Shown: positions 1-64,000 of the stretch, piece by piece
How positions within the stretch are numbered: position 1 is the stretch's first letter
How the letters are laid out: each line of letters opens with the position of its first letter
Virus record (IMG/VR): IMGVR_UViG_3300010397_000042
Location: 25,012-89,011 of that record
Origin: a virus
Strand: one strand, 5' to 3'
DNA length: 64,000 bases
Position numbers and translations under genes: made by a program
The notes under the pieces: generated by a model
Told to the model about the DNA's origin: nothing
The model's database searches: none
What the model saw: only the letters and a program-made list of their open reading frames with translations

Positions 1-251
1 CTGAGTGGCAGGCTGAGTACGAGGCCGACCTAGCCAACGGTATCCCAAAGGAGCTGGCTCGAGGAGGAATGCCTGTCGAGCATTACACTCGCATGCGGGC
101 CAGTGCCAACCTCCGCAATTGGCTTTCATTTCTCACGCTACGACAGGATCCGGCAGCGCAATGGGAAATCAGACAATACGCCAATGCGCTAAACGAAGAC
201 ATCCTCTCCACTTCCTTCCCTCGTACCTTATCCCTCTTCAACAAGGTGTAA
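1..251 (+). CDS. thyX: Flavin-dependent thymidylate synthase ThyX, C-terminal part
   Basis: The frame is open from the left edge (codons begin at base 3) to TAA at 249-251; the N-terminal part lies outside the window. ThyX makes dTMP from dUMP using FAD, NADPH and methylene-tetrahydrofolate. Visible family features are the HYTRMRASANLRNWLSFL stretch and the LRQDPAAQWEIRQYA segment, which match the conserved C-terminal substrate-binding region. An internal ATG at 69 would begin a shorter frame, but the reading frame and similarity continue upstream, so it is not the real start. The reductase gene starts at the next base after the stop. Confidence 0.9.
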   Translation, partial: EWQAEYEADLANGIPKELARGGMPVEHYTRMRASANLRNWLSFLTLRQDPAAQWEIRQYANALNEDILSTSFPRTLSLFNKV

Positions 252-2156
252 ATGCTTAGTCGTGACTTCCTCGCTCCATACTACAAAGCTGGCGACCCGT
301 TTCCCGATCTCCTTGCCCGATCAACCTACAAGGGAAAATACCAACGACCGGAAGACACATGTTGGACTGACACTATTAGAAGGGTCGTCCTTGGGAACGT
401 GGCACTCGATCCTGAAGTCACAACTCGCGAAGCCGAGTTCCTTTTCGATCTATTTTGGAGGGGGTACGCTCTTCCACCAGGTCGAGGGCTTTGGACTGGT
501 GGAGTTCCAGGTATCCCTGTAGACGCTCGCTACAACTGCCACTACGGCACGCTTCGCAGCATCGACGACTGGTGCTGGGCGGCCAACATGCTGATGTGCG
601 GTGGCGGTGTTGGCATCGGCTTGCAGCACATCGACGAGCTTCCTCGAGTCCAGTATGCGCGAAATGCGCGTCTCTATATCTTGTGCTCGAAGTCTCATCC
701 GAACGAGGGTGAGGTTGTGCCCGATGAACTCATCTACGACCGCGATAATGTGGAGTGGGTTGTCGTTGAAGATTCGCGCTTGGGTTGGGTAGAAGCGCTG
801 AGGTCGGTGCTTACTGCTGCCTTTGAAGGTCGAAGCATCGTCGTCAACGTCAGCTCCATCCGTCAGCGAGGAGCGCTGATCAAGACGTTCGGTGGGATTG
901 CTTGCGGTCCGGCACCGCTTGCGACGCTACTCCGAGAAGTCTGGACCATCGTTCGAAGTGCTGTAGGTCACAAGCTAACTAGCGTTGACTGTCTGGACAT
1001 CACGAATCACATCGGAGTGTGTATCAAGAGCGGCAACGTTAGGCGTTCCGCGCTGATCGTCCTCGGTAACGCCGACGATTGGGAATTCCGTCAGGCTAAG
1101 CAGGACTGGAAGGCGGTGACAACACACCGCCATTCCAGCAACAACTCGATCGTATTCGAGCACGAATGGCAGATCGATAACTTCAATTGGACCGACCTCA
1201 TTGAGGATAACGCGGTATTTGGTGAACCAGGGATCTTGAACCTCTGGAAGATCCGCAAGACGGACCCGGGCGTCGAAGGCGTCAATCCATGCGGTGAAAT
1301 CCCGCTTTACGATCGCGAGGCGTGCTGCCTCTCTGAGATCTATCCAGCGAAGTTCTTGAATCGCGGTAACGATATCGCGAGGATATTCAAAGCTGTAACT
1401 CGGTACACGATGCGACAGCGGCTCGAGCCGATGAGTGACCGTCGTGCGAACCTGGTTCGCGTAGCCAACATGCGGATCGGTGTCGGACTAGGCGGCATCT
1501 GCGATTTCGACTGGTGTGCGGACGATCTCACCTACTTCCGAAAGATCGTACAGAACGAGAGTATCGCCTACGCGAACGAGCTCGGGTGCATGTACCCCAT
1601 CGCAACTACGACGGTGAAGCCGAGCGGTACGATCAGTCTGCTGAACGGGAGCTCGCCAGGCATTCACGCTCCATTTGCACCGTATTACCTCCGGCGCACC
1701 AGGATTAGCGTCAACGAGCCGATGGCTCAGGCTTTGGTTCAGGCGGGCGTTCCCTACGAGCAATGCATCTACGACAGCACCGGTAACACGCTGGTGTTCT
1801 CGTTTCCGATGAAGTCGGAAGCGTACGTCACTCAGCAAGATCAGACCATCTTGGACCAGATCGGACGTCAAGTCGTCGTCCAGAAGAATTGGGCCGATAA
1901 CTCCGTTAGCTCAACAGTGTCATTCCATGAGGACGAGAAAACGGAGCTGGCTAGGATGCTCGCGTTCTACGCGAAGGACTTGAAGTCAATCAGCTGCCTA
2001 CCGGTCAAACACGGATACGAGCAACCACCGTACCAGGCCATCGAAGAGAGCGAATACGATTTCATGATGTCTGGAATCGATGGCAACCATCCTCTCACGC
2101 TGGGTGGGGAACTTGACACGATGGAATGTGAGAACGGCGTTTGTCCTATCAAATAG
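252..2156 (+). CDS. nrdJ: Adenosylcobalamin-dependent (class II) ribonucleotide reductase, monomeric RTPR type
   Basis: 634 residues. It reduces ribonucleotides to deoxyribonucleotides with coenzyme B12 as radical source, without oxygen or a second subunit. The NPCGEIPL motif around residue 344 holds the expected thiyl-radical Cys346; Cys96 (YNCHYGTL) and Cys357 fit the active-site disulfide pair; the tail ends CENGVCPIK, with Cys626 and Cys631 spaced like the redox-shuttling pair of the Lactobacillus enzyme. Other marks are GGGVGIGLQ near residue 115 and TTVKPSGTISLL near 455. ATG 252 abuts the thyX stop, so the two are probably cotranscribed for dNTP supply. Somewhat shorter than the roughly 740-residue bacterial RTPR. 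Confidence 0.93.
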   Translation: MLSRDFLAPYYKAGDPFPDLLARSTYKGKYQRPEDTCWTDTIRRVVLGNVALDPEVTTREAEFLFDLFWRGYALPPGRGLWTGGVPGIPVDARYNCHYGTLRSIDDWCWAANMLMCGGGVGIGLQHIDELPRVQYARNARLYILCSKSHPNEGEVVPDELIYDRDNVEWVVVEDSRLGWVEALRSVLTAAFEGRSIVVNVSSIRQRGALIKTFGGIACGPAPLATLLREVWTIVRSAVGHKLTSVDCLDITNHIGVCIKSGNVRRSALIVLGNADDWEFRQAKQDWKAVTTHRHSSNNSIVFEHEWQIDNFNWTDLIEDNAVFGEPGILNLWKIRKTDPGVEGVNPCGEIPLYDREACCLSEIYPAKFLNRGNDIARIFKAVTRYTMRQRLEPMSDRRANLVRVANMRIGVGLGGICDFDWCADDLTYFRKIVQNESIAYANELGCMYPIATTTVKPSGTISLLNGSSPGIHAPFAPYYLRRTRISVNEPMAQALVQAGVPYEQCIYDSTGNTLVFSFPMKSEAYVTQQDQTILDQIGRQVVVQKNWADNSVSSTVSFHEDEKTELARMLAFYAKDLKSISCLPVKHGYEQPPYQAIEESEYDFMMSGIDGNHPLTLGGELDTMECENGVCPIK

Positions 2157-2170
2157 TGCTATACTCTGAG
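2157..2170 (+). promoter_or_regulatory. Extended -10 promoter with fused ACTCTGAG operator core
   Basis: TGCTATACTCTGAG: TGn-extended -10 (TATACT 2160-2165) overlapping the core ACTCTGAG that recurs across the window. No good -35 at the right distance. It sits in the 24-base gap between the reductase stop and the RNA ligase start. Confidence 0.55.
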
Positions 2171-2180
2171 TGAGGTGACA

Positions 2181-3254
2181 ATGTCAGAATTCAAGATTCA
2201 AGTCGTGCGTCTGGGCAAGATCGGGAAGCATCCAAATGCAGATACTCTGAGTATTACTCAGGTATTGGGAAACTACCCGGTCGTCCTGAAGTCAGGGACG
2301 TTCCAACCAGGCGATCTCGCGGTTCACATTCCACCGGATTCGCTCGTACCGGTGGACCATCCGGCTTTCAGCTTCTTAGCTAATAAGGCGACTAATGGGT
2401 TCTGTCGGATTCGCTTCAGTAAGATCCGCAACGTACCGAGTTACGGATTCCTGGTTCCGCTGTCGGATGTGACTTTTCCCGAGCAGAGCGGACGAGATCT
2501 ATACGGGCAGGAAATCTACGAAGGCATGGATGTTCAGGAGCTTCTGGGCGTTCAGAAGTACGAACCTGGCCCCTGCTACCAGCTGGGCGGCGAGATCGCT
2601 GGTGAGCACATCAGCCTTCCGCAAGGCGGTGTTGTTCCTCACTACGACATCTTTGGACTCCGCAAGTACGAGCGGCTCTTCGAGGATGGCGAGCGAGTTA
2701 TCGTCACCGAGAAGATTCATGGTTCGAACGGTCGGTGGATCTTCCTGAATGACGAGCTCTACTGCGGGTCTCGTACCCGGTTCCGTCGCGACTCGGTTTG
2801 GAATCGCATGGCGGAGAAGTACGACCTCAAGGCGACCCTGGAGATGGTCCCGGGGATTGTTCTTTACGGTGAAGTCTATGGTAGCAAGATCCAAGATCTG
2901 ACCTACGGCATCGACGATCAGCGCGTTGTGTTCTTCGACATCTACGACACGCGCACCGGTACTTGGTGGGACTCCGATCGGTTCCGCATCTTCTGTCGCG
3001 CGTTCAATCTGCCAGCGGTACCGGTTCTGTACGACGGTCCATTCGAGCTCGACAGGATGTACGAGTACGCCGAAGGCGGCTCGATTCTTCACATGGACAA
3101 TTACGCAGCGCGAAAGCCCGGCTGCGCAGGCAACTTCCACGTGCGAGAGGGCATTGTCGTCAGGCCTGCCGAGGAGCGGTGGGATCAGCGATTGGGACGC
3201 GTGTTCTTGAAGCTTCCCGGGGAAGGTTACCTCCTCCGAAAGCAAGCAGCGTGA
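2181..3254 (+). CDS. RNA ligase, DRB0094/Deinococcus Rnl-like family
   Basis: About 357 residues. ATP-dependent RNA ligase that seals nicks in RNA. An N-terminal OB-like domain (about residues 1-100) precedes the nucleotidyltransferase core: motif I KIHGSN with adenylated Lys about 178, motif III region VLYGEVYG, FFDIYD, motif IV EGIVVR and a terminal motif V-like FLKLPGEGYLLRK. This domain order is that of the DRB0094 family rather than T4 Rnl1. ATG 2181 is preferred over GTG 2175 because TGAGG (2171-2175) lies 5 bases before it. No polynucleotide kinase is visible nearby. Confidence 0.88.
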   Translation: MSEFKIQVVRLGKIGKHPNADTLSITQVLGNYPVVLKSGTFQPGDLAVHIPPDSLVPVDHPAFSFLANKATNGFCRIRFSKIRNVPSYGFLVPLSDVTFPEQSGRDLYGQEIYEGMDVQELLGVQKYEPGPCYQLGGEIAGEHISLPQGGVVPHYDIFGLRKYERLFEDGERVIVTEKIHGSNGRWIFLNDELYCGSRTRFRRDSVWNRMAEKYDLKATLEMVPGIVLYGEVYGSKIQDLTYGIDDQRVVFFDIYDTRTGTWWDSDRFRIFCRAFNLPAVPVLYDGPFELDRMYEYAEGGSILHMDNYAARKPGCAGNFHVREGIVVRPAEERWDQRLGRVFLKLPGEGYLLRKQAA

Positions 3255-3523
3255 ATCGCGATTACTTCTTTCTTGCTTGCGCCAAGGCACTCGGAATCGC
3301 CGGAATGGGCTGCGCCTACGTCGGTTGGATGCAGCTTGGCGCTTTTCTTCTCTTTCTCGATGCGGTGTGTCTTGCGGTCCTCGTGAGCTCCTGCGTCCGG
3401 AGGTTGTTGCTTGAGTACAAGGAGTCACAAGAGACGCAAAGCTCGCGAGTGGATGACAAAGGAGCAAGAGCGACACGAGCAGATCCAGAAAGCTCAGCTC
3501 GAGAGTCATCGCCAGCAGGCTGA
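3251..3523 (+). CDS. Small membrane protein, two predicted TM segments
   Basis: 90 residues from GTG 3251, overlapping the ligase stop (GTGA). Two hydrophobic stretches (about residues 5-25 and 28-47) are followed by a charged cytosolic-type tail rich in Glu, Ser and Arg. No family recognised. Its last third overlaps the next gene in another frame. Confidence 0.6.
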   Translation: MNRDYFFLACAKALGIAGMGCAYVGWMQLGAFLLFLDAVCLAVLVSSCVRRLLLEYKESQETQSSRVDDKGARATRADPESSARESSPAG

Positions 3524-3782
3524 ACGTATCCGACGCGAAGAGCGCGAGAAGTACATCAACGTCGTCTCGCCGGATGACGACAATGTCTGCTGTCCGCTCG
3601 GTAAGCCGGACTCGCTTTACTACAAGGTCGCTGTCAAGCCGGGAATCCCAACCCGGTTTATGAACCGGCACGACTACCGCTTCTATGATGTGAAAGAGCA
3701 TCTCTTTCGAGTCAGGCAGTACGCCCACCGTCTACCAGATGGAACTACAGTCATTTGGTACGGGTTGGAGCACTGCGGTTGA
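3411..3782 (+). CDS. Charged coiled-coil hypothetical protein
   Basis: 123 residues from TTG 3411 with GGAGG at 3399-3403, 7 bases ahead. The first 45 residues are a strongly basic/acidic helix rich in Glu, Gln and Arg; the rest is compact with paired Cys (VCC) and aromatic residues. It overlaps the preceding membrane protein gene by 113 bases, unusual even here; ATG 3453 is the alternative start. Its stop overlaps the helicase start. Function unknown. Confidence 0.6.
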   Translation: MSTRSHKRRKAREWMTKEQERHEQIQKAQLESHRQQAERIRREEREKYINVVSPDDDNVCCPLGKPDSLYYKVAVKPGIPTRFMNRHDYRFYDVKEHLFRVRQYAHRLPDGTTVIWYGLEHCG

Positions 3783-5107
3783 GACTCTGGCCACATCAGG
3801 AAAAAGCCATTTCTATGACCGCAGCTCAATTCCGTCAGGGTAGACGGGCTGTATGCCTAGTGATGCCGACAGGGGCCGGCAAAACCACAACTGCGAGCGC
3901 AATCATCAAGCAGCACCTAAAGAAGAAGCCGGATGGATGTGTTCTATTCTGCGCCCATCGGGAAGAGCTCGTAGCGCAAGCTTACGATGACCTTCTGAGC
4001 TGGGGACTTCTCCCCAGCGTCATCCAGGCCAACCCCGATCCGCTACGCGTTCACAACCCCCATCGTAGGGTTCAGGTGGCATCTACGCAGACCATTCTCA
4101 GTCGAGAGATCTTTCCGAAGATTTCACTGCTGGTACTGGACGAATTTCACCACTACGCGAGCGACAAGTGGGAGGTGTTGGGATCCAAGTACAAGCAGAT
4201 GGGCGTTCCGATCATAGGTCTCACCGCTACTCCGATCCGTGGAGACGGACGTGGGTTCGAAGGATTGGTAGACGAGCTCATATGCCCGATCTCCATGCGC
4301 GAACTCATCGAGCAGGGCTTTCTCGTTCCGTACGAGTTGGTGGTACCGGACAAAACGCTACGTAGTGACCAGATCGTACAGTCACCGGTCGACGCCTACC
4401 TCGAACATGCGAAAGGTCGCAAAGCGATCGTTTTTGCGGGAAACGTCAAAGCCGCTTACGAGTTTGCTAGTCAATTCGAGAATGCGGGGATACGTTCATC
4501 TGTTGTTCATGGAGCCATGGACGCCGGGGAACGGCGTCGGGTTCTTGAAGACTATAAATCGGGGAAAATTCGCGTACTTGCGAATGTCGGCGTTCTCACG
4601 GAAGGATTTGATGACCCTTCGACATCTTGCGTCATCCTTGCACGCGCCATTGGAACGCTGGCCCTCTACCTGCAGATCTGTGGCCGAGCACTTCGTGTAG
4701 CCCCAGGTAAGACCGATGCCATCATCATCGACCTACATGGTAGTTCCAGGGTGCACGGCGAACCTGCCGAGGACCGAGAGTGGACCCTCGAGGGTCGGGG
4801 GATCGTCAAGAAGAACCTGGAGCAACCTACAGAGCGGTTCTGTCCGGTCTGCGGTGTGTACCTCGAATCGGGTGCCGGGAACATCTGTGAACTTTGCGGC
4901 ATCGCCAGGCCCGAAGCGGGCGCCCCAGAGGTGGTTGGAGGTAGGTTGGTCAGGTACGCGCGGAAGCTCCGCGAGTCGCCAGAGATACGTCGTGTTTACT
5001 TTGAAAAGCTCAAAGGAATCGCAAGGGTCAAGGGATACAACAAGTGGCAACCGCATGCGAAGTACAAGGCCATTTATGGGGAGAAACCCCCCCGAGAGTG
5101 GTGGTGA
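3779..5107 (+). CDS. Superfamily 2 DEAD/DEAH-type helicase with C-terminal zinc finger
   Basis: About 442 residues from TTG 3779, coupled to the upstream stop (TTGA), with GGAG at 3767-3770. ATP-driven nucleic-acid translocase. A Q-like RLWPHQEKAI precedes Walker A PTGAGKTT (about residue 30); Walker B is LDEFHH (about 121), motif III GLTATP, motif V TEGFDDP and motif VI QICGRALR. A CPVCG...CELCG four-cysteine zinc finger follows near residue 355. The fold resembles phage UvsW/RAD25-like helicases used in recombination or origin unwinding. The next gene is a nuclease, so a replication or repair pair is plausible. Confidence 0.88.
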   Translation: MRLWPHQEKAISMTAAQFRQGRRAVCLVMPTGAGKTTTASAIIKQHLKKKPDGCVLFCAHREELVAQAYDDLLSWGLLPSVIQANPDPLRVHNPHRRVQVASTQTILSREIFPKISLLVLDEFHHYASDKWEVLGSKYKQMGVPIIGLTATPIRGDGRGFEGLVDELICPISMRELIEQGFLVPYELVVPDKTLRSDQIVQSPVDAYLEHAKGRKAIVFAGNVKAAYEFASQFENAGIRSSVVHGAMDAGERRRVLEDYKSGKIRVLANVGVLTEGFDDPSTSCVILARAIGTLALYLQICGRALRVAPGKTDAIIIDLHGSSRVHGEPAEDREWTLEGRGIVKKNLEQPTERFCPVCGVYLESGAGNICELCGIARPEAGAPEVVGGRLVRYARKLRESPEIRRVYFEKLKGIARVKGYNKWQPHAKYKAIYGEKPPREWW

Positions 5108-5137
5108 CTTTTGCCTCATGAAATAGTCTGGGACAGT

Positions 5138-5166
5138 TTGACACACGCTGTCTCCCATGGTATACT
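5138..5166 (+). promoter_or_regulatory. Sigma-70 type promoter
   Basis: TTGACA (5138-5143), 17-base spacer, TATACT (5161-5166). The spacer begins CACGCTGT, a degraded form of the operator core. The start codon is about 28 bases past the -10, so this mRNA is not leaderless. Confidence 0.7.
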
Positions 5167-5193
5167 TTCTCTATATTCTTCGAATTCCACGGA

Positions 5194-5538
5194 TTGATCT
5201 TGAGAGAAACGATTTTACAAGCAAAAATTCGGGCGGTTCTCTGCCATAGAGACAGCCCATGTAGGTTGTTCAGAAACAATGTCGGAGCACTGCCTGGAGC
5301 GGACGGGAAACCTATCCGTTTCGGTCTAGGAAAGGGGAGTGCTGACTTGATCGGCCTCATCATTCCAACTGGGCAGTTCCTCGCAGTCGAAGTGAAAACG
5401 CCCGTAGGCCGTTTGAGCAAGGAGCAAAAAGCGTGGTTGAGAACGATCAACAAAATGGGCGGAAGAGCATTGGTGATCAGGTCGGTCGAAGAGGCTCGAC
5501 AACTTGTCGAGTCCCTAAAGGTGAAAAAAGCAGCATGA
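5194..5538 (+). CDS. VRR-NUC domain nuclease
   Basis: 114 residues. VRR-NUC proteins are PD-(D/E)XK nucleases, often structure-specific. Visible are GLGKGSADLIG (catalytic Asp), FLAVEVKT (the ExK pair) and KEQKAWL (Gln/Lys), in family order and at family length. TTG 5194 or TTG 5200 can start it; neither has a strong ribosome site. First gene behind the 5138 promoter; together with the upstream helicase it suggests processing of branched DNA. Confidence 0.85.
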   Translation: MILRETILQAKIRAVLCHRDSPCRLFRNNVGALPGADGKPIRFGLGKGSADLIGLIIPTGQFLAVEVKTPVGRLSKEQKAWLRTINKMGGRALVIRSVEEARQLVESLKVKKAA

Positions 5539-5729
5539 ATAACATGGCGATCGCTGATCTGATCGATGATCTCGGGGGTAAGTACTACGACCGAGGTTGC
5601 CAGTGGCTCGTGAAGCTGGACGAGAAAGGCGAGGGAGGCGTCTTTTTGCGAAAGCTAGCGATCAGGATTCTCAATGGCGAAAAGGAGGAACGCGCACTAT
5701 TCGAAATGCTGAAGGAATTGAATGACTGA
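5535..5729 (+). CDS. Small hypothetical protein
   Basis: 64 residues. ATG 5535 overlaps the nuclease stop (ATGA). Acidic N-terminal helix, then a basic/acidic helical C-terminus ending in LKELND. No family recognised; position in a coupled chain argues it is translated. Confidence 0.65.
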   Translation: MNNMAIADLIDDLGGKYYDRGCQWLVKLDEKGEGGVFLRKLAIRILNGEKEERALFEMLKELND

Positions 5730-5871
5730 AGACGAGAAAATTGACTTACTTATCGAGCTCTTCGGATGGGACAACTCGGAGCTCTCCCGATACTCGGCTC
5801 TGAGATTGCTTAGACTGGCACGAAAGGAACCAGTTCCTGCTTATGATGACTTCCTCGTACACCGGTATTGA
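5722..5871 (+). CDS. Small hypothetical protein, 49 residues
   Basis: ATG 5722 overlaps the end of the previous gene and the frame runs to TGA 5869-5871. Begins MTEDEKIDLLIELFGWD; helical, leucine-rich. No family recognised. Overlaps the start of the HTH protein gene. Confidence 0.55.
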   Translation: MTEDEKIDLLIELFGWDNSELSRYSALRLLRLARKEPVPAYDDFLVHRY

Positions 5872-6238
5872 ACAAGCGGAGAGGGCGTTCGGTTGCAAAC
5901 TTAGCTACCGAAAAGAACCGGGTGGCGCGGACCGACTAGACGATCTCGCCCAAGCTTGGATCGATGGCGACCGCAAACGAGTGCGAGAATATGTGCTACA
6001 CTATGAGAAGGAGAAAAGGAGAGGATGGAATACAGGTTCGCGGAACAGCAAGAAGCGCTTAGAGGCGCGACGGACCCGGAGGGTCCTCCGGTTACGGTCT
6101 GGGGGTCTTACAACCCGCCAAATAGCAAAACGGTTGAAGGTGAGTCAAAGGACAGTGTTTCGGATCCTGTCGACCATCCGCGACACTACAACGTGCACCC
6201 CAGCGGTGTTGAGTGCATCACCGTTACCAAGCACATGA
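5843..6238 (+). CDS. Helix-turn-helix DNA-binding protein
   Basis: 131 residues. Residues about 85-112 (LTTRQIAKRLKVSQRTVFRI) form a clear resolvase/HTH_23-type helix-turn-helix, preceded by a very basic stretch. The last 71 codons overlap the DUF3310 gene in another frame. Likely a small regulator or a terminase/transposase-like DNA binder; target unknown. Starts ATG 5843 or 5846. Confidence 0.6.
   Translation: MMTSSYTGIEQAERAFGCKLSYRKEPGGADRLDDLAQAWIDGDRKRVREYVLHYEKEKRRGWNTGSRNSKKRLEARRTRRVLRLRSGGLTTRQIAKRLKVSQRTVFRILSTIRDTTTCTPAVLSASPLPST
5994..6007 (+). promoter_or_regulatory. Extended -10/operator element inside coding sequence
   Basis: TGCTACACTATGAG, a variant of the window-wide element (TGn-extended -10 TACACT plus a core with one change), 18 bases before the DUF3310 start. 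Could give that gene a separate transcript. Confidence 0.35.
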
Positions 6239-6366
6239 ATTTCTGTTTGGGGAACGCGATGAAGTACATTTGGAGGGCTGGCGAGAAGGGTGACGCGATC
6301 GAAGACTTGAAGAAGGCAATTTGGTATTGTCAGTGTGAGATTGATAGACTACAAGGAATAAAATAA
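6025..6366 (+). CDS. DUF3310 family protein
   Basis: 113 residues. The C-terminal two-thirds is a recognisable DUF3310 domain: DPVDHPRHYNVHPSGVECI, then NAMKYIWRAG and a closing helix KKAIWYCQCEI. This family is common in phages, often next to nucleotide-metabolism genes; its biochemical role is not settled. A purine-rich site (AAGGAG...GGAGAGG) lies just before ATG 6025. The first 45 residues lack family similarity and overlap the HTH gene in another frame. Confidence 0.8.
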   Translation: MEYRFAEQQEALRGATDPEGPPVTVWGSYNPPNSKTVEGESKDSVSDPVDHPRHYNVHPSGVECITVTKHMNFCLGNAMKYIWRAGEKGDAIEDLKKAIWYCQCEIDRLQGIK

Positions 6367-6569
6367 TGGCAAAAGCAAAGCGAACGGGTGGTGTGACGTT
6401 GACTCTTACGGGCACTGAGGCTAGCCAGTTGGCTGCGCTCCTCATGCAGCGTTCGGATTGGTTTGAGGAGGGTGAGGAGTTGTTTGAAGACATCTACAAC
6501 GCTCTTCAAGATGGTGCGGAGGTCGAGGAGGGCCACCTTGCGAAGCACTGGTCTGCCGACGACGACTGA
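6366..6569 (+). CDS. Small acidic hypothetical protein
   Basis: 67 residues; ATG 6366 overlaps the previous TAA. Basic N-terminus (MAKAKRTGG) then an acidic helical body. No family recognised. Confidence 0.65.
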   Translation: MAKAKRTGGVTLTLTGTEASQLAALLMQRSDWFEEGEELFEDIYNALQDGAEVEEGHLAKHWSADDD

Positions 6570-6583
6570 TGATACACTCTAAG
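6570..6583 (+). promoter_or_regulatory. Extended -10/operator element
   Basis: TGATACACTCTAAG: TGn-extended -10 TACACT fused to core ACTCTAAG, at the junction of two genes. It immediately precedes the AAGGA ribosome site of the next gene. Confidence 0.5.
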
Positions 6584-6592
6584 GAAACAGAC

Positions 6593-6859
6593 ATGCAGCG
6601 CGTGGCTACGGCGTTCGGAGTTCTTGGGAAGATCCTCAAGGTCAATGGACGCCGCAAGGTGCGCGCTGAGTGCGAGATCAGGATGCGTCTGATTCGGGAC
6701 GATCAGGGTGCAGCTCGATTCGCTCCGATGGAGGATCGCAAGACGCGTCGCGCCATCGCAAGAAGGCTGAACATACCGTTCAGGCCTGTTTACTTCTACA
6801 AAGGATCAGGAGCTCCCGGAGCTCCAAAAACCATCCGGCATGGTATGGCAGGAGGCTAG
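6593..6859 (+). CDS. Small basic hypothetical protein
   Basis: 88 residues from ATG 6593, chosen because AAGGA (6581-6585) is 7 bases upstream; ATG 6569 in the same frame would add eight residues but would read through the operator element. Rich in Arg and Lys. No family recognised. Confidence 0.6.
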   Translation: MQRVATAFGVLGKILKVNGRRKVRAECEIRMRLIRDDQGAARFAPMEDRKTRRAIARRLNIPFRPVYFYKGSGAPGAPKTIRHGMAGG

Positions 6860-6860
6860 C

Positions 6861-7031
6861 GTGTATTACGTTATCACCTACGGGAATCAATATCTTAGCA
6901 AGTTCGGAACGGGTTGGACCTTTTGGTCGCAAGACGAAAAGGAGGCTCGCGTGTTCTCTTCCCTAACGATGGCAGAGGATATTGCGATTCTCGTAGGTGG
7001 TAACATCGAACTACGTTGTGCAGAGGAATAA
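6861..7031 (+). CDS. Small hypothetical protein, paralogue of the next gene
   Basis: 56 residues from GTG 6861 with GGAGG at 6851-6855. Starts with a YYVITYGNQYL beta segment, then a Trp-rich turn and an AR.FSSL helix. The next gene has the same layout (SYVIVDANSNLY, then AARWSTLRGA), so the two look like a tandem duplication. Function unknown. Confidence 0.6.
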   Translation: MYYVITYGNQYLSKFGTGWTFWSQDEKEARVFSSLTMAEDIAILVGGNIELRCAEE

Positions 7032-7226
7032 ATGGAACGATCTTATGTAATCGTAGACGCAAACAGTAATCTGTACTGCGGAATGGATCAATGGGAGCCC
7101 GATCTTTCGTTTGCGGCCCGATGGTCAACACTTCGAGGTGCCTGCCAAGCTCTGGACAGGCTTATCTCCGGTTCTGAGAACGACGCAAGACCTTTTCAAA
7201 TCACTAAGTACGTGCCCAAAGGATGA
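7032..7226 (+). CDS. Small hypothetical protein, paralogue of the previous gene
   Basis: 64 residues; ATG follows directly on the previous TAA, with GAGG inside the upstream coding end. Same strand-turn-helix outline as its neighbour. The stop overlaps the primase start (ATGA). Confidence 0.65.
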   Translation: MERSYVIVDANSNLYCGMDQWEPDLSFAARWSTLRGACQALDRLISGSENDARPFQITKYVPKG

Positions 7227-9532
7227 CAGCTACGGCAAACACCGCTCAAAATACATTCGAAATTCTACAACAATGTGTCCAATACCTCGGAGTGGCCATC
7301 CTTCCGCTTTGGGGTCTGGACAAGGAAGGCAACTGCCTCTGTCCAAAGGGGAAGCAGTGTAAGGAATCGCGTAACGCAGGGAAACATCCGTACTCCAAGC
7401 TCTGTCCGAACGGCGTAAAGAACGCCACTCGCGATCTGTCGATCATCCGTCAATGGGTTCGACAAGCGCCCAACTGCAACTGGGGCATTCGCTGCGGCGA
7501 GCCCATTCCCGATGGGGGCTTTCTAGGTGTGTTCGACTGGGATCCTCGTAATGGGTCTGAGGCGAGTCTTGCTGAGATCCGATCGCGCGGCGACATTCTT
7601 CCCGAGACAGTCACTCAGGTCAGTGGCGGTGGCGGCGGCCACCGCTTGTATCGGTTCCCGAAGTCCCCAGCGAGTCGATCCATCGCTCCTGGGTTGGACT
7701 TCCAGGGTGCGGGTAAGTACATCGTTATCAGCCCAAGTAAGCACTATACAGGCGGTGTTTATCTCTGGGAGCTCGGACAAGGTCCTGGTGAGATCAAGGT
7801 AGCCGATGCTCCCGAGTGGCTGATTACTGGCACTGAAGAGGCTCAGGCGCGTCCAGCAGGCGATGGTGGTACCGCTCGAGAGACGGTTTTAGGCGAGGCG
7901 TTCGCGCTCGCCGGTAGGGCAGGCGCCATCATGCCGACGGGCGAGATGTTCGTCGACTGCCCTCATAGCCATTTGCATTCCGATAGCCGAGGCCGAGGTC
8001 AGGACGCGTCGTGTGTGATTCTACCCCCAGCGGGCGGGTCCCGCTTCGGTGGCTTCAAGTGTCAGCATGGCCATTGCGCGAACCTGAAATGGCAAGACGT
8101 CATCAATAGCTTCACAAAGGAGATCCGTGAAGAGGCGTTCAAGAAGTATCCAAGGCTAGGTGCAGTTCCACCCCCTCCCGAAGGTGCACCGGATCAACCC
8201 GAAGAGGAGCTACCCGAAGACGAGCTCCGCGAGATCAAAGAGCGACTCGCCTTCAAGAACACAACCAAGGGATCGAAGATCATCCAGGACATCATCAACC
8301 TGGTGGTGATCCTGAAGTACGATCCCCGGTGGAAGGATGTTCTCAGGTTCGATGAGTTCTCGCAGGTTCTGAGGTTCACCAAAGAGCCCCCATGGCATCC
8401 CGACGACAAGAGCAAAGACCAGACGGACATCTGGACTGATGCCGACGTTACGCGTCTGGATCTCTGGCTTCGTCGAAACTGGGCCCTCGAGCTCCCGAAC
8501 CAGAAGATCCACGAGTGCGTCTACATCGTGGGCCGCGGAAACAGCATCAATCCTCTGAAGGACTACCTCAACGGTTTGGTCTGGGATGGCCAGCCCAGGA
8601 TCGATCGATGGCTCCCCACATACGCAGGCACCAAAGACACCGCCTACACCCAGAGTGCAGGGCGGAAATGGCTCATTTCGGCAGTGGCTCGAGCCTTGGA
8701 TCCCGGCTGTAAGGTCGACCAGCTGATCATTCTCGAGGGTCCCCAAGGGAAAGGAAAGAGTACTTTACTAAGGACTATTACAACCGGCTCTCCAACGACG
8801 GGAGATGGGCCACATGCCGAGTGGTTCAGCGATACGCCCATCCCGATCGGGGAGAAGGATTCTTATGTTGCTCTAAAGGGTAAGTGGATTATCGAGCTAC
8901 CCGAGCTCGCGAGCTTGAAGAAGGCTGACCTCGATCGCGCCAAGGCATTCTTCTCGGCACCGGTGGACTCGTACCGACCTCCCTACGGTCGGGAGAACGT
9001 GTCGGTCCCTCGTACCGCGGTGTTTGCAGGCACGGTCAACCTAGGTGAGTACCTGAATGACGTCACGGGAGCTAGGCGCTTCGTTCCCGTCTTGTGCGGT
9101 GCAATCGACATCGAAACTCTGGCTGCAGACCGAGATCAGATCTGGGCTGAGGCGGTGCACGTCTATAAGGACTGGGTAGCGCAGGGTCGAAAACAGAGTA
9201 GGTGCCTCTGGTGGCCATCGATGGAAGAGATCCCCATGTATGAGGAAGAGCAGCTACGCCGACAGGTGGCAGGCACTCAGCATCCTTGGACAGAAGCGAT
9301 CGCGCTCTGGTTGATGACCGAGAAGGCCCAGACGATGCTCGAGAAGAACGGTTACCTCACGCTTAGGGAGATCGGCATGCATGCGATCAATCTCAGCGAC
9401 AAGGAATGCGATCACAACACGCTGACAGGAATCGGCGGAGTCATGTCAAGGGAGATGAAATGGACGAAGTTGCAAGTACCGAAGGGCGGAGCGAAAGCGT
9501 GGGGCTACAAACCCCCCACCGCAGGCTCCTAG
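7223..9532 (+). CDS. Primase-polymerase / VapE-type helicase fusion, replication protein
   Basis: 769 residues. The N-terminal part (about 15-210) is a bifunctional primase/polymerase (Prim-Pol) domain: FDWDPRNG at 104-110 carries the two metal-binding aspartates and GGGGGHRLYRF the downstream His motif. A Cys/His-rich stretch follows near 245-290. The C-terminal half (about 400-720) matches virulence-associated protein E/D5-like helicases, with Walker A EGPQGKGKS at about 505-513 and acidic ELPEL near 560. It should synthesise primers and unwind DNA at the fork. Coupled to the upstream gene by ATGA. Confidence 0.88.
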   Translation: MTATANTAQNTFEILQQCVQYLGVAILPLWGLDKEGNCLCPKGKQCKESRNAGKHPYSKLCPNGVKNATRDLSIIRQWVRQAPNCNWGIRCGEPIPDGGFLGVFDWDPRNGSEASLAEIRSRGDILPETVTQVSGGGGGHRLYRFPKSPASRSIAPGLDFQGAGKYIVISPSKHYTGGVYLWELGQGPGEIKVADAPEWLITGTEEAQARPAGDGGTARETVLGEAFALAGRAGAIMPTGEMFVDCPHSHLHSDSRGRGQDASCVILPPAGGSRFGGFKCQHGHCANLKWQDVINSFTKEIREEAFKKYPRLGAVPPPPEGAPDQPEEELPEDELREIKERLAFKNTTKGSKIIQDIINLVVILKYDPRWKDVLRFDEFSQVLRFTKEPPWHPDDKSKDQTDIWTDADVTRLDLWLRRNWALELPNQKIHECVYIVGRGNSINPLKDYLNGLVWDGQPRIDRWLPTYAGTKDTAYTQSAGRKWLISAVARALDPGCKVDQLIILEGPQGKGKSTLLRTITTGSPTTGDGPHAEWFSDTPIPIGEKDSYVALKGKWIIELPELASLKKADLDRAKAFFSAPVDSYRPPYGRENVSVPRTAVFAGTVNLGEYLNDVTGARRFVPVLCGAIDIETLAADRDQIWAEAVHVYKDWVAQGRKQSRCLWWPSMEEIPMYEEEQLRRQVAGTQHPWTEAIALWLMTEKAQTMLEKNGYLTLREIGMHAINLSDKECDHNTLTGIGGVMSREMKWTKLQVPKGGAKAWGYKPPTAGS

Positions 9533-9717
9533 ACCTGCTAGCCGGCTGGGAACAGTATGTTGATTTTATTGGTAGCCCCAACGAAGCGAACGCCATCGCG
9601 GAGCTCTATCAGCAGGCAGGTCGAAAGGAGAACATGACGAGGACGGAGATCTACTTGATGCTCACTGGTCCGATCGTCGACATCCTTTGGACAGGTAAGA
9701 CTAATGGGGGCATCTAA
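9460..9717 (+). CDS. Small hypothetical protein
   Basis: 85 residues from ATG 9460, with AGGGAG at 9449-9454; the frame is open further upstream but only as shadow of the primase gene, which it overlaps by 73 bases. Helical C-terminus with TRTEIYLMLTGPIVDILW. No family recognised. Confidence 0.55.
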   Translation: MDEVASTEGRSESVGLQTPHRRLLDLLAGWEQYVDFIGSPNEANAIAELYQQAGRKENMTRTEIYLMLTGPIVDILWTGKTNGGI

Positions 9718-9847
9718 AGGTAGCAAACGAGAACGCCGAAACGAACTCGAAAAGAAAAAGGAAACGTGCTCCCGATGCCCTCCTCACGACAACGAAAACC
9801 GCGGAAGAAGACCCCGTACCGATCGCCACAAGAACCACCGATCCTAA
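9704..9847 (+). CDS. Small basic Cys/His protein, 47 residues
   Basis: ATG 9704 to TAA 9845-9847. Lys/Arg-rich N-terminus, then CSRCPPHDNEN and GRRPRTDRHKNHR. The Cys-x2-Cys-Pro-x-His followed by an RRPR.DRHK tail resembles short phage proteins often left unnamed; a zinc- or nucleic-acid-binding role is a guess. Overlaps both neighbours in other frames. Confidence 0.6.
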   Translation: MGASKGSKRERRNELEKKKETCSRCPPHDNENRGRRPRTDRHKNHRS

Positions 9848-9966
9848 CACCAGAGGAATGCGAGCGTCTCTTGCAGGAGGGTCTAGAGCTACGCAAAGCG
9901 CTGGAAGAGCGTCTAAACCGTATGACTCGACTCACTGCTGAGGACTGGCATTTCAGGTGTAAGTGA
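9766..9966 (+). CDS. Small hypothetical protein
   Basis: 66 residues from GTG 9766 with AAGGA 6 bases before it. Basic Pro-rich N-terminus, then a Glu/Leu helix (ECERLLQEGLELRKALEER). It overlaps the 47-residue gene by 82 bases; only the C-terminal half is clearly protein-like. Last plus-strand gene of this block; it runs head-on into minus-strand genes. Confidence 0.45.
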   Translation: MLPMPSSRQRKPRKKTPYRSPQEPPILTPEECERLLQEGLELRKALEERLNRMTRLTAEDWHFRCK

Positions 9967-10174
9967 TCGGTTCCTTACAGAGAGCGCAATGATCGTCGCG
10001 GTTCTGTTCGCATGGGACCGCTTCCTTGTCGGTCTCGCATGCTCGGTTCCAAAGTGACTCTGGTATGTGCTCGTCTTGCCAGCAGAAGGCTAATAAGCGC
10101 ATACAATCGAGGCACCCAACGCCAAGCGTCTGGTCGCATACTTCAGTGATCAGACGTTCGTGTTTACAGCTCAT
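9953..10174 (-). CDS. Small Cys-rich (zinc-binding) protein
   Basis: 73 residues with nine Cys arranged as pairs (MSCKHE, GCLDC, CALCKE) and scattered His, as in zinc-ribbon phage proteins. Distal end of the minus-strand block; its stop overlaps the last plus-strand gene by 14 bases. Confidence 0.6.
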   Translation of the reverse strand: MSCKHERLITEVCDQTLGVGCLDCMRLLAFCWQDEHIPESLWNRACETDKEAVPCEQNRDDHCALCKEPITYT

Positions 10175-10458
10175 GGTGGAAACTCAACTCCTACGCAAAA
10201 AGCGCAAGCATCCTCGGTGGGGCAGTACCAGAAATCGCCTAGTTTGCGATTGCAGAGCCTGCACGTGAACTTCAGCTCGCAATAAGGGGCGATGCTAGCG
10301 GATGCCTCAAGGGCATCTAACGCGTCTACTTCTTCCTGGTCTGTTTCCGAGTCGATCTGTTCCTCTGCGATAGCTTCCCCCTCACGTTTCACGAGAGCAC
10401 GGGCGCTCTTGATTCGCGGTTCCGTGTCAAAACTTCGTTTGCTGCCGTAAGGTCTCAC
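10171..10458 (-). CDS. Small protein with C-terminal zinc ribbon
   Basis: 95 residues. Basic N-terminus, acidic middle, then CRLCNRKLGDFWYC and CAFCVGVEF, a four-cysteine zinc ribbon. Coupled by ATGA to the gene below. Function unknown. Confidence 0.65.
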   Translation of the reverse strand: MRPYGSKRSFDTEPRIKSARALVKREGEAIAEEQIDSETDQEEVDALDALEASASIAPYCELKFTCRLCNRKLGDFWYCPTEDACAFCVGVEFPP

Positions 10459-10471
10459 GAGAGCTACGCCT

Positions 10472-10681
10472 TTATTCTCCGTGGGTCGAATCGAGCGGCC
10501 GTTGCCACCAACTCGCTTCGCAGTTCCGACACGTGCGGGCCATCAGGTCGAGATCTGATCGGTAGATGTACCTCACGCTATCTCCACCGCACTTCGGACA
10601 GGTGCACTCCTTTACGAAGGGTGGGTACTTGGGAGGAGGTTGGTCTGCTGGCTTTGCGTTCTGTCTAAAAGGATTCCACAT
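10472..10681 (-). CDS. Small zinc-ribbon protein
   Basis: 69 residues; CTCPKCGG ... RTCRNCEASWW is a typical CxxC...CxxC ribbon. Its ribosome site lies in a leader sequence (GGAGGataagggcGCAGCT) that closely resembles the leader of the gene upstream. Confidence 0.7.
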   Translation of the reverse strand: MWNPFRQNAKPADQPPPKYPPFVKECTCPKCGGDSVRYIYRSDLDLMARTCRNCEASWWQRPLDSTHGE

Positions 10682-10691
10682 AGCTGCGCCC

Positions 10692-10910
10692 TTATCCTCC
10701 GTCGCTCAGTGCTCTGATGGCACACTCGACATCGCAGACGGATCGGATCAACTCACGAGTCGCCAAGTCGAGATCGATGTCCTCGTATGTTCGCTGAGAT
10801 TCAGCGTGCACGAGCGAGTGCGCACCGCGGAGCAGTGTGCAAGCCTGCTTTGCCAGTTCAACGGCCGCATCGATATTCGTCTTCGCGTTCTTCTCGATAC
10901 TGTTCAACAT
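10692..10910 (-). CDS. Small helical hypothetical protein
   Basis: 72 residues from ATG at 10910 (forward 10908-10910), with AGGAGG 7-12 bases before it. The longer frame starting at 11075 is rejected as shadow of the next gene. Alanine-rich helical sequence (EKNAKTNIDAAVELAKQA). No family recognised. Confidence 0.6.
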   Translation of the reverse strand: MLNSIEKNAKTNIDAAVELAKQACTLLRGAHSLVHAESQRTYEDIDLDLATRELIRSVCDVECAIRALSDGG

Positions 10911-10921
10911 AGCTGCGCCTC

Positions 10922-11098
10922 CTAACTCCGTCGCTCCTGGTAACCCAACCGCCCGTCTTCCACACCAGCCTCGTAAGCCTCGCGAAGCTTGGCCTCGACG
11001 TGCTGGCGGTACTTCTCGATACGGGAGGGCCACTGACACCCGCTCGGTACTCCGGGGTGACATCCGACGAGCCATCTTGATTCTAATCTGAAGTCCAT
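10922..11098 (-). CDS. Small hypothetical protein, 58 residues
   Basis: Reads from ATG at 11098 to TAG at 10922-10924 with AGAAGGA ahead of the start. N-terminal RWLVGCHPGVPSGCQWPSR, then a helix ending EAYEAGVEDGRLGYQ, a pattern frequent in small phage proteins. No family recognised. Confidence 0.6.
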   Translation of the reverse strand: MDFRLESRWLVGCHPGVPSGCQWPSRIEKYRQHVEAKLREAYEAGVEDGRLGYQERRS

Positions 11099-11123
11099 GA
11101 TCTTCCTTCTCTCAGCTACGCTC

Positions 11124-11333
11124 CTAACATCCGTGACTTTTCACCCAACGAACGATCGCGGCATTCGAGACGGTCCACCATCGCCGCTTCTTTTCCGGAT
11201 CGAAGAATTCGGTCACAAGACGAACCACTCCCGTCTTGGTTGAGCAGCAGTACAGAGGCGCTCCCAAGGTCTTGGGGTAATGCTTTTGCTCGCACTTCTT
11301 ACACTGGACTTCCAACATCCTGACTTCCCTCAT
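11124..11333 (-). CDS. Small Cys-rich protein
   Basis: 69 residues. CKKCEQKHYP and YCCSTK suggest a metal-binding ribbon followed by a basic tail ending KSHGC. Just upstream of its start is the short hairpin ACGGAG-CTCCGT followed by TAGGTG as ribosome site. Confidence 0.6.
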   Translation of the reverse strand: MREVRMLEVQCKKCEQKHYPKTLGAPLYCCSTKTGVVRLVTEFFDPEKKRRWWTVSNAAIVRWVKSHGC

Positions 11334-11360
11334 CGCACCTACGGAGTGGCGCTCCGTGGG

Positions 11361-11627
11361 TTATCGACAACCCTGACAACCCCGCGGTGTTGTGCACTCG
11401 GATGACGGATGTGTAAAATCGAGTGGTTTTGGTGTGACTGCGTCTCTACGGCGATCCAGTGCTTCATGAAATGCGGCGTTCTTCGCTGCCTCGATCAGAA
11501 GCGCTAGCGCTGATTCGCAAGCCGTTTTCAGGTAGACCTGAGAACATCGTTCGGCTTGTCCTGCCATTTTAGAGATGGTGTCGGACAGTTCGAGAATCTC
11601 GTCGGTTGTTATTTTTTGTTGTTTCAT
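11361..11627 (-). CDS. Small hypothetical protein
   Basis: 88 residues if started at the ATG reading MKQQKITTDE (11627); eight more residues are possible from 11651. Helical alanine-rich middle, Cys-rich tail (CTTPRGCQGCR). No family recognised. Confidence 0.55.
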   Translation of the reverse strand: MKQQKITTDEILELSDTISKMAGQAERCSQVYLKTACESALALLIEAAKNAAFHEALDRRRDAVTPKPLDFTHPSSECTTPRGCQGCR

Positions 11628-11629
11628 GT

Positions 11630-11857
11630 TCAAATCCAGATCGCAAACCACTTACAGCTGATTACTAGGTAGACTCGAGATAGCTCGCCCCATTCAACGT
11701 AACCCCAGCTGATAGGACCCAGGCTTCCGCAGGAGCCTCGAAGGACGCAGCAATCTACCGGTACGTAAACGAACGGCTTTCCCTTCTCGTAGTCGAGATC
11801 GGTGTGGACCTGCCGGTAGGGAGGTCCCGCGATCGATGTTCCGCGACTACCGCTCAT
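11630..11857 (-). CDS. Small hypothetical protein
   Basis: 75 residues from ATG at 11857, overlapping the upstream stop region. Contains CCVLRGSCG and ends in a hydrophobic aromatic stretch (YLVISCKWFAIWI). The longer frame to 12052 is the antisense-like shadow of the neighbouring gene. No family recognised. Confidence 0.5.
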   Translation of the reverse strand: MSGSRGTSIAGPPYRQVHTDLDYEKGKPFVYVPVDCCVLRGSCGSLGPISWGYVEWGELSRVYLVISCKWFAIWI

Positions 11858-12074
11858 GACCGCGTGCTCCGAGCAGATATCGAATTTCCTCGGATCGGGC
11901 TTTCTTGCCAGCCTCGTAGGCTCGCGCGAGCATGCGGAGGATGGTTTCATGCTCGAAAAGCCGGGTAGGGTGAAGGTGAACTCCGGGAGAACAACCGTGA
12001 TATCCAAGTCCGGGACCCCGAAATTCGTACTCTGTACCGATCGCGGTTTCATGTTCTTTTGCTGAATACGTCAT
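11847..12074 (-). CDS. Small hypothetical protein
   Basis: 75 residues from ATG at 12074, which overlaps the stop of the upstream gene (ATGA). Ends with MLARAYEAGKKARSEEIR, an EAYEAG-type helix also present in the 10922-11098 product. No family recognised. Confidence 0.6.
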   Translation of the reverse strand: MTYSAKEHETAIGTEYEFRGPGLGYHGCSPGVHLHPTRLFEHETILRMLARAYEAGKKARSEEIRYLLGARGHER

Positions 12075-12268
12075 AGATAGCTCTTGAGCCAACCCACGGT
12101 GTTTTTCCAACGATACATCTCAGTCATGTCTTCGTGATTGTCGTCTTCCTCAAACAACTTCTTCGAATCGCGATAATACTTAGAAGCATCCGCGATTAGT
12201 AATTTGAGAAACGCCTGCTCTGCAGGTATCGCCTTGTAGCGAATTGCGCGTCGGGACTCATTTTTCAT
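12071..12268 (-). CDS. Small helical hypothetical protein
   Basis: 65 residues, strongly charged helices (MKNESRRAIRYKAIPAEQAF, then an acidic stretch and WKNTVGWLKSYL). No family recognised. Confidence 0.6.
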   Translation of the reverse strand: MKNESRRAIRYKAIPAEQAFLKLLIADASKYYRDSKKLFEEDDNHEDMTEMYRWKNTVGWLKSYL

Positions 12269-12312
12269 GCTGCTTCACCCATGGGACTAGATGTCGTGTT
12301 TTTGGAGCATGG

Positions 12313-12687
12313 TCATCCGCGCCACCCAGGTCTAATCGTGATCGAAACGTGGTTTGGTGCATAATTGTTGAGCAGTTTGAACATGTCGTTTCGGCCAACC
12401 GGATTCATCGTGTGAAGGATGATCTCCTCTGGCCACACATCGTTTTCGACCATCCAAAGCGCGACGTCGTAACCGGTAGGCTCTTTCAGCATCGGTCGAA
12501 TGTCTTCGTATCCGTAGAGGTCAACATGGTCGAATAGGGCTTGATCGTAATGCTCCTCGGCTAGGTCGTGATCGAGTGAGATCGCTTCCACGTCGCCGAT
12601 TCTGAGTTGCTCGATCGCGCCAGCAGCGGTGTAAACACGCTCCCAACCGAACGGAGCCGGTCGGACATCATCCAAGTAGACTTTCAT
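12313..12687 (-). CDS. Cyclic-phosphate-processing receiver-like (cREC) domain protein
   Basis: 124 residues. It begins MKVYLDDVRPAPFGWERVYT and continues with ISLDHDL, GYDVALWM and ILHTMNPVGRNDM, which match the cREC receiver-like domain, a response-regulator fold predicted to act on or bind cyclic phosphates. LDD and DHDL supply the acidic pocket. Role in the phage is unknown; with the Acb2-like and SLOG proteins further right it may bear on nucleotide signalling. ATG overlaps the stop of the gene upstream. Confidence 0.75.
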   Translation of the reverse strand: MKVYLDDVRPAPFGWERVYTAAGAIEQLRIGDVEAISLDHDLAEEHYDQALFDHVDLYGYEDIRPMLKEPTGYDVALWMVENDVWPEEIILHTMNPVGRNDMFKLLNNYAPNHVSITIRPGWRG

Positions 12688-12893
12688 GATTCGAGGGGCA
12701 CCAAGCGAGAATAGGCGCCGAGAATTATTGGGTCGTGCTCACCGCCATTTTTGGCGTCGTACTTCAGGTGATCGTCACCCTCGCAGTGTACAAATCCTTT
12801 GGACACCTTGGCGATCGTGACGATCGAAGCCGTCTCGATGCCGGCGATCGAGAACAACTTCACAACCTTCTGACCCTTCTTGAACTTCTTCAT
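12684..12893 (-). CDS. Small hypothetical protein
   Basis: 69 residues from ATG at 12893 (MKKFKKGQKVVKL), preceded by GGGGAGAAGG and overlapping the glycosyltransferase stop. Beta-rich, possibly SH3/KOW-like, but no family is certain. Confidence 0.6.
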   Translation of the reverse strand: MKKFKKGQKVVKLFSIAGIETASIVTIAKVSKGFVHCEGDDHLKYDAKNGGEHDPIILGAYSRLVPLES

Positions 12894-13987
12894 GCTGCCC
12901 AACCTTCTCCCCATAGGGTTTCAATCTGACCAAACCACTCCGCGTACATCGGTCTAACCGCATCTAGGCTGAAGTTCCGATTTGCGTAATCGGCAATTCG
13001 TTGCCTATCCAAGCCCATCGCCTCAATCACGGCTTGGCATCCTTGTTGTAGGGTCCGGAAGCGACGTCCAACCTGATGATTGATCGTTTCCGTAAACGCA
13101 CCCCAATCGCTGGCGACCACGGGGCAACCCGCCATCATCGCTTCGATGGCGACACCGCCGAATGGCTCGACATACAAGGTCGGCATGAGAACGCACGCGG
13201 CATTGCGTAGGAGCTGAGCTCGCTCGTGCTTGCTCGTAATCTCCCCCAGGTAGCGCACGTTGCCCTCAATGGTGCAACCGTCGCCCTGGATCGGTCCAAG
13301 GGCCTTCTGAGAGCCCCCAGGCCCGGCAATGAGTAGTTTCATTCCCAAGCGGGCAGCGATCTGACCTGCGATGTGAGGTCCCTTCCGAACGGTTACCCTG
13401 CCCAGGTAGAGTAGGTAGGAGTCAGGGTTATCGTTGACCGGTAGGAAATCTGCAGGGTCGAAGTAGTTGGGAATCACCTGATCGTAGGCACGACCGTTTC
13501 GCCACTTGTTCAGACCGTAGACGTGGTGCATCCACGAATAGCTCTCAAAGGCGCATGCGTTGGTGTAGATCCCCTCGTAACCGACACCCCACTCGACGGG
13601 ATAGAGCAACGGAACGGCATCCGAGATCGGTTTCTGCGCGTTACCCCCAATAATAAGGAGGAGATCACGAGTCTGAGCTCGTGCTTGCAACGCCGGGATC
13701 GCGCGAGACGCGAACAGCTGCCAGTAAGACATGTTCGAATCCCATACGAGCGGTGTCGAAACGGTGTTGAATCCGGGACCGAAGTGGAAGGTTCGTTCGC
13801 CTTCCGAGATGCACTCCACATGCTCCGCGTAACCCGAGGTACCGGAAACGTCAGCGCCCGCATAAAGGATAATGGGATAGGAGTTACCCATCATCTTGCA
13901 GAATTTCGCCACTTTCTGGGTGTATGCGCAGCTTAGGAAGCTTTCTGCAACCTGGGTATGCGGGAGAGCCAATAAGTGAAGTTTCAT
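12890..13987 (-). CDS. Glycosyltransferase family 4-like protein
   Basis: 365 residues with a GT-B outline. The C-terminal half carries LLYLGRVTVRKGPHIAGQ, KLLIAGPGG, VRYLGEIT and VEPFGGVAIEAMMAGCPVVASDWGAF, the nucleotide-sugar-binding E-x7-E region of GT4 enzymes. It may modify phage DNA bases, virion proteins or the host surface; the sequence does not say which. The start codon lies 6 bases after the -10 of its own promoter, so the mRNA should be leaderless. Confidence 0.82.
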   Translation of the reverse strand: MKLHLLALPHTQVAESFLSCAYTQKVAKFCKMMGNSYPIILYAGADVSGTSGYAEHVECISEGERTFHFGPGFNTVSTPLVWDSNMSYWQLFASRAIPALQARAQTRDLLLIIGGNAQKPISDAVPLLYPVEWGVGYEGIYTNACAFESYSWMHHVYGLNKWRNGRAYDQVIPNYFDPADFLPVNDNPDSYLLYLGRVTVRKGPHIAGQIAARLGMKLLIAGPGGSQKALGPIQGDGCTIEGNVRYLGEITSKHERAQLLRNAACVLMPTLYVEPFGGVAIEAMMAGCPVVASDWGAFTETINHQVGRRFRTLQQGCQAVIEAMGLDRQRIADYANRNFSLDAVRPMYAEWFGQIETLWGEGWAA

Positions 13988-13992
13988 GACGT

Positions 13993-14021
13993 ACTATAGC
14001 ACGTTATTCAGAGTGTGTCAA
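13993..14021 (-). promoter_or_regulatory. Leaderless-type promoter with operator core
   Basis: Read leftward: TTGACA (14021-14016), spacer of 17 beginning CACTCTGAA, extended -10 TGCTATAGT (-10 at 13998-13993). ATG follows after 5 bases. The -35 contains the TGA stop of the gene upstream. Confidence 0.8.
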
Positions 14022-14194
14022 GCCGCGGCACGAAGTTTTGAGATTTCGTTCAGTTGCTTGTGGGCTAGGTCGCGGTAACGGCGCGATGCCGTTCCGTTGT
14101 TCTTGCCTTGATGGTAGGAGTGTTTTGATCCGCTGTACCAAAGGTGCAGTCGGATCGCTTCGCGGTATTGTTCGATGTAGTATGTTTCGGTCAT
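14018..14194 (-). CDS. Small hypothetical protein, 58 residues
   Basis: ATG at 14194 overlaps the stop of the 153-residue gene; the frame ends at TGA 14018-14020 inside the -35 box of the next promoter. Starts MTETYYIEQYREAIRLHLWY; aromatic and basic. No family recognised. Confidence 0.65.
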   Translation of the reverse strand: MTETYYIEQYREAIRLHLWYSGSKHSYHQGKNNGTASRRYRDLAHKQLNEISKLRAAA

Positions 14195-14652
14195 TGTTCT
14201 AATAGGTACTGTAATGCGAGTCTTATCGGTTCGGGCATGTCTGGAAACTGTTCGCTGTTTACGAGCTGTAAGATCTGACGGTCCGGGATGGTTTGCTTGA
14301 TGCGTTTCAGGGTAGATGCGTTTGCTTTCGCGGCGTGCTCAGGCTTGCCGCCGTCTCTGAGCTCGCGTTGTATGGCCTCCCCTAGGATGAGTAGGGGGCG
14401 CACGTTCTTAGCGAGCGGTCTAGGCACGTCTGGGTTGTCCAGAGGGTTGTCTAGACCTTCAGTGTTACAGAATATTTCGAGTTTTTCGAGAGCATCATCG
14501 GGAAAGGATGCATGTCCGCGAATGGCCTTGGTGAATCCGGAAGTAGGAACGTTCGTCTCAGTCATCATGTCTAGGATCTCAGCTAATCCCTTAGCGGATC
14601 CAGCTGCACGGATAACCGGTAACCACGCGGGATGAACCCCAAGCTTTCTCAT
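14191..14652 (-). CDS. Hypothetical protein
   Basis: 153 residues, mostly helical, with repeated Pro-bounded helices and an Arg/Lys-rich C-terminal half. No catalytic motif seen. ATG overlaps the stop of the 17-residue micropeptide gene. Confidence 0.7.
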   Translation of the reverse strand: MRKLGVHPAWLPVIRAAGSAKGLAEILDMMTETNVPTSGFTKAIRGHASFPDDALEKLEIFCNTEGLDNPLDNPDVPRPLAKNVRPLLILGEAIQRELRDGGKPEHAAKANASTLKRIKQTIPDRQILQLVNSEQFPDMPEPIRLALQYLLEQ

Positions 14653-14702
14653 TTGGATCGGAGTATAGCAATCGCGATGCCGATCAGCAAAGCGAGGGTC
14701 AT
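14649..14702 (-). CDS. Membrane micropeptide, 17 residues
   Basis: Product MTLALLIGIAIAILRSK, a single hydrophobic helix with a basic end. AAAGGAGA lies 8 bases before ATG 14702, and both ends overlap neighbours by ATGA, as for real genes here. One of three such micropeptides in the window. Confidence 0.65.
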   Translation of the reverse strand: MTLALLIGIAIAILRSK

Positions 14703-14896
14703 AGCAGCGTCTCCTTTGGTTGTTTCCGTCCCCCTCCGTACACCCAAGTGAACGACCAGAAACGGGTTGGGGTTTCGATGGCGATCGAGCGTGTATCGAG
14801 CAATCCTGCTTCGCCTGGCCAGTAGGATAGGAACGTACTACCTAGGCCGATCCAATAGTATGGTGATCCATGTTTCTCTCCTCGTCCCCAGTTCAT
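14699..14896 (-). CDS. Small Trp/Tyr-rich hypothetical protein
   Basis: 65 residues with many aromatic and Gly residues (YYWIGLGSTFLSYWPG; FWSFTWVYGGGRK). Possibly membrane-associated. Coupled at both ends. No family recognised. Confidence 0.6.
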   Translation of the reverse strand: MNWGRGEKHGSPYYWIGLGSTFLSYWPGEAGLLDTRSIAIETPTRFWSFTWVYGGGRKQPKETLL

Positions 14897-15180
14897 GCGA
14901 TGGGCCTCCCTTCATCGTCGAACAACTCAGGGATCGGGAGCATGTCGACTAACTCACCTAATACCGTTTCGATTATTTCTCGGGCGCCTAAGGGCGGGTT
15001 ATGGTGCCACTGGATCGACTCGACCAGACGTCGCCTAGCCTGTTCCGGGTTGAGTCCGTCGAGTAGCGTTCCCTTCCCGTCAACCGAGGCGAGAGTGTAG
15101 TAACAACCCCCTAGTTGATCGTTGGCTTCTACCTCAGCGGTGCCCCACGCGTTGATGGTAACTCGGATACTAAATGCCAT
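14893..15180 (-). CDS. Hypothetical protein
   Basis: 95 residues; beta-rich N-terminus (FSIRVTINAWGTAEVEAN), helical C-terminus ending in an acidic loop. No family recognised. Confidence 0.65.
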   Translation of the reverse strand: MAFSIRVTINAWGTAEVEANDQLGGCYYTLASVDGKGTLLDGLNPEQARRRLVESIQWHHNPPLGAREIIETVLGELVDMLPIPELFDDEGRPIA

Positions 15181-15485
15181 TATTGTCCCCTATGTCGTTT
15201 GAACCATTCACAATAGTCGTTTAGTGACATCGAACTGTAATAACTCGGTATGTGCAGCTCGACCGCGATCACGCAATCGTGATAATTCCAGTTGACGGCG
15301 CACATTTCGAGCTCATAGGTGAACGAGCGTTCGAATCCGAGAGGTCCGTCCGGTTTCTCGAATCGGAATACGATCCGGTCCCCTTCGCGTGGCACGTGAT
15401 CGACCAAATAATCACGTACCTTGTAGTTGAGATCCCGGACGTCGAGTTTCGCCTCGTCTAGGTTGGTGTGGAATGTGAGCTTCAT
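15180..15485 (-). CDS. Hypothetical protein
   Basis: 101 residues, acidic and aromatic, beta-rich (RIVFRFEKPDGPLGFERSF). ATG overlaps the upstream TAA. No family recognised. Confidence 0.65.
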   Translation of the reverse strand: MKLTFHTNLDEAKLDVRDLNYKVRDYLVDHVPREGDRIVFRFEKPDGPLGFERSFTYELEMCAVNWNYHDCVIAVELHIPSYYSSMSLNDYCEWFKRHRGQ

Positions 15486-15799
15486 TACTTGCGCATCTCC
15501 TTACTCCAGCTACAGGAATCGAGCGCATAGCTCGCGGCCATGCGTGCACGTTGGCAGGCAGCACGGTGCATTGGTCCGCCGTGGAAGATGGCTAGATCGT
15601 CTGCCGATACGCTTACGCATATGCAAACTTCGGTAGAGGTGCTAATCATTTCCACGTAGGCCGCAGGCACTGCAATTAGAACCGCATCACGGATCTCTTG
15701 TGCGGATCTCTCGGCTAGGGCGCGATCGGCGACCGTACACAATCCGTAGATCCGAACTAAACAACCGTAACGATCACGCGTCCAGGAACAGCCTTTCAT
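15485..15799 (-). CDS. Hypothetical protein with scattered cysteines
   Basis: 104 residues; mixed alpha/beta with central EVCICVSVSADDLAIF. No family recognised. Its ATG overlaps the TGA of the interrupted gene upstream. Confidence 0.6.
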   Translation of the reverse strand: MKGCSWTRDRYGCLVRIYGLCTVADRALAERSAQEIRDAVLIAVPAAYVEMISTSTEVCICVSVSADDLAIFHGGPMHRAACQRARMAASYALDSCSWSKEMRK

Positions 15800-15972
15800 T
15801 CTGCACCTACGATGTGGAAACCTTCGGCAGCAAGTTCGTTTAGGAGTGTGTCACGGTCGCGACGTCATCGGAGCGAATCGCCTGTTTCCGCGTGATAGGC
15901 CTCCCAAACGTGATTTGGAATGGCGCTTGGGGTTCGAAGCTTCTTGACGATAACGGAAGGTTTAGAGCTCAT
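15796..15972 (-). pseudogene. Small gene interrupted by an in-frame TGA
   Basis: From ATG 15972 the frame codes 35 residues (MSSKPSVIVKKLRTPSAIPN and on), hits TGA at 15865-15867, then stays open for 22 more codons (RRDRDTLLNELAAEGFHIVG...) to a TGA at 15796-15798. Both outer ends overlap neighbours by ATGA, as if the original gene spanned the whole stretch. Either a nonsense mutation, stop readthrough or a base error; the 35-residue product may still be made. Confidence 0.55.
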
Positions 15973-16223
15973 TCGGGTAGGTCCGGCGGGAATTCGCATC
16001 TCAGGATGTAATGACGTTTGATGATGAGATCGTGTTCAGTTTGGGCTTCGCTCTGCGATTGGTCGTTCTGTAGACACCCGATGTAGATGCGTTCGGCGTA
16101 GTTGTGGAGTGCTTTATAAGCATCCGAGTAATATGTGTATGGTCCGGCTTTGATCCCACCGTGATGGCCATCGGAGATCACCCAACGGCCAACCCATTCG
16201 AGGATGATGAATCGATCTCTCAC
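15969..16223 (-). CDS. Hypothetical protein, paralogue of 16468-16728
   Basis: 84 residues. Its N-terminal half (FIILEWVGRWVISDGHHGGI, then GPY) repeats the plan of the gene two places upstream (LIVAWNGDWVLPDHDHGGID, GPY). Duplicated family of unknown function. Confidence 0.65.
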   Translation of the reverse strand: MRDRFIILEWVGRWVISDGHHGGIKAGPYTYYSDAYKALHNYAERIYIGCLQNDQSQSEAQTEHDLIIKRHYILRCEFPPDLPE

Positions 16224-16471
16224 GACTGAGCCTCGACGATGCTGTTCTCGAGAGCATCCGAAACGCGGTGGAGTTGCGTCATACCCTTTTCCAGGATCTG
16301 GGTTAGCTTGGGGTTGAGGGCTGGCTTGACCTCAGTGAGGAGGGTCAAGGCGCGTTCAATGTTGCGGTGGGCTTCTTCCTCAACGTCAAGGTAATCCTTA
16401 TCGTCGGTCGTATCGTTGTCGTCGTATTCGTAGTACGACGGGACTTCCAGCTTGTAATGATCGTAACTCAT
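16220..16471 (-). CDS. Acidic helical hypothetical protein
   Basis: 83 residues from ATG at 16471, coupled to the paralogue upstream. Acidic stretch YEYDDNDTTDDKDYLDVEEE followed by two helices. The longer frame to 16585 is shadow. No family recognised. Confidence 0.65.
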   Translation of the reverse strand: MSYDHYKLEVPSYYEYDDNDTTDDKDYLDVEEEAHRNIERALTLLTEVKPALNPKLTQILEKGMTQLHRVSDALENSIVEAQS

Positions 16472-16728
16472 GGTTCCTCTTCTGGAGTGTAGGTGGGCCA
16501 ATCGAGTCGAATGATGGTGTGGTAGGCTAGGAAGATCCGTTTCTCGCGTGCTGCGAATTCGGGGGTATGTCCGTCTCGGATCCAACCTTCCTCGATCGCA
16601 CGTGCGACGGCTTGTAGGTGATCGTTAGCGGTTCCCCAATGCTGGTATGGTCCTGGATCGATTCCGCCATGGTCGTGATCGGGAAGCACCCAATCACCAT
16701 TCCAGGCCACTATGAGCCAACGAGTCAT
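16468..16728 (-). CDS. Hypothetical protein, paralogue of 15969-16223
   Basis: 86 residues; shares the DxHHGGI/DHDHGGID..GPY core with the gene at 15969-16223. ATG overlaps the stop of a membrane micropeptide gene. Confidence 0.65.
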   Translation of the reverse strand: MTRWLIVAWNGDWVLPDHDHGGIDPGPYQHWGTANDHLQAVARAIEEGWIRDGHTPEFAAREKRIFLAYHTIIRLDWPTYTPEEEP

Positions 16729-16805
16729 CGGATGAGGCCCAAGGTGAGTGCTAGTTGCAGACCGACCGAGACGAGCCAGCTGAGGTAGGCGAGCACGTTA
16801 CGCAT
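16725..16805 (-). CDS. Membrane micropeptide, 26 residues
   Basis: ATG at 16805 with GAGGAGGAC ahead, TGA at 16725-16727 overlapping the next ATG. Begins MRNVLAYLSWLVSVGL; one hydrophobic helix. Its start resembles MRTLLAYVGF of the micropeptide at 22420-22479. Confidence 0.65.
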   Translation of the reverse strand: MRNVLAYLSWLVSVGLQLALTLGLIR

Positions 16806-17259
16806 TGCTGTCCTCCTCATTCGCGAGATGTACGTACCATGCGTTCAAAATGACCCCGGCAACTTGCTCGATCGCACATACCTGAATTATTTGAATGTGA
16901 TCCGTAATGTGCGAGCCCGTAGGTGTTTTGGATGGCTCGTAATATCCACTAGCGTTGTCTTCCGCATCGGTAAATAGCGGTGTACGGTGCATGTCGAGGC
17001 CCCACTGCCAGAGATCGTGGGAGTCAATGTCCTTCCGCGTTTCGGCGTAGCCTTGTAGATCGTCGATCACTTCTAGATCCCCTTCGTCAATTGCCTCGCA
17101 TGCGGCCTGGCATTCCGAGTAGATCCAATTTTGGGGTAGCGCACCATCATGGGCGTCTAGAACGGCTTTCATGAGCCAATCGGGACGATTGACCGTCAAG
17201 CCCCAGTAGAATTCCCCGTTACCCTTCGAGTGCTTCATCCAGAAATTTGCGAGCTTCAT
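16798..17259 (-). CDS. Hypothetical protein
   Basis: 153 residues from ATG at 17259 (MKLANFWMKHSK), right after a hairpin whose last arm contains the likely ribosome site TTTAGGTG. Acidic, mixed alpha/beta. No family recognised. GTG 17265 in frame is the less likely start. Confidence 0.65.
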   Translation of the reverse strand: MKLANFWMKHSKGNGEFYWGLTVNRPDWLMKAVLDAHDGALPQNWIYSECQAACEAIDEGDLEVIDDLQGYAETRKDIDSHDLWQWGLDMHRTPLFTDAEDNASGYYEPSKTPTGSHITDHIQIIQVCAIEQVAGVILNAWYVHLANEEDSNA

Positions 17260-17262
17260 GAT

Positions 17263-17301
17263 CACCTAAAGCCCGCATCCCACGTGGGAGCGAGCTAGGT
17301 G
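17263..17301 (-). promoter_or_regulatory. Start-proximal hairpin (element copy 1)
   Basis: Imperfect stem CACCTA.../...TAGGTG enclosing the perfect palindrome TCCCACGTGGGA. It ends 3 bases before the start codon and includes the ribosome site. Similar elements precede the starts at 20602 and 22213. Confidence 0.55.
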
Positions 17302-17305
17302 ATAC

Positions 17306-17536
17306 TTAGCGCCAGCTTGATTCTTGCGCGCCTTCAATACGACTGAGGTTTACGCAAACCTCCCAATCGTCACTAGGTTCGCGTGCCAACAACAGATCAC
17401 CGATCCCGTATCGGTTCGGTAACTCACGCACTACGAACCACTCTCCTTCGAATCCGTCCGGACCGAAGCGACCCGATCCGTTGTAGCGAGACAGGACAGT
17501 GACCTTCAAGCCCTTTTCGTATCGTTCCGTCTTCAT
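17306..17536 (-). CDS. Hypothetical protein
   Basis: 76 residues, beta-rich (KGLKVTVLSRYNGSGRFG), possibly SH3-like. Its ATG lies 6 bases after a TATAGT -10 box, so the transcript should be leaderless. No family recognised. Confidence 0.65.
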   Translation of the reverse strand: MKTERYEKGLKVTVLSRYNGSGRFGPDGFEGEWFVVRELPNRYGIGDLLLAREPSDDWEVCVNLSRIEGAQESSWR

Positions 17537-17542
17537 ACCTAG

Positions 17543-17571
17543 ACTATAGCTCGGACCTCAGAGTCTGTCAA
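17543..17571 (-). promoter_or_regulatory. Leaderless-type promoter with operator core
   Basis: Leftward TTGACA, 17-base spacer starting GACTCTGAGG, TATAGT. ATG 17536 follows after 6 bases. The -35 overlaps the RadC-like gene's TGA. Confidence 0.8.
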
Positions 17572-18038
17572 CCGAGACACGAACGAAATTTCATTTTTTC
17601 TGCAGTGACCACCAAGTGGTCAAGCATCGGGAGGCCCACGAGGTTAGCTGCAATGCCGATCGCGGCGGTGGTTTCGAGATCCTGGCGTGATGGTGTGGGA
17701 TCGTTGTTGGGGTGGTTGTGGATGAGAACGAACGCATCCGCGTGACCGATGAGAACAGCACGCAAGATATCCGGCACTTTCAGACTCGCCGAATGCGCTC
17801 CACCTTGGGAGAGCGTTGTAATGTTCGTGATGTCACCTCCCGAGTTGATGAGGATCGCGATCATGTATTCGATCGGCATGTGGCCAATGAGCTTGTGTCC
17901 GATGAGTGCAGCCTGAGCCGGATCGGAACACCTATCGATAGGGAGCGAAATGGTCTTCTCTTTGACCATTCGCAGGCCGACTTGCTTGATCTTGTACGAT
18001 TTCGTGCCAGCCAAAGATCCAACGTATTGGGAGTTCAT
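17568..18038 (-). CDS. RadC-like JAB-domain protein
   Basis: 156 residues. The JAB/MPN metal motif is complete: H107-x-H109 (HNHPNNDPTPSRQD), Ser117, Asp120, with Glu57 as upstream acid. RadC/JAB proteins are probable metallo-hydrolases; despite its name, RadC's repair role is doubtful, and phage homologues are linked to counter-defence or DNA metabolism in some cases. Start could also be at an internal Met near residue 24. Confidence 0.82.
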   Translation of the reverse strand: MNSQYVGSLAGTKSYKIKQVGLRMVKEKTISLPIDRCSDPAQAALIGHKLIGHMPIEYMIAILINSGGDITNITTLSQGGAHSASLKVPDILRAVLIGHADAFVLIHNHPNNDPTPSRQDLETTAAIGIAANLVGLPMLDHLVVTAEKMKFRSCLG

Positions 18039-18156
18039 GTGTGTCTGATACCTCGTGGAAAACGCCAGCGTGTGGCCATTGTTCGATTAGAACGAATCGT
18101 GATTGCGGTGGGAAATTGTAGTGGTCGTGATTGAGCCTAAAGTGTGAGTGTGACAT
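17932..18156 (-). CDS. Possible small protein overlapping the RadC-like gene
   Basis: 74-residue frame from ATG 18156, adjoining the stop of the ParB-like gene. The first 39 residues (rich in His, Phe, Trp) fill an otherwise empty 98-base gap; the rest overlaps the RadC-like gene in another frame. May be real or a remnant. Confidence 0.35.
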   Translation of the reverse strand: MSHSHFRLNHDHYNFPPQSRFVLIEQWPHAGVFHEVSDTHELPIRWIFGWHEIVQDQASRPANGQREDHFAPYR

Positions 18157-18445
18157 GTTGGGTGGAAACTACCTTCCCAGATCTAGAGTATTCGCGCACG
18201 ATGGCTGATATCTGAGTGTCGCCACGTTCGCGGGCAACGGTTAGACGATGTCTGCCGTCGGTCAAGATCGGCGCTTTGCCGGGCCACACTTCGACTACGA
18301 TCGGGCGCATGGCTTTCCCGGATGCTCGTTCCCCTCGCACGATATCCAGGCTTTCTGGACGCATTCCCGAGTAGTCGATAGTTACCTCACGAATAGATGT
18401 CACCCGTGATTGTGGTGTGCTCGCGCTCGATCCTCTGCCGCCCAT
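18137..18445 (-). CDS. ParB/sulfiredoxin-like domain protein
   Basis: 102 residues from ATG at 18445 (MGGRGSSAS), with GAGAGG 7 bases before. The core RPIVVEVWPGKAPILTDGRHRLTVARERG matches the ParB N-terminal/sulfiredoxin fold, with the DGRHR turn that in ParB binds CTP. No ParB HTH follows, so a partition role is unlikely; small phage versions may be nucleotide-binding enzymes. Confidence 0.65.
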   Translation of the reverse strand: MGGRGSSASTPQSRVTSIREVTIDYSGMRPESLDIVRGERASGKAMRPIVVEVWPGKAPILTDGRHRLTVARERGDTQISAIVREYSRSGKVVSTQHVTLTL

Positions 18446-19070
18446 GATGTAACCTCTCAACGTGTAGTGATGGGTAATACGTAACGTGTGGTGCTAGCCA
18501 TTCGGGTAGCTTGCCCCCAATGCATACGATGCGTGTGGGGTGGAGTGCTGCGCGCATTGCCTCGAAACCCTCGCGATACTCGACAGGGTTGCGGCTCGCG
18601 CCATAGGCGGAAATCGCGATCGTGGAGTCTTGTGGGAGCCCTAGAAAGCAGTATTTCCAGCTTTCAGGATCCGCCCACGAGACCGAAGGGATAACGTGGG
18701 CTCCACGTACCTGTAATGCACGCGCGAGCCAACGTGAGCGGAATACCTGCCATTGCTTCGCAGCTAGAGGCCATTCCGGATAGATCGAAAAATCTGGACT
18801 GCAGATAATACGATCGTTGATCTTATATCGATCGGGAGAGCGCCAAAGTGGCTCGAATCGATAATCATCTGTAAAACAGTGGATGCCCTCGAGAGGAGTA
18901 GCGCGCTTTCGGTCGGGCCAAGCATGCCAACGATTTGGGAGTGTATCATCGTACCTCAAAACGTAGGGGATACCTAATAGATTGTCGCTCGCGTAGTATT
19001 CGCGTAGGTTTAGCGGATCGAAGCGCGCGGTACGTTGGTCAGTATTGATTCTGCGAAGCGGATTAGTCAT
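18387..19070 (-). CDS. DUF4417-like protein
   Basis: 227 residues from ATG at 19070 (MTNPLRRINT). The central part (LLGIPYVLRYDD, IICSPDFSIYPEWPLAAKQW, VIPSVSWADPESWKYCFLGL, IVCIGGKLPEW) fits the DUF4417 family carried by phages and mobile elements, whose activity is unknown. It overlaps the ParB-like gene by 59 bases. Confidence 0.7.
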   Translation of the reverse strand: MTNPLRRINTDQRTARFDPLNLREYYASDNLLGIPYVLRYDDTLPNRWHAWPDRKRATPLEGIHCFTDDYRFEPLWRSPDRYKINDRIICSPDFSIYPEWPLAAKQWQVFRSRWLARALQVRGAHVIPSVSWADPESWKYCFLGLPQDSTIAISAYGASRNPVEYREGFEAMRAALHPTRIVCIGGKLPEWLAPHVTYYPSLHVERLHHGRQRIEREHTTITGDIYS

Positions 19071-19269
19071 CGGGTTGCCCCGTTCGGTAGCAGCCATCGA
19101 GTGTGCAACCCTCGTGACGTGCTTCCAACGCGTGCTCTTCGCAGGCGTACCATTCGGGGTAGTGACGTTGGGAGATCTCAGCTACGGCAGGCTTACCGCA
19201 CGGCACGTAGGTGACGTGGGAACCGCAGTCTTCGTAGGGATCGGTTAGGTTGCGTTGACATGTGTTCAT
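19063..19269 (-). CDS. Small Cys/His-rich protein
   Basis: 68 residues with eight Cys and several His (CGSHVTYVPCGK, YACEEHALEARHEGC), likely zinc-binding. Coupled to neighbours at both ends. Confidence 0.6.
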   Translation of the reverse strand: MNTCQRNLTDPYEDCGSHVTYVPCGKPAVAEISQRHYPEWYACEEHALEARHEGCTLDGCYRTGQPDD

Positions 19270-19568
19270 GATTCCTCTATCAAATCAGCCCAATCGATTC
19301 CTTCGTGGATCAGTTGGGCCGTTTGGGGTTCAAGAATAGTGATCGCATCGAGTAGCAGACCGATAGGACCGCGCGAGTCGACCTTGTGACCACTATATAA
19401 CCATACGATCTTGAGAAGAGTTTGCACCGCGTCATACCGAATCGATGCATTAGTTATTAGTTCGGTCTCGGTCGCCTTCACACGCGCTGCTAACTCGCGT
19501 ACCGCTTTCCTACGATCCACGTCACTAAAGGCGTGGACCATGCATAAAACTTCGTCCGATAGACTCAT
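19266..19568 (-). CDS. Hypothetical helical protein
   Basis: 100 residues, mainly amphipathic helices. Lies between the VWA-like gene and the Cys-rich gene in one coupled chain. No family recognised. Confidence 0.6.
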   Translation of the reverse strand: MSLSDEVLCMVHAFSDVDRRKAVRELAARVKATETELITNASIRYDAVQTLLKIVWLYSGHKVDSRGPIGLLLDAITILEPQTAQLIHEGIDWADLIEES

Positions 19569-20362
19569 GATGCCGCCTTTACTTGGTTGATACGTTCGGC
19601 GATCCAGCGCGTTGGTTCCTTTACGATCGTGTCCGTGAGGTAGACCTCAGGGACGAGCACGTCGGTTGGGAGCATTTCGGTAACCTTGCGTAGGTAGTTG
19701 CGATATTGCTCGGTACCCATCGCGTGATATGAACGAGGCCATGCGCCATAGAAGCCGTATTTCTCAGCGTGGCCGTAGCAGACGTTGCGGGAGAATGACG
19801 GATGTGCGAGCGCGAATGCGGCCGACGAGATGTCCAAGGGTTTGGACTCGACGCGGATAACCTGAAACAGATCCCCGTCATCTCCGCCATTGGTGCAGCA
19901 CATGAGGAACAGATCAACGCCTACTTGGTTGCGCTGGAGCTGTTCCAGGAATCCGAGGATCGTGATCCCGCGCTTCAGCATGACGGATGCGTCGATGCCA
20001 GCTGAGCACGTCATGTCCACGTAGACCGAGACGTGACGTGTGACTTGCTCGGTTCGCTTGCGCTGGCGCATGCACATGGGATTACCCGCGAGGTATGCAG
20101 GCACGCATACGCGCGAGCCGGCGACCGAGGGCATGAACGCGAGCTTCAGAGTCTCGTCACATTCGATGTCCAAGTTTTCGAGGGCTTTCATTGCTTTCGA
20201 GGCGATTTCGATGTCACCCGAAAGGGCGCGCTTACGTGCCTCAGGACCTCGCACATTGAGATCCCACTGAGTGCTAGAACAGCCCTCGATTTGGTCCCAC
20301 GTGCTGCTTTTCTTGCTGGCTTCGAGAAATTCGGCGACGGAATCGAAACGGAGGATCGTCAT
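19565..20362 (-). CDS. Putative VWA-like partner of the AAA+ ATPase
   Basis: 265 residues. The segment HVSVYVDMTCSAGID contains D-x-T-x-S, a variant of the metal-ion-dependent adhesion site of VWA domains, after a beta strand as expected. MoxR-type AAA+ ATPases are commonly encoded beside VWA proteins (CobS/CobT-like pairs), and this gene lies just downstream of one. The assignment rests on motif plus context. Start codon 6 bases after a -10 box: leaderless. Confidence 0.5.
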   Translation of the reverse strand: MTILRFDSVAEFLEASKKSSTWDQIEGCSSTQWDLNVRGPEARKRALSGDIEIASKAMKALENLDIECDETLKLAFMPSVAGSRVCVPAYLAGNPMCMRQRKRTEQVTRHVSVYVDMTCSAGIDASVMLKRGITILGFLEQLQRNQVGVDLFLMCCTNGGDDGDLFQVIRVESKPLDISSAAFALAHPSFSRNVCYGHAEKYGFYGAWPRSYHAMGTEQYRNYLRKVTEMLPTDVLVPEVYLTDTIVKEPTRWIAERINQVKAAS

Positions 20363-20365
20363 GGT

Positions 20366-20602
20366 TTAGGTGTAGCTCGATTCTGAGAGTATGTCAAACG
20401 GTTTTTTGAGAGCGCGCGCCATATCTCGCGCTTCCCACCGTGTGCCGTAGTACCAGAACGATGGGGCCTCCATTTGCGACGATTGCCACTGCACGCACCA
20501 TGCATGCTTGCCGCGTTCGATGTAGCTGCGGTGCGTACGGCTATCCGTGAGAAGGATCCCCCAATGGGATCGTGGATTGATCTTGCGAACAATAGCTTTC
20601 AT
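20366..20602 (-). CDS. Small hypothetical protein containing a promoter in its 3' end
   Basis: 78 residues, basic with several Trp and Tyr. The C-terminal codons (KKPFDILSESSYT) read through the TTGACA-17-TACACC promoter of the VWA-like gene, so gene end and promoter are merged. A second frame (20359-20592) is the shadow. Confidence 0.55.
   Translation of the reverse strand: MKAIVRKINPRSHWGILLTDSRTHRSYIERGKHAWCVQWQSSQMEAPSFWYYGTRWEARDMARALKKPFDILSESSYT
20369..20397 (-). promoter_or_regulatory. Leaderless-type promoter with operator core
   Basis: Leftward TTGACA, 17-base spacer starting TACTCTCAGA, TACACC. ATG 20362 follows after 6 bases. Confidence 0.7.
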
Positions 20603-20604
20603 GA

Positions 20605-20645
20605 TCGCCGAAAGCCCGCGATCCGTTAGGATGCAAGCTAGGGCG
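20605..20645 (-). promoter_or_regulatory. Start-proximal hairpin (element copy 2)
   Basis: Small stem GATCC-gtta-GGAT within a GCCC...GGGC frame, followed by GGGCTTTCGGCGATC and ATG 20602. Resembles GGGCTTTAGGTGATC before ATG 17259. A degraded core (CGACACACTCGGA) lies upstream near 20650-20663. Confidence 0.4.
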
Positions 20646-20664
20646 ATAATATCCGAGTGTGTCG

Positions 20665-21726
20665 TTATGCTGCGCTCTTCACGCTATCCCATTGTTCGGG
20701 AGTCATGGCGCTGGCCATGGTCATCTCCTCAACCGTGCTTTGATCCAGACCTTGGGACAGCAGGTCCGCGCCATCGAACGATGCACGTGGTGTAACGAGC
20801 ACGCGCAACCCCTTGGACATAACAGCCTTGCGGATCGCCTGCACACGCTTAGTCCACGTCATGTTGGGCGCAACAGCCAATTCCAGATCCAGATCGTACG
20901 GCCACGCGACGCGAACGAACCGATCCAGAAACGCGCCGTCCAGCTTGTTTCGGCCCACGTACTCATGGGTAGCGCCATGCCCCCATGTGTTGGCCGCAGC
21001 GATGATCACGCAATCGGGGTGACGCGTAACCATACCATCGGGGAAGGCTGCTACGCCGTTTGCCAAGAGGGCATTGAACGCAACGAGCGCGGTGGGATCG
21101 GATCCGTCGACCTCATCCCACAAGAACACCCCACCATGTTCGTATGCCTCACGCAACATGGTGCGCTTATAGTTCCCGTTCGCGTCAATGAAGCCTAGGA
21201 GAGCGTAGGGATCCGAGACTGCACCCGTGTAGTAGAATTTCAAGCCGAGGGCTTTCGCCACGTTCTCAGCAGCGGTGGTCTTGCCCGATCCTGCAGGACC
21301 TGCAACCCATGCGTTACGCTTGCGCGTGTTGCAAGCGGCGAGCAAGCGGGGAAAATGCTTGTGCTGTAGGCCTACGTCGATCGTGCTCAGATCCGGCCGA
21401 ACCACGTTGATCGTGACGGCCTTGATCGAGCTCATGGCTTGCTGGATTGACTCCAGATCAAGCCGTTCCTCGATCATGGGGTAGAGTACTTCTGCGAGGC
21501 TTTCGAGCGCGTTGGAGTGAGCCTTGGGCGTTTCGGTAGATGAGGTATTGACCTGCATGTTCTCGGACGTTTCACCGCCCCATTTCCCCCTGCGGGTCCA
21601 CGAAATCATATCGCCCGCGTGAATGCGATCCGAGCACAAGTCGCACGGACCATCAAACTTTGCAGGAAACGCGCGCTTGACTGATTTGCCGTTCTTTTCT
21701 TCCCAGCACTTGGCATGAAATGGCAT
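20665..21726 (-). CDS. MoxR/CobS-like AAA+ ATPase with N-terminal zinc motif
   Basis: 353 residues. An N-terminal CDLCSDRIHAGD metal-binding stretch (about 28-39) precedes a AAA+ domain with Walker A GPAGSGKT (143-150), Walker B FLWDEVD (about 201-207), sensor-1 IIAAANTWG and an arginine-finger LDGAFLDRF segment. Dynein-related/MoxR ATPases remodel partner proteins, typically with a VWA protein; a VWA-like gene sits two genes downstream. AGGAGAGA precedes ATG 21726. Confidence 0.85.
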   Translation of the reverse strand: MPFHAKCWEEKNGKSVKRAFPAKFDGPCDLCSDRIHAGDMISWTRRGKWGGETSENMQVNTSSTETPKAHSNALESLAEVLYPMIEERLDLESIQQAMSSIKAVTINVVRPDLSTIDVGLQHKHFPRLLAACNTRKRNAWVAGPAGSGKTTAAENVAKALGLKFYYTGAVSDPYALLGFIDANGNYKRTMLREAYEHGGVFLWDEVDGSDPTALVAFNALLANGVAAFPDGMVTRHPDCVIIAAANTWGHGATHEYVGRNKLDGAFLDRFVRVAWPYDLDLELAVAPNMTWTKRVQAIRKAVMSKGLRVLVTPRASFDGADLLSQGLDQSTVEEMTMASAMTPEQWDSVKSAA

Positions 21727-21768
21727 GGTCTCTCTCCTGTTTTACGTCTGTTCCGACGCTCGTGATTA

Positions 21769-21797
21769 TGTGTAGCGCGAATCTAAGAGTCTGTCAA
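21769..21797 (-). promoter_or_regulatory. Promoter with operator core, leadered
   Basis: Leftward TTGACA, 17-base spacer starting GACTCTTAGA, TACACA. The next start (21726) is 42 bases away with a normal ribosome site, so this is one of the few units that is not leaderless. Confidence 0.7.
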
Positions 21798-21848
21798 TCA
21801 ATTATCTATCGATCGAGGTTACACGTGGGTGCGCGTGTTTCCCTACAT

Positions 21849-21992
21849 TTATTTCACTTGAATCGAACAACACCAACCTGGTTGCCAGCGCCAGTGTGTC
21901 CCGCATACTGGACACGTCCAATTCGGTCCTTTGCGCTTGGTCGTGCAGACATCACACCAACAATCAATCCCGTGTTTGGTTTTACTCATCAT
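21849..21992 (-). CDS. Small zinc-ribbon protein, 47 residues
   Basis: ATG at 21992 overlaps the upstream TGA, with AAAGGA 6 bases before; stop TAA 21849-21851. C-x-C-x2-C and CPVCG give a zinc ribbon (CWCDVC ... TCPVCGTHW). Beyond the stop there is only about 50 bases before the next promoter. Confidence 0.7.
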   Translation of the reverse strand: MMSKTKHGIDCWCDVCTTKRKGPNWTCPVCGTHWRWQPGWCCSIQVK

Positions 21993-22213
21993 GTGCGTTC
22001 CTTTCGGATCACTAGCGAGCCATCGAGTGTCGCGTAGGCGACTCCACGGCAGATCCCGGTCACGTATGGCACGTCACATTTGGCGCCTTGCCAATACACG
22101 TTGCCGTCGATTTGACCTCGAACGTCATCCGTTGAGATCATGCGAATCGCTTGGATCGCTAGATCCATATTGGATAGTTCCGCAAACGACCAAATCAGCG
22201 TGCCTTTACTCAT
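21989..22213 (-). CDS. Small hypothetical protein
   Basis: 74 residues, alpha/beta. Starts MSKGTLIWSFAELS directly after a perfect 13-bp hairpin. No family recognised. Confidence 0.6.
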   Translation of the reverse strand: MSKGTLIWSFAELSNMDLAIQAIRMISTDDVRGQIDGNVYWQGAKCDVPYVTGICRGVAYATLDGSLVIRKERT

Positions 22214-22216
22214 GAC

Positions 22217-22256
22217 GCCCTAAGCCTCGATCCAACGTGGGACCGAGGCTTAGGGC
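22217..22256 (-). promoter_or_regulatory. Start-proximal hairpin (element copy 3)
   Basis: Perfect 13-bp stem (22217-22229 with 22244-22256, GCCCTAAGCCTCG and its complement) and a 14-base loop containing TCCCACGTTGGA, very like the palindrome in copy 1. Ends 3 bases before ATG 22213. No T-run follows, so it is not a plain terminator. Confidence 0.65.
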
Positions 22257-22262
22257 ATGAAT

Positions 22263-22276
22263 CTCTGAGTCTATCA
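22263..22276 (-). promoter_or_regulatory. Extended -10/operator-like element
   Basis: Leftward TGATAGACTCAGAG: TGn-extended -10 TAGACT fused to a core variant. It contains the TGA stop of the gene upstream and lies just before the 13-bp hairpin. Confidence 0.4.
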
Positions 22277-22408
22277 CTCTAGGATGTAGCGAGCTCGACG
22301 TGTGAGCGGTGGACGAGCGATCATGCCGCGGCTCAGCTCAGCGCGAGCACGTGCGATGATGTTGTAAACGGTCGTGAGATCAACGAGGATTTGCTTACTT
22401 GGGTGCAT
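22274..22408 (-). CDS. Small basic protein, 44 residues
   Basis: ATG 22408 with AAGGAGG 6 bases ahead; TGA at 22274-22276. Begins MHPSKQILVDLTTVYNIIAR and has eight Arg. Lies between a micropeptide gene and the hairpin. No family recognised. Confidence 0.65.
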   Translation of the reverse strand: MHPSKQILVDLTTVYNIIARARAELSRGMIARPPLTRRARYILE

Positions 22409-22419
22409 GTGGGCCTCCT

Positions 22420-22479
22420 TCAGATGAAATGGTGTAGGACGATCGCTGCGAAACCAACGTAGGCGAGTAGGGTTCTCAT
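22420..22479 (-). CDS. Membrane micropeptide, 19 residues
   Basis: Product MRTLLAYVGFAAIVLHHFI. ATG overlaps the stop of the zinc-ribbon gene; first start codon after the promoter at 22492-22520, 12 bases past the -10. Shares MR-[NT]-x-LAY with the 26-residue peptide at 16725-16805. Confidence 0.6.
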   Translation of the reverse strand: MRTLLAYVGFAAIVLHHFI

Positions 22480-22682
22480 CGGGGTGTTGGGAGTATGGTG
22501 CTGTTCTCAGAGTCTGTCAATCTGTTTTTATCCGCCAGCGCGACGATCGCGATTGGGTTGTGCATGCGAGCGCGATACCAGCGGATGAAATGCTCATGAC
22601 ACCGCCTGCATTGGAGCACGGTCGGTGTCACCTGATGACCCGTTGCCGGATGCGCAGGTCCGCCGCAGAAAAAACAGCTCAT
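22476..22682 (-). CDS. Small zinc-ribbon protein
   Basis: 68 residues from ATG at 22682 with GGAGG 4 bases upstream. CFFCGGPAHP...CRRCHEHF is a four-Cys ribbon as in HNH-like or recombination helper proteins. Its last codons (NRLTDSENSTILP) run through a promoter. Confidence 0.65.
   Translation of the reverse strand: MSCFFCGGPAHPATGHQVTPTVLQCRRCHEHFIRWYRARMHNPIAIVALADKNRLTDSENSTILPTPR
22492..22520 (-). promoter_or_regulatory. Promoter with operator core, inside a coding end
   Basis: Leftward TTGACA, 17-base spacer starting GACTCTGAGA, CATACT. The micropeptide ATG (22479) follows after 12 bases: a leader of only about 5 bases. Confidence 0.7.
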
Positions 22683-22888
22683 GATACCTCCACATTGAAC
22701 CATGCCGCATCGGTGCTCATGACGCGCGAGATGATGCGGGCGTACTGACTGCGATCCATCTCACGGCCGATCGTGAGTGAGAACATCTCGCACACACGAC
22801 GGGCCGTTGCGATACGAGACTTCGTGGTCTCGATCGTAAACTTGTGTGCACCTTGTGTCGTGAGGATCGTGACGTTCCGGGTAGCCAT
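22679..22888 (-). CDS. Small hypothetical protein
   Basis: 69 residues, beta then basic helix (NVTILTTQGAHKFTIET; ATARRVCEMF). Start codon 6 bases after a -10 box: leaderless. No family recognised. Confidence 0.65.
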   Translation of the reverse strand: MATRNVTILTTQGAHKFTIETTKSRIATARRVCEMFSLTIGREMDRSQYARIISRVMSTDAAWFNVEVS

Positions 22889-22894
22889 GACCAG

Positions 22895-22923
22895 AGTATG
22901 GCCGCTACCTCAGAGTCTGTCAA
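22895..22923 (-). promoter_or_regulatory. Leaderless-type promoter with operator core
   Basis: Leftward TTGACA, 17-base spacer starting GACTCTGAGG, CATACT. ATG 22888 follows after 6 bases. The -35 includes a TGA that ends the upstream frame. Confidence 0.8.
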
Positions 22924-23039
22924 GACTTCACTTGAGAATAGTTCGTACCTGGCGGTACGTATGCCCAAAAATACGTGCCATCCCGGCGTTTGATCTGGAT
23001 CTTGTGCCATCCCAATTGTATTAGTTCGCGTGGTGTTAT
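22920..23039 (-). CDS. Probable small protein with unusual ATA start
   Basis: 39 codons from ATA 23039 (overlapping the upstream TAA as ATAA, with AGGAAA ahead) to TGA 22920-22922. Sequence is protein-like (ITPRELIQLGWHKIQIKRRD, then a WAYVPPG motif) and fills a gap in a coupled chain. No ATG/GTG exists; TTG inside the frame is an alternative start. Confidence 0.4.
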   Translation of the reverse strand: MTPRELIQLGWHKIQIKRRDGTYFWAYVPPGTNYSQVKS

Positions 23040-23269
23040 CTTGATTTTCCTAGGGTTAGATTGTTGCGATTCGTTTCAATTTGAAGCGCGCCCAATTTCG
23101 TGAGTCGTAAGACCACGTGGCCTTGATTCGACGCAACCGAGATCCACCGCTGTTTGATTGCTTCCCAATAGAGAGCGAGCTGGTCAGGCGAGTCAATTCG
23201 AAGCTCAGTGATCACACGTTCGAGCACTGCTATCTGTTGCCGTAGATCGGCTATCGTCTGGCGACTCAT
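23036..23269 (-). CDS. Small helical hypothetical protein
   Basis: 77 residues from ATG at 23269 (MSRQTIADLRQQIAVLERVI), overlapping the stop upstream. N-terminal coiled coil. The longer frame to 23392 is shadow. Confidence 0.6.
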   Translation of the reverse strand: MSRQTIADLRQQIAVLERVITELRIDSPDQLALYWEAIKQRWISVASNQGHVVLRLTKLGALQIETNRNNLTLGKSR

Positions 23270-23571
23270 AGCTCGTCCACCAAAGAGCGGAGATCTTCCT
23301 TGCTCATTTGCTCCAGGATGCGCCGTAGCGTCCGTTTGACACCTGCAACGTACGTAGACCTCCCGTTGTGCATCGATGCCGTGCGGCGCCACGTGCGATC
23401 GTTCGTCTGGTCGGGATCGCGCTCGAGACGAGCTTCCGGGTAGTCCCGGTACCAGCGTTTGAGGTACGGGCCGTATAGACTCTCGTGGTAGTCGAATGCT
23501 GGATGAGTCGTGACCATACGTCCGATGATTTGGAAACCATGCTTGACGAGAAAGTATGTAATGTCTGACAT
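23266..23571 (-). CDS. Hypothetical protein
   Basis: 101 residues; aromatic N-terminal half (ESLYGPYLKRWYRDYPEARL), basic C-terminus. First gene leftward of the divergence region; ATG 7 bases after a -10 box, so leaderless. No family recognised. Confidence 0.65.
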   Translation of the reverse strand: MSDITYFLVKHGFQIIGRMVTTHPAFDYHESLYGPYLKRWYRDYPEARLERDPDQTNDRTWRRTASMHNGRSTYVAGVKRTLRRILEQMSKEDLRSLVDEL

Positions 23572-23578
23572 GACCTAT

Positions 23579-23607
23579 AGTGTAGCAGAAAGCTTGTAGT
23601 ATGTCAA
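23579..23607 (-). promoter_or_regulatory. Leaderless-type promoter, divergent core
   Basis: Leftward TTGACA, 17-base spacer starting TACTACAAGC (weakest core match), extended -10 TGCTACACT. ATG 23571 after 7 bases. Leftmost promoter of the divergence region. Confidence 0.7.
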
Positions 23608-23914
23608 GAGACGGTAGGATACGGGGGTAGTCGAGAGGGGTATCCTCGGGAACTTCAATGATTCCAATGACTCTATACCCTAGAAACCCTAAAACACCCT
23701 AGATTTGAAAAGTCAAAAGATTATTTACGTCACCTAATAGGTTTTGCTATAGACCTATATGCGGAGAGGGTATAGACGGTATCTACAGATTCGTGAATGA
23801 TTTCATAGGCAATTTGACCAAAATCGGAAAACCATAGGGTGTCGAAGGCTTACCGCGCTTTTTTGAGTGATTTCGAGGGCTACCAGAAATCGACACAACT
23901 ATCCCAATCGGTAT
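23608..23914 (+). other. AT-rich non-coding divergence region, candidate origin
   Basis: About 300 bases without a convincing gene, between leftward and rightward promoters. It is visibly richer in A/T than the flanks and holds spaced CCCTA repeats (near 23687-23702: CCCTAGAAACCCTAAAACA, then CCCTAG) plus inverted AGGGT copies (near 23766 and 23833) and several GGTAT/TATAGAC repeats. This is what phage origins with iterons look like, but no initiator site is known. Confidence 0.4.
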
Positions 23915-23943
23915 TGGACACACTCTAAGATCCGATCCATACT
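23915..23943 (+). promoter_or_regulatory. Leaderless-type promoter with operator core
   Basis: TGGACA, 17-base spacer starting CACTCTAAGA, CATACT (23938-23943). ATG 23950 follows after 6 bases. Confidence 0.75.
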
Positions 23944-23949
23944 ATCAGC

Positions 23950-24096
23950 ATGTACACGCTCAACAATCAAAACACGTTCGGCAGCTTCTCTGATGCAATC
24001 GAGGCCTCGCGCGACTTGCGCGACGCTGGTTATCGCGGGGTCATTGTGATCCACGACGAGAATGGCGAAGTCTGTTACTACCACGCCGCGCTGTAA
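23950..24096 (+). CDS. Small hypothetical protein, 48 residues
   Basis: Begins MYTLNNQNTFGSFSDAIEAS, ends in a short strand with two Tyr-His pairs. No ribosome site; the start is at the predicted transcription start. No family recognised. Confidence 0.65.
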   Translation: MYTLNNQNTFGSFSDAIEASRDLRDAGYRGVIVIHDENGEVCYYHAAL

Positions 24097-24111
24097 GGCT
24101 CGACGACATAA

Positions 24112-24150
24112 CCCGCAGGGGATAACCGCTAACGCGGTGTCTCTTGCGGG
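24112..24150 (+). ncRNA. Structured region: nested hairpin
   Basis: CCCGCA/TGCGGG outer stem, a G-U-containing middle stem and the inner ACCGC-taac-GCGGT hairpin form one long helix, 16 bases after the upstream stop codon. A G-rich tail follows. Could end the short upstream transcript or be a small RNA; no T-run is present. Confidence 0.4.
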
Positions 24151-24189
24151 GGCAGGGGGAGCCGCTAAGCACTGCGGGGCGATGAATGC

Positions 24190-24215
24190 GTAGTGTGTTA
24201 GCTAATAACACCTAC
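24190..24215 (+). other. Hairpin
   Basis: GTAG-t-GTGTTA-gctaa-TAACAC-CTAC, a 10-bp stem with one bulge, followed by an AT-rich stretch and the next promoter. Role unknown. Confidence 0.4.
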
Positions 24216-24253
24216 ATCTCTCACTTATTATCAATCATTAGCGCTATTAGACA

Positions 24254-24283
24254 TCGACACACTCTAAGAAATCGAGTCATGCT
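24254..24283 (+). promoter_or_regulatory. Leaderless-type promoter with operator core
   Basis: TCGACA, 18-base spacer starting CACTCTAAGA, CATGCT (24278-24283). ATG 24290 after 6 bases. Confidence 0.65.
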
Positions 24284-24289
24284 CTAGTT

Positions 24290-24487
24290 ATGTACACGGT
24301 CATCATCATCCACGCACCGATCCTCGGTAACTACAGCGCTAGCAACGTGCTCTGCTACGTCCGTTCGCGCAAGGCAGCGGACAAGATGGTGCGCGAGCTT
24401 AGCGCTAAGAACGCGGGCAACGGTTACGTCGCAGGCTACATGTTTTGCGAGGGAAAGCTCGCAAGTACGATTTCTCAGATTTCTTGA
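24290..24487 (+). CDS. Small hypothetical protein
   Basis: 65 residues (MYTVIIIHAPILGNYSASNV start), alpha/beta with a basic middle. Leaderless by position. Second rightward unit of this region. No family recognised. Confidence 0.65.
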   Translation: MYTVIIIHAPILGNYSASNVLCYVRSRKAADKMVRELSAKNAGNGYVAGYMFCEGKLASTISQIS

Positions 24488-24516
24488 TTGACATACTCTG
24501 AGGCCCACGCTATAGT
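24488..24516 (+). promoter_or_regulatory. Leaderless-type promoter with operator core, best consensus
   Basis: TTGACA (24488-24493), 17-base spacer starting TACTCTGAGG, TATAGT (24511-24516). ATG 24523 after 6 bases. Confidence 0.85.
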
Positions 24517-24522
24517 CTACTC

Positions 24523-24681
24523 ATGTTCGACGCCGCAAAAAAGCACGATGCCCGACGCGCCGAAGTCTACGCGCGTTTGCTCGCCGCTACGGCCGCTCTT
24601 GAGGCCTCGATCGCAACGTCCGTCAAGTACGTCAGCACCACGGCCGACACCACGGCCGCCACTGTTCGCCCCTCGCGCTGA
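24523..24681 (+). CDS. Small Ala/Thr-rich protein, 52 residues
   Basis: From ATG 24523 (leaderless) to TGA 24679-24681. Begins MFDAAKKHDARRAEVYARLL, a helix, then a Thr/Ala tail. No family recognised. Confidence 0.65.
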   Translation: MFDAAKKHDARRAEVYARLLAATAALEASIATSVKYVSTTADTTAATVRPSR

Positions 24682-24692
24682 TACACTCTAAG
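24679..24692 (+). promoter_or_regulatory. Extended -10/operator element
   Basis: TGATACACTCTAAG, identical to the element at 6570-6583, overlapping the stop of the upstream gene and 16 bases before ATG 24708. Confidence 0.55.
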
Positions 24693-24707
24693 AAAGGCGA
24701 TAATCCC

Positions 24708-25043
24708 ATGGTCACCCTATCGTTCATTGTACTCGCGCTGTTCCCCATCGTGCTCCCGTCGGTACTTGCCCTCGTTGGGCTCGTCCTGCTCGTGTGCGTC
24801 CCCACGCGCTCGTTTGAGCGTGAGGAGACTGCTCTGTACGTTGCCGAACAAGCGGCACTCTGGTCGGCCGTACGGGACGCGTACAATGCGGATGCGTTAG
24901 AGCTTGGGCTCGCTGTCGTGGAAGCGCAGCACACACCTGTACCTACAGAGCCTACCATGGCGGATGCGCTCTTCGCTGGGATGGCGGTTTACAGTAGGAT
25001 TAGAACTTCTAATGTCACTGTAATCGATGAGTCGAGGGCCTGA
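24708..25043 (+). CDS. Small membrane protein
   Basis: 111 residues. N-terminal long hydrophobic segment (about 4-32) then a soluble helical domain and a short C-terminal tail. AAGAAAGG lies 11 bases before ATG. Last rightward gene before the convergent hairpins. No family recognised. Confidence 0.65.
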   Translation: MVTLSFIVLALFPIVLPSVLALVGLVLLVCVPTRSFEREETALYVAEQAALWSAVRDAYNADALELGLAVVEAQHTPVPTEPTMADALFAGMAVYSRIRTSNVTVIDESRA

Positions 25044-25045
25044 GT

Positions 25046-25105
25046 ATCCCGTTCGGGATGTAGTACACTCGATAGGGATAGCATTAGCGCGATAATCGCT
25101 ATCCC
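25046..25105. terminator. Two stem-loops in a convergent intergenic region
   Basis: ATCCCG-tt-CGGGAT (25046-25059) and GGGATAGC...GCTATCCC (25075-25105). They sit between convergent genes and may end both transcripts, though neither has a clear T-run. The remaining bases to 25248 hold a run of C blocks and no gene. Confidence 0.4.
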
Positions 25106-25248
25106 AACTCGGATATTACGCGATGCGTTATCCGCGCGATATTACTCATGATTTCGCACTGGGGGCCGATACCCCCTCCCCACCCCCCTCGTAGGAACGC
25201 AGGACTGGTCCCCCTACAACAAGAAACGATACTAGCATTAGGTGTAGA

Positions 25249-25431
25249 CTACACCTTATTCCTACGATAATGGCACCCGTCGTGGTCTTTGCACTTCCAT
25301 GTGCCCTCGCCGAAGATCTGTCTCGGGTATGAGTTATTGTCACATAACTCACACGGCCTCAGGTATCCACGCATCCACAAGCAACCCCCACCGAATCCAA
25401 TCAAAGCAAAGATAATAGCTACTAGAAGCAC
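25249..25431 (-). CDS. Small membrane-anchored Cys-rich protein
   Basis: 60 residues from GTG 25431, GGGGA ahead. N-terminal TM helix, then CELC...CKDHDGCHYRR, a likely metal-binding tail. Distal gene behind the lipoprotein. Confidence 0.55.
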   Translation of the reverse strand: MLLVAIIFALIGFGGGCLWMRGYLRPCELCDNNSYPRQIFGEGTWKCKDHDGCHYRRNKV

Positions 25432-25931
25432 TTATTTTCCCCATTCTGACCTGCGTTATCGCAGTGTTCTTTGATCCATCGTTTGTAATACCAAACGCTT
25501 CGATCGAGCTGCAGATACTTCCCGGTGATCGGCACATCAACGAGCTGTCCATCGCAGATCCATGCGCTCTCCGTGCGTCCAACCAGGACCTCGTTCCCAC
25601 GTAGATCATGCCCTACGTGATGCTTGAGGGTCCCAGTACAGTGAGATTTCGCCCACTCGTTCATGCGAACCTCTTCGGCATCGAGCTCGCGTTTTTTATC
25701 GGCTAGCTTCGCCTCGTAGTCGTCGCACTGAGGACACCTCACACGTTTGGCAATGTCGGTCCGAGGTGGCGGATCTGGCTGCGCAGGCGGTGGTCTGTTC
25801 GCAACTTCGATTTGCCGTGCCTGATCAGCCTGCTCAGCAGGAGTTGGAGGTCTCCACGATTTGTCCTCCGCATGACTCGCAGCACATCCCGTCGCTATCA
25901 GTACCAGCCCAAAAAAATAAAATTTTCTCAT
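25422..25931 (-). CDS. Predicted lipoprotein
   Basis: 169 residues. MRKFYFFGLVLIATGC is a signal peptide with lipobox-like ATGC (lipid-attached Cys16). A Pro-rich linker, a CPQC pair and a Glu/Lys coiled coil follow. Exported lipoproteins in phages serve in superinfection exclusion or as Rz1-type spanins; size and lack of an Rz partner here do not favour a spanin. Own leaderless promoter, so regulated separately from the long operon to its right. Confidence 0.65.
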   Translation of the reverse strand: MRKFYFFGLVLIATGCAASHAEDKSWRPPTPAEQADQARQIEVANRPPPAQPDPPPRTDIAKRVRCPQCDDYEAKLADKKRELDAEEVRMNEWAKSHCTGTLKHHVGHDLRGNEVLVGRTESAWICDGQLVDVPITGKYLQLDRSVWYYKRWIKEHCDNAGQNGENKCF

Positions 25932-25937
25932 TTCGGA

Positions 25938-25966
25938 ATGGTAATAATCGAAGAGTGTGTCGTCAA
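25938..25966 (-). promoter_or_regulatory. Leaderless-type promoter, weaker match
   Basis: Leftward TTGACG, 17-base spacer starting ACACACTCTTCG, TACCAT. ATG 25931 after 6 bases. Confidence 0.55.
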
Positions 25967-25970
25967 GAGC

Positions 25971-26507
25971 TCATGTTCGAGGTCCCTGCAGGCTCTCAAG
26001 TGCAACGCGTAGATCCACCTCGCGATCCCTAATGAAGGCAGCTACATACTTGCTCTGAGCAGGATCGTTTCGTTGTGGGTCAGTACACCAATTGATGAGG
26101 CCTCTGGCCGCCACGATGACTCGCCACATCCCATCGATCTTTTTCTGCGCTGCCTGAGGTCCCTTGACACCCAAATCCCGCTCTACGTCTTCCCAACTCA
26201 TTTGTTTATCCTCTGACCATCGGTGTTCGCCATCCGAGTGGTAGTCGAGAAGGTGATTCTTCCCAAAGACGCACTCGTATCCGTTGTAAGTCGCTCCACA
26301 TTGTAAGTCCGGTCGTTCGATCGTGAATGGCGACTTGAATCCCATCTCGCGAGCAATCTCCTCGAGTCGCTCATCGCTGGCATCGATCGCAGGTCCGTGG
26401 ATCTGCTGATACGCGAGCAATCGCTTCGCCGGATTAGGCGATATACACCATCCCAACCGGATGCCGCCAACATCTCCCCACCAGATCAGAGCCGAGTCCT
26501 GCTTCAT
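25971..26507 (-). CDS. Hypothetical protein
   Basis: 178 residues from ATG at 26507 (MKQDSALIWWGDVGG) with GGAGA 4 bases upstream. Alpha/beta with a Cys/His-containing middle (CGATYNGYECVFGKNHLLDYHS) and a helical C-terminus. Distal gene of the long operon. No family recognised. Confidence 0.65.
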   Translation of the reverse strand: MKQDSALIWWGDVGGIRLGWCISPNPAKRLLAYQQIHGPAIDASDERLEEIAREMGFKSPFTIERPDLQCGATYNGYECVFGKNHLLDYHSDGEHRWSEDKQMSWEDVERDLGVKGPQAAQKKIDGMWRVIVAARGLINWCTDPQRNDPAQSKYVAAFIRDREVDLRVALESLQGPRT

Positions 26508-26613
26508 CGAGTCTCCTTTGCGCCGCAGCGCGAGCAGCGGTAGTAGTCGAACGGCCCCAGGAGGAATCCAGCCGCCACAGGTGGCCAAACATCATGCACA
26601 TCCAAGCGATCAT
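26504..26613 (-). pseudogene. Zinc-ribbon microgene split by a one-base shift
   Basis: From ATG 26613 one frame gives MIAWMCMMFGHLWRLDSSW; the -1-shifted frame after the four-G run at 26555-26558 gives GPFDYYRCSRCGAKETR and a TGA overlapping the next ATG. Joined, they make a 36-residue C-x3-GH...CxxC ribbon, a common phage type. Both ends show ATGA coupling. One missing G would explain it: mutation, base error or real frameshifting. Confidence 0.55.
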
Positions 26614-27431
26614 GTGCCCTCCTGCGTTGCCTTGGCCGAGGCTCGCCACGCCTCGAGCGCGTTTGAGAGGACCACGTAGGTCCCGAACCCTACCTGCGTC
26701 TCCCGGATGTCATTCTTCCCGAGGGTCTCGCGGACTCTTTCTGCAACCTCGGCGACCTTCCGGAGCGCGGCGAGCTCGATGTGCAACGCTTCGAGCTTCG
26801 ATGCGTCGCCAGAATTGAGCACCCGGATATCGCCGACCCGGGGGGCCGTGCGATCGAATTCAGCGCAAGGACCATCGCACGGCGTTGCCCTCTCTCGGCG
26901 TCGCAGCGCACGGAAAGTCTCGACGAGATGGTGCTCGATATGGCCGTTGCTCACGTCGCGCTCGACGATGGCCACGCATGCCTCAATGGCGTTGTCCCAC
27001 GTCGCGTCCAGCGATGCAGTCCAGCTCGGCTGCGCCTCGTTGGAGCAATACCCTGGCACATCGCGCCGAAGATTCTCGGGCATGCGACGCCACACGAAGG
27101 GGTCAATCCCTGACCCTACGGGCGGGTCATCGGCGGAGTCCCGCTCATCTACCTGCTCCCAAAACCCGCACTCCTCGGGATGACCTGAGGGGCGATGACA
27201 ACGCCTCAGAAACGGGATATCGGACTGAACGGCGAACGTACCCGTGCACCTCGGTTCGGCGGAGCAAAGCGGGATCCGCTCCCCATCCTCGCTTACATAC
27301 GTGTCTGCAGGTCCTGGTACGATGGCGATAGTTGTCTCGCTCTCTCCTCGTCCTTGAGCAGTATTCACCAGACGGCTTTTCGGCTTTGCCGTGCCATCCT
27401 CATCTAAACGAGCAAACTCATCATTCGACAT
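26610..27431 (-). CDS. Hypothetical protein
   Basis: 273 residues. Acidic N-terminus, several Cys (CSAEPRCTG, RRCHRPSGHPEECGFW), then long helices to the C-terminus. The CxHPSGHPEEC pattern hints at metal binding. No family recognised; largest gene of this block. Confidence 0.7.
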   Translation of the reverse strand: MSNDEFARLDEDGTAKPKSRLVNTAQGRGESETTIAIVPGPADTYVSEDGERIPLCSAEPRCTGTFAVQSDIPFLRRCHRPSGHPEECGFWEQVDERDSADDPPVGSGIDPFVWRRMPENLRRDVPGYCSNEAQPSWTASLDATWDNAIEACVAIVERDVSNGHIEHHLVETFRALRRRERATPCDGPCAEFDRTAPRVGDIRVLNSGDASKLEALHIELAALRKVAEVAERVRETLGKNDIRETQVGFGTYVVLSNALEAWRASAKATQEGT

Positions 27432-27441
27432 AGCTAACTCC

Positions 27442-27897
27442 TTATGCCCATTCGACGTAGTCTGCTTCGAGTTGCGCTAGCGTGCGTGTTTCATCGTTGA
27501 TCCGACGTGTCAGACTAGCGATCGTGCTCTGGATCGATTCACGTCGCTTCTCGAGCACGCTGGGTACCGGCTTACCGAGGTACCGACGGAAGAAATCGGT
27601 AGCCGTGAAGCGCCGTCCATCCATGGTTTCCAGTCCCTCAATACTCTCATTCCGGCCTGAGAAGGATCGAAGTACCCAGCACTGCTTTCCGACCATGTCA
27701 TCGAGCTTGTTCACTCGAAACAGAGCGCAGATCTCTCTGGTCCACTGCTCTCGGAATTCGTTCAGTACATAGCCACCGAAGGCTTGAAAGCACCCTTCGG
27801 TGAGTCTGATTCCGATAAACATGGTATCGAACCGTCCATCGCAGTCGTCATCTTTGATGTAATCGATGGTTCCGTGCTCACGATGTTGCTTTTTCAT
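27442..27897 (-). CDS. Hypothetical protein with C-terminal coiled coil
   Basis: 151 residues; beta-rich N-terminal half, then a coiled coil (about 105-151). ATG overlaps the SLOG gene's stop. No family recognised. Confidence 0.65.
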   Translation of the reverse strand: MKKQHREHGTIDYIKDDDCDGRFDTMFIGIRLTEGCFQAFGGYVLNEFREQWTREICALFRVNKLDDMVGKQCWVLRSFSGRNESIEGLETMDGRRFTATDFFRRYLGKPVPSVLEKRRESIQSTIASLTRRINDETRTLAQLEADYVEWA

Positions 27898-28289
27898 GAT
27901 CCGAACTCCACAAGTCGAACGGGAATGCCCTTCTCTCGAGCCTTCTTGACGGTGTCCATGGTGCCTCCTGTCTTTCCATCCCAGAACGCGAGCACGTAAT
28001 CGACCCCCGAGTTCACCATCTGAGTGTTCCTCATCGGGCCGGCTTTCTTCCCGTAGGTGTTCCAGTCGGCAAGAAAGACCTCCGTTGAGAACCCCATTTC
28101 CTTAGCCACACCGTCGGCAAACATGTCCGCACCGCTCTCCAGTACCTGCTTTCTTCGAACCATCTTGTACTTTCCCTGTCCTCCATGGACGATCGTGACG
28201 CCCTCTTCAGGAAGCGTTTCGAACTCACGCCTCATGACGGGTAGATGCTTCTCGCGGAACGTTCGGGACCCGCAAACAAGTACTCTCAT
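27894..28289 (-). CDS. SLOG/YspA-like (DUF2493-type) nucleotide-binding protein
   Basis: 131 residues, Rossmann-like. MRVLVCGSRTF at the start, VTIVHGGQG as the glycine turn, VFLADWNTYGKKAGPMRN and VLAFWDGKTGGTMDTV are the SLOG/DprA-like nucleotide-binding motifs. SLOG domains bind or process nucleotide-derived ligands and occur in several immune and anti-immune proteins. It is coupled to the gene after the Acb2-like protein. Confidence 0.8.
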   Translation of the reverse strand: MRVLVCGSRTFREKHLPVMRREFETLPEEGVTIVHGGQGKYKMVRRKQVLESGADMFADGVAKEMGFSTEVFLADWNTYGKKAGPMRNTQMVNSGVDYVLAFWDGKTGGTMDTVKKAREKGIPVRLVEFGS

Positions 28290-28519
28290 GCTCGAGCCAG
28301 CCGATCGAAGTGAATTTGAGCCTCATCCAGAGCGAATTTGGCCTTCTTCAACAACTCAACTCGAAGTCGCGCCACTGCTTCCTCAGGCGAATCGGCCACG
28401 ACGACCTTGTGAACTGCCCCAGGAAGCACCGTTCCAGCACTCCACTTGCCCCCGTTGATGCAAAAAGTGACCGTACTCGCCGGAAAAGCATTCAAAATAG
28501 CCCTAATATCGTCGTTCAT
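28286..28519 (-). CDS. Small hypothetical protein
   Basis: 77 residues from ATG at 28519, coupled to the Acb2-like stop. Short beta domain (TVTFCINGGKWSAGTV), then a helix. No family recognised; lies between two predicted nucleotide-binding proteins. Confidence 0.6.
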   Translation of the reverse strand: MNDDIRAILNAFPASTVTFCINGGKWSAGTVLPGAVHKVVVADSPEEAVARLRVELLKKAKFALDEAQIHFDRLARA

Positions 28520-28725
28520 GCTTGGTACTCGGGGCACATCGACATTGCCTTCTTCGCGTAGAAGCAGGCTTCTTCCATCTTCGTTCGACAGAGACTCAGC
28601 TCCCTCGACTCCACGGTAAGAGCTCGTAGAAGTCCTTCCAGCATCAGATCGAACCCTTGTGCGATTTGCTTGGCTCGTTCTTGCCCTTGCTCATTCAACA
28701 TGTGTACTTCAAATTCCTTATTCAT
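28516..28725 (-). CDS. Probable Acb2/Tad1-hairpin type cyclic-nucleotide sponge
   Basis: 69 residues. The C-terminal half (SRELSLCRTKMEEACFYAKK) matches the helical hairpin of the Acb2/Tad1 family (R-E-x-S-L-x-x-T-K-x-E-E-A-x-x-x-A-x-K-A), and the N-terminal helix NEQGQERAKQIAQGFDLML also fits; size is typical. Acb2 binds cyclic di- and trinucleotides made by CBASS and so blocks host defence. Assignment is from remembered family pattern, without alignment. Confidence 0.72.
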   Translation of the reverse strand: MNKEFEVHMLNEQGQERAKQIAQGFDLMLEGLLRALTVESRELSLCRTKMEEACFYAKKAMSMCPEYQA

Positions 28726-28913
28726 TTAGCAGGCACCTCTCCGTTCCCATCACACCAATCGCAGTCAATCCATCCGAAACCCTGACACTCCTCGCACTCC
28801 CCAACCTCTTCGTCGTCAGGATGCGTGTCCGCGTCACCCGAGCCCCCGCAGTTCCAGCAGATGATGGTCCCATCGCCATCGCACTCTGGGCATTCATCGT
28901 AAATCTCGTCCAT
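28722..28913 (-). CDS. Stand-alone DnaJ-type zinc-finger protein
   Basis: 63 residues with four CxxCxGxG-like repeats (CPECDGDG, CWNCGGSG, CEECQGFG, CDWCDGNG), binding two zinc ions in DnaJ. No J domain is present. Such free modules occur in phages and small chaperone-like proteins. Very acidic. Confidence 0.8.
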   Translation of the reverse strand: MDEIYDECPECDGDGTIICWNCGGSGDADTHPDDEEVGECEECQGFGWIDCDWCDGNGEVPAK

Positions 28914-29103
28914 TTCTCATAAGCTCCATAATGTCTTGTTCAAGCTCCCCGATCTTGCGATCTAAAACACGAATAATCCGAGCCAAATCTCGAGATTTGG
29001 GTGGAATCTTGTCGTTCCAAGCAGACTCGATCTCCAATTCCCGTGCTCGCTTGACGATGTCTTCCCAATCCCAGTCATCAACCGGATCCCAACGCTCGGT
29101 CAT
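28894..29103 (-). CDS. Small hypothetical coiled-coil protein
   Basis: 69 residues. Acidic Trp-rich N-terminus (ERWDPVDDWDWEDIV), Arg/Glu helix. Overlaps its neighbour by 20 bases. No family recognised. Confidence 0.6.
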   Translation of the reverse strand: MTERWDPVDDWDWEDIVKRARELEIESAWNDKIPPKSRDLARIIRVLDRKIGELEQDIMELMRNGRDLR

Positions 29104-29498
29104 TCGAAGAACACCGAGGGGGTCGGATTGCCGTTTTGGATCCGAATCCAGCTCAAAAGCTCCCGCTTCCGGTCGCTCCCCAGCGCCGCCTGAAGCAGAA
29201 TCCGCTCCTCATGGGAGCGCACCGGTCGATTGAGATACACAATGACGTGTCGATGTGGGAGTCCGCTTTTGGAAGGAATGGCGCCGTATCCAAACACGTA
29301 TCCAGCTTGGCTCAGTACCGTGTAGTGTCTCAAAAACACCCCGAAGTCCTCTTCCGTATCGATATCGATGAAGAGTTCGTGCTCTGCTGGTTCCACAACC
29401 TGCTGTCCGGCTCCGGCAGCACACACCTTTTGAAAATCCTGACTGAAGTAGTCATCCAACGACGGTGCCTTGCGCACTTCCATGCAGAGTTTAGTCAT
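29100..29498 (-). CDS. Hypothetical protein resembling a small AEP-type domain
   Basis: 132 residues. FIDIDTEEDFG (43-53) looks like motif I (hDhD) of archaeo-eukaryotic primases, and SKSGLPHRHVIVYL (77-90) like motif II (sxH). No zinc motif or helicase. If correct it would be a minimal primase-like nucleotidyltransferase, separate from the 769-residue replicase. Alternatively an unnamed phage family. Confidence 0.5.
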   Translation of the reverse strand: MTKLCMEVRKAPSLDDYFSQDFQKVCAAGAGQQVVEPAEHELFIDIDTEEDFGVFLRHYTVLSQAGYVFGYGAIPSKSGLPHRHVIVYLNRPVRSHEERILLQAALGSDRKRELLSWIRIQNGNPTPSVFFE

Positions 29499-29728
29499 AA
29501 TGTCCTCTTAGCTTTGAGCTTGGTAAGCCGGCATTCCAGATCTGCAATCTGCTTTTCGATCTCACCGCATTTGAAACAAGTCCAGACACCATCTACCTCG
29601 ATTTCCGATTTCGTAGCGTCATCTAGACCCTCCTCGTAAGAACCAATCGCCTTATGTCCACACGAGAGCACGGGAAACCACTGACGTGGCGGCTGATAAT
29701 CGGCCCAGTCTATGATCTTGACCTTCAT
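29495..29728 (-). CDS. Small zinc-binding hypothetical protein
   Basis: 77 residues from ATG at 29728, coupled to the gene upstream. LSCGHK and CFKCGE could bind one zinc; the C-terminus is a coiled coil. The longer frame to 29779 is shadow. Confidence 0.6.
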   Translation of the reverse strand: MKVKIIDWADYQPPRQWFPVLSCGHKAIGSYEEGLDDATKSEIEVDGVWTCFKCGEIEKQIADLECRLTKLKAKRTL

Positions 29729-30087
29729 AGAAAACGCTCCACTCGACGCTGTTCTGGCGTCACTAGATCCCCATACCAAATCTCAACCTCATCGAGTGCC
29801 ACCCAGTGCTCGATTCCGTGAACTGGCACTCGTAATCCAGGCACCTGACTGTGAACATCGTAGGAATGCCCATGGTCGTAGACCCTACGGGTCTCAGTTC
29901 GGATGGAGATCAGTTCGAAGGTTGCGACTCCATTCGGCCATTGCACCATAACGACATCCCCATCCTCGAAGATGAGTCCGTATCGAACGTTGGCCGTCTT
30001 GTCCGGACCCAGCCCGAATCCTGGAAGGGAGAAGTAGATGTTTCCCCAGTCATCATGCCGCTCAAGTTTGATGTATTGATGGCTCAT
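29725..30087 (-). CDS. Hypothetical beta-rich protein
   Basis: 120 residues from ATG at 30087 (MSHQYIKLERHDDWGNIYF). No family recognised. Confidence 0.65.
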   Translation of the reverse strand: MSHQYIKLERHDDWGNIYFSLPGFGLGPDKTANVRYGLIFEDGDVVMVQWPNGVATFELISIRTETRRVYDHGHSYDVHSQVPGLRVPVHGIEHWVALDEVEIWYGDLVTPEQRRVERFL

Positions 30088-30383
30088 CGACCATCCCATC
30101 GGAAGCGTTCCATGACCGTCCTAGCCTTTGAAATGGAACCCCATACGATCAGGTTGTAGACGTCGCTAATGAGTTCCTGCGCTCGCCAACGCATTAGCGC
30201 CAGCTCATCGCGTTCTTTCCGCAGCTCCTCATTCTCAGCCCTCAGAACCTCGAGCTCCTGCTCGTAGGAGGCCTTGATTGACGAAACAGCAGCTCCGGCC
30301 ACCGCTCCAACAGCCTCATTGAGATCCTTCCACGGATCCTGCTGGGGCTGCCTCCAGTTTGAAATCCAATCTCTAATACTCAC
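30084..30383 (-). CDS. Coiled-coil hypothetical protein
   Basis: 99 residues; a long coiled coil (about 38-75, SYEQELEVLRAENEELRKER). No family recognised. Confidence 0.65.
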   Translation of the reverse strand: MSIRDWISNWRQPQQDPWKDLNEAVGAVAGAAVSSIKASYEQELEVLRAENEELRKERDELALMRWRAQELISDVYNLIVWGSISKARTVMERFRWDGR

Positions 30384-30610
30384 GACTGAGATCTCCAGGA
30401 CTGAAGGGCGTCTCGCATGGCCACCAAGTAGGCCTCAACGGCTACGACCTCGGCCTCGAACATCGTCTCACACGGAACCCAGTTTCTCGCCGTCTGTACC
30501 AAGACTCGAGCCTGAGCGAGCTCCTCCGGTGAGGTTCGCCAGAACCTGAACGTGAGCGATAACTCACCCGGTTGCTCGGCGTCATCATCATGCCAATCGA
30601 TCCGAATCAT
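30380..30610 (-). CDS. Small hypothetical protein
   Basis: 76 residues; acidic N-terminus, helical rest. Coupled both sides. Confidence 0.6.
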   Translation of the reverse strand: MIRIDWHDDDAEQPGELSLTFRFWRTSPEELAQARVLVQTARNWVPCETMFEAEVVAVEAYLVAMRDALQSWRSQS

Positions 30611-30825
30611 CGTCCGTATTCTGCCTCCTCGGCAGCTTGTTGGAGTTGCTCACCAAGCATTCGAGCGATGTCGCACGTGAGAGTTTGACCGGTTCCTCCG
30701 ATGCTCAGGTGAACCTGTTTTCCCTCCTCATTCCACGTGAGCTTGATATCTTCGAACATCCAAACAGCGCTTCTTTCCATTGCAGGCACCCTCTCTATTT
30801 CTCCCGGCGTTCGATATGCACTCAT
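30607..30825 (-). CDS. Small hypothetical protein
   Basis: 72 residues; short beta sheet (VHLSIGGTGQTLTCDI) and a C-terminal helix. No family recognised. Confidence 0.6.
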   Translation of the reverse strand: MSAYRTPGEIERVPAMERSAVWMFEDIKLTWNEEGKQVHLSIGGTGQTLTCDIARMLGEQLQQAAEEAEYGR

Positions 30826-31073
30826 AGCTTCAGAACCTCCTCAGCTTCCTCCGCGATGTCGGAGAGCTCGAGGATGATTTCTGCGGCATCATCGCCATGC
30901 CAACTCAGATGGACCAACCTCTCCAGAATCTCTTCCATCGCTTCGTATTTCTCTCGGTTCATTTCGTAGTCCTTATAAAACGGGTCCCCGGAGCCGTAGC
31001 TCCGGGAAATCCCTAATCTGAAGAAGAGAAGAACCCATAAGGCCAAAAGAGAGACATTGAGAACCTTGTCCAC
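30822..31073 (-). CDS. Small membrane-anchored protein
   Basis: 83 residues; N-terminal TM helix (LNVSLLALWVLLFFRLGI), acidic helical C-terminus. Overlaps the next upstream gene by 61 bases. Confidence 0.6.
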   Translation of the reverse strand: MDKVLNVSLLALWVLLFFRLGISRSYGSGDPFYKDYEMNREKYEAMEEILERLVHLSWHGDDAAEIILELSDIAEEAEEVLKL

Positions 31074-31252
31074 GCTTGCATGACCTCGGGACTGGACTTC
31101 AGCCCCTTGAACTGCTCGAGGACTTCAGCTCCCACAAGATTCCAGACATCCTCCCAGGAATCCCATCGTCCCATCATCCAAAGAGGACAGAACCATGTGA
31201 GTACCGACAGTCCGGAATAGAAGAAGATAAGCGAAGCGATAAAGCTAACCAT
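31013..31252 (-). CDS. Small membrane protein
   Basis: 79 residues from ATG at 31252; N-terminal hydrophobic stretch of about 30 residues with many aromatics, then a soluble region and an aromatic tail. No family recognised. Confidence 0.55.
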   Translation of the reverse strand: MVSFIASLIFFYSGLSVLTWFCPLWMMGRWDSWEDVWNLVGAEVLEQFKGLKSSPEVMQAWTRFSMSLFWPYGFFSSSD

Positions 31253-31604
31253 TGATAAGCTCCAACAGGTCACCCATCGCCACGTCACGATCCAAACAAC
31301 GAAACTCGATCTTCAGGCCGTATTCCATCGCCGTTCGAAACGCATACCTCATCCCACCACTCACGCCTCGATCGAGATAGAACGCCACCACGTCGGCAAA
31401 CTCACGCCACGCGAATCCAGCCTGGATGCCCTGCTGTCGCTCATCAAACACCGCGTCATTGAGAATACCCTGTTGCGTGTACAGTAGATGACTCGCAAAC
31501 GGTGCTTCCTTGCGGTTGAGGCAATCCTTCATACACTTTCGAGCGTATGCGACGTTTGCCGTAACCTCGCCCTCATACGGAGATTCGATAACTACCAGCC
31601 GCAC
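31245..31604 (-). CDS. Nucleoside deoxyribosyltransferase-like (SLOG-related) protein
   Basis: 119 residues from GTG 31604 with GGAG 8 bases ahead; the longer frame to 31667 is shadow. LVVIESPYEGEV, NVAYARKCMKDCLNRKEAPFASHLLYTQ and AFYLDRGVSGGMRYAF match an unnamed phage family with a deoxyribosyltransferase/SLOG-like Rossmann fold. Likely binds a nucleotide derivative. Confidence 0.65.
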   Translation of the reverse strand: MRLVVIESPYEGEVTANVAYARKCMKDCLNRKEAPFASHLLYTQQGILNDAVFDERQQGIQAGFAWREFADVVAFYLDRGVSGGMRYAFRTAMEYGLKIEFRCLDRDVAMGDLLELING

Positions 31605-31984
31605 TTCTCGGACTCCTCGATCTCCATGTCCATGAGCTTGCGACAGAACTTGAGATCCGTTGTGCATCTGAAGTCGGTAAACTGACGACGAGCCTCGAAC
31701 TCGGCGACCGGTCCGTCGTCGTAGTGACTCAGGATGACGGCCTGGTTTGCGTTCGCCGTGACGTCGTCGGTAAGCAAGACCTTGCGGATGTCCTCGGCGA
31801 GCTTGAGTACCTGCTCGAGACGAGCCATCTTCTCATCCTCGTTCCAGAGTTCGGAAGTCGCCCAGAGCAACATGTGTCCAAGCTGCTTCTTGAGGATTCG
31901 TGATCTCAAGTCGTGAACTTGCTGATCCTCTTCCAGCTTCAGCAACGCACCCGACCAACCCTCTACGTACTTCGGCTCAGACAT
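31592..31984 (-). CDS. Hypothetical protein
   Basis: 130 residues from ATG at 31984 (MSEPKYVEGWSGALLKLEED), overlapping the stop upstream. Helical. The longer frame to 32095 is shadow. Confidence 0.65.
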   Translation of the reverse strand: MSEPKYVEGWSGALLKLEEDQQVHDLRSRILKKQLGHMLLWATSELWNEDEKMARLEQVLKLAEDIRKVLLTDDVTANANQAVILSHYDDGPVAEFEARRQFTDFRCTTDLKFCRKLMDMEIEESEKCGW

Positions 31985-32369
31985 TCTGCTCCTCCACGAA
32001 CTTCCTAATGTGAGCCGCGACCTCACGAGCGGTCGCATCCTCACCGAGTCGGCCGTCGGCGTAGTTGTTTGGAATGAAGAGCCGCAAGTACTCACTTATT
32101 GAGAGTCCAAAGATCCTCTCTGCGACCTCTACAGCTCCGGAATTCTCGTTGTCTGCCATCCTGGGCATGACTCCTCTGAACTCGTCTGGAACCAGAGTGG
32201 CACCCAGCTTCTGGAACTCTGGCATCGAGCAAGCCCAACCCAGTGCACAAGCGGTGGTCCCGCAACCACCCTCGAACCAGTCATCGGACGCCCAACTCGC
32301 GTAATTGAACCTCTCTGGTGGAAGATCATCCAGAAAGTCAGCCAATCTAAGCAATCGTTCTTTATTCAT
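31977..32369 (-). CDS. Hypothetical protein of a common phage type
   Basis: 130 residues. RLLRLADFLDDLPPERFNYASW and CGTTACALGWACSMPEF resemble a short family seen in many phages (CGTxxCALGWA motif), function unknown. Coupled to the gene above. Confidence 0.65.
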   Translation of the reverse strand: MNKERLLRLADFLDDLPPERFNYASWASDDWFEGGCGTTACALGWACSMPEFQKLGATLVPDEFRGVMPRMADNENSGAVEVAERIFGLSISEYLRLFIPNNYADGRLGEDATAREVAAHIRKFVEEQNV

Positions 32370-32692
32370 TCCCAGCTCCTACACGGTCCACATCGGAACC
32401 CCTCTTTGACCTCGGCAAATTCGTTGTAGTCTCCACATTTGCTGCAAACAGCTCCGTAGACTGGAGGTGCAGCTTTGAACGTTTGAATCGTGGGCACCCC
32501 GAAGCGCCGCCACTTGTAGGCACCCCGCTGGTGATAGGTGATGTAGAAGTCCAACCCATCAAGATTCAACTTGACGTAACTTCCACTTATTTGGGTGACA
32601 GTCCCTTCACCAAGAGGGATACCGCTGTAATCGACCTCAATGATATCGCCTACTATGAGATCCTCAGGACAGTCCCAATCAGTCATCATCAT
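32366..32692 (-). CDS. Hypothetical protein with C-terminal zinc ribbon
   Basis: 106-108 residues from one of three ATG codons at 32686-32692. Beta-rich core, then CSKCGDYNEF...CGPCRSW. The same frame is open and protein-like up to about 32805, so the gene may once have been the 3' end of a longer one (see 32679-32915). Confidence 0.65.
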   Translation of the reverse strand: MMMTDWDCPEDLIVGDIIEVDYSGIPLGEGTVTQISGSYVKLNLDGLDFYITYHQRGAYKWRRFGVPTIQTFKAAPPVYGAVCSKCGDYNEFAEVKEGFRCGPCRSWE

Positions 32693-32915
32693 CTTCCTCA
32701 GGTACACTTGGTAATCCTCGATTAGCTCGCAGGCGTCGGAGAGCTCCATGGGTATTTCGAAATGCGTGGTCTCGACCTGGCCATTCACCAAGATCTCGAA
32801 TTCCACCCTGGAAGTAGACGGCGTTTCGCCAGAACTCACCCTCCAGCCACACAAGTGCATAGTAATCTCCGTCCTCGAATTCATAGTTGCCTTCTCCGAG
32901 ACGCTTCCAGCTCAC
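32679..32915 (-). CDS. Hypothetical protein, possibly frameshifted
   Basis: 78 residues from GTG 32915 (GTGA overlap). The first 36 residues (YEFEDGDYYALVWLEGEFWR and onward to YFQ) are convincing; after the GGG at about 32807 the other frame (VEFEILVNGQVETTHFEIP) looks more natural than this one, which ends in a poly-Asp tail. Confidence 0.45.
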   Translation of the reverse strand: MSWKRLGEGNYEFEDGDYYALVWLEGEFWRNAVYFQGGIRDLGEWPGRDHAFRNTHGALRRLRANRGLPSVPEEDDDD

Positions 32916-33151
32916 TTCTCAACGAGTTCTCCACTCGGCGTCACCTTGAAGTTCGCTCGAATCTTGGCTTCGGGGATAATCGTGTATCCCATCTCGTCTT
33001 CCTCGGTCACATGGTCGATGAGCCCATCGACGTCACCAGGGACCCACTCCGGGTTCTCCTCGAGAAAGTGGTAAACGTCGTCCTCTTCCTCAGCATCGAC
33101 GAAGAAGGTCACTAAGCGCTCCATCACCATATCGACTCGGTAAGTGTTCAT
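32912..33151 (-). CDS. Hypothetical protein, first gene of the long leftward operon
   Basis: 79 residues from ATG at 33151, 7 bases after a TAGAAT -10: leaderless. Acidic (FFVDAEEEDDVYHFLEENPE). The frame open to 33187 would read through the promoter and is rejected. It opens the chain of about 25 genes ending near 25971. Confidence 0.65.
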   Translation of the reverse strand: MNTYRVDMVMERLVTFFVDAEEEDDVYHFLEENPEWVPGDVDGLIDHVTEEDEMGYTIIPEAKIRANFKVTPSGELVEK

Positions 33152-33158
33152 AGTCTGT

Positions 33159-33187
33159 ATTCTAGCACTAAACTCAGAGTGTGTCAA
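33159..33187 (-). promoter_or_regulatory. Leaderless-type promoter of the long operon
   Basis: Leftward TTGACA, 17-base spacer starting CACTCTGAGT, TAGAAT with TGC extension. Perfect core match. Confidence 0.8.
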
Positions 33188-33193
33188 ACGGTT

Positions 33194-33223
33194 TCAAAAG
33201 AAAAGGCGCCACTACCGACGCCT
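33194..33223 (-). terminator. Probable intrinsic terminator of the regulator gene
   Basis: Leftward AGGCG-loop-CGCCT followed by TTTTCTTTT, six bases before the next -35. Separates the regulator transcript from the operon. Confidence 0.65.
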
Positions 33224-33228
33224 GTTCT

Positions 33229-33684
33229 TCAGAGGACGAAGTACCGTCCCTCGATCTTGGTGATCACGCCACGAGACTTGAGCTCATCGAGGGCCGAATA
33301 CAACCGATCGCGGTGTTGCTGGTCGTCGAGCCCGTAGAGCTTACGAACGAGCACACCGTTGTCGATGTGGCCATTGCCCTCTTTGATGGCTTGGATGATG
33401 AGTTTCTGGACACGACTCGAGCCGCGAGGCTTGTTCCTAGGGGGTCCAGCATTACGGATAAGCCCAAGGTTTTCGAGATCGTCCCAAAGATTCAAGGACT
33501 TGATCTCTCGGTTGATGGTGCTGAGGCTAACCTCGAGGGCTTCCGCAGCCTCTTCGCGGTTTCCATCATGCTTCTTCATCGTATCAAGGATGAGCTTTCG
33601 GCGCTCTTCCTCTGTGAATCTGCGTCGCATTCCACTTCCTGCGGGTTCAGATTGGAATTTCTTAGCTCCCGCCCTGTTCTTCAT
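33229..33684 (-). CDS. Fis-like HTH transcription regulator, candidate repressor
   Basis: 151 residues. Residues about 22-70 (KLILDTMKKHDGNREEAAEA, then LEVSLSTINREIK) form a Fis/NtrC-type helix-turn-helix; the C-terminal 60 residues (LIIQAIKEGNGHIDNGVLV, ALDELKSRGVITKIEG) look like a winged helix. Monocistronic, leaderless, behind a core-containing promoter and followed by a terminator. Best candidate for the protein binding the ACTCTGAG elements, but no direct proof. Confidence 0.7.
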   Translation of the reverse strand: MKNRAGAKKFQSEPAGSGMRRRFTEEERRKLILDTMKKHDGNREEAAEALEVSLSTINREIKSLNLWDDLENLGLIRNAGPPRNKPRGSSRVQKLIIQAIKEGNGHIDNGVLVRKLYGLDDQQHRDRLYSALDELKSRGVITKIEGRYFVL

Positions 33685-33691
33685 GAGCTCT

Positions 33692-33719
33692 ATTTTAGGA
33701 CAATTTGAGAGTATGTCAA
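33692..33719 (-). promoter_or_regulatory. Leaderless-type promoter of the regulator gene
   Basis: Leftward TTGACA, 16-base spacer starting TACTCTCAAA, TAAAAT. ATG 33684 after 7 bases. Suggests autoregulation. Confidence 0.75.
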
Positions 33720-33734
33720 TGTCATAGGTGAAAA

Positions 33735-34001
33735 ATGTCTAATCGTGCGAAAGAAGCTCAGAAAAAAGTCATCGAAGAGAAGCTGAAGGAGATGCTGATT
33801 TACTACGCCAGCATCAGCGGTGGGAAGTTCCCAGAGAATATCTGTGAGGATGAGAAGACCTACAAAGGTTTGGTGCTGCGATGGATGGAACCCATCATCC
33901 CGGGCGTCGACAACGTCATTCTGATCGAGGAGTGCTTGGGCGACAATTGGTCACTCCGGTTCGACAGGATTCGGGAGCAGATCAAAATTTTCACTCCGTA
34001 A
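33735..34001 (+). CDS. Hypothetical helical protein
   Basis: 88 residues; basic/acidic N-terminal helix (AKEAQKKVIEEKLKEMLI). AGGTG lies 6 bases before ATG. First gene of the rightward block; its promoter must lie in the short gap facing the regulator gene. No family recognised. Confidence 0.65.
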   Translation: MSNRAKEAQKKVIEEKLKEMLIYYASISGGKFPENICEDEKTYKGLVLRWMEPIIPGVDNVILIEECLGDNWSLRFDRIREQIKIFTP

Positions 34002-34003
34002 TG

Positions 34004-34017
34004 TGCTATACTCTTAG
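34004..34017 (+). promoter_or_regulatory. Extended -10/operator element
   Basis: TGCTATACTCTTAG, near-identical to the element at 2157. The ribosome site AAGG (34020-34023) and GTG 34032 follow. No -35. Confidence 0.55.
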
Positions 34018-34031
34018 AAAAAGGAAATATT

Positions 34032-34703
34032 GTGGTTCAGGTTAGTGACGTCTTAGATTTTTTTGTAACCAGGTACGCGAACGCCCCCTCTGCGATGGGG
34101 GCATCGATGGAAATAGCCGAGAGTAACTTCGGAAAACGTAAAGAAGAAAGGCAGCACCGAAACTCCGATCAGATGGAGGAGGATCCTCCGAAGACGGGTC
34201 CGAACGAAGAGATAGTAGGACAATACATGCGGGTAGGTAACGATTTCGCCCGCGTCGACACGAATCAGGAAGTCCGGATGATGCGGCAAGCAAGAATCTT
34301 GCGCTGCATCCAAGAGTTCCAGAGTACAGCTGAGTTCAAAGACCGGTATGTGGACGGTGCGGCTGTCCTTCGCAAGGAAGCGCGGTTCAAGACGCTGTCC
34401 AAACTGAGGAAGTCAACCGCCTACCCCGAGGGGCTAATAGCGGTGGGCATTCTTCGGGCTTACCAAGAATGGGGGACGCAGAGCGTCGAGCGTGGACTCT
34501 TGGAAGTCTACAATTACCTGAAGAATATTGCACCTGAAAAGGTGCCTCATACCTCGAAGACGCATGCGGATCTGTTGCAGGCCTTCCGCGAGGGCGCCGA
34601 AAAACGAGCTCGGAATGCAGCGTGCGAAGCGTACGCGGATGCGCTCCTGGCCCTTCGAGATCACGTAATCGAGTTCAATCGCGAAGAAGCAAAACGGAAA
34701 TGA
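34032..34703 (+). CDS. Hypothetical protein
   Basis: 223 residues from GTG 34032 with AAGGA 8 bases ahead. Charged, largely helical, with an Arg/Glu-rich middle. No family recognised; possibly early-late regulator by position only. Confidence 0.65.
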   Translation: MVQVSDVLDFFVTRYANAPSAMGASMEIAESNFGKRKEERQHRNSDQMEEDPPKTGPNEEIVGQYMRVGNDFARVDTNQEVRMMRQARILRCIQEFQSTAEFKDRYVDGAAVLRKEARFKTLSKLRKSTAYPEGLIAVGILRAYQEWGTQSVERGLLEVYNYLKNIAPEKVPHTSKTHADLLQAFREGAEKRARNAACEAYADALLALRDHVIEFNREEAKRK

Positions 34704-35665
34704 ATCATCACTTAGCCGACCATCGACATCATCACGAGCTCCAAACCGACAGCACGTTGCATGTCGTCGGAGTCTTGAGCAATCCAGTTCGCTGGCACAC
34801 GCGCTACCGCCTGGCGAGACAGTGGCTTTCTGAGATGGAGAAGCACCCGAACGTGCGGGCCTACATGGTGGAGGCCGCTTTCGGCGATCGCCATCATGAG
34901 GTGACGATGATGGACGATCACTGTCACCTACAATTGAGGACGAACACCGAGATCTGGATCAAAGAAAACATGATCAATCTCGGCGTCCGCTATCTGCTTC
35001 CTCGAGACTGGAAGTACATGGCGTGGGTCGATGCCGACATCACTTTCCGGAATCCGAACTGGGCGCTCGAGACCATCCATCAGTTGCAGCACTGGCCCGT
35101 CGTCCAGCCGTGGCAGCAGTGCTCGGACCTGGGCCCTCACGGAAACGTGATGCAGCTCCATCAGAGCTTCGGCTGGATGCACCAGCAGGAGAAGCCCAAA
35201 AAGAAGCATCCGGACGACTACTACGGATTCGCTCACCCCGGTTACGCGTGGGCGTGTACTCGGAAGTTTTGGGAACAGGCCAATGGTTTGATGGACTTCT
35301 GTATCCTCGGCTCTGCCGACCGTCATATGGCATGGGCGATGATTGGTGACAGTGAGTGGTCGGTGAATTCCGAACTGCGCCCCGGCTACCACCGCCGAGT
35401 GAAGGAGTGGCAAGATCGAGCCGTTCGAATCACCCACAAGCAGGTGGGATTCACCCACGGTCGCATCGAACACAACTTCCATGGCAGTAAAAGCGATCGT
35501 AATTACCAGTCCCGATGGCAGATCCTCATTGACCACAAGTACGATCCGGACACGGACCTGATGTACGACGAGCAGGGCCTCATCTACCTCGCCGGCAAGC
35601 CGGACTTCGAGCAAGCCATCCGTCAGTACAACCGAGCTCGCAATGAGGATAGCGGCGATGAGTGA
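34700..35665 (+). CDS. GT-A type glycosyltransferase-like protein
   Basis: 321 residues from ATG 34700 (MNHHLADHRHHHELQ), coupled to the gene upstream; the frame open to 34622 is shadow. WVDADITFRNPNW holds a D-x-D metal/sugar-nucleotide motif, preceded by a Rossmann-like half. Similar unnamed glycosyltransferases occur in many phages. Target unknown. His-rich N-terminus is odd. Confidence 0.7.
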   Translation: MNHHLADHRHHHELQTDSTLHVVGVLSNPVRWHTRYRLARQWLSEMEKHPNVRAYMVEAAFGDRHHEVTMMDDHCHLQLRTNTEIWIKENMINLGVRYLLPRDWKYMAWVDADITFRNPNWALETIHQLQHWPVVQPWQQCSDLGPHGNVMQLHQSFGWMHQQEKPKKKHPDDYYGFAHPGYAWACTRKFWEQANGLMDFCILGSADRHMAWAMIGDSEWSVNSELRPGYHRRVKEWQDRAVRITHKQVGFTHGRIEHNFHGSKSDRNYQSRWQILIDHKYDPDTDLMYDEQGLIYLAGKPDFEQAIRQYNRARNEDSGDE

Positions 35666-35858
35666 TGCTGTCGTTCCTAGTTACTGTCCTTGTGAGTTTT
35701 GTCGGATACACGGGAGTTTCAATGCCTGCTCTGTACGCGAGATGATCCTCCGGATAACGCAACTCGAGCTCGCCATCAAAGACGCCCTCAAGGCGAACTC
35801 AGTTGCCGAGTGTGCAGCGGCGTTACACATCTTCCGAATCCTGATGGAGGCACCCTGA
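35658..35858 (+). CDS. Small Cys-containing protein
   Basis: 66 residues from ATG 35658 with GAGGA 8 bases upstream. CPCEFCRIHGSFNAC could bind one metal; helical C-terminus. No family recognised. Confidence 0.6.
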   Translation: MSDAVVPSYCPCEFCRIHGSFNACSVREMILRITQLELAIKDALKANSVAECAAALHIFRILMEAP

Positions 35859-36223
35859 AACCCATCAAAGCAGCATGGCTTGCAAAACATCTTGGGATCC
35901 CAGAACGCGCAGTTCGACGGTGGGCCTCACGAGTCGGTAAACAGTTGGACGGTGCCTGGTACGTCTCGATCGACGAGCTCGCGAAGTGTGACGGCATCGG
36001 CGGACTAACTGGAGCCTTACTCCTAATGAACGGTCCGCCCCGGAAGTGGCAGGAGGCGGTGCCGCTGGTGACAGGAGCACTCGGAGTTTCCTCGAGAACC
36101 GTCGAGGAGTGGTGTCAGAATCGACAAGGATTCGCCAAGCGTCTTGGGGACGTTTGGTACATCGATCTGGAAGAGATGAAGGAAAATTGGACCAACGAGG
36201 AAGACTGTGAAACTGCTGGATAA
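35855..36223 (+). CDS. Double helix-turn-helix DNA-binding protein, unusual CTG start
   Basis: About 122 residues. Two tandem excisionase-like HTH units: AAWLAKHLGIPERAVRRWAS with YVSIDELAK, and VTGALGVSSRTVEEWCQN with YIDLEEMKE. The likely start is CTG 35855, overlapping the previous TGA with GGAGG four bases ahead; the frame open to 35699 is shadow of the gene before. May control late transcription or packaging; sits two genes ahead of the terminase. Confidence 0.6.
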   Translation: MKPIKAAWLAKHLGIPERAVRRWASRVGKQLDGAWYVSIDELAKCDGIGGLTGALLLMNGPPRKWQEAVPLVTGALGVSSRTVEEWCQNRQGFAKRLGDVWYIDLEEMKENWTNEEDCETAG

Positions 36224-36283
36224 TATGAGAAGTACCGGTCACTACCGCAACGAAATGTTGCTTATATTATGAGAGGGTAAGAG

Positions 36284-36517
36284 ATGAATATCATTGATCA
36301 GCCCCTCTTCCCGTGGCCACCCGCGACGCCGGTGATTCCGGACTATTCTTGGGTGCTCGGTAAAGCACTCGAACCACAGTCTACCTCGCAGCTTGTGGCT
36401 CAGCTGAAGGCTCGTCGAGACCACATCAAGCGCGAACTAGAGTCACACTCGATGCTACTCAAAGAGCTCGAGTACCTGGAATATCTTCTTGAAAAAGAAG
36501 AACAATTTCACAAGTGA
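36284..36517 (+). CDS. Small hypothetical protein with coiled coil
   Basis: 77 residues; Pro-rich N-terminus, then a coiled coil (LKARRDHIKRELESHSMLLK). GAGAGGG precedes ATG 36284. The 60-base gap upstream includes TTATATTATG, a possible -10. Confidence 0.65.
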   Translation: MNIIDQPLFPWPPATPVIPDYSWVLGKALEPQSTSQLVAQLKARRDHIKRELESHSMLLKELEYLEYLLEKEEQFHK

Positions 36518-37119
36518 AACCTAGTGAATCCCTCAAGGAACAGCGCCCTGCGCTGGTCCATAATGAGGACTTGATGCATGGGTACGACGATCGTACCCCT
36601 CTCGGCCCGCCACCCGCGAAGTACACGGCAGCGGTTCACGAGAAGATTTGTGACGAACTGAAGAAGGGTCAGAGCAAGCGGGCAGCCGCAGCTCGCGCCG
36701 GCATTACCGAGGCCACTCTACATGACTGGCTCAAGCGGGGCCGGGACGGCGATCCTCACCTCTGGCAGTTTGCCGAGGATGTCGAGATTGCCCAGCATCT
36801 GTTCGAGGCAGGAGCGGTGGAAACCATCACCGCAAGTGCTCTGAGTCAGGAACCTGACAAGCAGAGTTCCGAAGATGCGAAGTGGATGCTCGAACGCACA
36901 CGATCTGATGCGTTCTCGAAGCAGGTGAAAACCACCGTTGAAAACCAAATCAGAGACTTCATGATTAGGCTCGAGGCTGCACTCGACGAGCGCACCTTCG
37001 CCAAGGTCCTAGCTGTCTACCTGGGCCAGGCACTGCCGGCCGAGTTGGAAGTAGTAGGGATTCTGCCCGAAAATGGCAGCACGGAAGAGACAGACGAAAA
37101 CGCCGAAGAACTCGGCTGA
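36514..37119 (+). CDS. Terminase small subunit
   Basis: 201 residues from GTG 36514 (GTGA overlap). HTH near residues 50-75 (KKGQSKRAAAARAGITEATL, then HDWLKRGRDGD) is typical of small terminase subunits that bind the packaging site; the rest is helical, as for the oligomerisation region. Next to the large subunit. Confidence 0.82.
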   Translation: MKPSESLKEQRPALVHNEDLMHGYDDRTPLGPPPAKYTAAVHEKICDELKKGQSKRAAAARAGITEATLHDWLKRGRDGDPHLWQFAEDVEIAQHLFEAGAVETITASALSQEPDKQSSEDAKWMLERTRSDAFSKQVKTTVENQIRDFMIRLEAALDERTFAKVLAVYLGQALPAELEVVGILPENGSTEETDENAEELG

Positions 37120-38476
37120 GAGCGCTCTCGCTCGCTACGCAAAAGAAAGATACGCAGCATTACAGGATAAGACGAGAGGGAATCTAGCAGACCTCCCGCT
37201 CTTCGACTTCCTGACGACGACCTCGCCACATCTTTGTCGTCCGGAGCATCTGGTCTCAGTCGTTCCGTACATGGAGGCACTCGACGAGTCGCCTCAGGCC
37301 TTCGCGCTGTCGGCGCCACCGCGGCACGGTAAGAGCGTTCTGGTCAATCATCTCTGCGCTCGGCAGATGATTCGACATCCGGGACTCAAGGTCGCTTACG
37401 GGTGCTACTCTCTCGACCTCGCAGGCTTCAACAGCCTCGAAGTCAAAGACATCCTTATCGCGAACAACGTCGAGCTCGACCGGAACCAGAATTCCAAGGA
37501 AGAGTGGCGACTCGAGAACGGAAGCGTCTTCAAGTGCGTCGCCCCCGGATCAGGCTTCACGGGTCGCGGAGCAGACCTCATCATCATCGATGACCCTTAC
37601 AAGGGTCGAACCGAAGCCGAGTCAGGACGCATCCGAGATGCCACGTGGTCCTGGTTCACCGCCGTCGCTATTACGCGACGTAGTCCTAACGCTTCCGTCA
37701 TAGTCACTCACACTCGATGGACGGTTGACGATCTCATCGGAAAGGTCACCAAAGAACACGGGTGGCCCTACGTGAATCTGCAGGCCATCAATGATCAGAG
37801 CGATGCGCTCTGGCCCAACGAATGGCCGCTCGATAAGCTTCTCGAGATCAAGTCCCTCATCGGTCCTTACGAGTGGCACTCGCTCTACATGGGCGAACCC
37901 AGACCTCGTGGCGGAGCGGTGTTCGGGGATCCCAGTCCTTGCTCAAAGGAAGACTGGCCGACGGCGTTCGACAAGATCGTCATCGGAATCGACTGCGCGT
38001 ACACGAAGAAGACCCACTCAGACTGGTCAGTCGCCGTTGTACTCGGAGTCAAAGACGGTATTCACTACATCCTCGAAGTTGTTCGCAAGCAGTGCGAGGC
38101 TCCCGAGTTCGAGAGCATTCTTCGAGGTCTTCGATTCAAGTACGGCAACCCGCCGATCTACTGGTACGTGGGTGGTCAAGAAAAAGTCATCGCTGACTTC
38201 TTCATCAACCGCGGTGTTCCGGTCAAGGCGATTCCCGCCAAGGACGACAAGTTCGTTCGTGCACAAGCGGTGGCTGCAGCATGGAATGCACACCGTGTAA
38301 TGGTTCCTGCGGAAGACCAGCGATGGAGCCGCGACTTTCTTTCTGAGGTCTTATTGTTCACGGGTCTCGATGACCCTCACGACGACCAGGTTGACGCTCT
38401 CGCTTCGGCCTTCATTCCTTCGGCTTCTAAGCGCGTTGTTCGCGGCAACCTGACGACTCAGCTTCTTTCGTACTGA
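37073..38476 (+). CDS. Terminase large subunit
   Basis: 467 residues. ATPase-nuclease that pumps DNA into the capsid. Walker A-like APPRHGKS (about 80-87), Walker B LIIIDDP (about 169-175), coupling motif VIVTHTRW; nuclease acids in GIDCAYT (about 305) and HDDQVDALASAF. It overlaps the small subunit gene by 47 bases; no clear ribosome site. Confidence 0.92.
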   Translation: MAARKRQTKTPKNSAESALARYAKERYAALQDKTRGNLADLPLFDFLTTTSPHLCRPEHLVSVVPYMEALDESPQAFALSAPPRHGKSVLVNHLCARQMIRHPGLKVAYGCYSLDLAGFNSLEVKDILIANNVELDRNQNSKEEWRLENGSVFKCVAPGSGFTGRGADLIIIDDPYKGRTEAESGRIRDATWSWFTAVAITRRSPNASVIVTHTRWTVDDLIGKVTKEHGWPYVNLQAINDQSDALWPNEWPLDKLLEIKSLIGPYEWHSLYMGEPRPRGGAVFGDPSPCSKEDWPTAFDKIVIGIDCAYTKKTHSDWSVAVVLGVKDGIHYILEVVRKQCEAPEFESILRGLRFKYGNPPIYWYVGGQEKVIADFFINRGVPVKAIPAKDDKFVRAQAVAAAWNAHRVMVPAEDQRWSRDFLSEVLLFTGLDDPHDDQVDALASAFIPSASKRVVRGNLTTQLLSY

Positions 38477-38487
38477 TAGACTCTATG
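38474..38487 (+). promoter_or_regulatory. Operator-like element at the portal start
   Basis: TGATAGACTCTATG: same pattern as 24679 and 6570, with the terminase TGA at its left end and the portal ATG at its right end. As a promoter it would start downstream of the ATG, so an operator role or chance is more likely. Confidence 0.35.
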
Positions 38488-40086
38488 AAACTTGGAACAT
38501 TAGATCAGAAGCATAGCTCCTATGATGCTGATCGCTGGTGCCAAGTAGAGGCTCTTGCGAAGGGTGGCAAGAAGTTCCGAGAACATATCGGCTGCTTTCT
38601 TCCGCAGAACCCTGTCGAGCCGGAAGAGATCTACTTCCAACGACGATCGCAGGCTCACTACCGATCGTACATGGGAAGTATTATCAACCTGTATGTAGGT
38701 TGGCTCTTTGCTTCCTCGTTTAGCGTCAAGCCCTACGAGCGTGGAACCGAGACTCCCGTCGCGGAAGTCGACAAGTTCTACGGCTTCTTTCAAGAAGACG
38801 TGGGTAACGAGACTCAGCTCAATGCGTTCATGCAGGAGCGCTTTCGAGGCGCCCTGACGAATCACAAATCGTACTGGCTGATCGAGTTGCCCAGCAACGA
38901 TGGTCAAGAAGCTGAGGATGCTGCGGACTACGAGCTTCGTGGTCTTGGTCGAGCAACTCTCAAGGCGATTGAACGCCATGAGATGTACGACTGGCAGGAA
39001 AACGAAGAGGGCGAGCTCCAGTGGGCAATCATCCATACGTGTTACGACGTACGCGAAAACTGGGCAGCTGATCGCGACACAACGGTCGAAACTTGGCGTG
39101 TCTACGATGACACTTACGTCTACACGTTCCAGCTGACATACAAGAAGGATGAGCGCCCGAAGGACGAGAATTTCGAAGTCCCTCAGGTCGGGGAGCCAGC
39201 AACTCACGGATTCAAGCGAGTCCCCATCGTCTGCATGCACATCCCGATGGAACTCACCATCGGCGAAGCGACATTCGATACTCAACTCGAGCATTTTCGA
39301 ATCGACAACGCGCTCTCCTGGTTGATTCGGCGTACCTGTTACGCACAACCGGTCTTCAACCTAGCCGACGGTGACGCACCCCCAAGGATGGGTGCTGGCT
39401 ACGCCATCTTGCTAGGCCCTGACGACAAGATTGGTTGGACGTCTCCCCCCGTTGCTCCATTCGATGTTCTTCAGAGCAACCTCGATAACAAGAGAGATGA
39501 GATCTACCGCATCGTCCACCAGATGGCTCAGGGGATGGACAACAACGCGGAGACGGTAGGACGTTCGGCAGACAGCAAAGAGATCGATGCTGCGGCCACA
39601 CGAATCATGCTCAACACGTACGGTGGATTCGTTAGCAAGACTATCGAAGAAACCTACGAGTTGATTAGCGAAGCACGCGGTGAGAAGAACTACGAATGGA
39701 GCGTAGAAGGCTTCTCCGGATACGACACAGCAACGGTGTCGACCCTCATCGCGAACGCAGGTCTCGCACGAGAGTTGGGAATTCCTAGCCAGACATTCCA
39801 AAAAGAGTTGTGTACGAAAGTAGCACTGGCGCTTCATCCCGAAGCTGACCAGCGCGTCAAGGACACCATCCGAGACGAGATCAACAACGCTAAGTTTGTC
39901 GTGAGTAGTACTCCGGCGAGCTCGCTGTTGGACGACGCTCAAACCGCGAAGGCTGAACTTGATCGAGCGAAGGCTGCCTCCGAGCCAGTCAAAGCCAAAG
40001 CGGCAATGACTACGGCTAATGCGTCTATGACGACGGCAAAGAAGCCTACGCCCAAGCCCGCATCACGACCTGGATCTCCCAGGTAA
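38485..40086 (+). CDS. Portal protein
   Basis: 533 residues. Follows the terminase and resembles DUF4055-like portal proteins (YFQRRSQAHYRSYMGSIINL, WSVEGFSGYD, ATRIMLNTYGGFVSKTIEET). Forms the dodecameric ring at the capsid vertex. Long Lys/Ala/Thr-rich C-terminal tail (about 480-533). No ribosome site precedes ATG 38485. Confidence 0.85.
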   Translation: MKLGTLDQKHSSYDADRWCQVEALAKGGKKFREHIGCFLPQNPVEPEEIYFQRRSQAHYRSYMGSIINLYVGWLFASSFSVKPYERGTETPVAEVDKFYGFFQEDVGNETQLNAFMQERFRGALTNHKSYWLIELPSNDGQEAEDAADYELRGLGRATLKAIERHEMYDWQENEEGELQWAIIHTCYDVRENWAADRDTTVETWRVYDDTYVYTFQLTYKKDERPKDENFEVPQVGEPATHGFKRVPIVCMHIPMELTIGEATFDTQLEHFRIDNALSWLIRRTCYAQPVFNLADGDAPPRMGAGYAILLGPDDKIGWTSPPVAPFDVLQSNLDNKRDEIYRIVHQMAQGMDNNAETVGRSADSKEIDAAATRIMLNTYGGFVSKTIEETYELISEARGEKNYEWSVEGFSGYDTATVSTLIANAGLARELGIPSQTFQKELCTKVALALHPEADQRVKDTIRDEINNAKFVVSSTPASSLLDDAQTAKAELDRAKAASEPVKAKAAMTTANASMTTAKKPTPKPASRPGSPR

Positions 40087-40110
40087 AACCAGCACACGGC
40101 GCACTGGTTT
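40086..40110 (+). terminator. Hairpin after the portal gene
   Basis: AAACCAG...CTGGTTT, 7-bp stem, 11-base loop, no T-run. Possible attenuator or mRNA processing site. Confidence 0.35.
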
Positions 40111-40165
40111 CAAAGCGCTGCACCTCAATCGGTAGTCCACGGCGGACAACCGAAAAGGAGTTCAC

Positions 40166-40894
40166 ATGCCGAACGAGAACGACGACGGCTCGCAGAATCC
40201 GTCAGAACCTAGATACGTTACCGAAGATCAAATCGGTAATATCGTAAACTCCGCTCTTACTGCACGCTTTCCAAAGCTGCTTGGTCCGGCACTCGATGCT
40301 GCGCTCAAGCCGATTCTGGACAAGCTGAGTGCCCCTCCGCCAGCACCTCCGTCTGATGACGAGGGAACGACGAAGAAGGGAAAGCAAAACCCCGAGCTTC
40401 TTGCCATGGCGCAGAAACTCGAGGAGATGCAAAAGGAACTGAAAGTACGCGACGAACGCGTAGCCGCGGCCGAAAAGAAAGGTCGTGAAGACAAGGCATT
40501 TGCAGATTTGCGTGCCGGTCTCGAAGGCAAGGTTCGACCCGAGCTGCTTGGCATGCTCGTCGAAAACCTCTTTCACGTTCAGAAGCGAGTCGAATTCGAC
40601 GACCAGGGAACACCGCTCTTCAAGACGAGTCGAGTGCCGTATACCGGCGCAGACCCCGAAGAGTTGAGACTTCCTCTCGGTGCTGGAGTCGAGGACTTCC
40701 TCAAGAGCGAAGCCGCCAAACCATTTTTGCCCGCACCTAATCCTGGTGCTGGAGCAGGCCCACTTCCGAAACGCGGTCCATCTCCCAATCCGGGGGGAAC
40801 CGACTTTTCAAAACCCGCCACGACCGAAGCCGAAAAGACTCGTCGCGCAATGGAGCGCGAACGAATCGCAAAAGAACGACTCGGTCAACGATAA
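40166..40894 (+). CDS. Capsid scaffolding protein
   Basis: 242 residues between portal and capsid. Coiled coil at about 80-125 (MAQKLEEMQKELKVRDERVA), Pro/Gly-rich C-terminus, basic end: classic scaffold composition. AAAAGGAG precedes ATG 40166. No protease domain seen. Confidence 0.75.
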   Translation: MPNENDDGSQNPSEPRYVTEDQIGNIVNSALTARFPKLLGPALDAALKPILDKLSAPPPAPPSDDEGTTKKGKQNPELLAMAQKLEEMQKELKVRDERVAAAEKKGREDKAFADLRAGLEGKVRPELLGMLVENLFHVQKRVEFDDQGTPLFKTSRVPYTGADPEELRLPLGAGVEDFLKSEAAKPFLPAPNPGAGAGPLPKRGPSPNPGGTDFSKPATTEAEKTRRAMERERIAKERLGQR

Positions 40895-40897
40895 TTC

Positions 40898-40912
40898 GGG
40901 GTCTCAAACCCC
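40898..40912 (+). other. Hairpin before the capsid gene
   Basis: GGGGT-ctcaa-ACCCC; a second palindrome CCCATATGGG follows at 40921-40930. They sit in the 55-base gap before the capsid gene, which has no recognisable ribosome site. Confidence 0.4.
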
Positions 40913-40949
40913 ATAACAACACCCATATGGGGATTACCTAACTTATAAA

Positions 40950-41984
40950 ATGAGTACTGATTCCGTTACCACGCTTTCTTTGGTTACGCTCGCCCAGGAG
41001 TACCGCGGCGATGTCGTCAAGCAGATCAACCGTACCTGTGCGTCTCTGCGGATGCTCCGGATCGTTCCCGGTGCCGGCAAGAACATTGCCTGGGCACCCG
41101 AGGGCGACGGTGCGCTCGCTGAGAACTACAACGAGGGTGACGACGCTGAGAACTTCGCGCAGGACTCGCAGGCAGCTGCGTATCTTCCGTGGGGACTCTA
41201 TCGGTCGAACATCCACATCACGTCGCTCGCGATGGACGGTGCCGTCACGACGATGACGCCAGAGGGCAACCGCCAGCTCTGGGCGCGCGCGGTCACGAAC
41301 AACTCCGCGAAGCTCGCTAGCAAGATCAACTTGGAGTGCTTCGTGGGCCCCGGTACCGGGACGCGCATGGCGGGTCTCGAGGTTGCCATCGCTGACGACA
41401 ACACGTACGCCACGATGGACCGCACCAGCACGGACCCCGACCTGTCGTACTTCCAGTCGACGGTTGTGGATCCCGGTTCGGACACGCAGATCAGCTTCAA
41501 GCTGATTCGTGACGACCTCCGCAAGATCTTCGAGAAGTGCGGTATGCAGCCTGACATGGCGCCATGCAGTCCGGCGGTCTTCGCCGAGATTGGTGCGCTG
41601 TTCGATAACACGCGGCGTCAGGTTCAGTCGGTGACTGGTCCGCGCGGCGAGATCACGCTCGACTTCGGCTTCCAGGCTCTCGAGGTTGACGGCTGCGTCT
41701 TCTATCGCGACAAGGACTGCACGGCGAAAGCGGTTTACTACCTCAACAGCGCGCATGTTGAGATCCAGTACCTCCCGAGCGCATCGCAAGCGATGCTGAT
41801 CGAGGCGGCTGGTGGTGAGGTCACGGCGGACGACGGCTTCGGCTCGGTTCCCCTCGGCTTCAAGTACGAGATGCTCGCAAAGACGGGCCCCTCCGAGAAG
41901 GCTGAGATCCTCTGGACGGGTAACCTCGTGGTTGACCGCCCGAACACCTGCGGCAAGCGCCTTCACGTTGCGGTGGCGAGCTAA
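40950..41984 (+). CDS. Major capsid protein
   Basis: 344 residues; HK97-fold capsid by position and composition: starts TTLSLVTLAQEYRGDVV, spine and P-domain with many Ala/Val, and closing LWTGNLVVDRPNTCGK. Codon use is visibly G/C-ending and strongly biased, as for a highly expressed gene. No Shine-Dalgarno before ATG 40950 (sequence ACTTATAAA). Confidence 0.85.
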   Translation: MSTDSVTTLSLVTLAQEYRGDVVKQINRTCASLRMLRIVPGAGKNIAWAPEGDGALAENYNEGDDAENFAQDSQAAAYLPWGLYRSNIHITSLAMDGAVTTMTPEGNRQLWARAVTNNSAKLASKINLECFVGPGTGTRMAGLEVAIADDNTYATMDRTSTDPDLSYFQSTVVDPGSDTQISFKLIRDDLRKIFEKCGMQPDMAPCSPAVFAEIGALFDNTRRQVQSVTGPRGEITLDFGFQALEVDGCVFYRDKDCTAKAVYYLNSAHVEIQYLPSASQAMLIEAAGGEVTADDGFGSVPLGFKYEMLAKTGPSEKAEILWTGNLVVDRPNTCGKRLHVAVAS

Positions 41985-41989
41985 TTCAC

Positions 41990-42568
41990 ATGGCAACTGT
42001 TATCCGTAACACTGCGCCCGAGCTGACTCAGCTTGCGGACGCACACAATCAGATGAAGGACAGCCTCGTCGCGGAACTCCGCGGTGTGCTGACCGACCTC
42101 GCCGCCGTTGCAGCAGACGGTGATGTCAACGTAACGACGACCTTCACCGCCTTCGGGTCGCACAACGACAAGAGCGAAGTTCTTGTCACTGGCGACGACG
42201 CAGACGGTGGTGCTGAGGACGACGGCCTCCAAGGCTGCATCGACCTCGCGAATGAGCTCAAGGCTGTCTACAACTTCCATGTTGCAGACACGCTGGCCCA
42301 CAAGGTCGCCGGTTCTCCGGTGACCACGGCAAAGGCACACGACCTCGATACGGTGAAGACGCTCGCGGCTGCGATCCGTACAGCATACGAGGCACATCGT
42401 CAGTCGACGACTTACCACTATGTGGCGGACTCGACGAACACGATCTCGGCTTCCTCGACGTCGACGCTCGCTGATGTGGTCACTCTCGTGAACGAGCTCA
42501 AGGCAGATCTCAATGCTCACATGGGCTCAGGTCCAACCATGAAGTCCATTCGATTGGTGGGTGCCTAA
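41990..42568 (+). CDS. Probable capsid decoration / head fibre-like protein
   Basis: 192 residues with three repeats of a helix type: LANELKAVYNFHVADTLAHK, IRTAYEAHRQSTTYHYVADS, VNELKADLNAHMGSGP. Ends IRLVGA. Such ELKADLNAHxxS repeats occur in structural proteins after the capsid gene in related phages. Role inferred from position. Confidence 0.6.
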   Translation: MATVIRNTAPELTQLADAHNQMKDSLVAELRGVLTDLAAVAADGDVNVTTTFTAFGSHNDKSEVLVTGDDADGGAEDDGLQGCIDLANELKAVYNFHVADTLAHKVAGSPVTTAKAHDLDTVKTLAAAIRTAYEAHRQSTTYHYVADSTNTISASSTSTLADVVTLVNELKADLNAHMGSGPTMKSIRLVGA

Positions 42569-42783
42569 TGGATAACCAAGCTCGTCTCGACTTCATCTTC
42601 GACGCGGTCGATGCTCTCGAACTCGAGGAAGATGAGAAGACCGCCCTGATGTACGTTCTGAGCTCGATCCCGAGTGTCTCGATCGACGTCGATGGTGTGA
42701 TGTCGTTCACCGACGCTGCCATCGCGGTCTGTCCCGACCTCTCGTCGACGTCCCAGACCATGCCCATCTTCACAGGCGGTTGA
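42568..42783 (+). CDS. Small acidic protein
   Basis: 71 residues, helical (FIFDAVDALELEEDEKTALM). Starts at the base where the previous stop ends; its own stop is inside the -35 of the HNH promoter. May be a head protein. Confidence 0.6.
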   Translation: MDNQARLDFIFDAVDALELEEDEKTALMYVLSSIPSVSIDVDGVMSFTDAAIAVCPDLSSTSQTMPIFTGG

Positions 42784-42808
42784 CACACTCTGAGTAACGG
42801 GTTATACT
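42780..42808 (+). promoter_or_regulatory. Leaderless-type promoter with operator core
   Basis: TTGACA (42780-42785), 17-base spacer starting CACTCTGAGT, TATACT (42803-42808). GTG 42815 follows after 6 bases. Only early-type promoter inside the structural region. Confidence 0.85.
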
Positions 42809-42814
42809 TATAGT

Positions 42815-43432
42815 GTGACCCTTACCTGTCCTATTTGTAGTGCTCAATTTGAGCGTGGCTTCAAAGCCTATCGCCAAAAATATTGTTGTCGATGTGGTCC
42901 TAAAAAGCGTGCCATCGATGAGTCTTGTTATCATCAAACTCATCGACAAGAAGCAAACCTAAGGGCGACTCAATGGCGAGACGCTAATCCAGAACGCTAC
43001 AAAACTGGACAAAAAGATTACTATCTGCGTTCAAAAGGCACGATAGCGGAACGTGCCCGTGAATGGCAGAGACACGAAAGAAATTGGGCAGGCAATCTTT
43101 GCAAGAATGCCAAATCAAGATCGAAGCGTGACAACTGTCCCTTCGATCTTGACCCTGAATTTCTAAGACAACTGTTTGAGAATCAAAATGGTATTTGTTA
43201 CTGGACCGGATTGCGGATGGTCCCTTCGAGGGAACCCAATGGTCCATGCAAGCCATCGATTGACAAACTGTCTCCAGAACATGGTTACACAAAAGGAAAT
43301 ATCGTACTAACCACGTGGTTCGCTAATCGAGCCCGAAATAATCTTCCGGTTGAGCAATTCCGCTCGCTTCTCCGGGAGCTTAGAGGGGCACTAGCAAATC
43401 ATGTTTACAGAGATGGAGAAGGCCCAAATTAG
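42815..43432 (+). CDS. HNH homing endonuclease-like protein
   Basis: 205 residues from a leaderless GTG. N-terminal zinc ribbon CPICSAQF...CCRCG, charged linker, then an HNH-like core: FENQNGICYWTG, PSIDKLSPEHGYTKGNI and VLTTWFANRARNNL. The DNA is A/T-richer than its neighbours and interrupts the head gene order, so this looks like a mobile freestanding endonuclease that cuts related phage genomes. Confidence 0.82.
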   Translation: MTLTCPICSAQFERGFKAYRQKYCCRCGPKKRAIDESCYHQTHRQEANLRATQWRDANPERYKTGQKDYYLRSKGTIAERAREWQRHERNWAGNLCKNAKSRSKRDNCPFDLDPEFLRQLFENQNGICYWTGLRMVPSREPNGPCKPSIDKLSPEHGYTKGNIVLTTWFANRARNNLPVEQFRSLLRELRGALANHVYRDGEGPN

Positions 43433-43802
43433 GCTATATTTGGGATATCCTGATCATTTTAGATATCGCCACACGCGACTCGAAAGCGTGCTTACCCGAC
43501 TCTCTCCCGAGTCGGAAGTTCTGGTTCAGAAGGCACTTGAAAATCTCGCTACAATCGAGAGTACGCTTCTCACCGCCGGTGGAGACGAAGCAGGCGTCAA
43601 ACGAGTCGATGAGATCTGGTTTGACAACGGCTGGCGACGAGCATCCGAGATCCGAAAGTCCGGACGAATGTACGTCACCAGAATCAGCATTATCACCGGT
43701 GTCCCAATCTACTCAGACGTCTTCGGACGGTCGGGATACCTCGGTGACAGTTTCACCAACGGCGGTTCGCGATACGGCGATGGATTCTTTGGCCTTGGAT
43801 GA
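43401..43802 (+). CDS. Head-completion/adaptor-like protein
   Basis: 133 residues; MEKAQIRLYLGYPDHFRYRH start and a Gly/Phe-rich end. Sits where head-tail adaptors lie. Overlaps the HNH gene by 32 bases, so the endonuclease arrived very near this gene's start. Confidence 0.6.
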   Translation: MFTEMEKAQIRLYLGYPDHFRYRHTRLESVLTRLSPESEVLVQKALENLATIESTLLTAGGDEAGVKRVDEIWFDNGWRRASEIRKSGRMYVTRISIITGVPIYSDVFGRSGYLGDSFTNGGSRYGDGFFGLG

Positions 43803-44239
43803 GCATTCGAACATCTCTGATCAAACTGGTAGATCGCTATCGAGCACTCACCGGACCTGACCATTTCGACCTTCGAACGAATCAGCTCACAATCCGCACT
43901 CGTAGATGGAGCGGTGGTCAGGTCGAGCTCGGCGATCCTATCGATTCCGATCTCGTCCTTCCTGCGATTTATCCGGTTAGGTATCTGACAGCCCATGAGT
44001 TGCGAACCGCTGCTGGTCGTTATGAGCTTGTCGATATTCTTGTTGATCACATCACTCCTTCGGATGGCAACGGCACGGGTTACACGCAAGAGCAACTCTA
44101 CCCGACGGTAACAGATAACGGGACCGAGATTATCTACATCCTGACCGGAACCCATGCAGGTGAATACCGATGCATGGATATCCGGACTTATCGGCCGTTT
44201 ACGTACCAGCTCGTCATTCGTCGTAGAGACCTCTCGTGA
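43799..44239 (+). CDS. Head-tail connector-like protein
   Basis: 146 residues, beta-rich; ATGA overlap upstream, GTGA downstream. Length and position fit a head-closure (stopper) protein; no decisive motif. Confidence 0.6.
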   Translation: MSIRTSLIKLVDRYRALTGPDHFDLRTNQLTIRTRRWSGGQVELGDPIDSDLVLPAIYPVRYLTAHELRTAAGRYELVDILVDHITPSDGNGTGYTQEQLYPTVTDNGTEIIYILTGTHAGEYRCMDIRTYRPFTYQLVIRRRDLS

Positions 44240-44844
44240 GCGAAAATAATATTCGCTGCACTCTTGAGGAACTTCCGAAACTGATTCAACAGCGTCTAGA
44301 CAACATTCAAAAGGCGGTGAATGTTGGGATGCGCTGGACAGCCGAGGATGCTGTTCCAATTGTTTCCGAAGCAGCTCCTAAAGCGTTTGGAGATCTTCGG
44401 GACTCGGTTCACGCGGTCCCGGGAGCTGTCCCAAAGCTTGTAGTCGATGCTCCACATGCAGCGGCCGTTGAGGTTGGTAGCTCTCCGCACACACCGGATA
44501 TCGAAGCTCTGATCGCTTGGGTGAAGCTTCGAGGTATGCAGTACCAGCGCGGACTGAACAAGATCAGTTCTCGTCGAGATGGGCCGACTACAAAGTATCA
44601 AGCGGCCAAAATAGGACGACAGCTCAACGCGAAAGTCATCAGGGCTTTCAATCTGGACGGAGTCGGTCCTGGCGGCGGTAAGGGACGTGTAAGTCCGATC
44701 GACGCGCCAACGGAATTAGCTCTCGAGATTGCCCATGCCATAGAAACCTATGGCACTCCGCCACACTGGTTCGTCCGAGGTTCATTACCTGCAATTGCGA
44801 AGATTCTCGATCGCGACATTCGTAAAGCACTGAAAGCCCTGTAA
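44236..44844 (+). CDS. HK97 gp10-like tail-completion protein
   Basis: 202 residues. The VDAPHAAAVEVGSSPHTP segment near residue 75 is the hallmark of HK97-gp10-like proteins. GTG start coupled to the upstream stop. Confidence 0.75.
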   Translation: MSENNIRCTLEELPKLIQQRLDNIQKAVNVGMRWTAEDAVPIVSEAAPKAFGDLRDSVHAVPGAVPKLVVDAPHAAAVEVGSSPHTPDIEALIAWVKLRGMQYQRGLNKISSRRDGPTTKYQAAKIGRQLNAKVIRAFNLDGVGPGGGKGRVSPIDAPTELALEIAHAIETYGTPPHWFVRGSLPAIAKILDRDIRKALKAL

Positions 44845-45485
44845 TGGCGGATCTTAGAGTTTCAATCCAGCAGGCAGGTGCCAACGCTCTCGCGACCTTT
44901 CTTACTACGAAACTGTCGTCAGATATCGTAATTGAATCGCGGTGGCCTTCTCCCGATAGGGTCAAGCCTTCTAAGATCATTACGATCTACCCTGCAGGTC
45001 GTCGAGTCGATACTCCGATCGATCTCCGAATCATTAGTAAGGAGAACGTTGGTGATCATGACGTGAGCGCAGTATGGCAGCTTGCAGCTTGTAAGCAGCC
45101 ATTTCAGATGGACGTCTGGGCCACTGCTGACGTTCTGCGCGATGACATGATGGCTCAGCTAGATGATGCACTTCATTCTGGCGAGTCTTCTCTTGGCGGA
45201 CTGTTTGCTCCTACGCCTGTAGGCATCGGAAGCCTTCTTCGTCTCGGAGATGGTTGGGAGAATGCAGGCACCATCGCGGACTTCGTATTCGAAGAACCGG
45301 ACTACATCATTGAATCAGATGCGGTCGGTCGATCCGTGTATCGCGCTCTGTTCAAAGGCAATGCCTACTTCATGCTGACGGTGACCACGCAAACGGCACG
45401 TCAGAAGGTTATCAACTTCAATCTTCGGCTTTCCGAAACGGACGAGATGTCTGATTTCGGCACTTACTCAACTCCTGAGGCTTAG
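44844..45485 (+). CDS. Tail terminator-like protein
   Basis: 213 residues directly before the sheath gene; alpha/beta with WQLAACKQPFQMDVWATADV. Position and length suit the terminator that ends the tail tube. Confidence 0.6.
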   Translation: MADLRVSIQQAGANALATFLTTKLSSDIVIESRWPSPDRVKPSKIITIYPAGRRVDTPIDLRIISKENVGDHDVSAVWQLAACKQPFQMDVWATADVLRDDMMAQLDDALHSGESSLGGLFAPTPVGIGSLLRLGDGWENAGTIADFVFEEPDYIIESDAVGRSVYRALFKGNAYFMLTVTTQTARQKVINFNLRLSETDEMSDFGTYSTPEA

Positions 45486-45488
45486 AGA

Positions 45489-46973
45489 ATGTCGCTTTTC
45501 ATCACGTCCACCGCGCAAGCAACGCGGCACGCAGTGTATGCGATCGAGCGGAACCCCCCGGCGACCATTAGGGCGACGGGTGCAACGCAGGTCGCCATCG
45601 TCGAGCAGTTCCCGTGGGGACCCGATGGTGAGGTCTACGCGATCGAATCGATCAGGGACTTCATCGACAAGTTCGCTACCGGCGGCATGGATCGCACTGG
45701 CCCGGGCTACATGTCCGTTATCGGCAAGGCATGGCCGGTTCTGAAGGTCGTCCGCGTTCTCGGTGACGACGCTGCGAAGGCAGTGGCAACTGTCGACAAT
45801 CTTGGTCTCGAGCTGAAGTACAAGGGCGTGGCCGGTAACGATGTCACGTGGACGGTCGAAGACGCATCGGACGGTGACTCGAACCACTTCAACCTGACGA
45901 TCTCGCTCTCGAGTACCTTCGGTACGACCCAGGACAAGTTTTCAAACCTCAATTACTCCGGTACCGGGGACGACAGCGTTCCAACTTTCACCGGAACGAA
46001 ATTGCTTGGTGCTATCACCAAGAGCGCCGACGGTCGGCCTTCGAATGGAACCGGCTCGTTTGGCACCGGCTCGGATGGGACGATCACTTCGAGCGAGTAT
46101 GTTGGAACGCAGGGCTCTGCAGATGTCGGTGTCGCTCTTCTGGAAACGGATAGGGCTATCGACCTTATTCTAACGGGCGACCCGGGCGACTCGCTTCGCG
46201 CTGCGGTGAACACCGGTCTCGCGGCTCACGCAGACTACACGACGGACCGAATCGCCTTCATCAACGGTGATAGCGACTTCGATGGCGCGGATGTGCGATC
46301 GGATGTGTCGGACTATAGAAGCCTCCGAGTCTGTTACATCGACGTCTGGGCATACCAGCGCGACGACGTTGACGGGACCGAGCGGTTGGTTGCTCCGGCT
46401 ACGTTCGCTGCTTCGGCCGCAGCAAACTTGTCGCCTTCGACGAGCTTCTCGTGGAAGAGCACCACCGTCCAGCGTCTGTTGAGCTCGATCTCGCGTCTCG
46501 CCGCTGCACGCGGCGACGGTGCGTACCTCAACGAACAGCAAGGCATCTGCACCCTCCAGCGCGAGGACAACGGCGGGTTCACGTTCGAGGCAGCGGTCGT
46601 TACGGCGGCTCCTCAAGCTCCGAGCAAGCGTCTCTACAAGCGCACACGAATGGGACACTACATCGCCAAGGCGGTGGTTCAGTCCCTGCGTGAGTACGTC
46701 GACAGCCCGAACGTGGCGTTCAACCAGCAAGATGAAATCCTGGCGGTGTCGCACTTCCTGGATGGCCTCAAGCGAAACGCTTCGACGGATCCGAACAACC
46801 TCCCACACATCGTCGATTTCGGAATGCGTCCAGTGGGCGACTTCAACACGTTCGACAGCATTGCAGACGGCGCATTCACGATCGCCTCGGATGTCCAGAT
46901 CTCGAGCGACCAGGAAAAGATCTTCTTCAGCCTGCAGATTGGCACCAACGTCCGAATCCAGACGACGCTCTAA
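45489..46973 (+). CDS. Tail sheath protein
   Basis: 494 residues. Contractile sheath subunit: RATGATQVAIVEQFPWGPDG near the start, an inserted Gly/Thr-rich domain, and a conserved C-terminal region with TVQRLLSSISRLAA and LNEQQGICTLQREDN. This establishes the contractile tail. Confidence 0.92.
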   Translation: MSLFITSTAQATRHAVYAIERNPPATIRATGATQVAIVEQFPWGPDGEVYAIESIRDFIDKFATGGMDRTGPGYMSVIGKAWPVLKVVRVLGDDAAKAVATVDNLGLELKYKGVAGNDVTWTVEDASDGDSNHFNLTISLSSTFGTTQDKFSNLNYSGTGDDSVPTFTGTKLLGAITKSADGRPSNGTGSFGTGSDGTITSSEYVGTQGSADVGVALLETDRAIDLILTGDPGDSLRAAVNTGLAAHADYTTDRIAFINGDSDFDGADVRSDVSDYRSLRVCYIDVWAYQRDDVDGTERLVAPATFAASAAANLSPSTSFSWKSTTVQRLLSSISRLAAARGDGAYLNEQQGICTLQREDNGGFTFEAAVVTAAPQAPSKRLYKRTRMGHYIAKAVVQSLREYVDSPNVAFNQQDEILAVSHFLDGLKRNASTDPNNLPHIVDFGMRPVGDFNTFDSIADGAFTIASDVQISSDQEKIFFSLQIGTNVRIQTTL

Positions 46974-46982
46974 AGGACTACG

Positions 46983-47747
46983 ATGGCTAATAAATCAGCA
47001 GTCGTCAAAACCAGTATCGACTACGTCTCTCCTTCGGGGGTCGCGTCGAAGTGGCCGACCACTACTCCACATTCGGTTACGTGTGCCTATCAAGCGAGCG
47101 TATACGGATCGCTTGACGTCCCCGATAGCGAAGCTGCGGACACGAGGCATGACGTACCATTCGGAGACATCTCTGCTGCGACCGGCTTTGTGGTTGTGAA
47201 CCGCACCGGCCAAGAGCTGAAGATGATCATCAACGGTGAGGAAGCCACGGATGAAGAGACTCCGGAGCTTACTGCACTTCAAACTGCGATCACGAACGAA
47301 GACAGCGCAGTTACTGCGCTCGATGGCGCCGTAACGACGCTCCACACTGCGGTGAGTAATATCGATTCGACTCTGACTACGCAGCTCGGAATTCTCAACG
47401 CGTTCGACAACATGGACAACATCGACGACATTATCGCTGCGATTGCAACTGCAAGCACGGCGATTGGCACGGTGCAAACCGCGCTCACGACCGATGATAC
47501 AGCTGTCGACACGGAGGGCCTCCTGACTGCTACGACTGCGCTCGACGATGCGGAAGCAGCGTTGCAGGCTCCGTTGTTCGGTCTCGAATCGCCATCTACG
47601 CACATGATTCCGATCGGAGGCTCCATGAGCTTCTCCGCTCCGGATGTCGCTTCTACGAAGAAGATCTCCAAGCTCTGGTTCCGAACGACTGCGGAACAGT
47701 CGGGTGAAGGTCTCATCGAATTCATTCTCTTCGGGGACCCGGTCTAA
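46983..47747 (+). CDS. Structural protein of unknown role
   Basis: 254 residues. A long helical section with repeated ALxTAIxTxDSAVTALDGAV type heptads (about 98-185) between two beta parts; ends IEFILFGDPV. AAGGA precedes ATG. Between sheath and tube, so probably a virion component. Confidence 0.6.
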   Translation: MANKSAVVKTSIDYVSPSGVASKWPTTTPHSVTCAYQASVYGSLDVPDSEAADTRHDVPFGDISAATGFVVVNRTGQELKMIINGEEATDEETPELTALQTAITNEDSAVTALDGAVTTLHTAVSNIDSTLTTQLGILNAFDNMDNIDDIIAAIATASTAIGTVQTALTTDDTAVDTEGLLTATTALDDAEAALQAPLFGLESPSTHMIPIGGSMSFSAPDVASTKKISKLWFRTTAEQSGEGLIEFILFGDPV

Positions 47748-48157
47748 TGTCCGACTCATCCGATAGGGCTCTTGTCCAAGCTGCTCGCGTCAGGCCTCCA
47801 CGCCGAGGTCAGGTTGCGGCGCTTGAAGTAGACGGAACAGCTCGCGCCTACGATCTCACCGGTCTCTCGATCGGTGGGGCAGATGAGACCACGTCCGTAC
47901 ACGTCTTTCTCGCTCTCCAAGCGGATGGTGGAGCGATCTACTACTATTTCGCCGATTCGGATGAGACCGTCGATCTCGATGAGAGTGATGTCATCTCCGC
48001 AGGCGATCCCCTTGTCTGGTCCAACGCTCAATGCGCAATGATCGCGAACGGGGCTGTTCATGAGCTCATGATCGAACGCAACAAGGACGTCTTCCTTGTT
48101 GTGAAGACGACGAGCTCGGCCACTCTGCGAGTCTTCGCGGCATCGGACGTTCTCTAA
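47747..48157 (+). CDS. Structural protein of unknown role
   Basis: 136 residues, beta-rich (VHVFLALQADGGAIYYYF). Coupled by TAATG on both sides to the genes around it. Confidence 0.6.
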   Translation: MSDSSDRALVQAARVRPPRRGQVAALEVDGTARAYDLTGLSIGGADETTSVHVFLALQADGGAIYYYFADSDETVDLDESDVISAGDPLVWSNAQCAMIANGAVHELMIERNKDVFLVVKTTSSATLRVFAASDVL

Positions 48158-49068
48158 TGCCTCGCGGGTTCGGAAGTAGTAACGGTGGTGCCTCGGGCAC
48201 TCCCGGTACAAACGGTAAGACTGTCAGGAACGGCAGCGGTGTGCCCGACAATGGGATGGGCGCCAACGGCGACTTCTACATCGACGTCGACGTCTACGAC
48301 ATCTACGGGCCGAAGACTGATGACGATTGGGGCACTGCCACCACTCTGATCGGTCCGACCGGGTTGACTGGAACCAGCATTCTGTCTGGATCGGTTGCTC
48401 CTGGGGCTGAAGATGGAAATGACGGTGACTTCTGGATTGATGTCACCGAGTCTGATCTGTACGGCCCCAAAACCTCCGGGTCATGGCCTCCGCCAGTCAG
48501 TTTGATTGGTCCGCAGGGTGATCCTGGAGACAACGGAACGAACGGCACCGACGGGAAGACTGTCCTCAGCGGCGACGGCCCGCCTGCAGACGAACTCGGT
48601 CAAGACGGCGACTTCTACGTTGACACAACCAACTGGATCTTCTGGGGTCCCAAGGCGAGTGGAACGTGGGCCGAGGTTCCTACCGTTCCGATTACACCGG
48701 TGAGTGTGGAGTCGGAATTGGTATCCGACGAAACGACGACCAGCACGGACTTCGCCGAACTCATCTCCGTTACGCTCACTACGATTGCCGATGCACTGGA
48801 CGTCTTCGCTACGTTCAGCGGTCGAGTCGATACCGGCGACGTCGGTAAGTTTCGACTGACGTTGGATGGCGACCCCGTCGCGAACGGCGGAGCAGCTCTA
48901 ACCGGAATCTCCTCCGGTGCTCTTTGCAAACGTCTGGGTGGACTCGCCCCAGGCGAACACACCATCGCTCTTGAATGGGGCAGTACCTCAGGCGACGGAG
49001 TCCATATCGCTCCGGCTGCTCACGTTGGTACCGAGCACGCAACTCTTCTTGTGAAACCTTCGAATTAG
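48157..49068 (+). CDS. Collagen-like fibre protein with threefold repeat
   Basis: 303 residues. Gly-rich start, then three ~50-residue repeats ending in GDFYID...YGPK, GDFWID...YGPK and GDFYVD...WGPK with short GPTGLTG/GPQGDPG collagen-like links; C-terminal about 130 residues form a beta-sandwich. A trimeric fibre or appendage encoded oddly between sheath and tube genes. Confidence 0.7.
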   Translation: MPRGFGSSNGGASGTPGTNGKTVRNGSGVPDNGMGANGDFYIDVDVYDIYGPKTDDDWGTATTLIGPTGLTGTSILSGSVAPGAEDGNDGDFWIDVTESDLYGPKTSGSWPPPVSLIGPQGDPGDNGTNGTDGKTVLSGDGPPADELGQDGDFYVDTTNWIFWGPKASGTWAEVPTVPITPVSVESELVSDETTTSTDFAELISVTLTTIADALDVFATFSGRVDTGDVGKFRLTLDGDPVANGGAALTGISSGALCKRLGGLAPGEHTIALEWGSTSGDGVHIAPAAHVGTEHATLLVKPSN

Positions 49069-49080
49069 GAACTTCCTTAG

Positions 49081-49521
49081 ATGTCGGCGAACATTCCGTT
49101 TTTCCGCGGCCAAAACGCGGTCCTCAAGCTTTATCAGGAAAACAAACCAATCTACATCGCGTGCAAGACGTGGGACGTCGATGAGAACGCCACGGATATT
49201 GCAGACGGTGTGAATGGTGAGAACCGCGATCGTCTTGACAAGGTCACGAACTACTTCACGGTAACCGTGCATATCTTCCAGACCGATCAGTCGGTTGTGG
49301 AGAAGTACATGGAAGCGCAGGAAGAGGACGACAACGCGAATCTTCCCAAGGTCCAAACCGGTGCGATTCAGATTCATCACCGCGATGGAACGCGCGCTTG
49401 CTACTTGCTCAGCGAGATGAAGGTCGGTCCGATGAAGATCACCATGTCGTCGCGTCAAGAGGCGGTCATGCTGCAGCTCAAGCTGCGCTTCCGCTACTTC
49501 AAGAGCATCCCGAGCATCTGA
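49081..49521 (+). CDS. Tail tube protein
   Basis: 146 residues, beta-rich, right after the sheath region and before the tail chaperone, as expected for the inner tube. KVTNYFTVTVHIFQTDQSVV fits tube beta hairpins. Confidence 0.8.
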   Translation: MSANIPFFRGQNAVLKLYQENKPIYIACKTWDVDENATDIADGVNGENRDRLDKVTNYFTVTVHIFQTDQSVVEKYMEAQEEDDNANLPKVQTGAIQIHHRDGTRACYLLSEMKVGPMKITMSSRQEAVMLQLKLRFRYFKSIPSI

Positions 49522-49523
49522 AA

Positions 49524-49538
49524 CGACACACTCTGAGG
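49524..49538 (+). promoter_or_regulatory. Operator-like element overlapping the ribosome site
   Basis: CGACACACTCTGAGG, perfect core; its end is part of GAGGAGG, the ribosome site of the tail chaperone gene. No -10 fits, so it may act as an operator only. Confidence 0.4.
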
Positions 49539-49546
49539 AGGAATGA

Positions 49547-49933
49547 TTGCTTACACAGTACCATTTGAAAGGTAAAGGCTTCTCTGGGCGAGCAGTTCGC
49601 GTTCGCGAACTTGACCCTCTCGATGTCGAAAAGAATCTGACGGCAGCAGCAAAGACTGTTGGTGCAAATGCCACCGTAATTGAGCTCAAAAAGACTGAGT
49701 GGCGTAATGGCGTGAAGTTGATGATCGCCGAGCTCAGTGAGCCATGTGAAGATCCGCTTGCAGCCAATGTAAAGTGGAAGAAGGTCGATCTGGCAACTCT
49801 CGAGGACCTCGGATCACTCTTCAAGGTCAAGGATGTCCTCGCTCTCGAGCAGATCTACCGAGAGAGTTATGAGGTCACCCAGACCGACCTCGATGCCATC
49901 ACGGGAAAAGCCCTACCGGTTGCCGAGGGCTGA
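49547..49933 (+). CDS. Tail assembly chaperone, unshifted product
   Basis: 128 residues from TTG 49547, GGAGG (49537-49541) 5 bases before. ATG 49543 in another frame gives only ten residues and is rejected. Position before the tape measure fits the G protein of lambda. GGGAAAA at 49903-49909 permits a -1 shift. Confidence 0.8.
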   Translation: MLTQYHLKGKGFSGRAVRVRELDPLDVEKNLTAAAKTVGANATVIELKKTEWRNGVKLMIAELSEPCEDPLAANVKWKKVDLATLEDLGSLFKVKDVLALEQIYRESYEVTQTDLDAITGKALPVAEG

Positions 49934-50118
49934 GCTCGGTATACTGGGAGATCACGTGGAATAAGATTCAGCGATACGCATACATCTGTAGATTCGGACG
50001 CCAGAGTCTTTGCGAATTGCTGGGACGTCGACCCAGTGCACTCGAACTAGCATTATTTGAAGAAGCCATAGCGCAGCTTCTTGAGAAGGAATACGCGCCG
50101 ATCCCCCAAGAGGACTGA
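49547..50118 (+). CDS. Tail assembly chaperone, -1 frameshift fusion product
   Basis: About 190 residues. At GGGAAAA (49903-49909; codons GGA AAA) ribosomes can slip -1; the new frame reads on from SPTGCRGLSSVYWEITWNKI to EYAPIPQED and TGA 50116-50118. This is the classic G/GT arrangement (lambda uses GGGAAAG). The downstream frame has no start codon of its own, which explains why it is missed as a gene. Confidence 0.82.
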
Positions 50119-50121
50119 CAT

Positions 50122-50153
50122 AGCCCACTCGTAACCACCCGAGTGGGCTTTTC
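50122..50153 (+). terminator. Intrinsic terminator
   Basis: AGCCCACTCG / CGAGTGGGCT, perfect 10-bp stem, 8-base loop, then TTTT. Best terminator of the window, 4 bases past the chaperone fusion stop. Confidence 0.85.
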
Positions 50154-50166
50154 GTGCGTTTATTAG

Positions 50167-51369
50167 ATGTCCGACGAAATCATCATCCCGAAAGCCGACG
50201 TAGTCATTACGGAGGTTCTCGAAAAGCTGTACGAGCTACGGCCTAACGCGTTTCGGCACTGCAATTACCGCACGGGTGTGTATTGGCATCCCATCCAGGG
50301 CTATCGCGCTCAGGTGGCCAAGATGCTCCAACGCCTAGCTGATCTTGCAGGCGCTCGTAGGTTGAAGACATCAACAGGTACTGATCTTCTCGAGTACGTC
50401 GCAAGTGAGTTCGGAGCGCTTCCTGCCACGAACCCCACGTTCGCCGAAGGTACCGTCACCCTGGGGCGTACCGATCTTACCAAGCCCCTCTTAGGCGGTG
50501 TATACCCGAAAGGGACCAAGGTTACGCGAGAACAGTACACCGATCTCGGTGTCACGTTCCCGGCGACCGAGTACGAAACACTCACCGATGCTCACCTCGA
50601 GTTCGGTTCAGAAGTCACGGTTACAGTTCCTATCCGAGCTTCGAGGACGGGCCCCGACGCCAATGCGCCGATTCTGATTGGTTCCGATCCGAGCTCGCAT
50701 CTCCAGGTTCCCAACATTATCGAGGGCGCCGGAGTTGTTGCTTATGAAGCAGGTGGCGGAGCGGACAAGCCGGAAGATCCCTTCGTCCGCATCTTCGCTC
50801 AGATCTTCGCGGCAGGGCAGTTCGGTCCGACATCAGCTGCATCCAAGTACGGTGCTCTGAACGCAGCCGGCGTCCGAGACTTCCTGGTTTACGATCACGT
50901 GTCAACCGGCACTCAGACGATTCTCGTTGCAGATGGCAACTGGGGCTCGAGTGCTCGTTGGGCAGGTCTGGTTCAGAAGAGCATCTACGACAACGACCTC
51001 GTTGGCTTCGGCTGTAAGGTTGGTGTCTTCAAGCTTCGTAATCGAGTCATCACTGTAGACGCTACGGTGGCTCTTCGAGATGGAACCTTCCTCGCCGAGA
51101 CCACGGACATCGATCAAGCCATCCAGGCAGCGGTGCGATCGTACTTCGATGACCGACAGGACTGGAATATCTGGAACGAACTGTCGCTCCGAGGCACCAT
51201 CTCTAAAGCACACTCTAAAGTCTATTCGTGTCCTTCAGTAACGGTGAAGGATTCGGCTACTGGATCTGCGTTGAGTGAAATCATCACTCCTGATTACACC
51301 GCCGAACAAGTTCACTTTCTTCTCGCATCTAACGCAATGCGAATCACTTACGTAGGACCCTCGCCCTAA
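50167..51369 (+). CDS. Baseplate J-like protein 1
   Basis: 400 residues. Organisation of gpJ/gp47-like baseplate wedge proteins: VAKMLQRLADLAGARRLKTS, TGTDLLEYVASEFG, EVTVTVPIRASRTGPDAN, then an alternating domain. No ribosome site is visible after the terminator. Two J-like proteins in one phage is unusual (see 57942). Confidence 0.72.
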   Translation: MSDEIIIPKADVVITEVLEKLYELRPNAFRHCNYRTGVYWHPIQGYRAQVAKMLQRLADLAGARRLKTSTGTDLLEYVASEFGALPATNPTFAEGTVTLGRTDLTKPLLGGVYPKGTKVTREQYTDLGVTFPATEYETLTDAHLEFGSEVTVTVPIRASRTGPDANAPILIGSDPSSHLQVPNIIEGAGVVAYEAGGGADKPEDPFVRIFAQIFAAGQFGPTSAASKYGALNAAGVRDFLVYDHVSTGTQTILVADGNWGSSARWAGLVQKSIYDNDLVGFGCKVGVFKLRNRVITVDATVALRDGTFLAETTDIDQAIQAAVRSYFDDRQDWNIWNELSLRGTISKAHSKVYSCPSVTVKDSATGSALSEIITPDYTAEQVHFLLASNAMRITYVGPSP

Positions 51370-53234
51370 TGGCTGACGTAACCTATTCAGTCGAAGTTGA
51401 ATTCTTGCAGAAGGGTGGCCTCAATGCGCCAGCTGCAAGCATCGCAGACCTGAAGAGTAAAACAGACGGCTGGATGTCGTCGATGATGAGCAGCACCCAG
51501 TCGTGGGCTGGGTCATTCAATAGCGCGTTGGATTCCATTGGTGGGAAGGTATTCGATGTTGGCGCTAAGGCAACTATGGCCTTTACAGGCGCTCTCGCTG
51601 TCGGCTTAGGCGCTGCGGTCAAAGAGTCATTTCGTCTCAATGAGGAAATGGAAAACACCGCGCTTTCCATTGCTGCCATTGCTAGTGCCAACGGCACGGT
51701 TGCGAACTTCGGCGGTGGAATGCGCATCGCGGGCGATGTCATAAAGGAGATGCGTGCCGATGCAGCCAAGCTACCCGGTACGTTTCAAGACCTGAGCCAC
51801 ATCATGGCGACCATCTCTTCTGCTACGGCGCAACAGGGGATCGGTATGCACGGCACTGAGAAGATGGCTGCCGACATCATGATGGCGAGCCAGATTCTTG
51901 GCGTTCGAAATGAAGTTGCAGCGCGGGAAGCCGCGATGATTCTCGAGGGTAATGCACGGCACTCGATGCCGTTCTTCAACCGACTCGGGATGGAGATGTC
52001 GCCGAAGGATCTGAACGCTTTAGCTCCCGAGAAACGTTTGGAGAAGATGCGTGAAGCTCTCGCCAGACTCAACACTCCGGAGATGCGCGACGCGGCTGCA
52101 AACAACTGGCAGGGCGTTACGACGACTGCAATCGACAATATCCGATTGGCTATTACGCTTGTTGGGGGACCCCTCTTCCAGTCGGTGAAGGAAACCATCA
52201 AAGCCTTCAACGGTCTGGGAAAAGACGAAGGCGCCAAAGAGCACCTTCGAGACATCGGTATTGCGTTCGGTCAACATCTCGACAACGCGTTCCATCAAGG
52301 TATCGACGCCATCAAGCATTGGTACCCCATTGTTCAGACCTTCGGTCAGAACCTCTACCATCACATCGTAACCGCTTTCACCTCGGTACAGCCCATCATC
52401 CAGTCGATTCTCGGGCACATCGAGAACTTTATGCTCGACCCGAAGGGGATCGACAAGCTTCTCGAAGTAGCTCGAATCATGATCGGACTTCGACTCGGAG
52501 GAGCAGTTGTCGAGAAGGGCGCTGGAATAGCTGGCAGCTTGCTACCCGCCTTGGGCGGGACAGGTGGTGCAGGAGCCGCCGTCGCCGCTGCTGCTGGTCC
52601 CGCTGCTGCTGCGGTTGGAGGACTTGCGTTCGCAGCCTATGGAGCGTTCGACATCCTTACGGACAGCAGCAACAGGTTCCATGGCGTTGCTATGGAGCTG
52701 GCGAGGAACATCGAATTTCACTCGAAGGAAACTGTAAGCCAGTTCTCCAAACTCGGGGATGCGCTGATGCCTCTGGTTGACCTACTGGGGTTGGGCTTGC
52801 TCCAAGCGGTTCGAGAGATCATTCCATTTTTTGAAGCACTGGGTTGGGCTGCCAATTCACTTGTCGAAGGTTTTCACTCGGCTACAAACGCCGGTATTGC
52901 CTTCGGTGAATGGGTTCGAGAAAAGGTCGGACTTGGCAAGAAGCTAGACGACAATTCTCAGATGAAGTGGGACACCATCGACACCGTAGGTTACGGCGGC
53001 GTAGGTAGCGATCTAGGTATTGCGGTGAAGTCACTCGATACGACCATCACCGCTGAGAAGGAACGCAATCGCAAGATCCCTCAGCACACTACGCACATCA
53101 ACAAGGTTGAGATCAAGGTCGAAGGAAACCAAGACCCGAACCGCGTTGCTCGTAAGACCGTCGACTTCGTCGCAGACCTTGCACGTCATCCCAAGATCGC
53201 TGGCAACAGCGGCGTACCGAACTTTCAACGCTAA
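51369..53234 (+). CDS. Tape measure protein
   Basis: 621 residues, helical with long hydrophobic segments (about 65-85 and 395-435) and Ala/Gly-rich stretches. Sets tail length; a short one, suggesting a tail in the 90-100 nm range by the usual 0.15 nm per residue rule. Follows the chaperone pair as normal. Confidence 0.85.
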   Translation: MADVTYSVEVEFLQKGGLNAPAASIADLKSKTDGWMSSMMSSTQSWAGSFNSALDSIGGKVFDVGAKATMAFTGALAVGLGAAVKESFRLNEEMENTALSIAAIASANGTVANFGGGMRIAGDVIKEMRADAAKLPGTFQDLSHIMATISSATAQQGIGMHGTEKMAADIMMASQILGVRNEVAAREAAMILEGNARHSMPFFNRLGMEMSPKDLNALAPEKRLEKMREALARLNTPEMRDAAANNWQGVTTTAIDNIRLAITLVGGPLFQSVKETIKAFNGLGKDEGAKEHLRDIGIAFGQHLDNAFHQGIDAIKHWYPIVQTFGQNLYHHIVTAFTSVQPIIQSILGHIENFMLDPKGIDKLLEVARIMIGLRLGGAVVEKGAGIAGSLLPALGGTGGAGAAVAAAAGPAAAAVGGLAFAAYGAFDILTDSSNRFHGVAMELARNIEFHSKETVSQFSKLGDALMPLVDLLGLGLLQAVREIIPFFEALGWAANSLVEGFHSATNAGIAFGEWVREKVGLGKKLDDNSQMKWDTIDTVGYGGVGSDLGIAVKSLDTTITAEKERNRKIPQHTTHINKVEIKVEGNQDPNRVARKTVDFVADLARHPKIAGNSGVPNFQR

Positions 53235-54289
53235 TGGCAGTAAAGCCTAACCCCGTCGGACAGAAATGGACTTTCGTACAACTCGAAGGTCCTCCTGGCG
53301 ATCGTCGAATGCTTGAGCTCGACGGGTGGAATGCGCCTTTCGGTCGACCTCGCAAAGAGCCCGTCATCAAGGAAACCATCAAGTCGCGTATCCAAACGAC
53401 TAGGTATCCTGGTGCCTCACTCCAAACTCGTCACGCGTTTGGAACGAACTTCGAATCCACTGAACTCAAAGGGCGGTGGATGACGAAGGCGACCGGTCAG
53501 ACTGCTGTTCAGATTGCGGACAACTGGATTCAGTTCGTACAGGATGAACGAACGTGTCGTATCGCCTGGGGAACGATCGTCAGTTACACCGGCTACATCG
53601 AGGAGCTGGAGCTAGCACGCGAGAGCGAACACGAGATCGCCTGGAAGATGAAACTCCAGATCGATACTCGAGACGATCTTAGAAATCGCTCTCCTATCAA
53701 ACCATCCCGTCAGCCCATCGAAGACATTGCAGCCCTTCAAACCTGGGTCAATTTCTCCGAGAAGCAACGGAAAGATCTCGAAGAGAACATCGAACCGGAC
53801 TTCTTCGATCAGCTTGACGGCATCATGGCTGAGTTGAACAAGCCCTCTGCCGAGCTTGCAAAACTCGTCGGGCGAGTCGACGACATCCACAAAGCAACGT
53901 TCTCGGCACTGCAACACTTCCGCGGTGCGATCACTGGAATCCGAACGTCCCTCTTGCAGCTTCGCGAGATCGTCGTGAACACCGGTGTTGATGTAGCGAT
54001 GCTCATTCGCACGGCCGAGAGTGATATCGCATGGGTGAAGTATCAATACAACATTGAGAACCAGGTCAACATCACCTTAGATCAGCTTGCCATTCAAGAC
54101 CGACAAGCTGAGCTCCGTCAGAAGACGATCGCTACGAAATTCGTGACGGCAAAGGAAGGCGATACCTGGGAGAGCATCAGCACTCGAGCCACGGGCTCTC
54201 CAGGTAAGGCCGGAGAGATCCGCAGTCTGAACGGAGCTCGTTACGGCGAGAAGCCCACCCCAGGCGAAGACTACCTAGTGAACGGATGA
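53234..54289 (+). CDS. LysM-containing baseplate protein (gp53-like)
   Basis: 351 residues. N-terminal DUF-like beta domain (WTFVQLEGPPGDRRMLELDG), a central helical part and a C-terminal LysM-like module (AKEGDTWESISTRATGSPGK). Baseplate wedge proteins with LysM follow the tape measure in many contractile phages. Confidence 0.75.
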   Translation: MAVKPNPVGQKWTFVQLEGPPGDRRMLELDGWNAPFGRPRKEPVIKETIKSRIQTTRYPGASLQTRHAFGTNFESTELKGRWMTKATGQTAVQIADNWIQFVQDERTCRIAWGTIVSYTGYIEELELARESEHEIAWKMKLQIDTRDDLRNRSPIKPSRQPIEDIAALQTWVNFSEKQRKDLEENIEPDFFDQLDGIMAELNKPSAELAKLVGRVDDIHKATFSALQHFRGAITGIRTSLLQLREIVVNTGVDVAMLIRTAESDIAWVKYQYNIENQVNITLDQLAIQDRQAELRQKTIATKFVTAKEGDTWESISTRATGSPGKAGEIRSLNGARYGEKPTPGEDYLVNG

Positions 54290-55689
54290 CGTATAAGCCG
54301 CGTGCACGAGTACAGATAAATACTCTCAAGGGTGGGAGTCGAACCGAAGGCGTTACGATCGAGATAATCCCTATCGAACTGCGGTGGAGGAAAAACAACC
54401 ATCACATCGCAGACGAATTGGACATCACCATCGATTGGGCGATGTCCGGAATTGATCCGCGAATCATCAAGAACGCCCGCGTGTCGATGTACCTCTGGGA
54501 TGCAAACCAGGATGGCGAAGAGCCGGATCCTGACAAGCATCTCAGGTTTACCGGGATGGTTGTAACTGCGCATCGGCGCTTGAGTGAATCAGGATGGGTC
54601 GTCGAGCTGAAGTGTCACGACCACACCACCCTGTTCATCCACAACAAGCCGCTGCGCACCGCTGGAATGCCGGAATGGACGGACTCACTCAAGACCATCT
54701 GGACGCGCATCTGCGACAACACGGGTTGGAAAGATCCTAAGAACGGTAAGATCCTTTCTAGCGTCGAGGCTCTGAAGGATCAGCTGAAGTTCATTCCTGA
54801 GGAGTTGGGATCGACTCCGCTAGGAAAGCTAGCTCCCTCGCGATTTGGTCGAGTTGGAAAACCTACCCCCAAGCGAGGGGCGAGCTCCTGGGATGTTTGG
54901 CGATGGTGCGTCGAGTGTCTCGGCCTGATCACGTATATCGAGAAGGATACGTGTGTTGTAACCACGACGACCGAGCACTACACCGCTAAGACAGCTGCTC
55001 GCATGCTGTATGGACACAACATCCATACCTTCGAGGAGAGTGCCGATTGTGAGATGGCTACGAAGGGCATTCTTCTGAAGTCCTTCGATCATAACACAGG
55101 ACGCGTTATCGAAGCACACTGGCCGCCCCCTGGCGACGAGCGGTTGAAGCAGAGACGAGCCGCGGTGGGCAAGAAGTCAGATGGCGGCACCACCGTAACT
55201 GCGAACGAGCAGTCGGGCGATTACGACGAGTTCAACATGTACTCGATCCAAGACCAAGCAGCCTTGGATAACTTTGCTCAATACGCGTATGAGGAACGGT
55301 CGCGTCAGGAAGTCAAGGGCTCGTTCCATACATCAGAGATGATTGTCCAGGATAAGGACAATAACGATATCGATATACTTTCCCTCCGAGCCGGCGACGC
55401 AATCGCTATCGAGATGGAAGTCGACATCAACCGCGACTTGCTGATGGCTCTTCCGGATGAGGATCAGCGAGCTGATTTCCTAGTCGATAAGTACGGCTAC
55501 GCTCAAAGCGTTGCAACTCTCATTGCTCAGAACCTGAACGCCAATCAGTTGGACGTCATTATATATCACATCGAAACCATGGATGTGGAACTCAAGCCGG
55601 AAGTCTTCAATATAGAGATCAAGTTCCACAACCTGATCACGCTCGATGACAACGGCGGCGTCAAATCGGGGTTCTCAGACAAAGTATGA
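54286..55689 (+). CDS. Baseplate hub protein (gpD/gp27-like)
   Basis: 467 residues. Starts MTYKPRARVQINTLKG; NNHHIADELDITIDW and the later FHTSEMIVQDKDNNDIDILS fit hub proteins. Lies directly before the spike gene, as D before V in P2. No lysozyme domain seen. Confidence 0.75.
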   Translation: MTYKPRARVQINTLKGGSRTEGVTIEIIPIELRWRKNNHHIADELDITIDWAMSGIDPRIIKNARVSMYLWDANQDGEEPDPDKHLRFTGMVVTAHRRLSESGWVVELKCHDHTTLFIHNKPLRTAGMPEWTDSLKTIWTRICDNTGWKDPKNGKILSSVEALKDQLKFIPEELGSTPLGKLAPSRFGRVGKPTPKRGASSWDVWRWCVECLGLITYIEKDTCVVTTTTEHYTAKTAARMLYGHNIHTFEESADCEMATKGILLKSFDHNTGRVIEAHWPPPGDERLKQRRAAVGKKSDGGTTVTANEQSGDYDEFNMYSIQDQAALDNFAQYAYEERSRQEVKGSFHTSEMIVQDKDNNDIDILSLRAGDAIAIEMEVDINRDLLMALPDEDQRADFLVDKYGYAQSVATLIAQNLNANQLDVIIYHIETMDVELKPEVFNIEIKFHNLITLDDNGGVKSGFSDKV

Positions 55690-56474
55690 TCCCGAACGCA
55701 TCCAACAATTTCGCCCCTGAAAGCTCGGGCGCTCAGATCGTAACCGGTACTGTCGGCTGGGAAGGTGACGCCGAGTTCGTTGATTTCGGTACGGACGAAA
55801 ACAAGGGCTACACGTTCGTCAAGGTCCAGCTCTTCGACGGGATGCGAGACACCACGAAGCCGCTGACTCCCGAACTAGGCCAAGGGACGAAGATCATCTG
55901 TCATCTGTCCGGCAGTCTTTTTCGTATTCCGAAGAAGGGCACTCGAGTCTTCGTTGCCATCCCAGATGGTATGGAGAACGTTACCGGAGCAGGTGTTATC
56001 TTCGCGACAATCGAGAAGAGTCCGACGTCTCAGTTCGCCAAGGATCGCGTCGTCGTCGACTATGGATCCGATGTTCACGTAGTGATTCGAGGTAAGAGCG
56101 TAGCGCTGCAAAGCACAGAGAATGACTTCGTATCTGTTGGAACACCGCGATCGGGGGGAGCTGCCGGAGTTACTATCTCTTGTAGTTCTGGAACCGGCGC
56201 TGTTTTTCAAGCCAAGGTTGCAAGCCTCTTCGTTGCAAGCGGTGGAGCTGCAAAGACCTGTCTACAGATGACCGACTCACACGTCGAATGCATGTCTGAT
56301 TCCGGCGGCATGTGGAAACTCGATGGTGACTTCTACACTCTTGGAGCGAATGTCACCCTCGCTGGCGGTGCAGTGTATCTCGGAAAGACTCCCAATGCAG
56401 CGTCACCAGCTCTTTGGGGTCCAACCGGTATCGCCGGTGTGGCTTCTACCTCTGTCTTTATCTCACCAATCTAG
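55686..56474 (+). CDS. Baseplate spike protein (gpV/gp5 OB-fold)
   Basis: 262 residues. N-terminal OB domain (QIVTGTVGWEGDAEFVDFG, GTKIICHLSGSLFRIPKKGT), then beta-helix-like GG/TV repeats. Central spike punctures the envelope. Confidence 0.78.
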   Translation: MIPNASNNFAPESSGAQIVTGTVGWEGDAEFVDFGTDENKGYTFVKVQLFDGMRDTTKPLTPELGQGTKIICHLSGSLFRIPKKGTRVFVAIPDGMENVTGAGVIFATIEKSPTSQFAKDRVVVDYGSDVHVVIRGKSVALQSTENDFVSVGTPRSGGAAGVTISCSSGTGAVFQAKVASLFVASGGAAKTCLQMTDSHVECMSDSGGMWKLDGDFYTLGANVTLAGGAVYLGKTPNAASPALWGPTGIAGVASTSVFISPI

Positions 56475-57073
56475 TGCCGCTCGCTGGTAGTGCCCTCGTC
56501 CTCAGTGCAGCTATGATTATAGCTGGCGGTATCACGGACCCGGTTGCGATTCCGTATGTGAACAGCTTGGGAAACGCGATTGCGACATGGATGGTCTCAA
56601 ACACCATCGTGGAGAACATTCCTCCGACAATGATAGCCGCGGGCTCCGGCGTGAGCGGATTCGGGAACATCGATTTTACAGGTGGCGCTGGAGCGGGTGA
56701 TTCATTCGGAGCTGCCATGGCAGCTTCAATTCCTGCTGTTGATACTCCGGGTATTGCCAAATGGAAAGCCATCGGCAACGCACTCGTCGATCACATGAAG
56801 TCGAAAGGTTTCATCAACCCGACAACATTTGTAGCCAATCCATTAGGTGGTGCCGTAACAGGAACTGGCTTGATCGCATTCACATCCATGACCTTCAGTC
56901 CAACCATAGGAAGCGTGGTTTTTCCAATCTTCGACACGGCGGGTTACGCAAGCATGGCATCTATCGGATCAACCATTCTAACTCACATTGCAGCCAACGC
57001 CTTGGTGAACAGCCTCGGCTTCACGAGTCCATCAGGCGGTGGACCTCTAGTTGGCGTCAGCACAATTGCTTAG
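56474..57073 (+). CDS. Internally repeated hydrophobic structural protein
   Basis: 199 residues from GTG 56474 overlapping the previous TAG. Three related units: PYVNSLGNAIATWMVSNTIV, GIAKWKAIGNALVDHMKSKG, GYASMASIGSTILTHIAANA, each with a Phe-rich beta link. Weakly hydrophobic. Function unknown; baseplate by position. Confidence 0.6.
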   Translation: MPLAGSALVLSAAMIIAGGITDPVAIPYVNSLGNAIATWMVSNTIVENIPPTMIAAGSGVSGFGNIDFTGGAGAGDSFGAAMAASIPAVDTPGIAKWKAIGNALVDHMKSKGFINPTTFVANPLGGAVTGTGLIAFTSMTFSPTIGSVVFPIFDTAGYASMASIGSTILTHIAANALVNSLGFTSPSGGGPLVGVSTIA

Positions 57074-57081
57074 GTGACTTT

Positions 57082-57207
57082 ATGGCATCGCGCTGCAACT
57101 TTCCCAGCTTCAATTTCAGTTTTGCACTTCCGGGGTTCCCCGGATTTAGTCTTCCTTCAATCCCGACGTTTTCGTTGGCATTCAGTCTTCCATGTCCTCT
57201 TGACTGA
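57082..57207 (+). CDS. Small Phe/Pro-rich baseplate tip peptide
   Basis: 41 residues: NFPSFNFSFALPGFPGFSLP and on to SLPCPLD. Alternating Phe/Pro and the PCPLD end recur in phages just after the spike gene. Too short for most gene callers; starts 11 bases after the upstream stop. May cap the spike. Confidence 0.6.
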   Translation: MASRCNFPSFNFSFALPGFPGFSLPSIPTFSLAFSLPCPLD

Positions 57208-57219
57208 CTTAGCTTAGCT

Positions 57220-57945
57220 TTGAGTATTCTTCTTCAATCGGTAGTAATCCGCCATGAACAGCGGATCCGTCTTATCTTTACGAACACCTTGGATGCAGGT
57301 GCGTTCGGTGCGCCAGCGCCTGCCTATTACACGGTAACGTGTAATACGGGAGGCGGTGTTGATCCCGACGTACAAGCTGCGTTCGTTGTTCCAAACAGTC
57401 CTACGGTTGTCGAGCTCGGACTGCAGAACCCGCTCGTCAAAGGCGCACTGTACACGGTCAAGGCTGAAGGCGTACCAGCAACCGACGCATCAACTACGGC
57501 ATCCGGAACCCAGCTCCAATTCCGTTGGGCCATCACCGCTCCAAAAACAAACGTCGAAGTAACAATCTCCGACCGAAAGCGTCTTCTCTACGGAGTGGAC
57601 ATCATTTGGAACGGCGAAGATTTTCAAGAAGCGGCCAATGGCGACTTGGATCAGATTGATGGTCCCGCCAATGTATCGAAGGCGTTGAATCGCGCAGTGG
57701 AGTCGAATGGTGTCCCGTGGGATCCGACATACGGTGCGAAGTCGCGAGAACACGTGGACAGCCCTTCCGTTCTAGGTGGCACTCTGAAGGGTTCAATCTC
57801 CTCGCAGATCCTCAAAGACCCGCGTGTCCAATCGGTGAAGATGAGCCATCTCATCGAGGATGAGAAGACATTCATCTTTGCGGACCCCGTTCTCATTTCG
57901 GGTGAGTCCGTCGAACAAGTTTCCATCTCGGTCCCGAACCAATGA
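57220..57945 (+). CDS. Baseplate wedge gp25-like protein
   Basis: 241 residues from TTG 57220. The N-terminal half is an Ig-like beta domain (YYTVTCNTGGGVDPDVQAAF); the C-terminal half (DLDQIDGPANVSKALNRAVE, LKGSISSQILKDPRVQSVKM) matches the gp25/W family wedge. Fusion of an Ig-like domain to gp25 is not standard. Confidence 0.7.
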   Translation: MSILLQSVVIRHEQRIRLIFTNTLDAGAFGAPAPAYYTVTCNTGGGVDPDVQAAFVVPNSPTVVELGLQNPLVKGALYTVKAEGVPATDASTTASGTQLQFRWAITAPKTNVEVTISDRKRLLYGVDIIWNGEDFQEAANGDLDQIDGPANVSKALNRAVESNGVPWDPTYGAKSREHVDSPSVLGGTLKGSISSQILKDPRVQSVKMSHLIEDEKTFIFADPVLISGESVEQVSISVPNQ

Positions 57946-59066
57946 TCGCAGAACCTTCAATCCAAGACATGATCGACGTTGCTTCGAAGTCGATTCGAGG
58001 TGAGAAGGAGAAGAACGCCGACTTTCAGCGTGGCTCTGATTACGAAGCTCTGACGGGGCCATGTGCGATCATCTGGACTCGAGAAGCTGCTCGAGACACT
58101 GACCTATTCAACTCGGTCAACTTCCATTCCGCAGACGGTGAAGACCTCACCGACATGGTGTTCTTTCGTTATGCGAAAGAGCGAATCATGGACACGCACG
58201 GACAGGGTTCGGTCCGCCTGACTCGTTCGACTGCAGGAGTTGCAGAGACAATCTGGTCCGGGACACACTTCACGGTACTGGGATCTCAACCCCGGACGTA
58301 TCGAGTAACGGAAGATACTCCCGTTGGGTCCACTGTAACAGCGGTGGAAATTCCAATCGAAGCTGTCGACGTCGGCTCGGGGGTGGCTATCTCTACAGTC
58401 GATGTCAGGATCGACGATGAACTCGAAGATCCGAACTGGCGAGTGAGTAATCTCGAATGCCGGAACGGTACAGTATTCGAAAAGTCTGAGGCGTTTCGAA
58501 CGCGAATCCGCGCGGAACAGGTCAACGAACGCCCGGGTCAAAGCGCTTTTATTATCCAGACCTGTAAAGATGCTGGTGCTGGTCAGGTCATCTTGTTTCG
58601 CAGTGACTACGCGGGAGACTCCTACGACTACGGACTAAACGTCTGCTACGTCGGCGACCTGGGATTCTCTGGGTCCGATGAGTTAGTAAGAGACTGCGCC
58701 ATCGCCCTCTGGGGAGGACGAGTTCTAGGAGATAACCTCCAAGTTCTCCCGATGGCTCGAGTCGAACTCGACATCATCGCTGATGTACATCTACGAGCCG
58801 CACCAGCTCAGTTTGACCTTGAGCGTTTCAAGCGAATTCAGATCGCTTCACTACAACACTACCTGAACGGGAAGTCTGGACGCTTTGCCTACTCCATGGA
58901 CGGACTCATCGGCGCTCTCGCGGTGCATGTCCCGGAGGTTCAGCGAGTCAACATCACGACTCCTAGTGTGGGGGCTGATGTTGTTTACGGTGCTTACAAA
59001 AACTTCCCCGATGTCTTGAATCGCTACGTGATGGGTCAAGTCACGCTTCGTTACCTGGGTCCGTAA
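57942..59066 (+). CDS. Baseplate J-like protein 2
   Basis: 374 residues. GSVRLTRSTAGVAETIWSGT, VEIPIEAVDVGSGVAISTVD and ILFRSDYAGDS fit gpJ/gp47. Coupled to the gp25-like gene by ATGA, the normal W-J neighbour pair, so this is the likelier orthodox J. Confidence 0.8.
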   Translation: MIAEPSIQDMIDVASKSIRGEKEKNADFQRGSDYEALTGPCAIIWTREAARDTDLFNSVNFHSADGEDLTDMVFFRYAKERIMDTHGQGSVRLTRSTAGVAETIWSGTHFTVLGSQPRTYRVTEDTPVGSTVTAVEIPIEAVDVGSGVAISTVDVRIDDELEDPNWRVSNLECRNGTVFEKSEAFRTRIRAEQVNERPGQSAFIIQTCKDAGAGQVILFRSDYAGDSYDYGLNVCYVGDLGFSGSDELVRDCAIALWGGRVLGDNLQVLPMARVELDIIADVHLRAAPAQFDLERFKRIQIASLQHYLNGKSGRFAYSMDGLIGALAVHVPEVQRVNITTPSVGADVVYGAYKNFPDVLNRYVMGQVTLRYLGP

Positions 59067-59854
59067 TGCCTCTTCTTCCATTACCTGAAGGTGACTCCCA
59101 CCTGATTGGTGGCGACGTTCCTGTCAATACAGCTGAGGACGTTCTTGTAGAGTTCTCTCGGCCTCATCGGAATCCAGCAGCCGCGCCCGTGCGCGATGCT
59201 TTTGCAGCCGCTTTCGCCGAGGGGTTCAAGAAGTATCAAAACATCGCATCTCGAGCGACGGCGCAAACCAATCCGCTCACGGCAACGGGGGACTACCTCA
59301 AAGCATTTGCTGAAGAGCGGGGTATCGTTCCGAAGTTTGAAGAGACCGAGGAGTCACTTCGAGAAAGACTCTTTTCAGCCCCCGCGATTGTCACGCCGCA
59401 AGCCATCGTTGATCAGATCAATGAGATCTTGGCTCCCTATTCCAACGGGACGTGTCGCATTGCCGAGATCGAAATGGATGGCTGGTTCGTTCATGACGGG
59501 ACGGCGACGTGGGATTCGTTCGTTGGTGCGTCTCCCGAGTACCCCGATCGCTACTACGACTACCTACCCGATCTGGATCCCGGTGGTGCGATCCCGTCGT
59601 GGGGCTACCTTCGAAGCTTCCTGATTCGCATTCCACCGCTAGAGCAGAACGACGAAACCATCTCGTATGTTCTGAACGACTCGGACGATGGACTCTTCGT
59701 CGATAACGGTACGAGTCTCTATCCGTCCTTCTTTCTCTTCACAAACCCCCAGCTATCCGAAGATCTCTACAACCAAATCATCGGTCTGGTGGACAACATC
59801 AAAGGGCAGGGGATGACGTACACCTTGCTCGTCGATCCCTCTCTTATTCCTTGA
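59066..59854 (+). CDS. Baseplate protein, gpI-like by position
   Basis: 262 residues after the J-like gene. LKAFAEERGIVPKFEETEES and LRERLFSAPAIVTPQAIVDQ correspond to the typical 'enter the loop' helix of tail protein I-type proteins. Links J to the fibres. Confidence 0.65.
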   Translation: MPLLPLPEGDSHLIGGDVPVNTAEDVLVEFSRPHRNPAAAPVRDAFAAAFAEGFKKYQNIASRATAQTNPLTATGDYLKAFAEERGIVPKFEETEESLRERLFSAPAIVTPQAIVDQINEILAPYSNGTCRIAEIEMDGWFVHDGTATWDSFVGASPEYPDRYYDYLPDLDPGGAIPSWGYLRSFLIRIPPLEQNDETISYVLNDSDDGLFVDNGTSLYPSFFLFTNPQLSEDLYNQIIGLVDNIKGQGMTYTLLVDPSLIP

Positions 59855-59861
59855 GTGTGTT

Positions 59862-61178
59862 ATGGCCGAAGAACGATTTCAACTGACTTACAACGGACAG
59901 CAGGTTCAGGAGCAAGACCTGGATCTTTTGGGTACGACCTCGGGTCTCGCCGACGATCGAGTGTTCGCCGAGCTCCTCCGAATGACCCCCTACGACGGGA
60001 GCACCGTTCTGAAGGGCGTACTTCCATTTGGACATCAGAGCTCTGCAAACGATGGTATCGTGATGCCGAGTGGTGCTGATGGCAGCGTGGTCATCAATCC
60101 GTTCCGGGCGGTGGTAGGACCCCGAACGGCGGTGGGTGACGATCCTAAGGAGAACTGGAGGGACATCCGGTCGGCAATTGCTGTCGGGTCTACAACGCTT
60201 TCGCAGGTGTTGGCGATCTCTGCGAACAGCTCGGGCGATCCGCGATGGGATCTTGTCTACGCATCAGTCTCAGTTGAGACGAACGGACCCAGCGTCACGC
60301 GCAAGGTGAAAGATCCCACCACTGGTGTCGTTACATCGACGTCTGTTCCCGAATCTCAGATCACAACGGTTTCTGTTTCGGTCCAGCCTGGAACTGCGTC
60401 TTCGACGCCTGAATTCGCCGACCCCCCGACGGATGCAGGTGGTGTGTATTACATTCCGCTAGCGTACGTTCGGGTTCCCGACGGGTTCAATGGGACGTCG
60501 ACAGTCGGTTTGACGGATATCGCAACTCAGGCACCAGTGCTTTCGCTCGCCCGAGCAACTGGTGGAAAGAGCATTCGACCTGCTTCTTCGAACAATAGTG
60601 TTTCGACGACGCAGCAACATAGCTGGGGATCGACGGGCACGCGACGCAAGGTTTTGCTCCCACGCGACATGACCGGTGGAGAGACGTTGCTCTTGGCGAT
60701 GGACTTGAAGAGCAACACTGTCGGCGACCATAGCCATCTCGATGGCGATGTTCTCGATGAGGGTAACTGGGCTGGTCGTATCTGTAAGTGGCATTGTGTC
60801 TTCGCGACCGGAGCCGGTACGGCCTCCTTCTTCCCATTCTCGAGTGTTTATTTCGACATCCTCGCAGGCGATGGTTCGCCGTTGTTTCAGTCTTACGGTG
60901 CATTCTATGACGGCAACGACAATCCTCCCACTTGGGGCATCGGAGATACTCTCCAACCGTATCGACCAGGTGGCTTGAGCGCTAACAACTGGTCATACCC
61001 CGTCAACTTGGCGAACCAAAGCGGTGACGGTAACGCACCCGGTCTGAATGCCGACGTGTCGATTATTTGCGATCACGACGACGACGGGAAGCTCAAGCTT
61101 CACATCGCAGGTGGGGGCAACCCGAAGGCTCTCATCTTCTTGTGGCTGGAATTCTCCGGTCCTTACACGAACCTCTAA
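59862..61178 (+). CDS. Tail fibre/baseplate protein
   Basis: 438 residues, beta-rich with Thr/Ser linkers; FGHQSSANDGIVMPSGADGS early and ADVSIICDHDDDGKLKLHIA late. Similar to N-terminal fibre connectors. Follows the gpI-like gene. Confidence 0.6.
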   Translation: MAEERFQLTYNGQQVQEQDLDLLGTTSGLADDRVFAELLRMTPYDGSTVLKGVLPFGHQSSANDGIVMPSGADGSVVINPFRAVVGPRTAVGDDPKENWRDIRSAIAVGSTTLSQVLAISANSSGDPRWDLVYASVSVETNGPSVTRKVKDPTTGVVTSTSVPESQITTVSVSVQPGTASSTPEFADPPTDAGGVYYIPLAYVRVPDGFNGTSTVGLTDIATQAPVLSLARATGGKSIRPASSNNSVSTTQQHSWGSTGTRRKVLLPRDMTGGETLLLAMDLKSNTVGDHSHLDGDVLDEGNWAGRICKWHCVFATGAGTASFFPFSSVYFDILAGDGSPLFQSYGAFYDGNDNPPTWGIGDTLQPYRPGGLSANNWSYPVNLANQSGDGNAPGLNADVSIICDHDDDGKLKLHIAGGGNPKALIFLWLEFSGPYTNL

Positions 61179-61192
61179 TAATAGACTCTTAG
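61179..61192 (+). promoter_or_regulatory. Operator-like element before the fibre gene
   Basis: TAATAGACTCTTAG, core variant in the 19-base gap ahead of ATG 61198, which has no ribosome site. Confidence 0.35.
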
Positions 61193-61197
61193 ATTAG

Positions 61198-63681
61198 ATG
61201 CCTACTCATCTTGGAGACGATCTCGAGGTCGATCCACCGTTGACGATGGACGCGAACTACAGGTTCGGTCCTGTAGATCGACGGCTTATCGACGACCAGA
61301 TCCGAGAAATTCAGAAACAGCTCGTCCGTGCCCTCCTCAAGGGCAAGATGGGGACTTACCAGACTCTCGATTTCGGGTCTGTAGCGGTTCAACCGGGACA
61401 GGTTGTCTGCCTCGCAAGCACCAGATTCGGCACCGTTACGCTTGTCACACCGGAGGCCATTGCCAACGCCAAAGGACACAGCGGCCTCGTCATCGTTGGT
61501 GCCTCTCCTGGGGGACGTGTGTTCGTCGCCCATCAGGGTATCATTCCACCCGAGCTCACGCTCTTCGCGTCTGGCTCATCCGGTTATGCGCGTGTCGACA
61601 CATCGACGGGCTACCTCGAGCACGTATCGAGCCTCCTGGATACCGACATCGCGATCGGTACGATCGACAACGCTGGTTATCTTCAGCTCGGCATTCCGTT
61701 CGGAACTGCCTTCGAACTCACCGAAGGACTGACCGGCGGTGCAGACACGCAGCTCCTCTTCAACAACGATGGCACTGAAGACGGATGTGCCTCGCTTATC
61801 TACAACAAGGCGACAGAGACGGCGACATTCGTTGAGCCAATCATCACCGATCCCACGGTGACAGATGGAACGTTCGATAACCCGGCGGTAACGGACGGTA
61901 CGTTCGACGACCCAACGGTCACCGATGGAGATTTCACCACTCCAACTATTCATGACCCGACGGTCAGCGATGGCGATTTCGATGGCGTTCCCGTCTTCGA
62001 TACGGACTACAACGAGTTCGTACCTCAAGGCTCCTCGGGAACGAACGGAATAGCCTTTACTCAGACGAACAAGCTCGAGACGACGACCACGACGGCGGAT
62101 CAGCATCTCGCTGAGTACACGATCGACGACTCCTACGGCGATTGCTTTGTCACGCTAACGGTCGAGGTCGGATCCTCGTTCATCGGCGATGGCGTGTGCG
62201 GTGGCAAGTACCCGCTAGCGGCCACGTTCTCCCGACGATCTGGGACGATGGCCCTCGTTTCCAACACCGACTTCACGGACGACACCCTGGCGAAGGGTCA
62301 AGTGCTGACGCACCCAACCCTAGCGGTTGTCGACCACGACACCATCGCCCTGCAGGTCACGGGACCTGACGTCACTTGTGAATGGCTCGCCTCAGCGCAT
62401 CTGCAGATTGTCCCGGCCCCTACGTCCGACGTTCTCTATGACTTCGACTTCACGTCGCTGTCCATGGGGTTCTACAGCGCCACGAGCTTCCTGAACCGGA
62501 CAGGCCTGACGTTCTCTCGATCCGTCGACCCCGGAGGCACGGTTCAGACTTCGGCCACGACCATCATCGACGGTGGTTCGGCAAACCAGGCAGCGATCGG
62601 CAACCTAGGATCGACTCTTGCCAAGCGCGGACTCGTCCTCCAGACGAACACCTACAACTGGGTCGTCGACACTGGCTCGAACAACGTTCGCAATTTCGGC
62701 GCGGGCACGGGTTCCGTTTGGCAGGCGGGATCGGGTCACACCGAATCGTGGCCGAGCGACTCACCAAACCAGTCCAACTCCGGTGGCACGTTGGTCGGCT
62801 GCTCAAGCGGCGGCTGGGGCAACTACATCGACTGGGGTGCAGACAACAACGGCTCGCAGACCTGGAGCGTCTGGCAGAAGAAGAACACGTCGGACATCCA
62901 GATGGGCTGGCACGACGCTGCTGGCACCGCCTTCACCGGCTGGGAGGTGACTACTGGTTCGGCAACTACATGGAACCGTTACCAGCTGTCGCGCCTCTCC
63001 GGCAACCGCCGCTACTACGACGTTACGGACGGCCGCAACCTAACGGCCACCGCCACCGGCGGGCAAACGGCGCGGGCACGAAGCGTCTACGCGGACTGCG
63101 CGCAGCTTGAGGATGGCCCGAACCCAACGGAAGCCATCGTGGGCCTGGGTGGCGCACGCGGAGCCGATCTCCTGTCCCGAGCCACGGGTTCGAGCTTCAT
63201 CTCGTCGACTGGTCAGTTCCGGTTCTACGCCAAGTTCAGCCCCAAGCACGCGACGACGCAGCACGTGTACTGGCGAAGGTCCAGCTCCGACGCGAACACG
63301 GCGACGGCCTGGTACCTCTGGAGCTGGGGCGGCGCGGGCACGAGCTACGCGAAGATCAAGGACAGCGACAAGAAGCTGTACTGCAAGGTCCAGGGCGGGA
63401 CAGAGTACGTCTCCACTAACGCGATCAGCTGGGCCTACAACGATACGGTGGAGATCTACATCGCTGTCGGCAACAACGTTGCGAGCAAGGCGAAGTACCG
63501 CATCAACGGCGGCAGTTGGACGGACATGGTGCTCTCGACCGTGCCCGATGTACCAAACCCAGCCTCCGGAGCGATCCGCCTCTTCTCGGACGACTCTACG
63601 GCCACCGGGGACGCAGGCTCACTGCAGTCGTGGGTTCACCGCGTCACGGTGATGGACACCGCTCACTACCCGGGGACTTGA
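61198..63681 (+). CDS. Tail fibre protein
   Basis: 827 residues. N-terminal attachment-type region, then tandem VTDGTFDNPA / VTDGTFDDPT / VTDGDFTTPT / VSDGDFDGVP repeats (about 218-265), and a C-terminal lectin-like beta domain with many Trp/Asn (NNGSQTWSVWQKKNTSD). The likely receptor-binding protein. Confidence 0.75.
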   Translation: MPTHLGDDLEVDPPLTMDANYRFGPVDRRLIDDQIREIQKQLVRALLKGKMGTYQTLDFGSVAVQPGQVVCLASTRFGTVTLVTPEAIANAKGHSGLVIVGASPGGRVFVAHQGIIPPELTLFASGSSGYARVDTSTGYLEHVSSLLDTDIAIGTIDNAGYLQLGIPFGTAFELTEGLTGGADTQLLFNNDGTEDGCASLIYNKATETATFVEPIITDPTVTDGTFDNPAVTDGTFDDPTVTDGDFTTPTIHDPTVSDGDFDGVPVFDTDYNEFVPQGSSGTNGIAFTQTNKLETTTTTADQHLAEYTIDDSYGDCFVTLTVEVGSSFIGDGVCGGKYPLAATFSRRSGTMALVSNTDFTDDTLAKGQVLTHPTLAVVDHDTIALQVTGPDVTCEWLASAHLQIVPAPTSDVLYDFDFTSLSMGFYSATSFLNRTGLTFSRSVDPGGTVQTSATTIIDGGSANQAAIGNLGSTLAKRGLVLQTNTYNWVVDTGSNNVRNFGAGTGSVWQAGSGHTESWPSDSPNQSNSGGTLVGCSSGGWGNYIDWGADNNGSQTWSVWQKKNTSDIQMGWHDAAGTAFTGWEVTTGSATTWNRYQLSRLSGNRRYYDVTDGRNLTATATGGQTARARSVYADCAQLEDGPNPTEAIVGLGGARGADLLSRATGSSFISSTGQFRFYAKFSPKHATTQHVYWRRSSSDANTATAWYLWSWGGAGTSYAKIKDSDKKLYCKVQGGTEYVSTNAISWAYNDTVEIYIAVGNNVASKAKYRINGGSWTDMVLSTVPDVPNPASGAIRLFSDDSTATGDAGSLQSWVHRVTVMDTAHYPGT

Positions 63682-63682
63682 C

Positions 63683-64000
63683 ATGCCCTACCATCTTGGA
63701 GCGCCGTTTCCAAACCCGTTGTTTGAGGTCACCGCGTCGCTTGCCGATCTCAACTGGCGTCTGGCCTTCACCGGTCCGGATGTTAGCGGTCACTGTACGT
63801 GCACCCCAACGTTCCAGACTCAGGCCACCATGGGCGGTCGCGCGGGCACCAGCTATGACGTTACCTTTCACTTCCAGGGTGTAGTCGAGCAGAAGACGTA
63901 TACGGGAGGGACGCGGGACGGTTATTGGCAGGTCGGCGGAGCGCCTGCAGCCGACCCGTTCAACGTCTACATGCTGTCGGTATCCAGTCCGGCGCAGAAG
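63683..64000 (+). CDS. Fibre-region protein, cut by the window edge
   Basis: 106 codons from ATG 63683 without a stop (MPYHLGAPFPNPLFEVTASL start). Beta-rich, continues the fibre cluster; GGGGA lies 6 bases before the start. Product unknown. Confidence 0.55.
   Translation, partial: MPYHLGAPFPNPLFEVTASLADLNWRLAFTGPDVSGHCTCTPTFQTQATMGGRAGTSYDVTFHFQGVVEQKTYTGGTRDGYWQVGGAPAADPFNVYMLSVSSPAQK

What the first reader, a model, noticed from the sequence alone, without database searches (positions are those of the whole stretch)
33229..33684. Candidate master regulator of the ACTCTGAG elements
A Fis-like HTH protein with a C-terminal winged-helix-like part is encoded alone, behind its own core-bearing leaderless promoter and ahead of a terminator, at the junction of the two large opposing gene blocks. 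This is where a phage switch regulator would sit, and its promoter carries the same operator (autoregulation). No other clear HTH candidate lies beside such a promoter.
Basis: inference. Interest (0 to 1): 0.7.

Follow-up and report, generated by a model that had tools for sequence, protein, structure and literature searches.

The report
Candidate repressor of dispersed phage stop-sites
A phage from an uncultivated lineage carries about 29 copies of one short, directional DNA sign, in its strong early promoters and in the gaps between genes, and a small two-domain DNA-binding protein with its own sign-bearing promoter is the best candidate for the repressor that reads them, in the manner of the mycobacteriophage 'stoperator' system but with an unrelated protein.

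Summary
ORF 33229-33684 (minus strand, 151 aa) has a Fis-type HTH (Pfam HTH_8, E 1.2e-6). It is monocistronic: a perfect TTGACA/TAAAAT leaderless promoter, a terminator 5 bp past the stop, at the junction of two divergent blocks. Its promoter carries the core as a weaker variant (ACTCTCAA, 16-bp spacer).

It is an asymmetric 13-mer, GAYAnACTCTnAG. The 89-kb contig has 30 copies at <=1 mismatch (2.7 expected); 29 are intergenic or at gene edges and 28 point with transcription. About 17 lie in sigma70-type promoters, spanning the -35 and spacer; others sit in short gaps, often on the upstream stop codon. This is the layout of cluster A mycobacteriophage operators and stoperators; Bxb1, run as a control, gave 33 sites, 32 co-oriented. 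The gene is not related by sequence to those repressors.

Best reading: a phage repressor network converging on the stoperator plan, with gene 33229-33684 as probable repressor. New variant of a known kind.

The parts
33229..33684 (-). Candidate repressor gene (gene 114 of my call), 151 aa: Fis-type HTH about residues 26-66, basic linker, winged-helix-like C-terminus about 88-151
33692..33719 (-). Own promoter TTGACA-16-TAAAAT, leaderless; carries degenerate site GACATACTCTCAA (13-mer at 33705-33717)
   Evidence: leave-one-out score
33204..33223 (-). Intrinsic terminator after the candidate gene
33159..33187 (-). Site-bearing promoter TTGACACACTCTGAG...TAGAAT for the leftward operon beginning with gene 32912-33151
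13993..14021 (-). Site-bearing promoter (glycosyltransferase gene 12890-13987)
17543..17571 (-). Site-bearing leaderless promoter (gene 17306-17536)
20369..20397 (-). Site-bearing leaderless promoter (gene 19565-20362, DUF7192)
21769..21797 (-). Site-bearing promoter, weak -10 (gene 20665-21726, AAA ATPase related)
22492..22520 (-). Site-bearing promoter, -10 CATACT
22895..22923 (-). Site-bearing leaderless promoter (gene 22679-22888)
23579..23607 (-). Divergent copy TTGACATACTACAAG in a leaderless promoter (gene 23266-23571)
23915..23943 (+). Site-bearing promoter TGGACA...CATACT (gene 23950-24096)
24254..24282 (+). Site with weak promoter TCGACA (gene 24290-24487)
24488..24516 (+). Site-bearing leaderless promoter (gene 24523-24681)
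42780..42808 (+). Site-bearing promoter of an HNH/endonuclease VII gene inserted in the structural block
   Evidence: the gene is absent from relative L111
2158..2170 (+). Junction site overlapping an extended -10 (TGCTATACTCTGAG) before the RNA ligase gene
6571..6583 (+). Stoperator-like site GATACACTCTAAG just after an upstream stop codon, no -10
22263..22275 (-). Stoperator-like site, 1 mismatch
24680..24692 (+). Stoperator-like site GATACACTCTAAG on the stop codon of gene 24523-24681
25949..25961 (-). Site GACACACTCTTCG, 1 mismatch, before a small lipoprotein-like ORF
34005..34017 (+). Junction site overlapping an extended -10 (TGTGCTATACTCTTAG) at the head of the rightward late block
38475..38487 (+). 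Doubtful stoperator-like site at the TerL/portal junction; not conserved in relative L111
49525..49537 (+). Stoperator-like site, perfect 13-mer GACACACTCTGAG between two late genes, no -10
61180..61192 (+). Stoperator-like site AATAGACTCTTAG between two late genes, 1 mismatch
35810..36223 (+). Rival regulator: protein with two HTH segments (HTH_17 at residues 91-126, HTH_28/HTH_23 at 22-49), in the late block without a site-bearing promoter

Best explanation
The ACTCTGAG elements are copies of one asymmetric site, TTGACAnACTCTnAG in promoters and GAYAnACTCTnAG elsewhere, read by a phage-encoded repressor. The protein at 33229-33684 is the most likely reader: its Fis-type HTH and its winged-helix-like domain would contact the two halves of the site in adjacent major grooves. 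At promoters it would cover the -35 hexamer and the spacer and exclude RNA polymerase from otherwise strong consensus promoters. At gene junctions the same site, pointing with transcription, would act as a roadblock to elongating polymerase. A weaker copy in its own promoter would let it limit its own level while it stays expressed in the lysogen. Shown: the site set, its orientation and location bias, the gene's HTH, promoter and terminator, and genes of a temperate phage. Inferred: that this protein binds the site, that its C-terminus is a second DNA-binding domain, that binding represses, and that junction sites stop elongation.
For: Site set: 30 copies at <=1 mismatch in 89 kb against 2.7 expected, 29 intergenic or at an edge (intergenic DNA is 14% of the contig), 28 co-oriented. 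With the stricter class-I consensus: 24 against 1.5, 23 intergenic or edge, 21 of them co-oriented, P 3e-5. Phage-specific: the strict promoter form has 3 hits in about 257 Gb of genomes but 4 in this contig. Repression rather than activation: the -35 is perfect TTGACA with 17-bp spacing and near-consensus -10, needing no activator, and the site covers it. Non-promoter copies at gene junctions. The cluster A control Bxb1 gives the same picture, 33 sites and 32 co-oriented; cluster A phages have 20-30 repressor sites oriented with transcription and one upstream of the repressor gene (PMC6550527), and their repressor is a monomer with two DNA-binding domains on an asymmetric site (PMC9283540). 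Candidate: Fis HTH, own promoter and terminator, own site, no HTH in nine other site-adjacent products. Temperate: integrase, excisionase-like HTH.
Against: Nothing ties this protein physically or phylogenetically to the site: no homologue in phages, IMG/VR or genomes. Its own copy is among the weaker ones. The C-terminal domain assignment rests on sub-threshold hits. A tandem-HTH protein at 35810-36223 exists. The structural relative L111 (about 60% identity) lacks the 38475 site. Few sites lie inside the long leftward operon 25.4-33.2 kb.
Confidence: 0.5

Rival explanations
1. The network is real but another phage protein reads it, most plausibly the tandem-HTH protein at 35810-36223 or an unrecognised small protein; the gene at 33229-33684 is merely one of the regulated genes (for example a Cro-like or early-to-late switch factor).
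For: 35810-36223 has two HTH segments in one chain, also suited to an asymmetric site. The site before 33229-33684 is the kind found before many unrelated genes, so its presence alone does not mark the regulator.
Against: 35810-36223 lies inside the late block near the terminase genes with no site-bearing promoter of its own, a poor place for a lysogeny repressor; its second HTH resembles excisionases.
Confidence: 0.27
2. The ACTCTGAG box is an extended promoter element read by RNA polymerase itself, a host sigma factor or a phage sigma/appropriator protein, with no repressor involved.
For: Most copies sit at a fixed place in TTGACA/TATAAT-type promoters, and nearly all perfect promoters of this contig carry it.
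Against: Copies without a -10 occur at gene junctions; the hexamers are already consensus; the strict element is almost absent from about 85,000 genomes, so it is not a general host promoter part unless the host is missing.
Confidence: 0.13
3. The box is the target of an activator that turns on the early genes (MotA-like or MerR-like), and the 33229-33684 protein is that activator.
For: Position between -35 and -10 is where some activators act (general knowledge); the gene is isolated and could be made first.
Against: Promoters are near consensus and need no help; junction copies without -10 have no role for an activator; the site overlaps TTGACA.
Confidence: 0.1

Closest known systems
Cluster A mycobacteriophage immunity repressors and their operators/stoperators (L5 gp71, Bxb1 gp69, TipsytheTRex; phrog_357)
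   Same: 20-30 asymmetric about 13-bp sites across the genome, pointing with transcription, in promoters (overlapping a TTGAC -35) and in short intergenic gaps or gene ends; small two-domain DNA-binding protein; a copy upstream of the repressor gene in L5-type phages.
   Different: Site sequence differs (here GAYAnACTCTnAG; Bxb1 CTTGAHHCGTAAC on the same strand); no sequence or profile relation between the proteins; here about 17 sites are in promoters, mostly leaderless, whereas most cluster A sites are not promoter-associated (PMC6550527); myovirus-type structural genes.
Phage P1 C1 repressor and its dispersed operators
   Same: 22 asymmetric 17-bp operators dispersed over the genome under one repressor (PMC8546580).
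   Different: Different site (ATTGCTCTAATAAATTT); relation of the proteins not tested.
Bacillus phage SPbeta master repressor MrpR and the SPBRE
   Same: A repeated 15-bp element at several intergenic regions read by one master repressor, predicted from sequence long before the protein was identified (PMC10516654).
   Different: MrpR has a tyrosine-recombinase fold; this is a small HTH protein.
Streptomyces R4/phiScoe repressor-stoperator system and T1/Stevie co-oriented repeats
   Same: Stoperator-type, intergenic repeats outside mycobacteriophages, co-oriented in T1/Stevie (PMC10276819, PMC4319613).
   Different: Different phages and hosts; T1/Stevie are lytic and the role of their repeats is unknown; the R4 repressor was not compared directly.

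Membership tests
Cluster A-type immunity repressor (phrog_357 / L5 gp71 family) | Protein related by sequence to L5 gp71 / Bxb1 gp69 | tested here: not met
   BLASTP no alignment; hhalign against a six-member repressor profile 1.4% probability, HTH only; no phrog_357/20159/3929 hit among those listed to E 1, where Bxb1 gp69 hits phrog_357 at 4e-86
Cluster A-type immunity repressor (phrog_357 / L5 gp71 family) | N-terminal HTH plus second DNA-binding (Stoperator) domain | tested here: inconclusive
Stoperator-type site network (works like, not descent) | Many asymmetric about 13-bp sites, far above chance | tested here: met
   30 against 2.7 expected
Stoperator-type site network (works like, not descent) | Sites oriented with transcription and intergenic or at gene ends | tested here: met
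   28 of 30 co-oriented, 29 of 30 intergenic or edge; Bxb1 control 32 of 33 co-oriented
Stoperator-type site network (works like, not descent) | Sites both in promoters and away from promoters | tested here: met
   about 17 promoter sites; at least six junction sites without a -10
Stoperator-type site network (works like, not descent) | Repressor binding blocks initiation and elongation | not testable with these tools
   needs gel shift and reporter assays
Fis / NtrC-type HTH (Pfam HTH_8) | Profile match above the curated cut-off | tested here: met
   28.5 bits against 22
Fis nucleoid protein | Full-length Fis match with its N-terminal dimerisation part | tested here: not met
   only the HTH, residues 29-59, matches; the rest does not
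Terminase small subunit | TerS profile match and place before TerL | tested here: not met
   weak phrog_4044 only (E 0.0045); the real TerS is 36574-37119 (phrog_4102 E 6e-18)

The most novel reading that the evidence does not exclude
A stoperator-type silencing system that arose independently of the cluster A lineage: a new class of two-domain (Fis-type HTH plus winged helix) phage repressor that binds about 29 directional sites, blocks about 17 mostly leaderless promoters and road-blocks elongation at gene junctions, in an orphan large temperate myovirus.
Probability: 0.4. Interest if true: 0.65.

Novelty: new variant of a known kind. Interest (0 to 1): 0.5.

Why it matters
Repressor-dependent blocking of elongation at dispersed, directional sites has been characterised mainly in one family of actinobacteriophage repressors. 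A second, unrelated protein family working on the same plan would show that the plan evolves repeatedly, explain why some phages of other lineages carry directional intergenic repeats, and give a fresh model for how one small protein silences a whole prophage. The site set also gives a ready map of the promoters of an otherwise poorly annotatable phage.

Tried and rejected
Homologues of the protein: tblastn in phages at E 1e-5 and E 10, pattern scans of IMG/VR and genomes, local tblastn on 92 loci: none. Near DNA relatives: none. The motif in other viruses: seven single hits, looking like chance; no matrix hits in TerL-related loci. Sister phages through TerL, MCP, primase-helicase, portal and sheath: only L111, 7.5 kb, is a true relative (45-65% identity, same gene order) but without sites; it lacks the HNH gene that carries the 42780 promoter, so it cannot test co-occurrence. 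MW202476 (MCP 36%) has no matching promoters. L5 stoperator in the window: no match with fewer than 2 mismatches and only a slight excess. Palindrome ACTC-T-GAGT: rejected as the whole site, because position 12 varies while its dyad partner does not. L5 and several other cluster A accessions were not in the collection, so Bxb1 served as the control. The host could not be identified.

Full report
What the window is. The window is bases 25012-89011 of an 89,011-base IMG/VR virus record. It encodes a terminase, portal, major head protein and tail sheath (37073-46973), a primase-helicase and ribonucleotide reductase, and, to the left of the window, DNA polymerase, an integrase, an excisionase-like HTH protein and a complete tmRNA. 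It is therefore a contractile-tailed, probably temperate phage. No near DNA relative exists in the phage collection; the head protein finds one record at 36% identity, and the sheath finds one 7.5-kb IMG/VR contig at 60%.

The gene. The ORF at 33229-33684 lies on the minus strand and encodes 151 residues. Residues 29-59 match Pfam HTH_8, the Fis family, above the curated cut-off; the best solved structures by sequence are NtrC-family HTHs, at insignificant E-values. The C-terminal 60 residues look like a winged helix to the eye and give weak hits (TrmB, phrog_4278), so a second DNA-binding domain is likely but not proven. The gene has its own promoter (33719-33692) and a terminator (33223-33204), and is the first leftward gene at the divergence from the rightward late block.

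The element. Thirteen promoter copies align as TTGACA-n-ACTCT-n-AG-n8-TATAcT. Outside promoters TTGACA is not required: the shared part is GAYAnACTCTnAG. In the contig there are 30 such sites at one mismatch or less against 2.7 expected from first-order shuffles; 29 are wholly or partly intergenic although intergenic DNA is only 14% of the contig; 28 point the same way as the next gene. One of the two exceptions (24680) precedes a small plus-strand ORF that my gene caller missed (24708-25043); the other (45481) looks like chance. With a consensus taken only from the promoter class, 24 sites are found against 1.5 expected, 8 of the 23 intergenic or edge ones without TTGACA. In half of the 30 sites the upstream gene's stop codon lies within about five bases of the site, and in about nine the TGA inside TTGACA or TGATA is that stop codon.

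Asymmetry. The inner CTC-T-GAG looks like a short palindrome, but position 12 takes all four bases while its dyad partner is almost fixed, and the strongly conserved GACA end has no mirror image. The site is directional.

Specificity. The strict promoter form occurs three times, once per contig, in 84,980 species genomes and seven times singly in IMG/VR with a slightly looser pattern, against four in this contig. It is a property of this phage, not a general promoter type.

Comparison. The layout matches operators and stoperators of cluster A mycobacteriophages: 20-30 asymmetric sites oriented with transcription, some in promoters, most in intergenic gaps, with one in front of the repressor gene (PMC6550527), read by a monomer with two DNA-binding domains (PMC9283540). 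As a control I ran the same count on Bxb1 with its site, whose consensus I recalled from memory and which the count itself bears out: 33 sites, 0.2 expected, 32 co-oriented, many directly after stop codons. The candidate protein, however, is not related to those repressors: no BLASTP alignment, no profile match, no shared PHROG among listed hits. So it may work like them, but it is not a member. P1 C1 (22 asymmetric operators, PMC8546580), SPbeta MrpR/SPBRE (PMC10516654) and the Streptomyces R4 system (PMC10276819) show that one repressor on many dispersed sites is a recurrent plan.

Mechanism. The promoters have perfect -35 hexamers and near-consensus -10 hexamers at 17 bp, so they should be strong without help; a protein on GACAnACTCTnAG would cover the -35 and spacer. 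That argues for repression. Junction copies without a -10, pointing with transcription, argue for a second role as elongation roadblocks, as proposed for cluster A. This part is inference.

For: it is the only HTH gene found with its own promoter, terminator and a copy of the site; nine other site-adjacent products tested singly gave no HTH; the leave-one-out score of its own site is 20.5 bits, unmatched in shuffles; its weaker copy would suit autoregulation. Against: site-bearing promoters precede many genes, so possession of one is weak evidence; a tandem-HTH protein lies at 35810-36223; no relative could be found for a co-variation test. The relative L111 covers only structural genes; it lacks the HNH gene and its promoter, and lacks the 38475 site, which I therefore mark doubtful. 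I put the joint claim at about 0.5.

Verdict.

Noticed in passing
L010:2701-3044 (contig 14701-15044, minus), left of the window: A complete phage-encoded tmRNA (Rfam RF00023, 103.5 bits; tag ANDNAIPELQAAA) lies beside the integrase and excisionase-like genes; it may mark the attachment site or replace the host ssrA.
   Followed up: partly
28516-28725 (minus): A 69-aa protein matches Pfam Acb2_Tad1_hairpin (E 2.3e-6, just above cut-off): a possible cyclic-nucleotide sponge against CBASS or Thoeris defence.
   Followed up: partly
35810-36223 (plus): A protein with two HTH segments (HTH_17-type and HTH_28/23-type) a little upstream of the terminase genes; a rival regulator.
   Followed up: partly
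2158-2170 and 34005-34017 (plus): Two copies share TGCTATACTCTnAG, the site overlapping an extended -10 instead of a -35, before the RNA ligase gene and at the head of the late block; possibly a second promoter class.
   Followed up: no
L006 and L007 (IMG/VR contigs): These carry a different repeated promoter box, TTGACAAACTGGTAAAA, in the same place next to the -35: perhaps another dispersed-operator phage.
   Followed up: no
L010:2400-2640, beside the tmRNA: Two stretches resembling tRNA 3' halves (GGTTCGAGTCC...) that ARAGORN did not call as tRNAs.
   Followed up: no
42815-43432 (plus): An HNH/endonuclease VII gene with its own site-bearing promoter is inserted in the structural block and absent from the syntenic relative L111: a moron that carries the operator with it.
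   Followed up: partly
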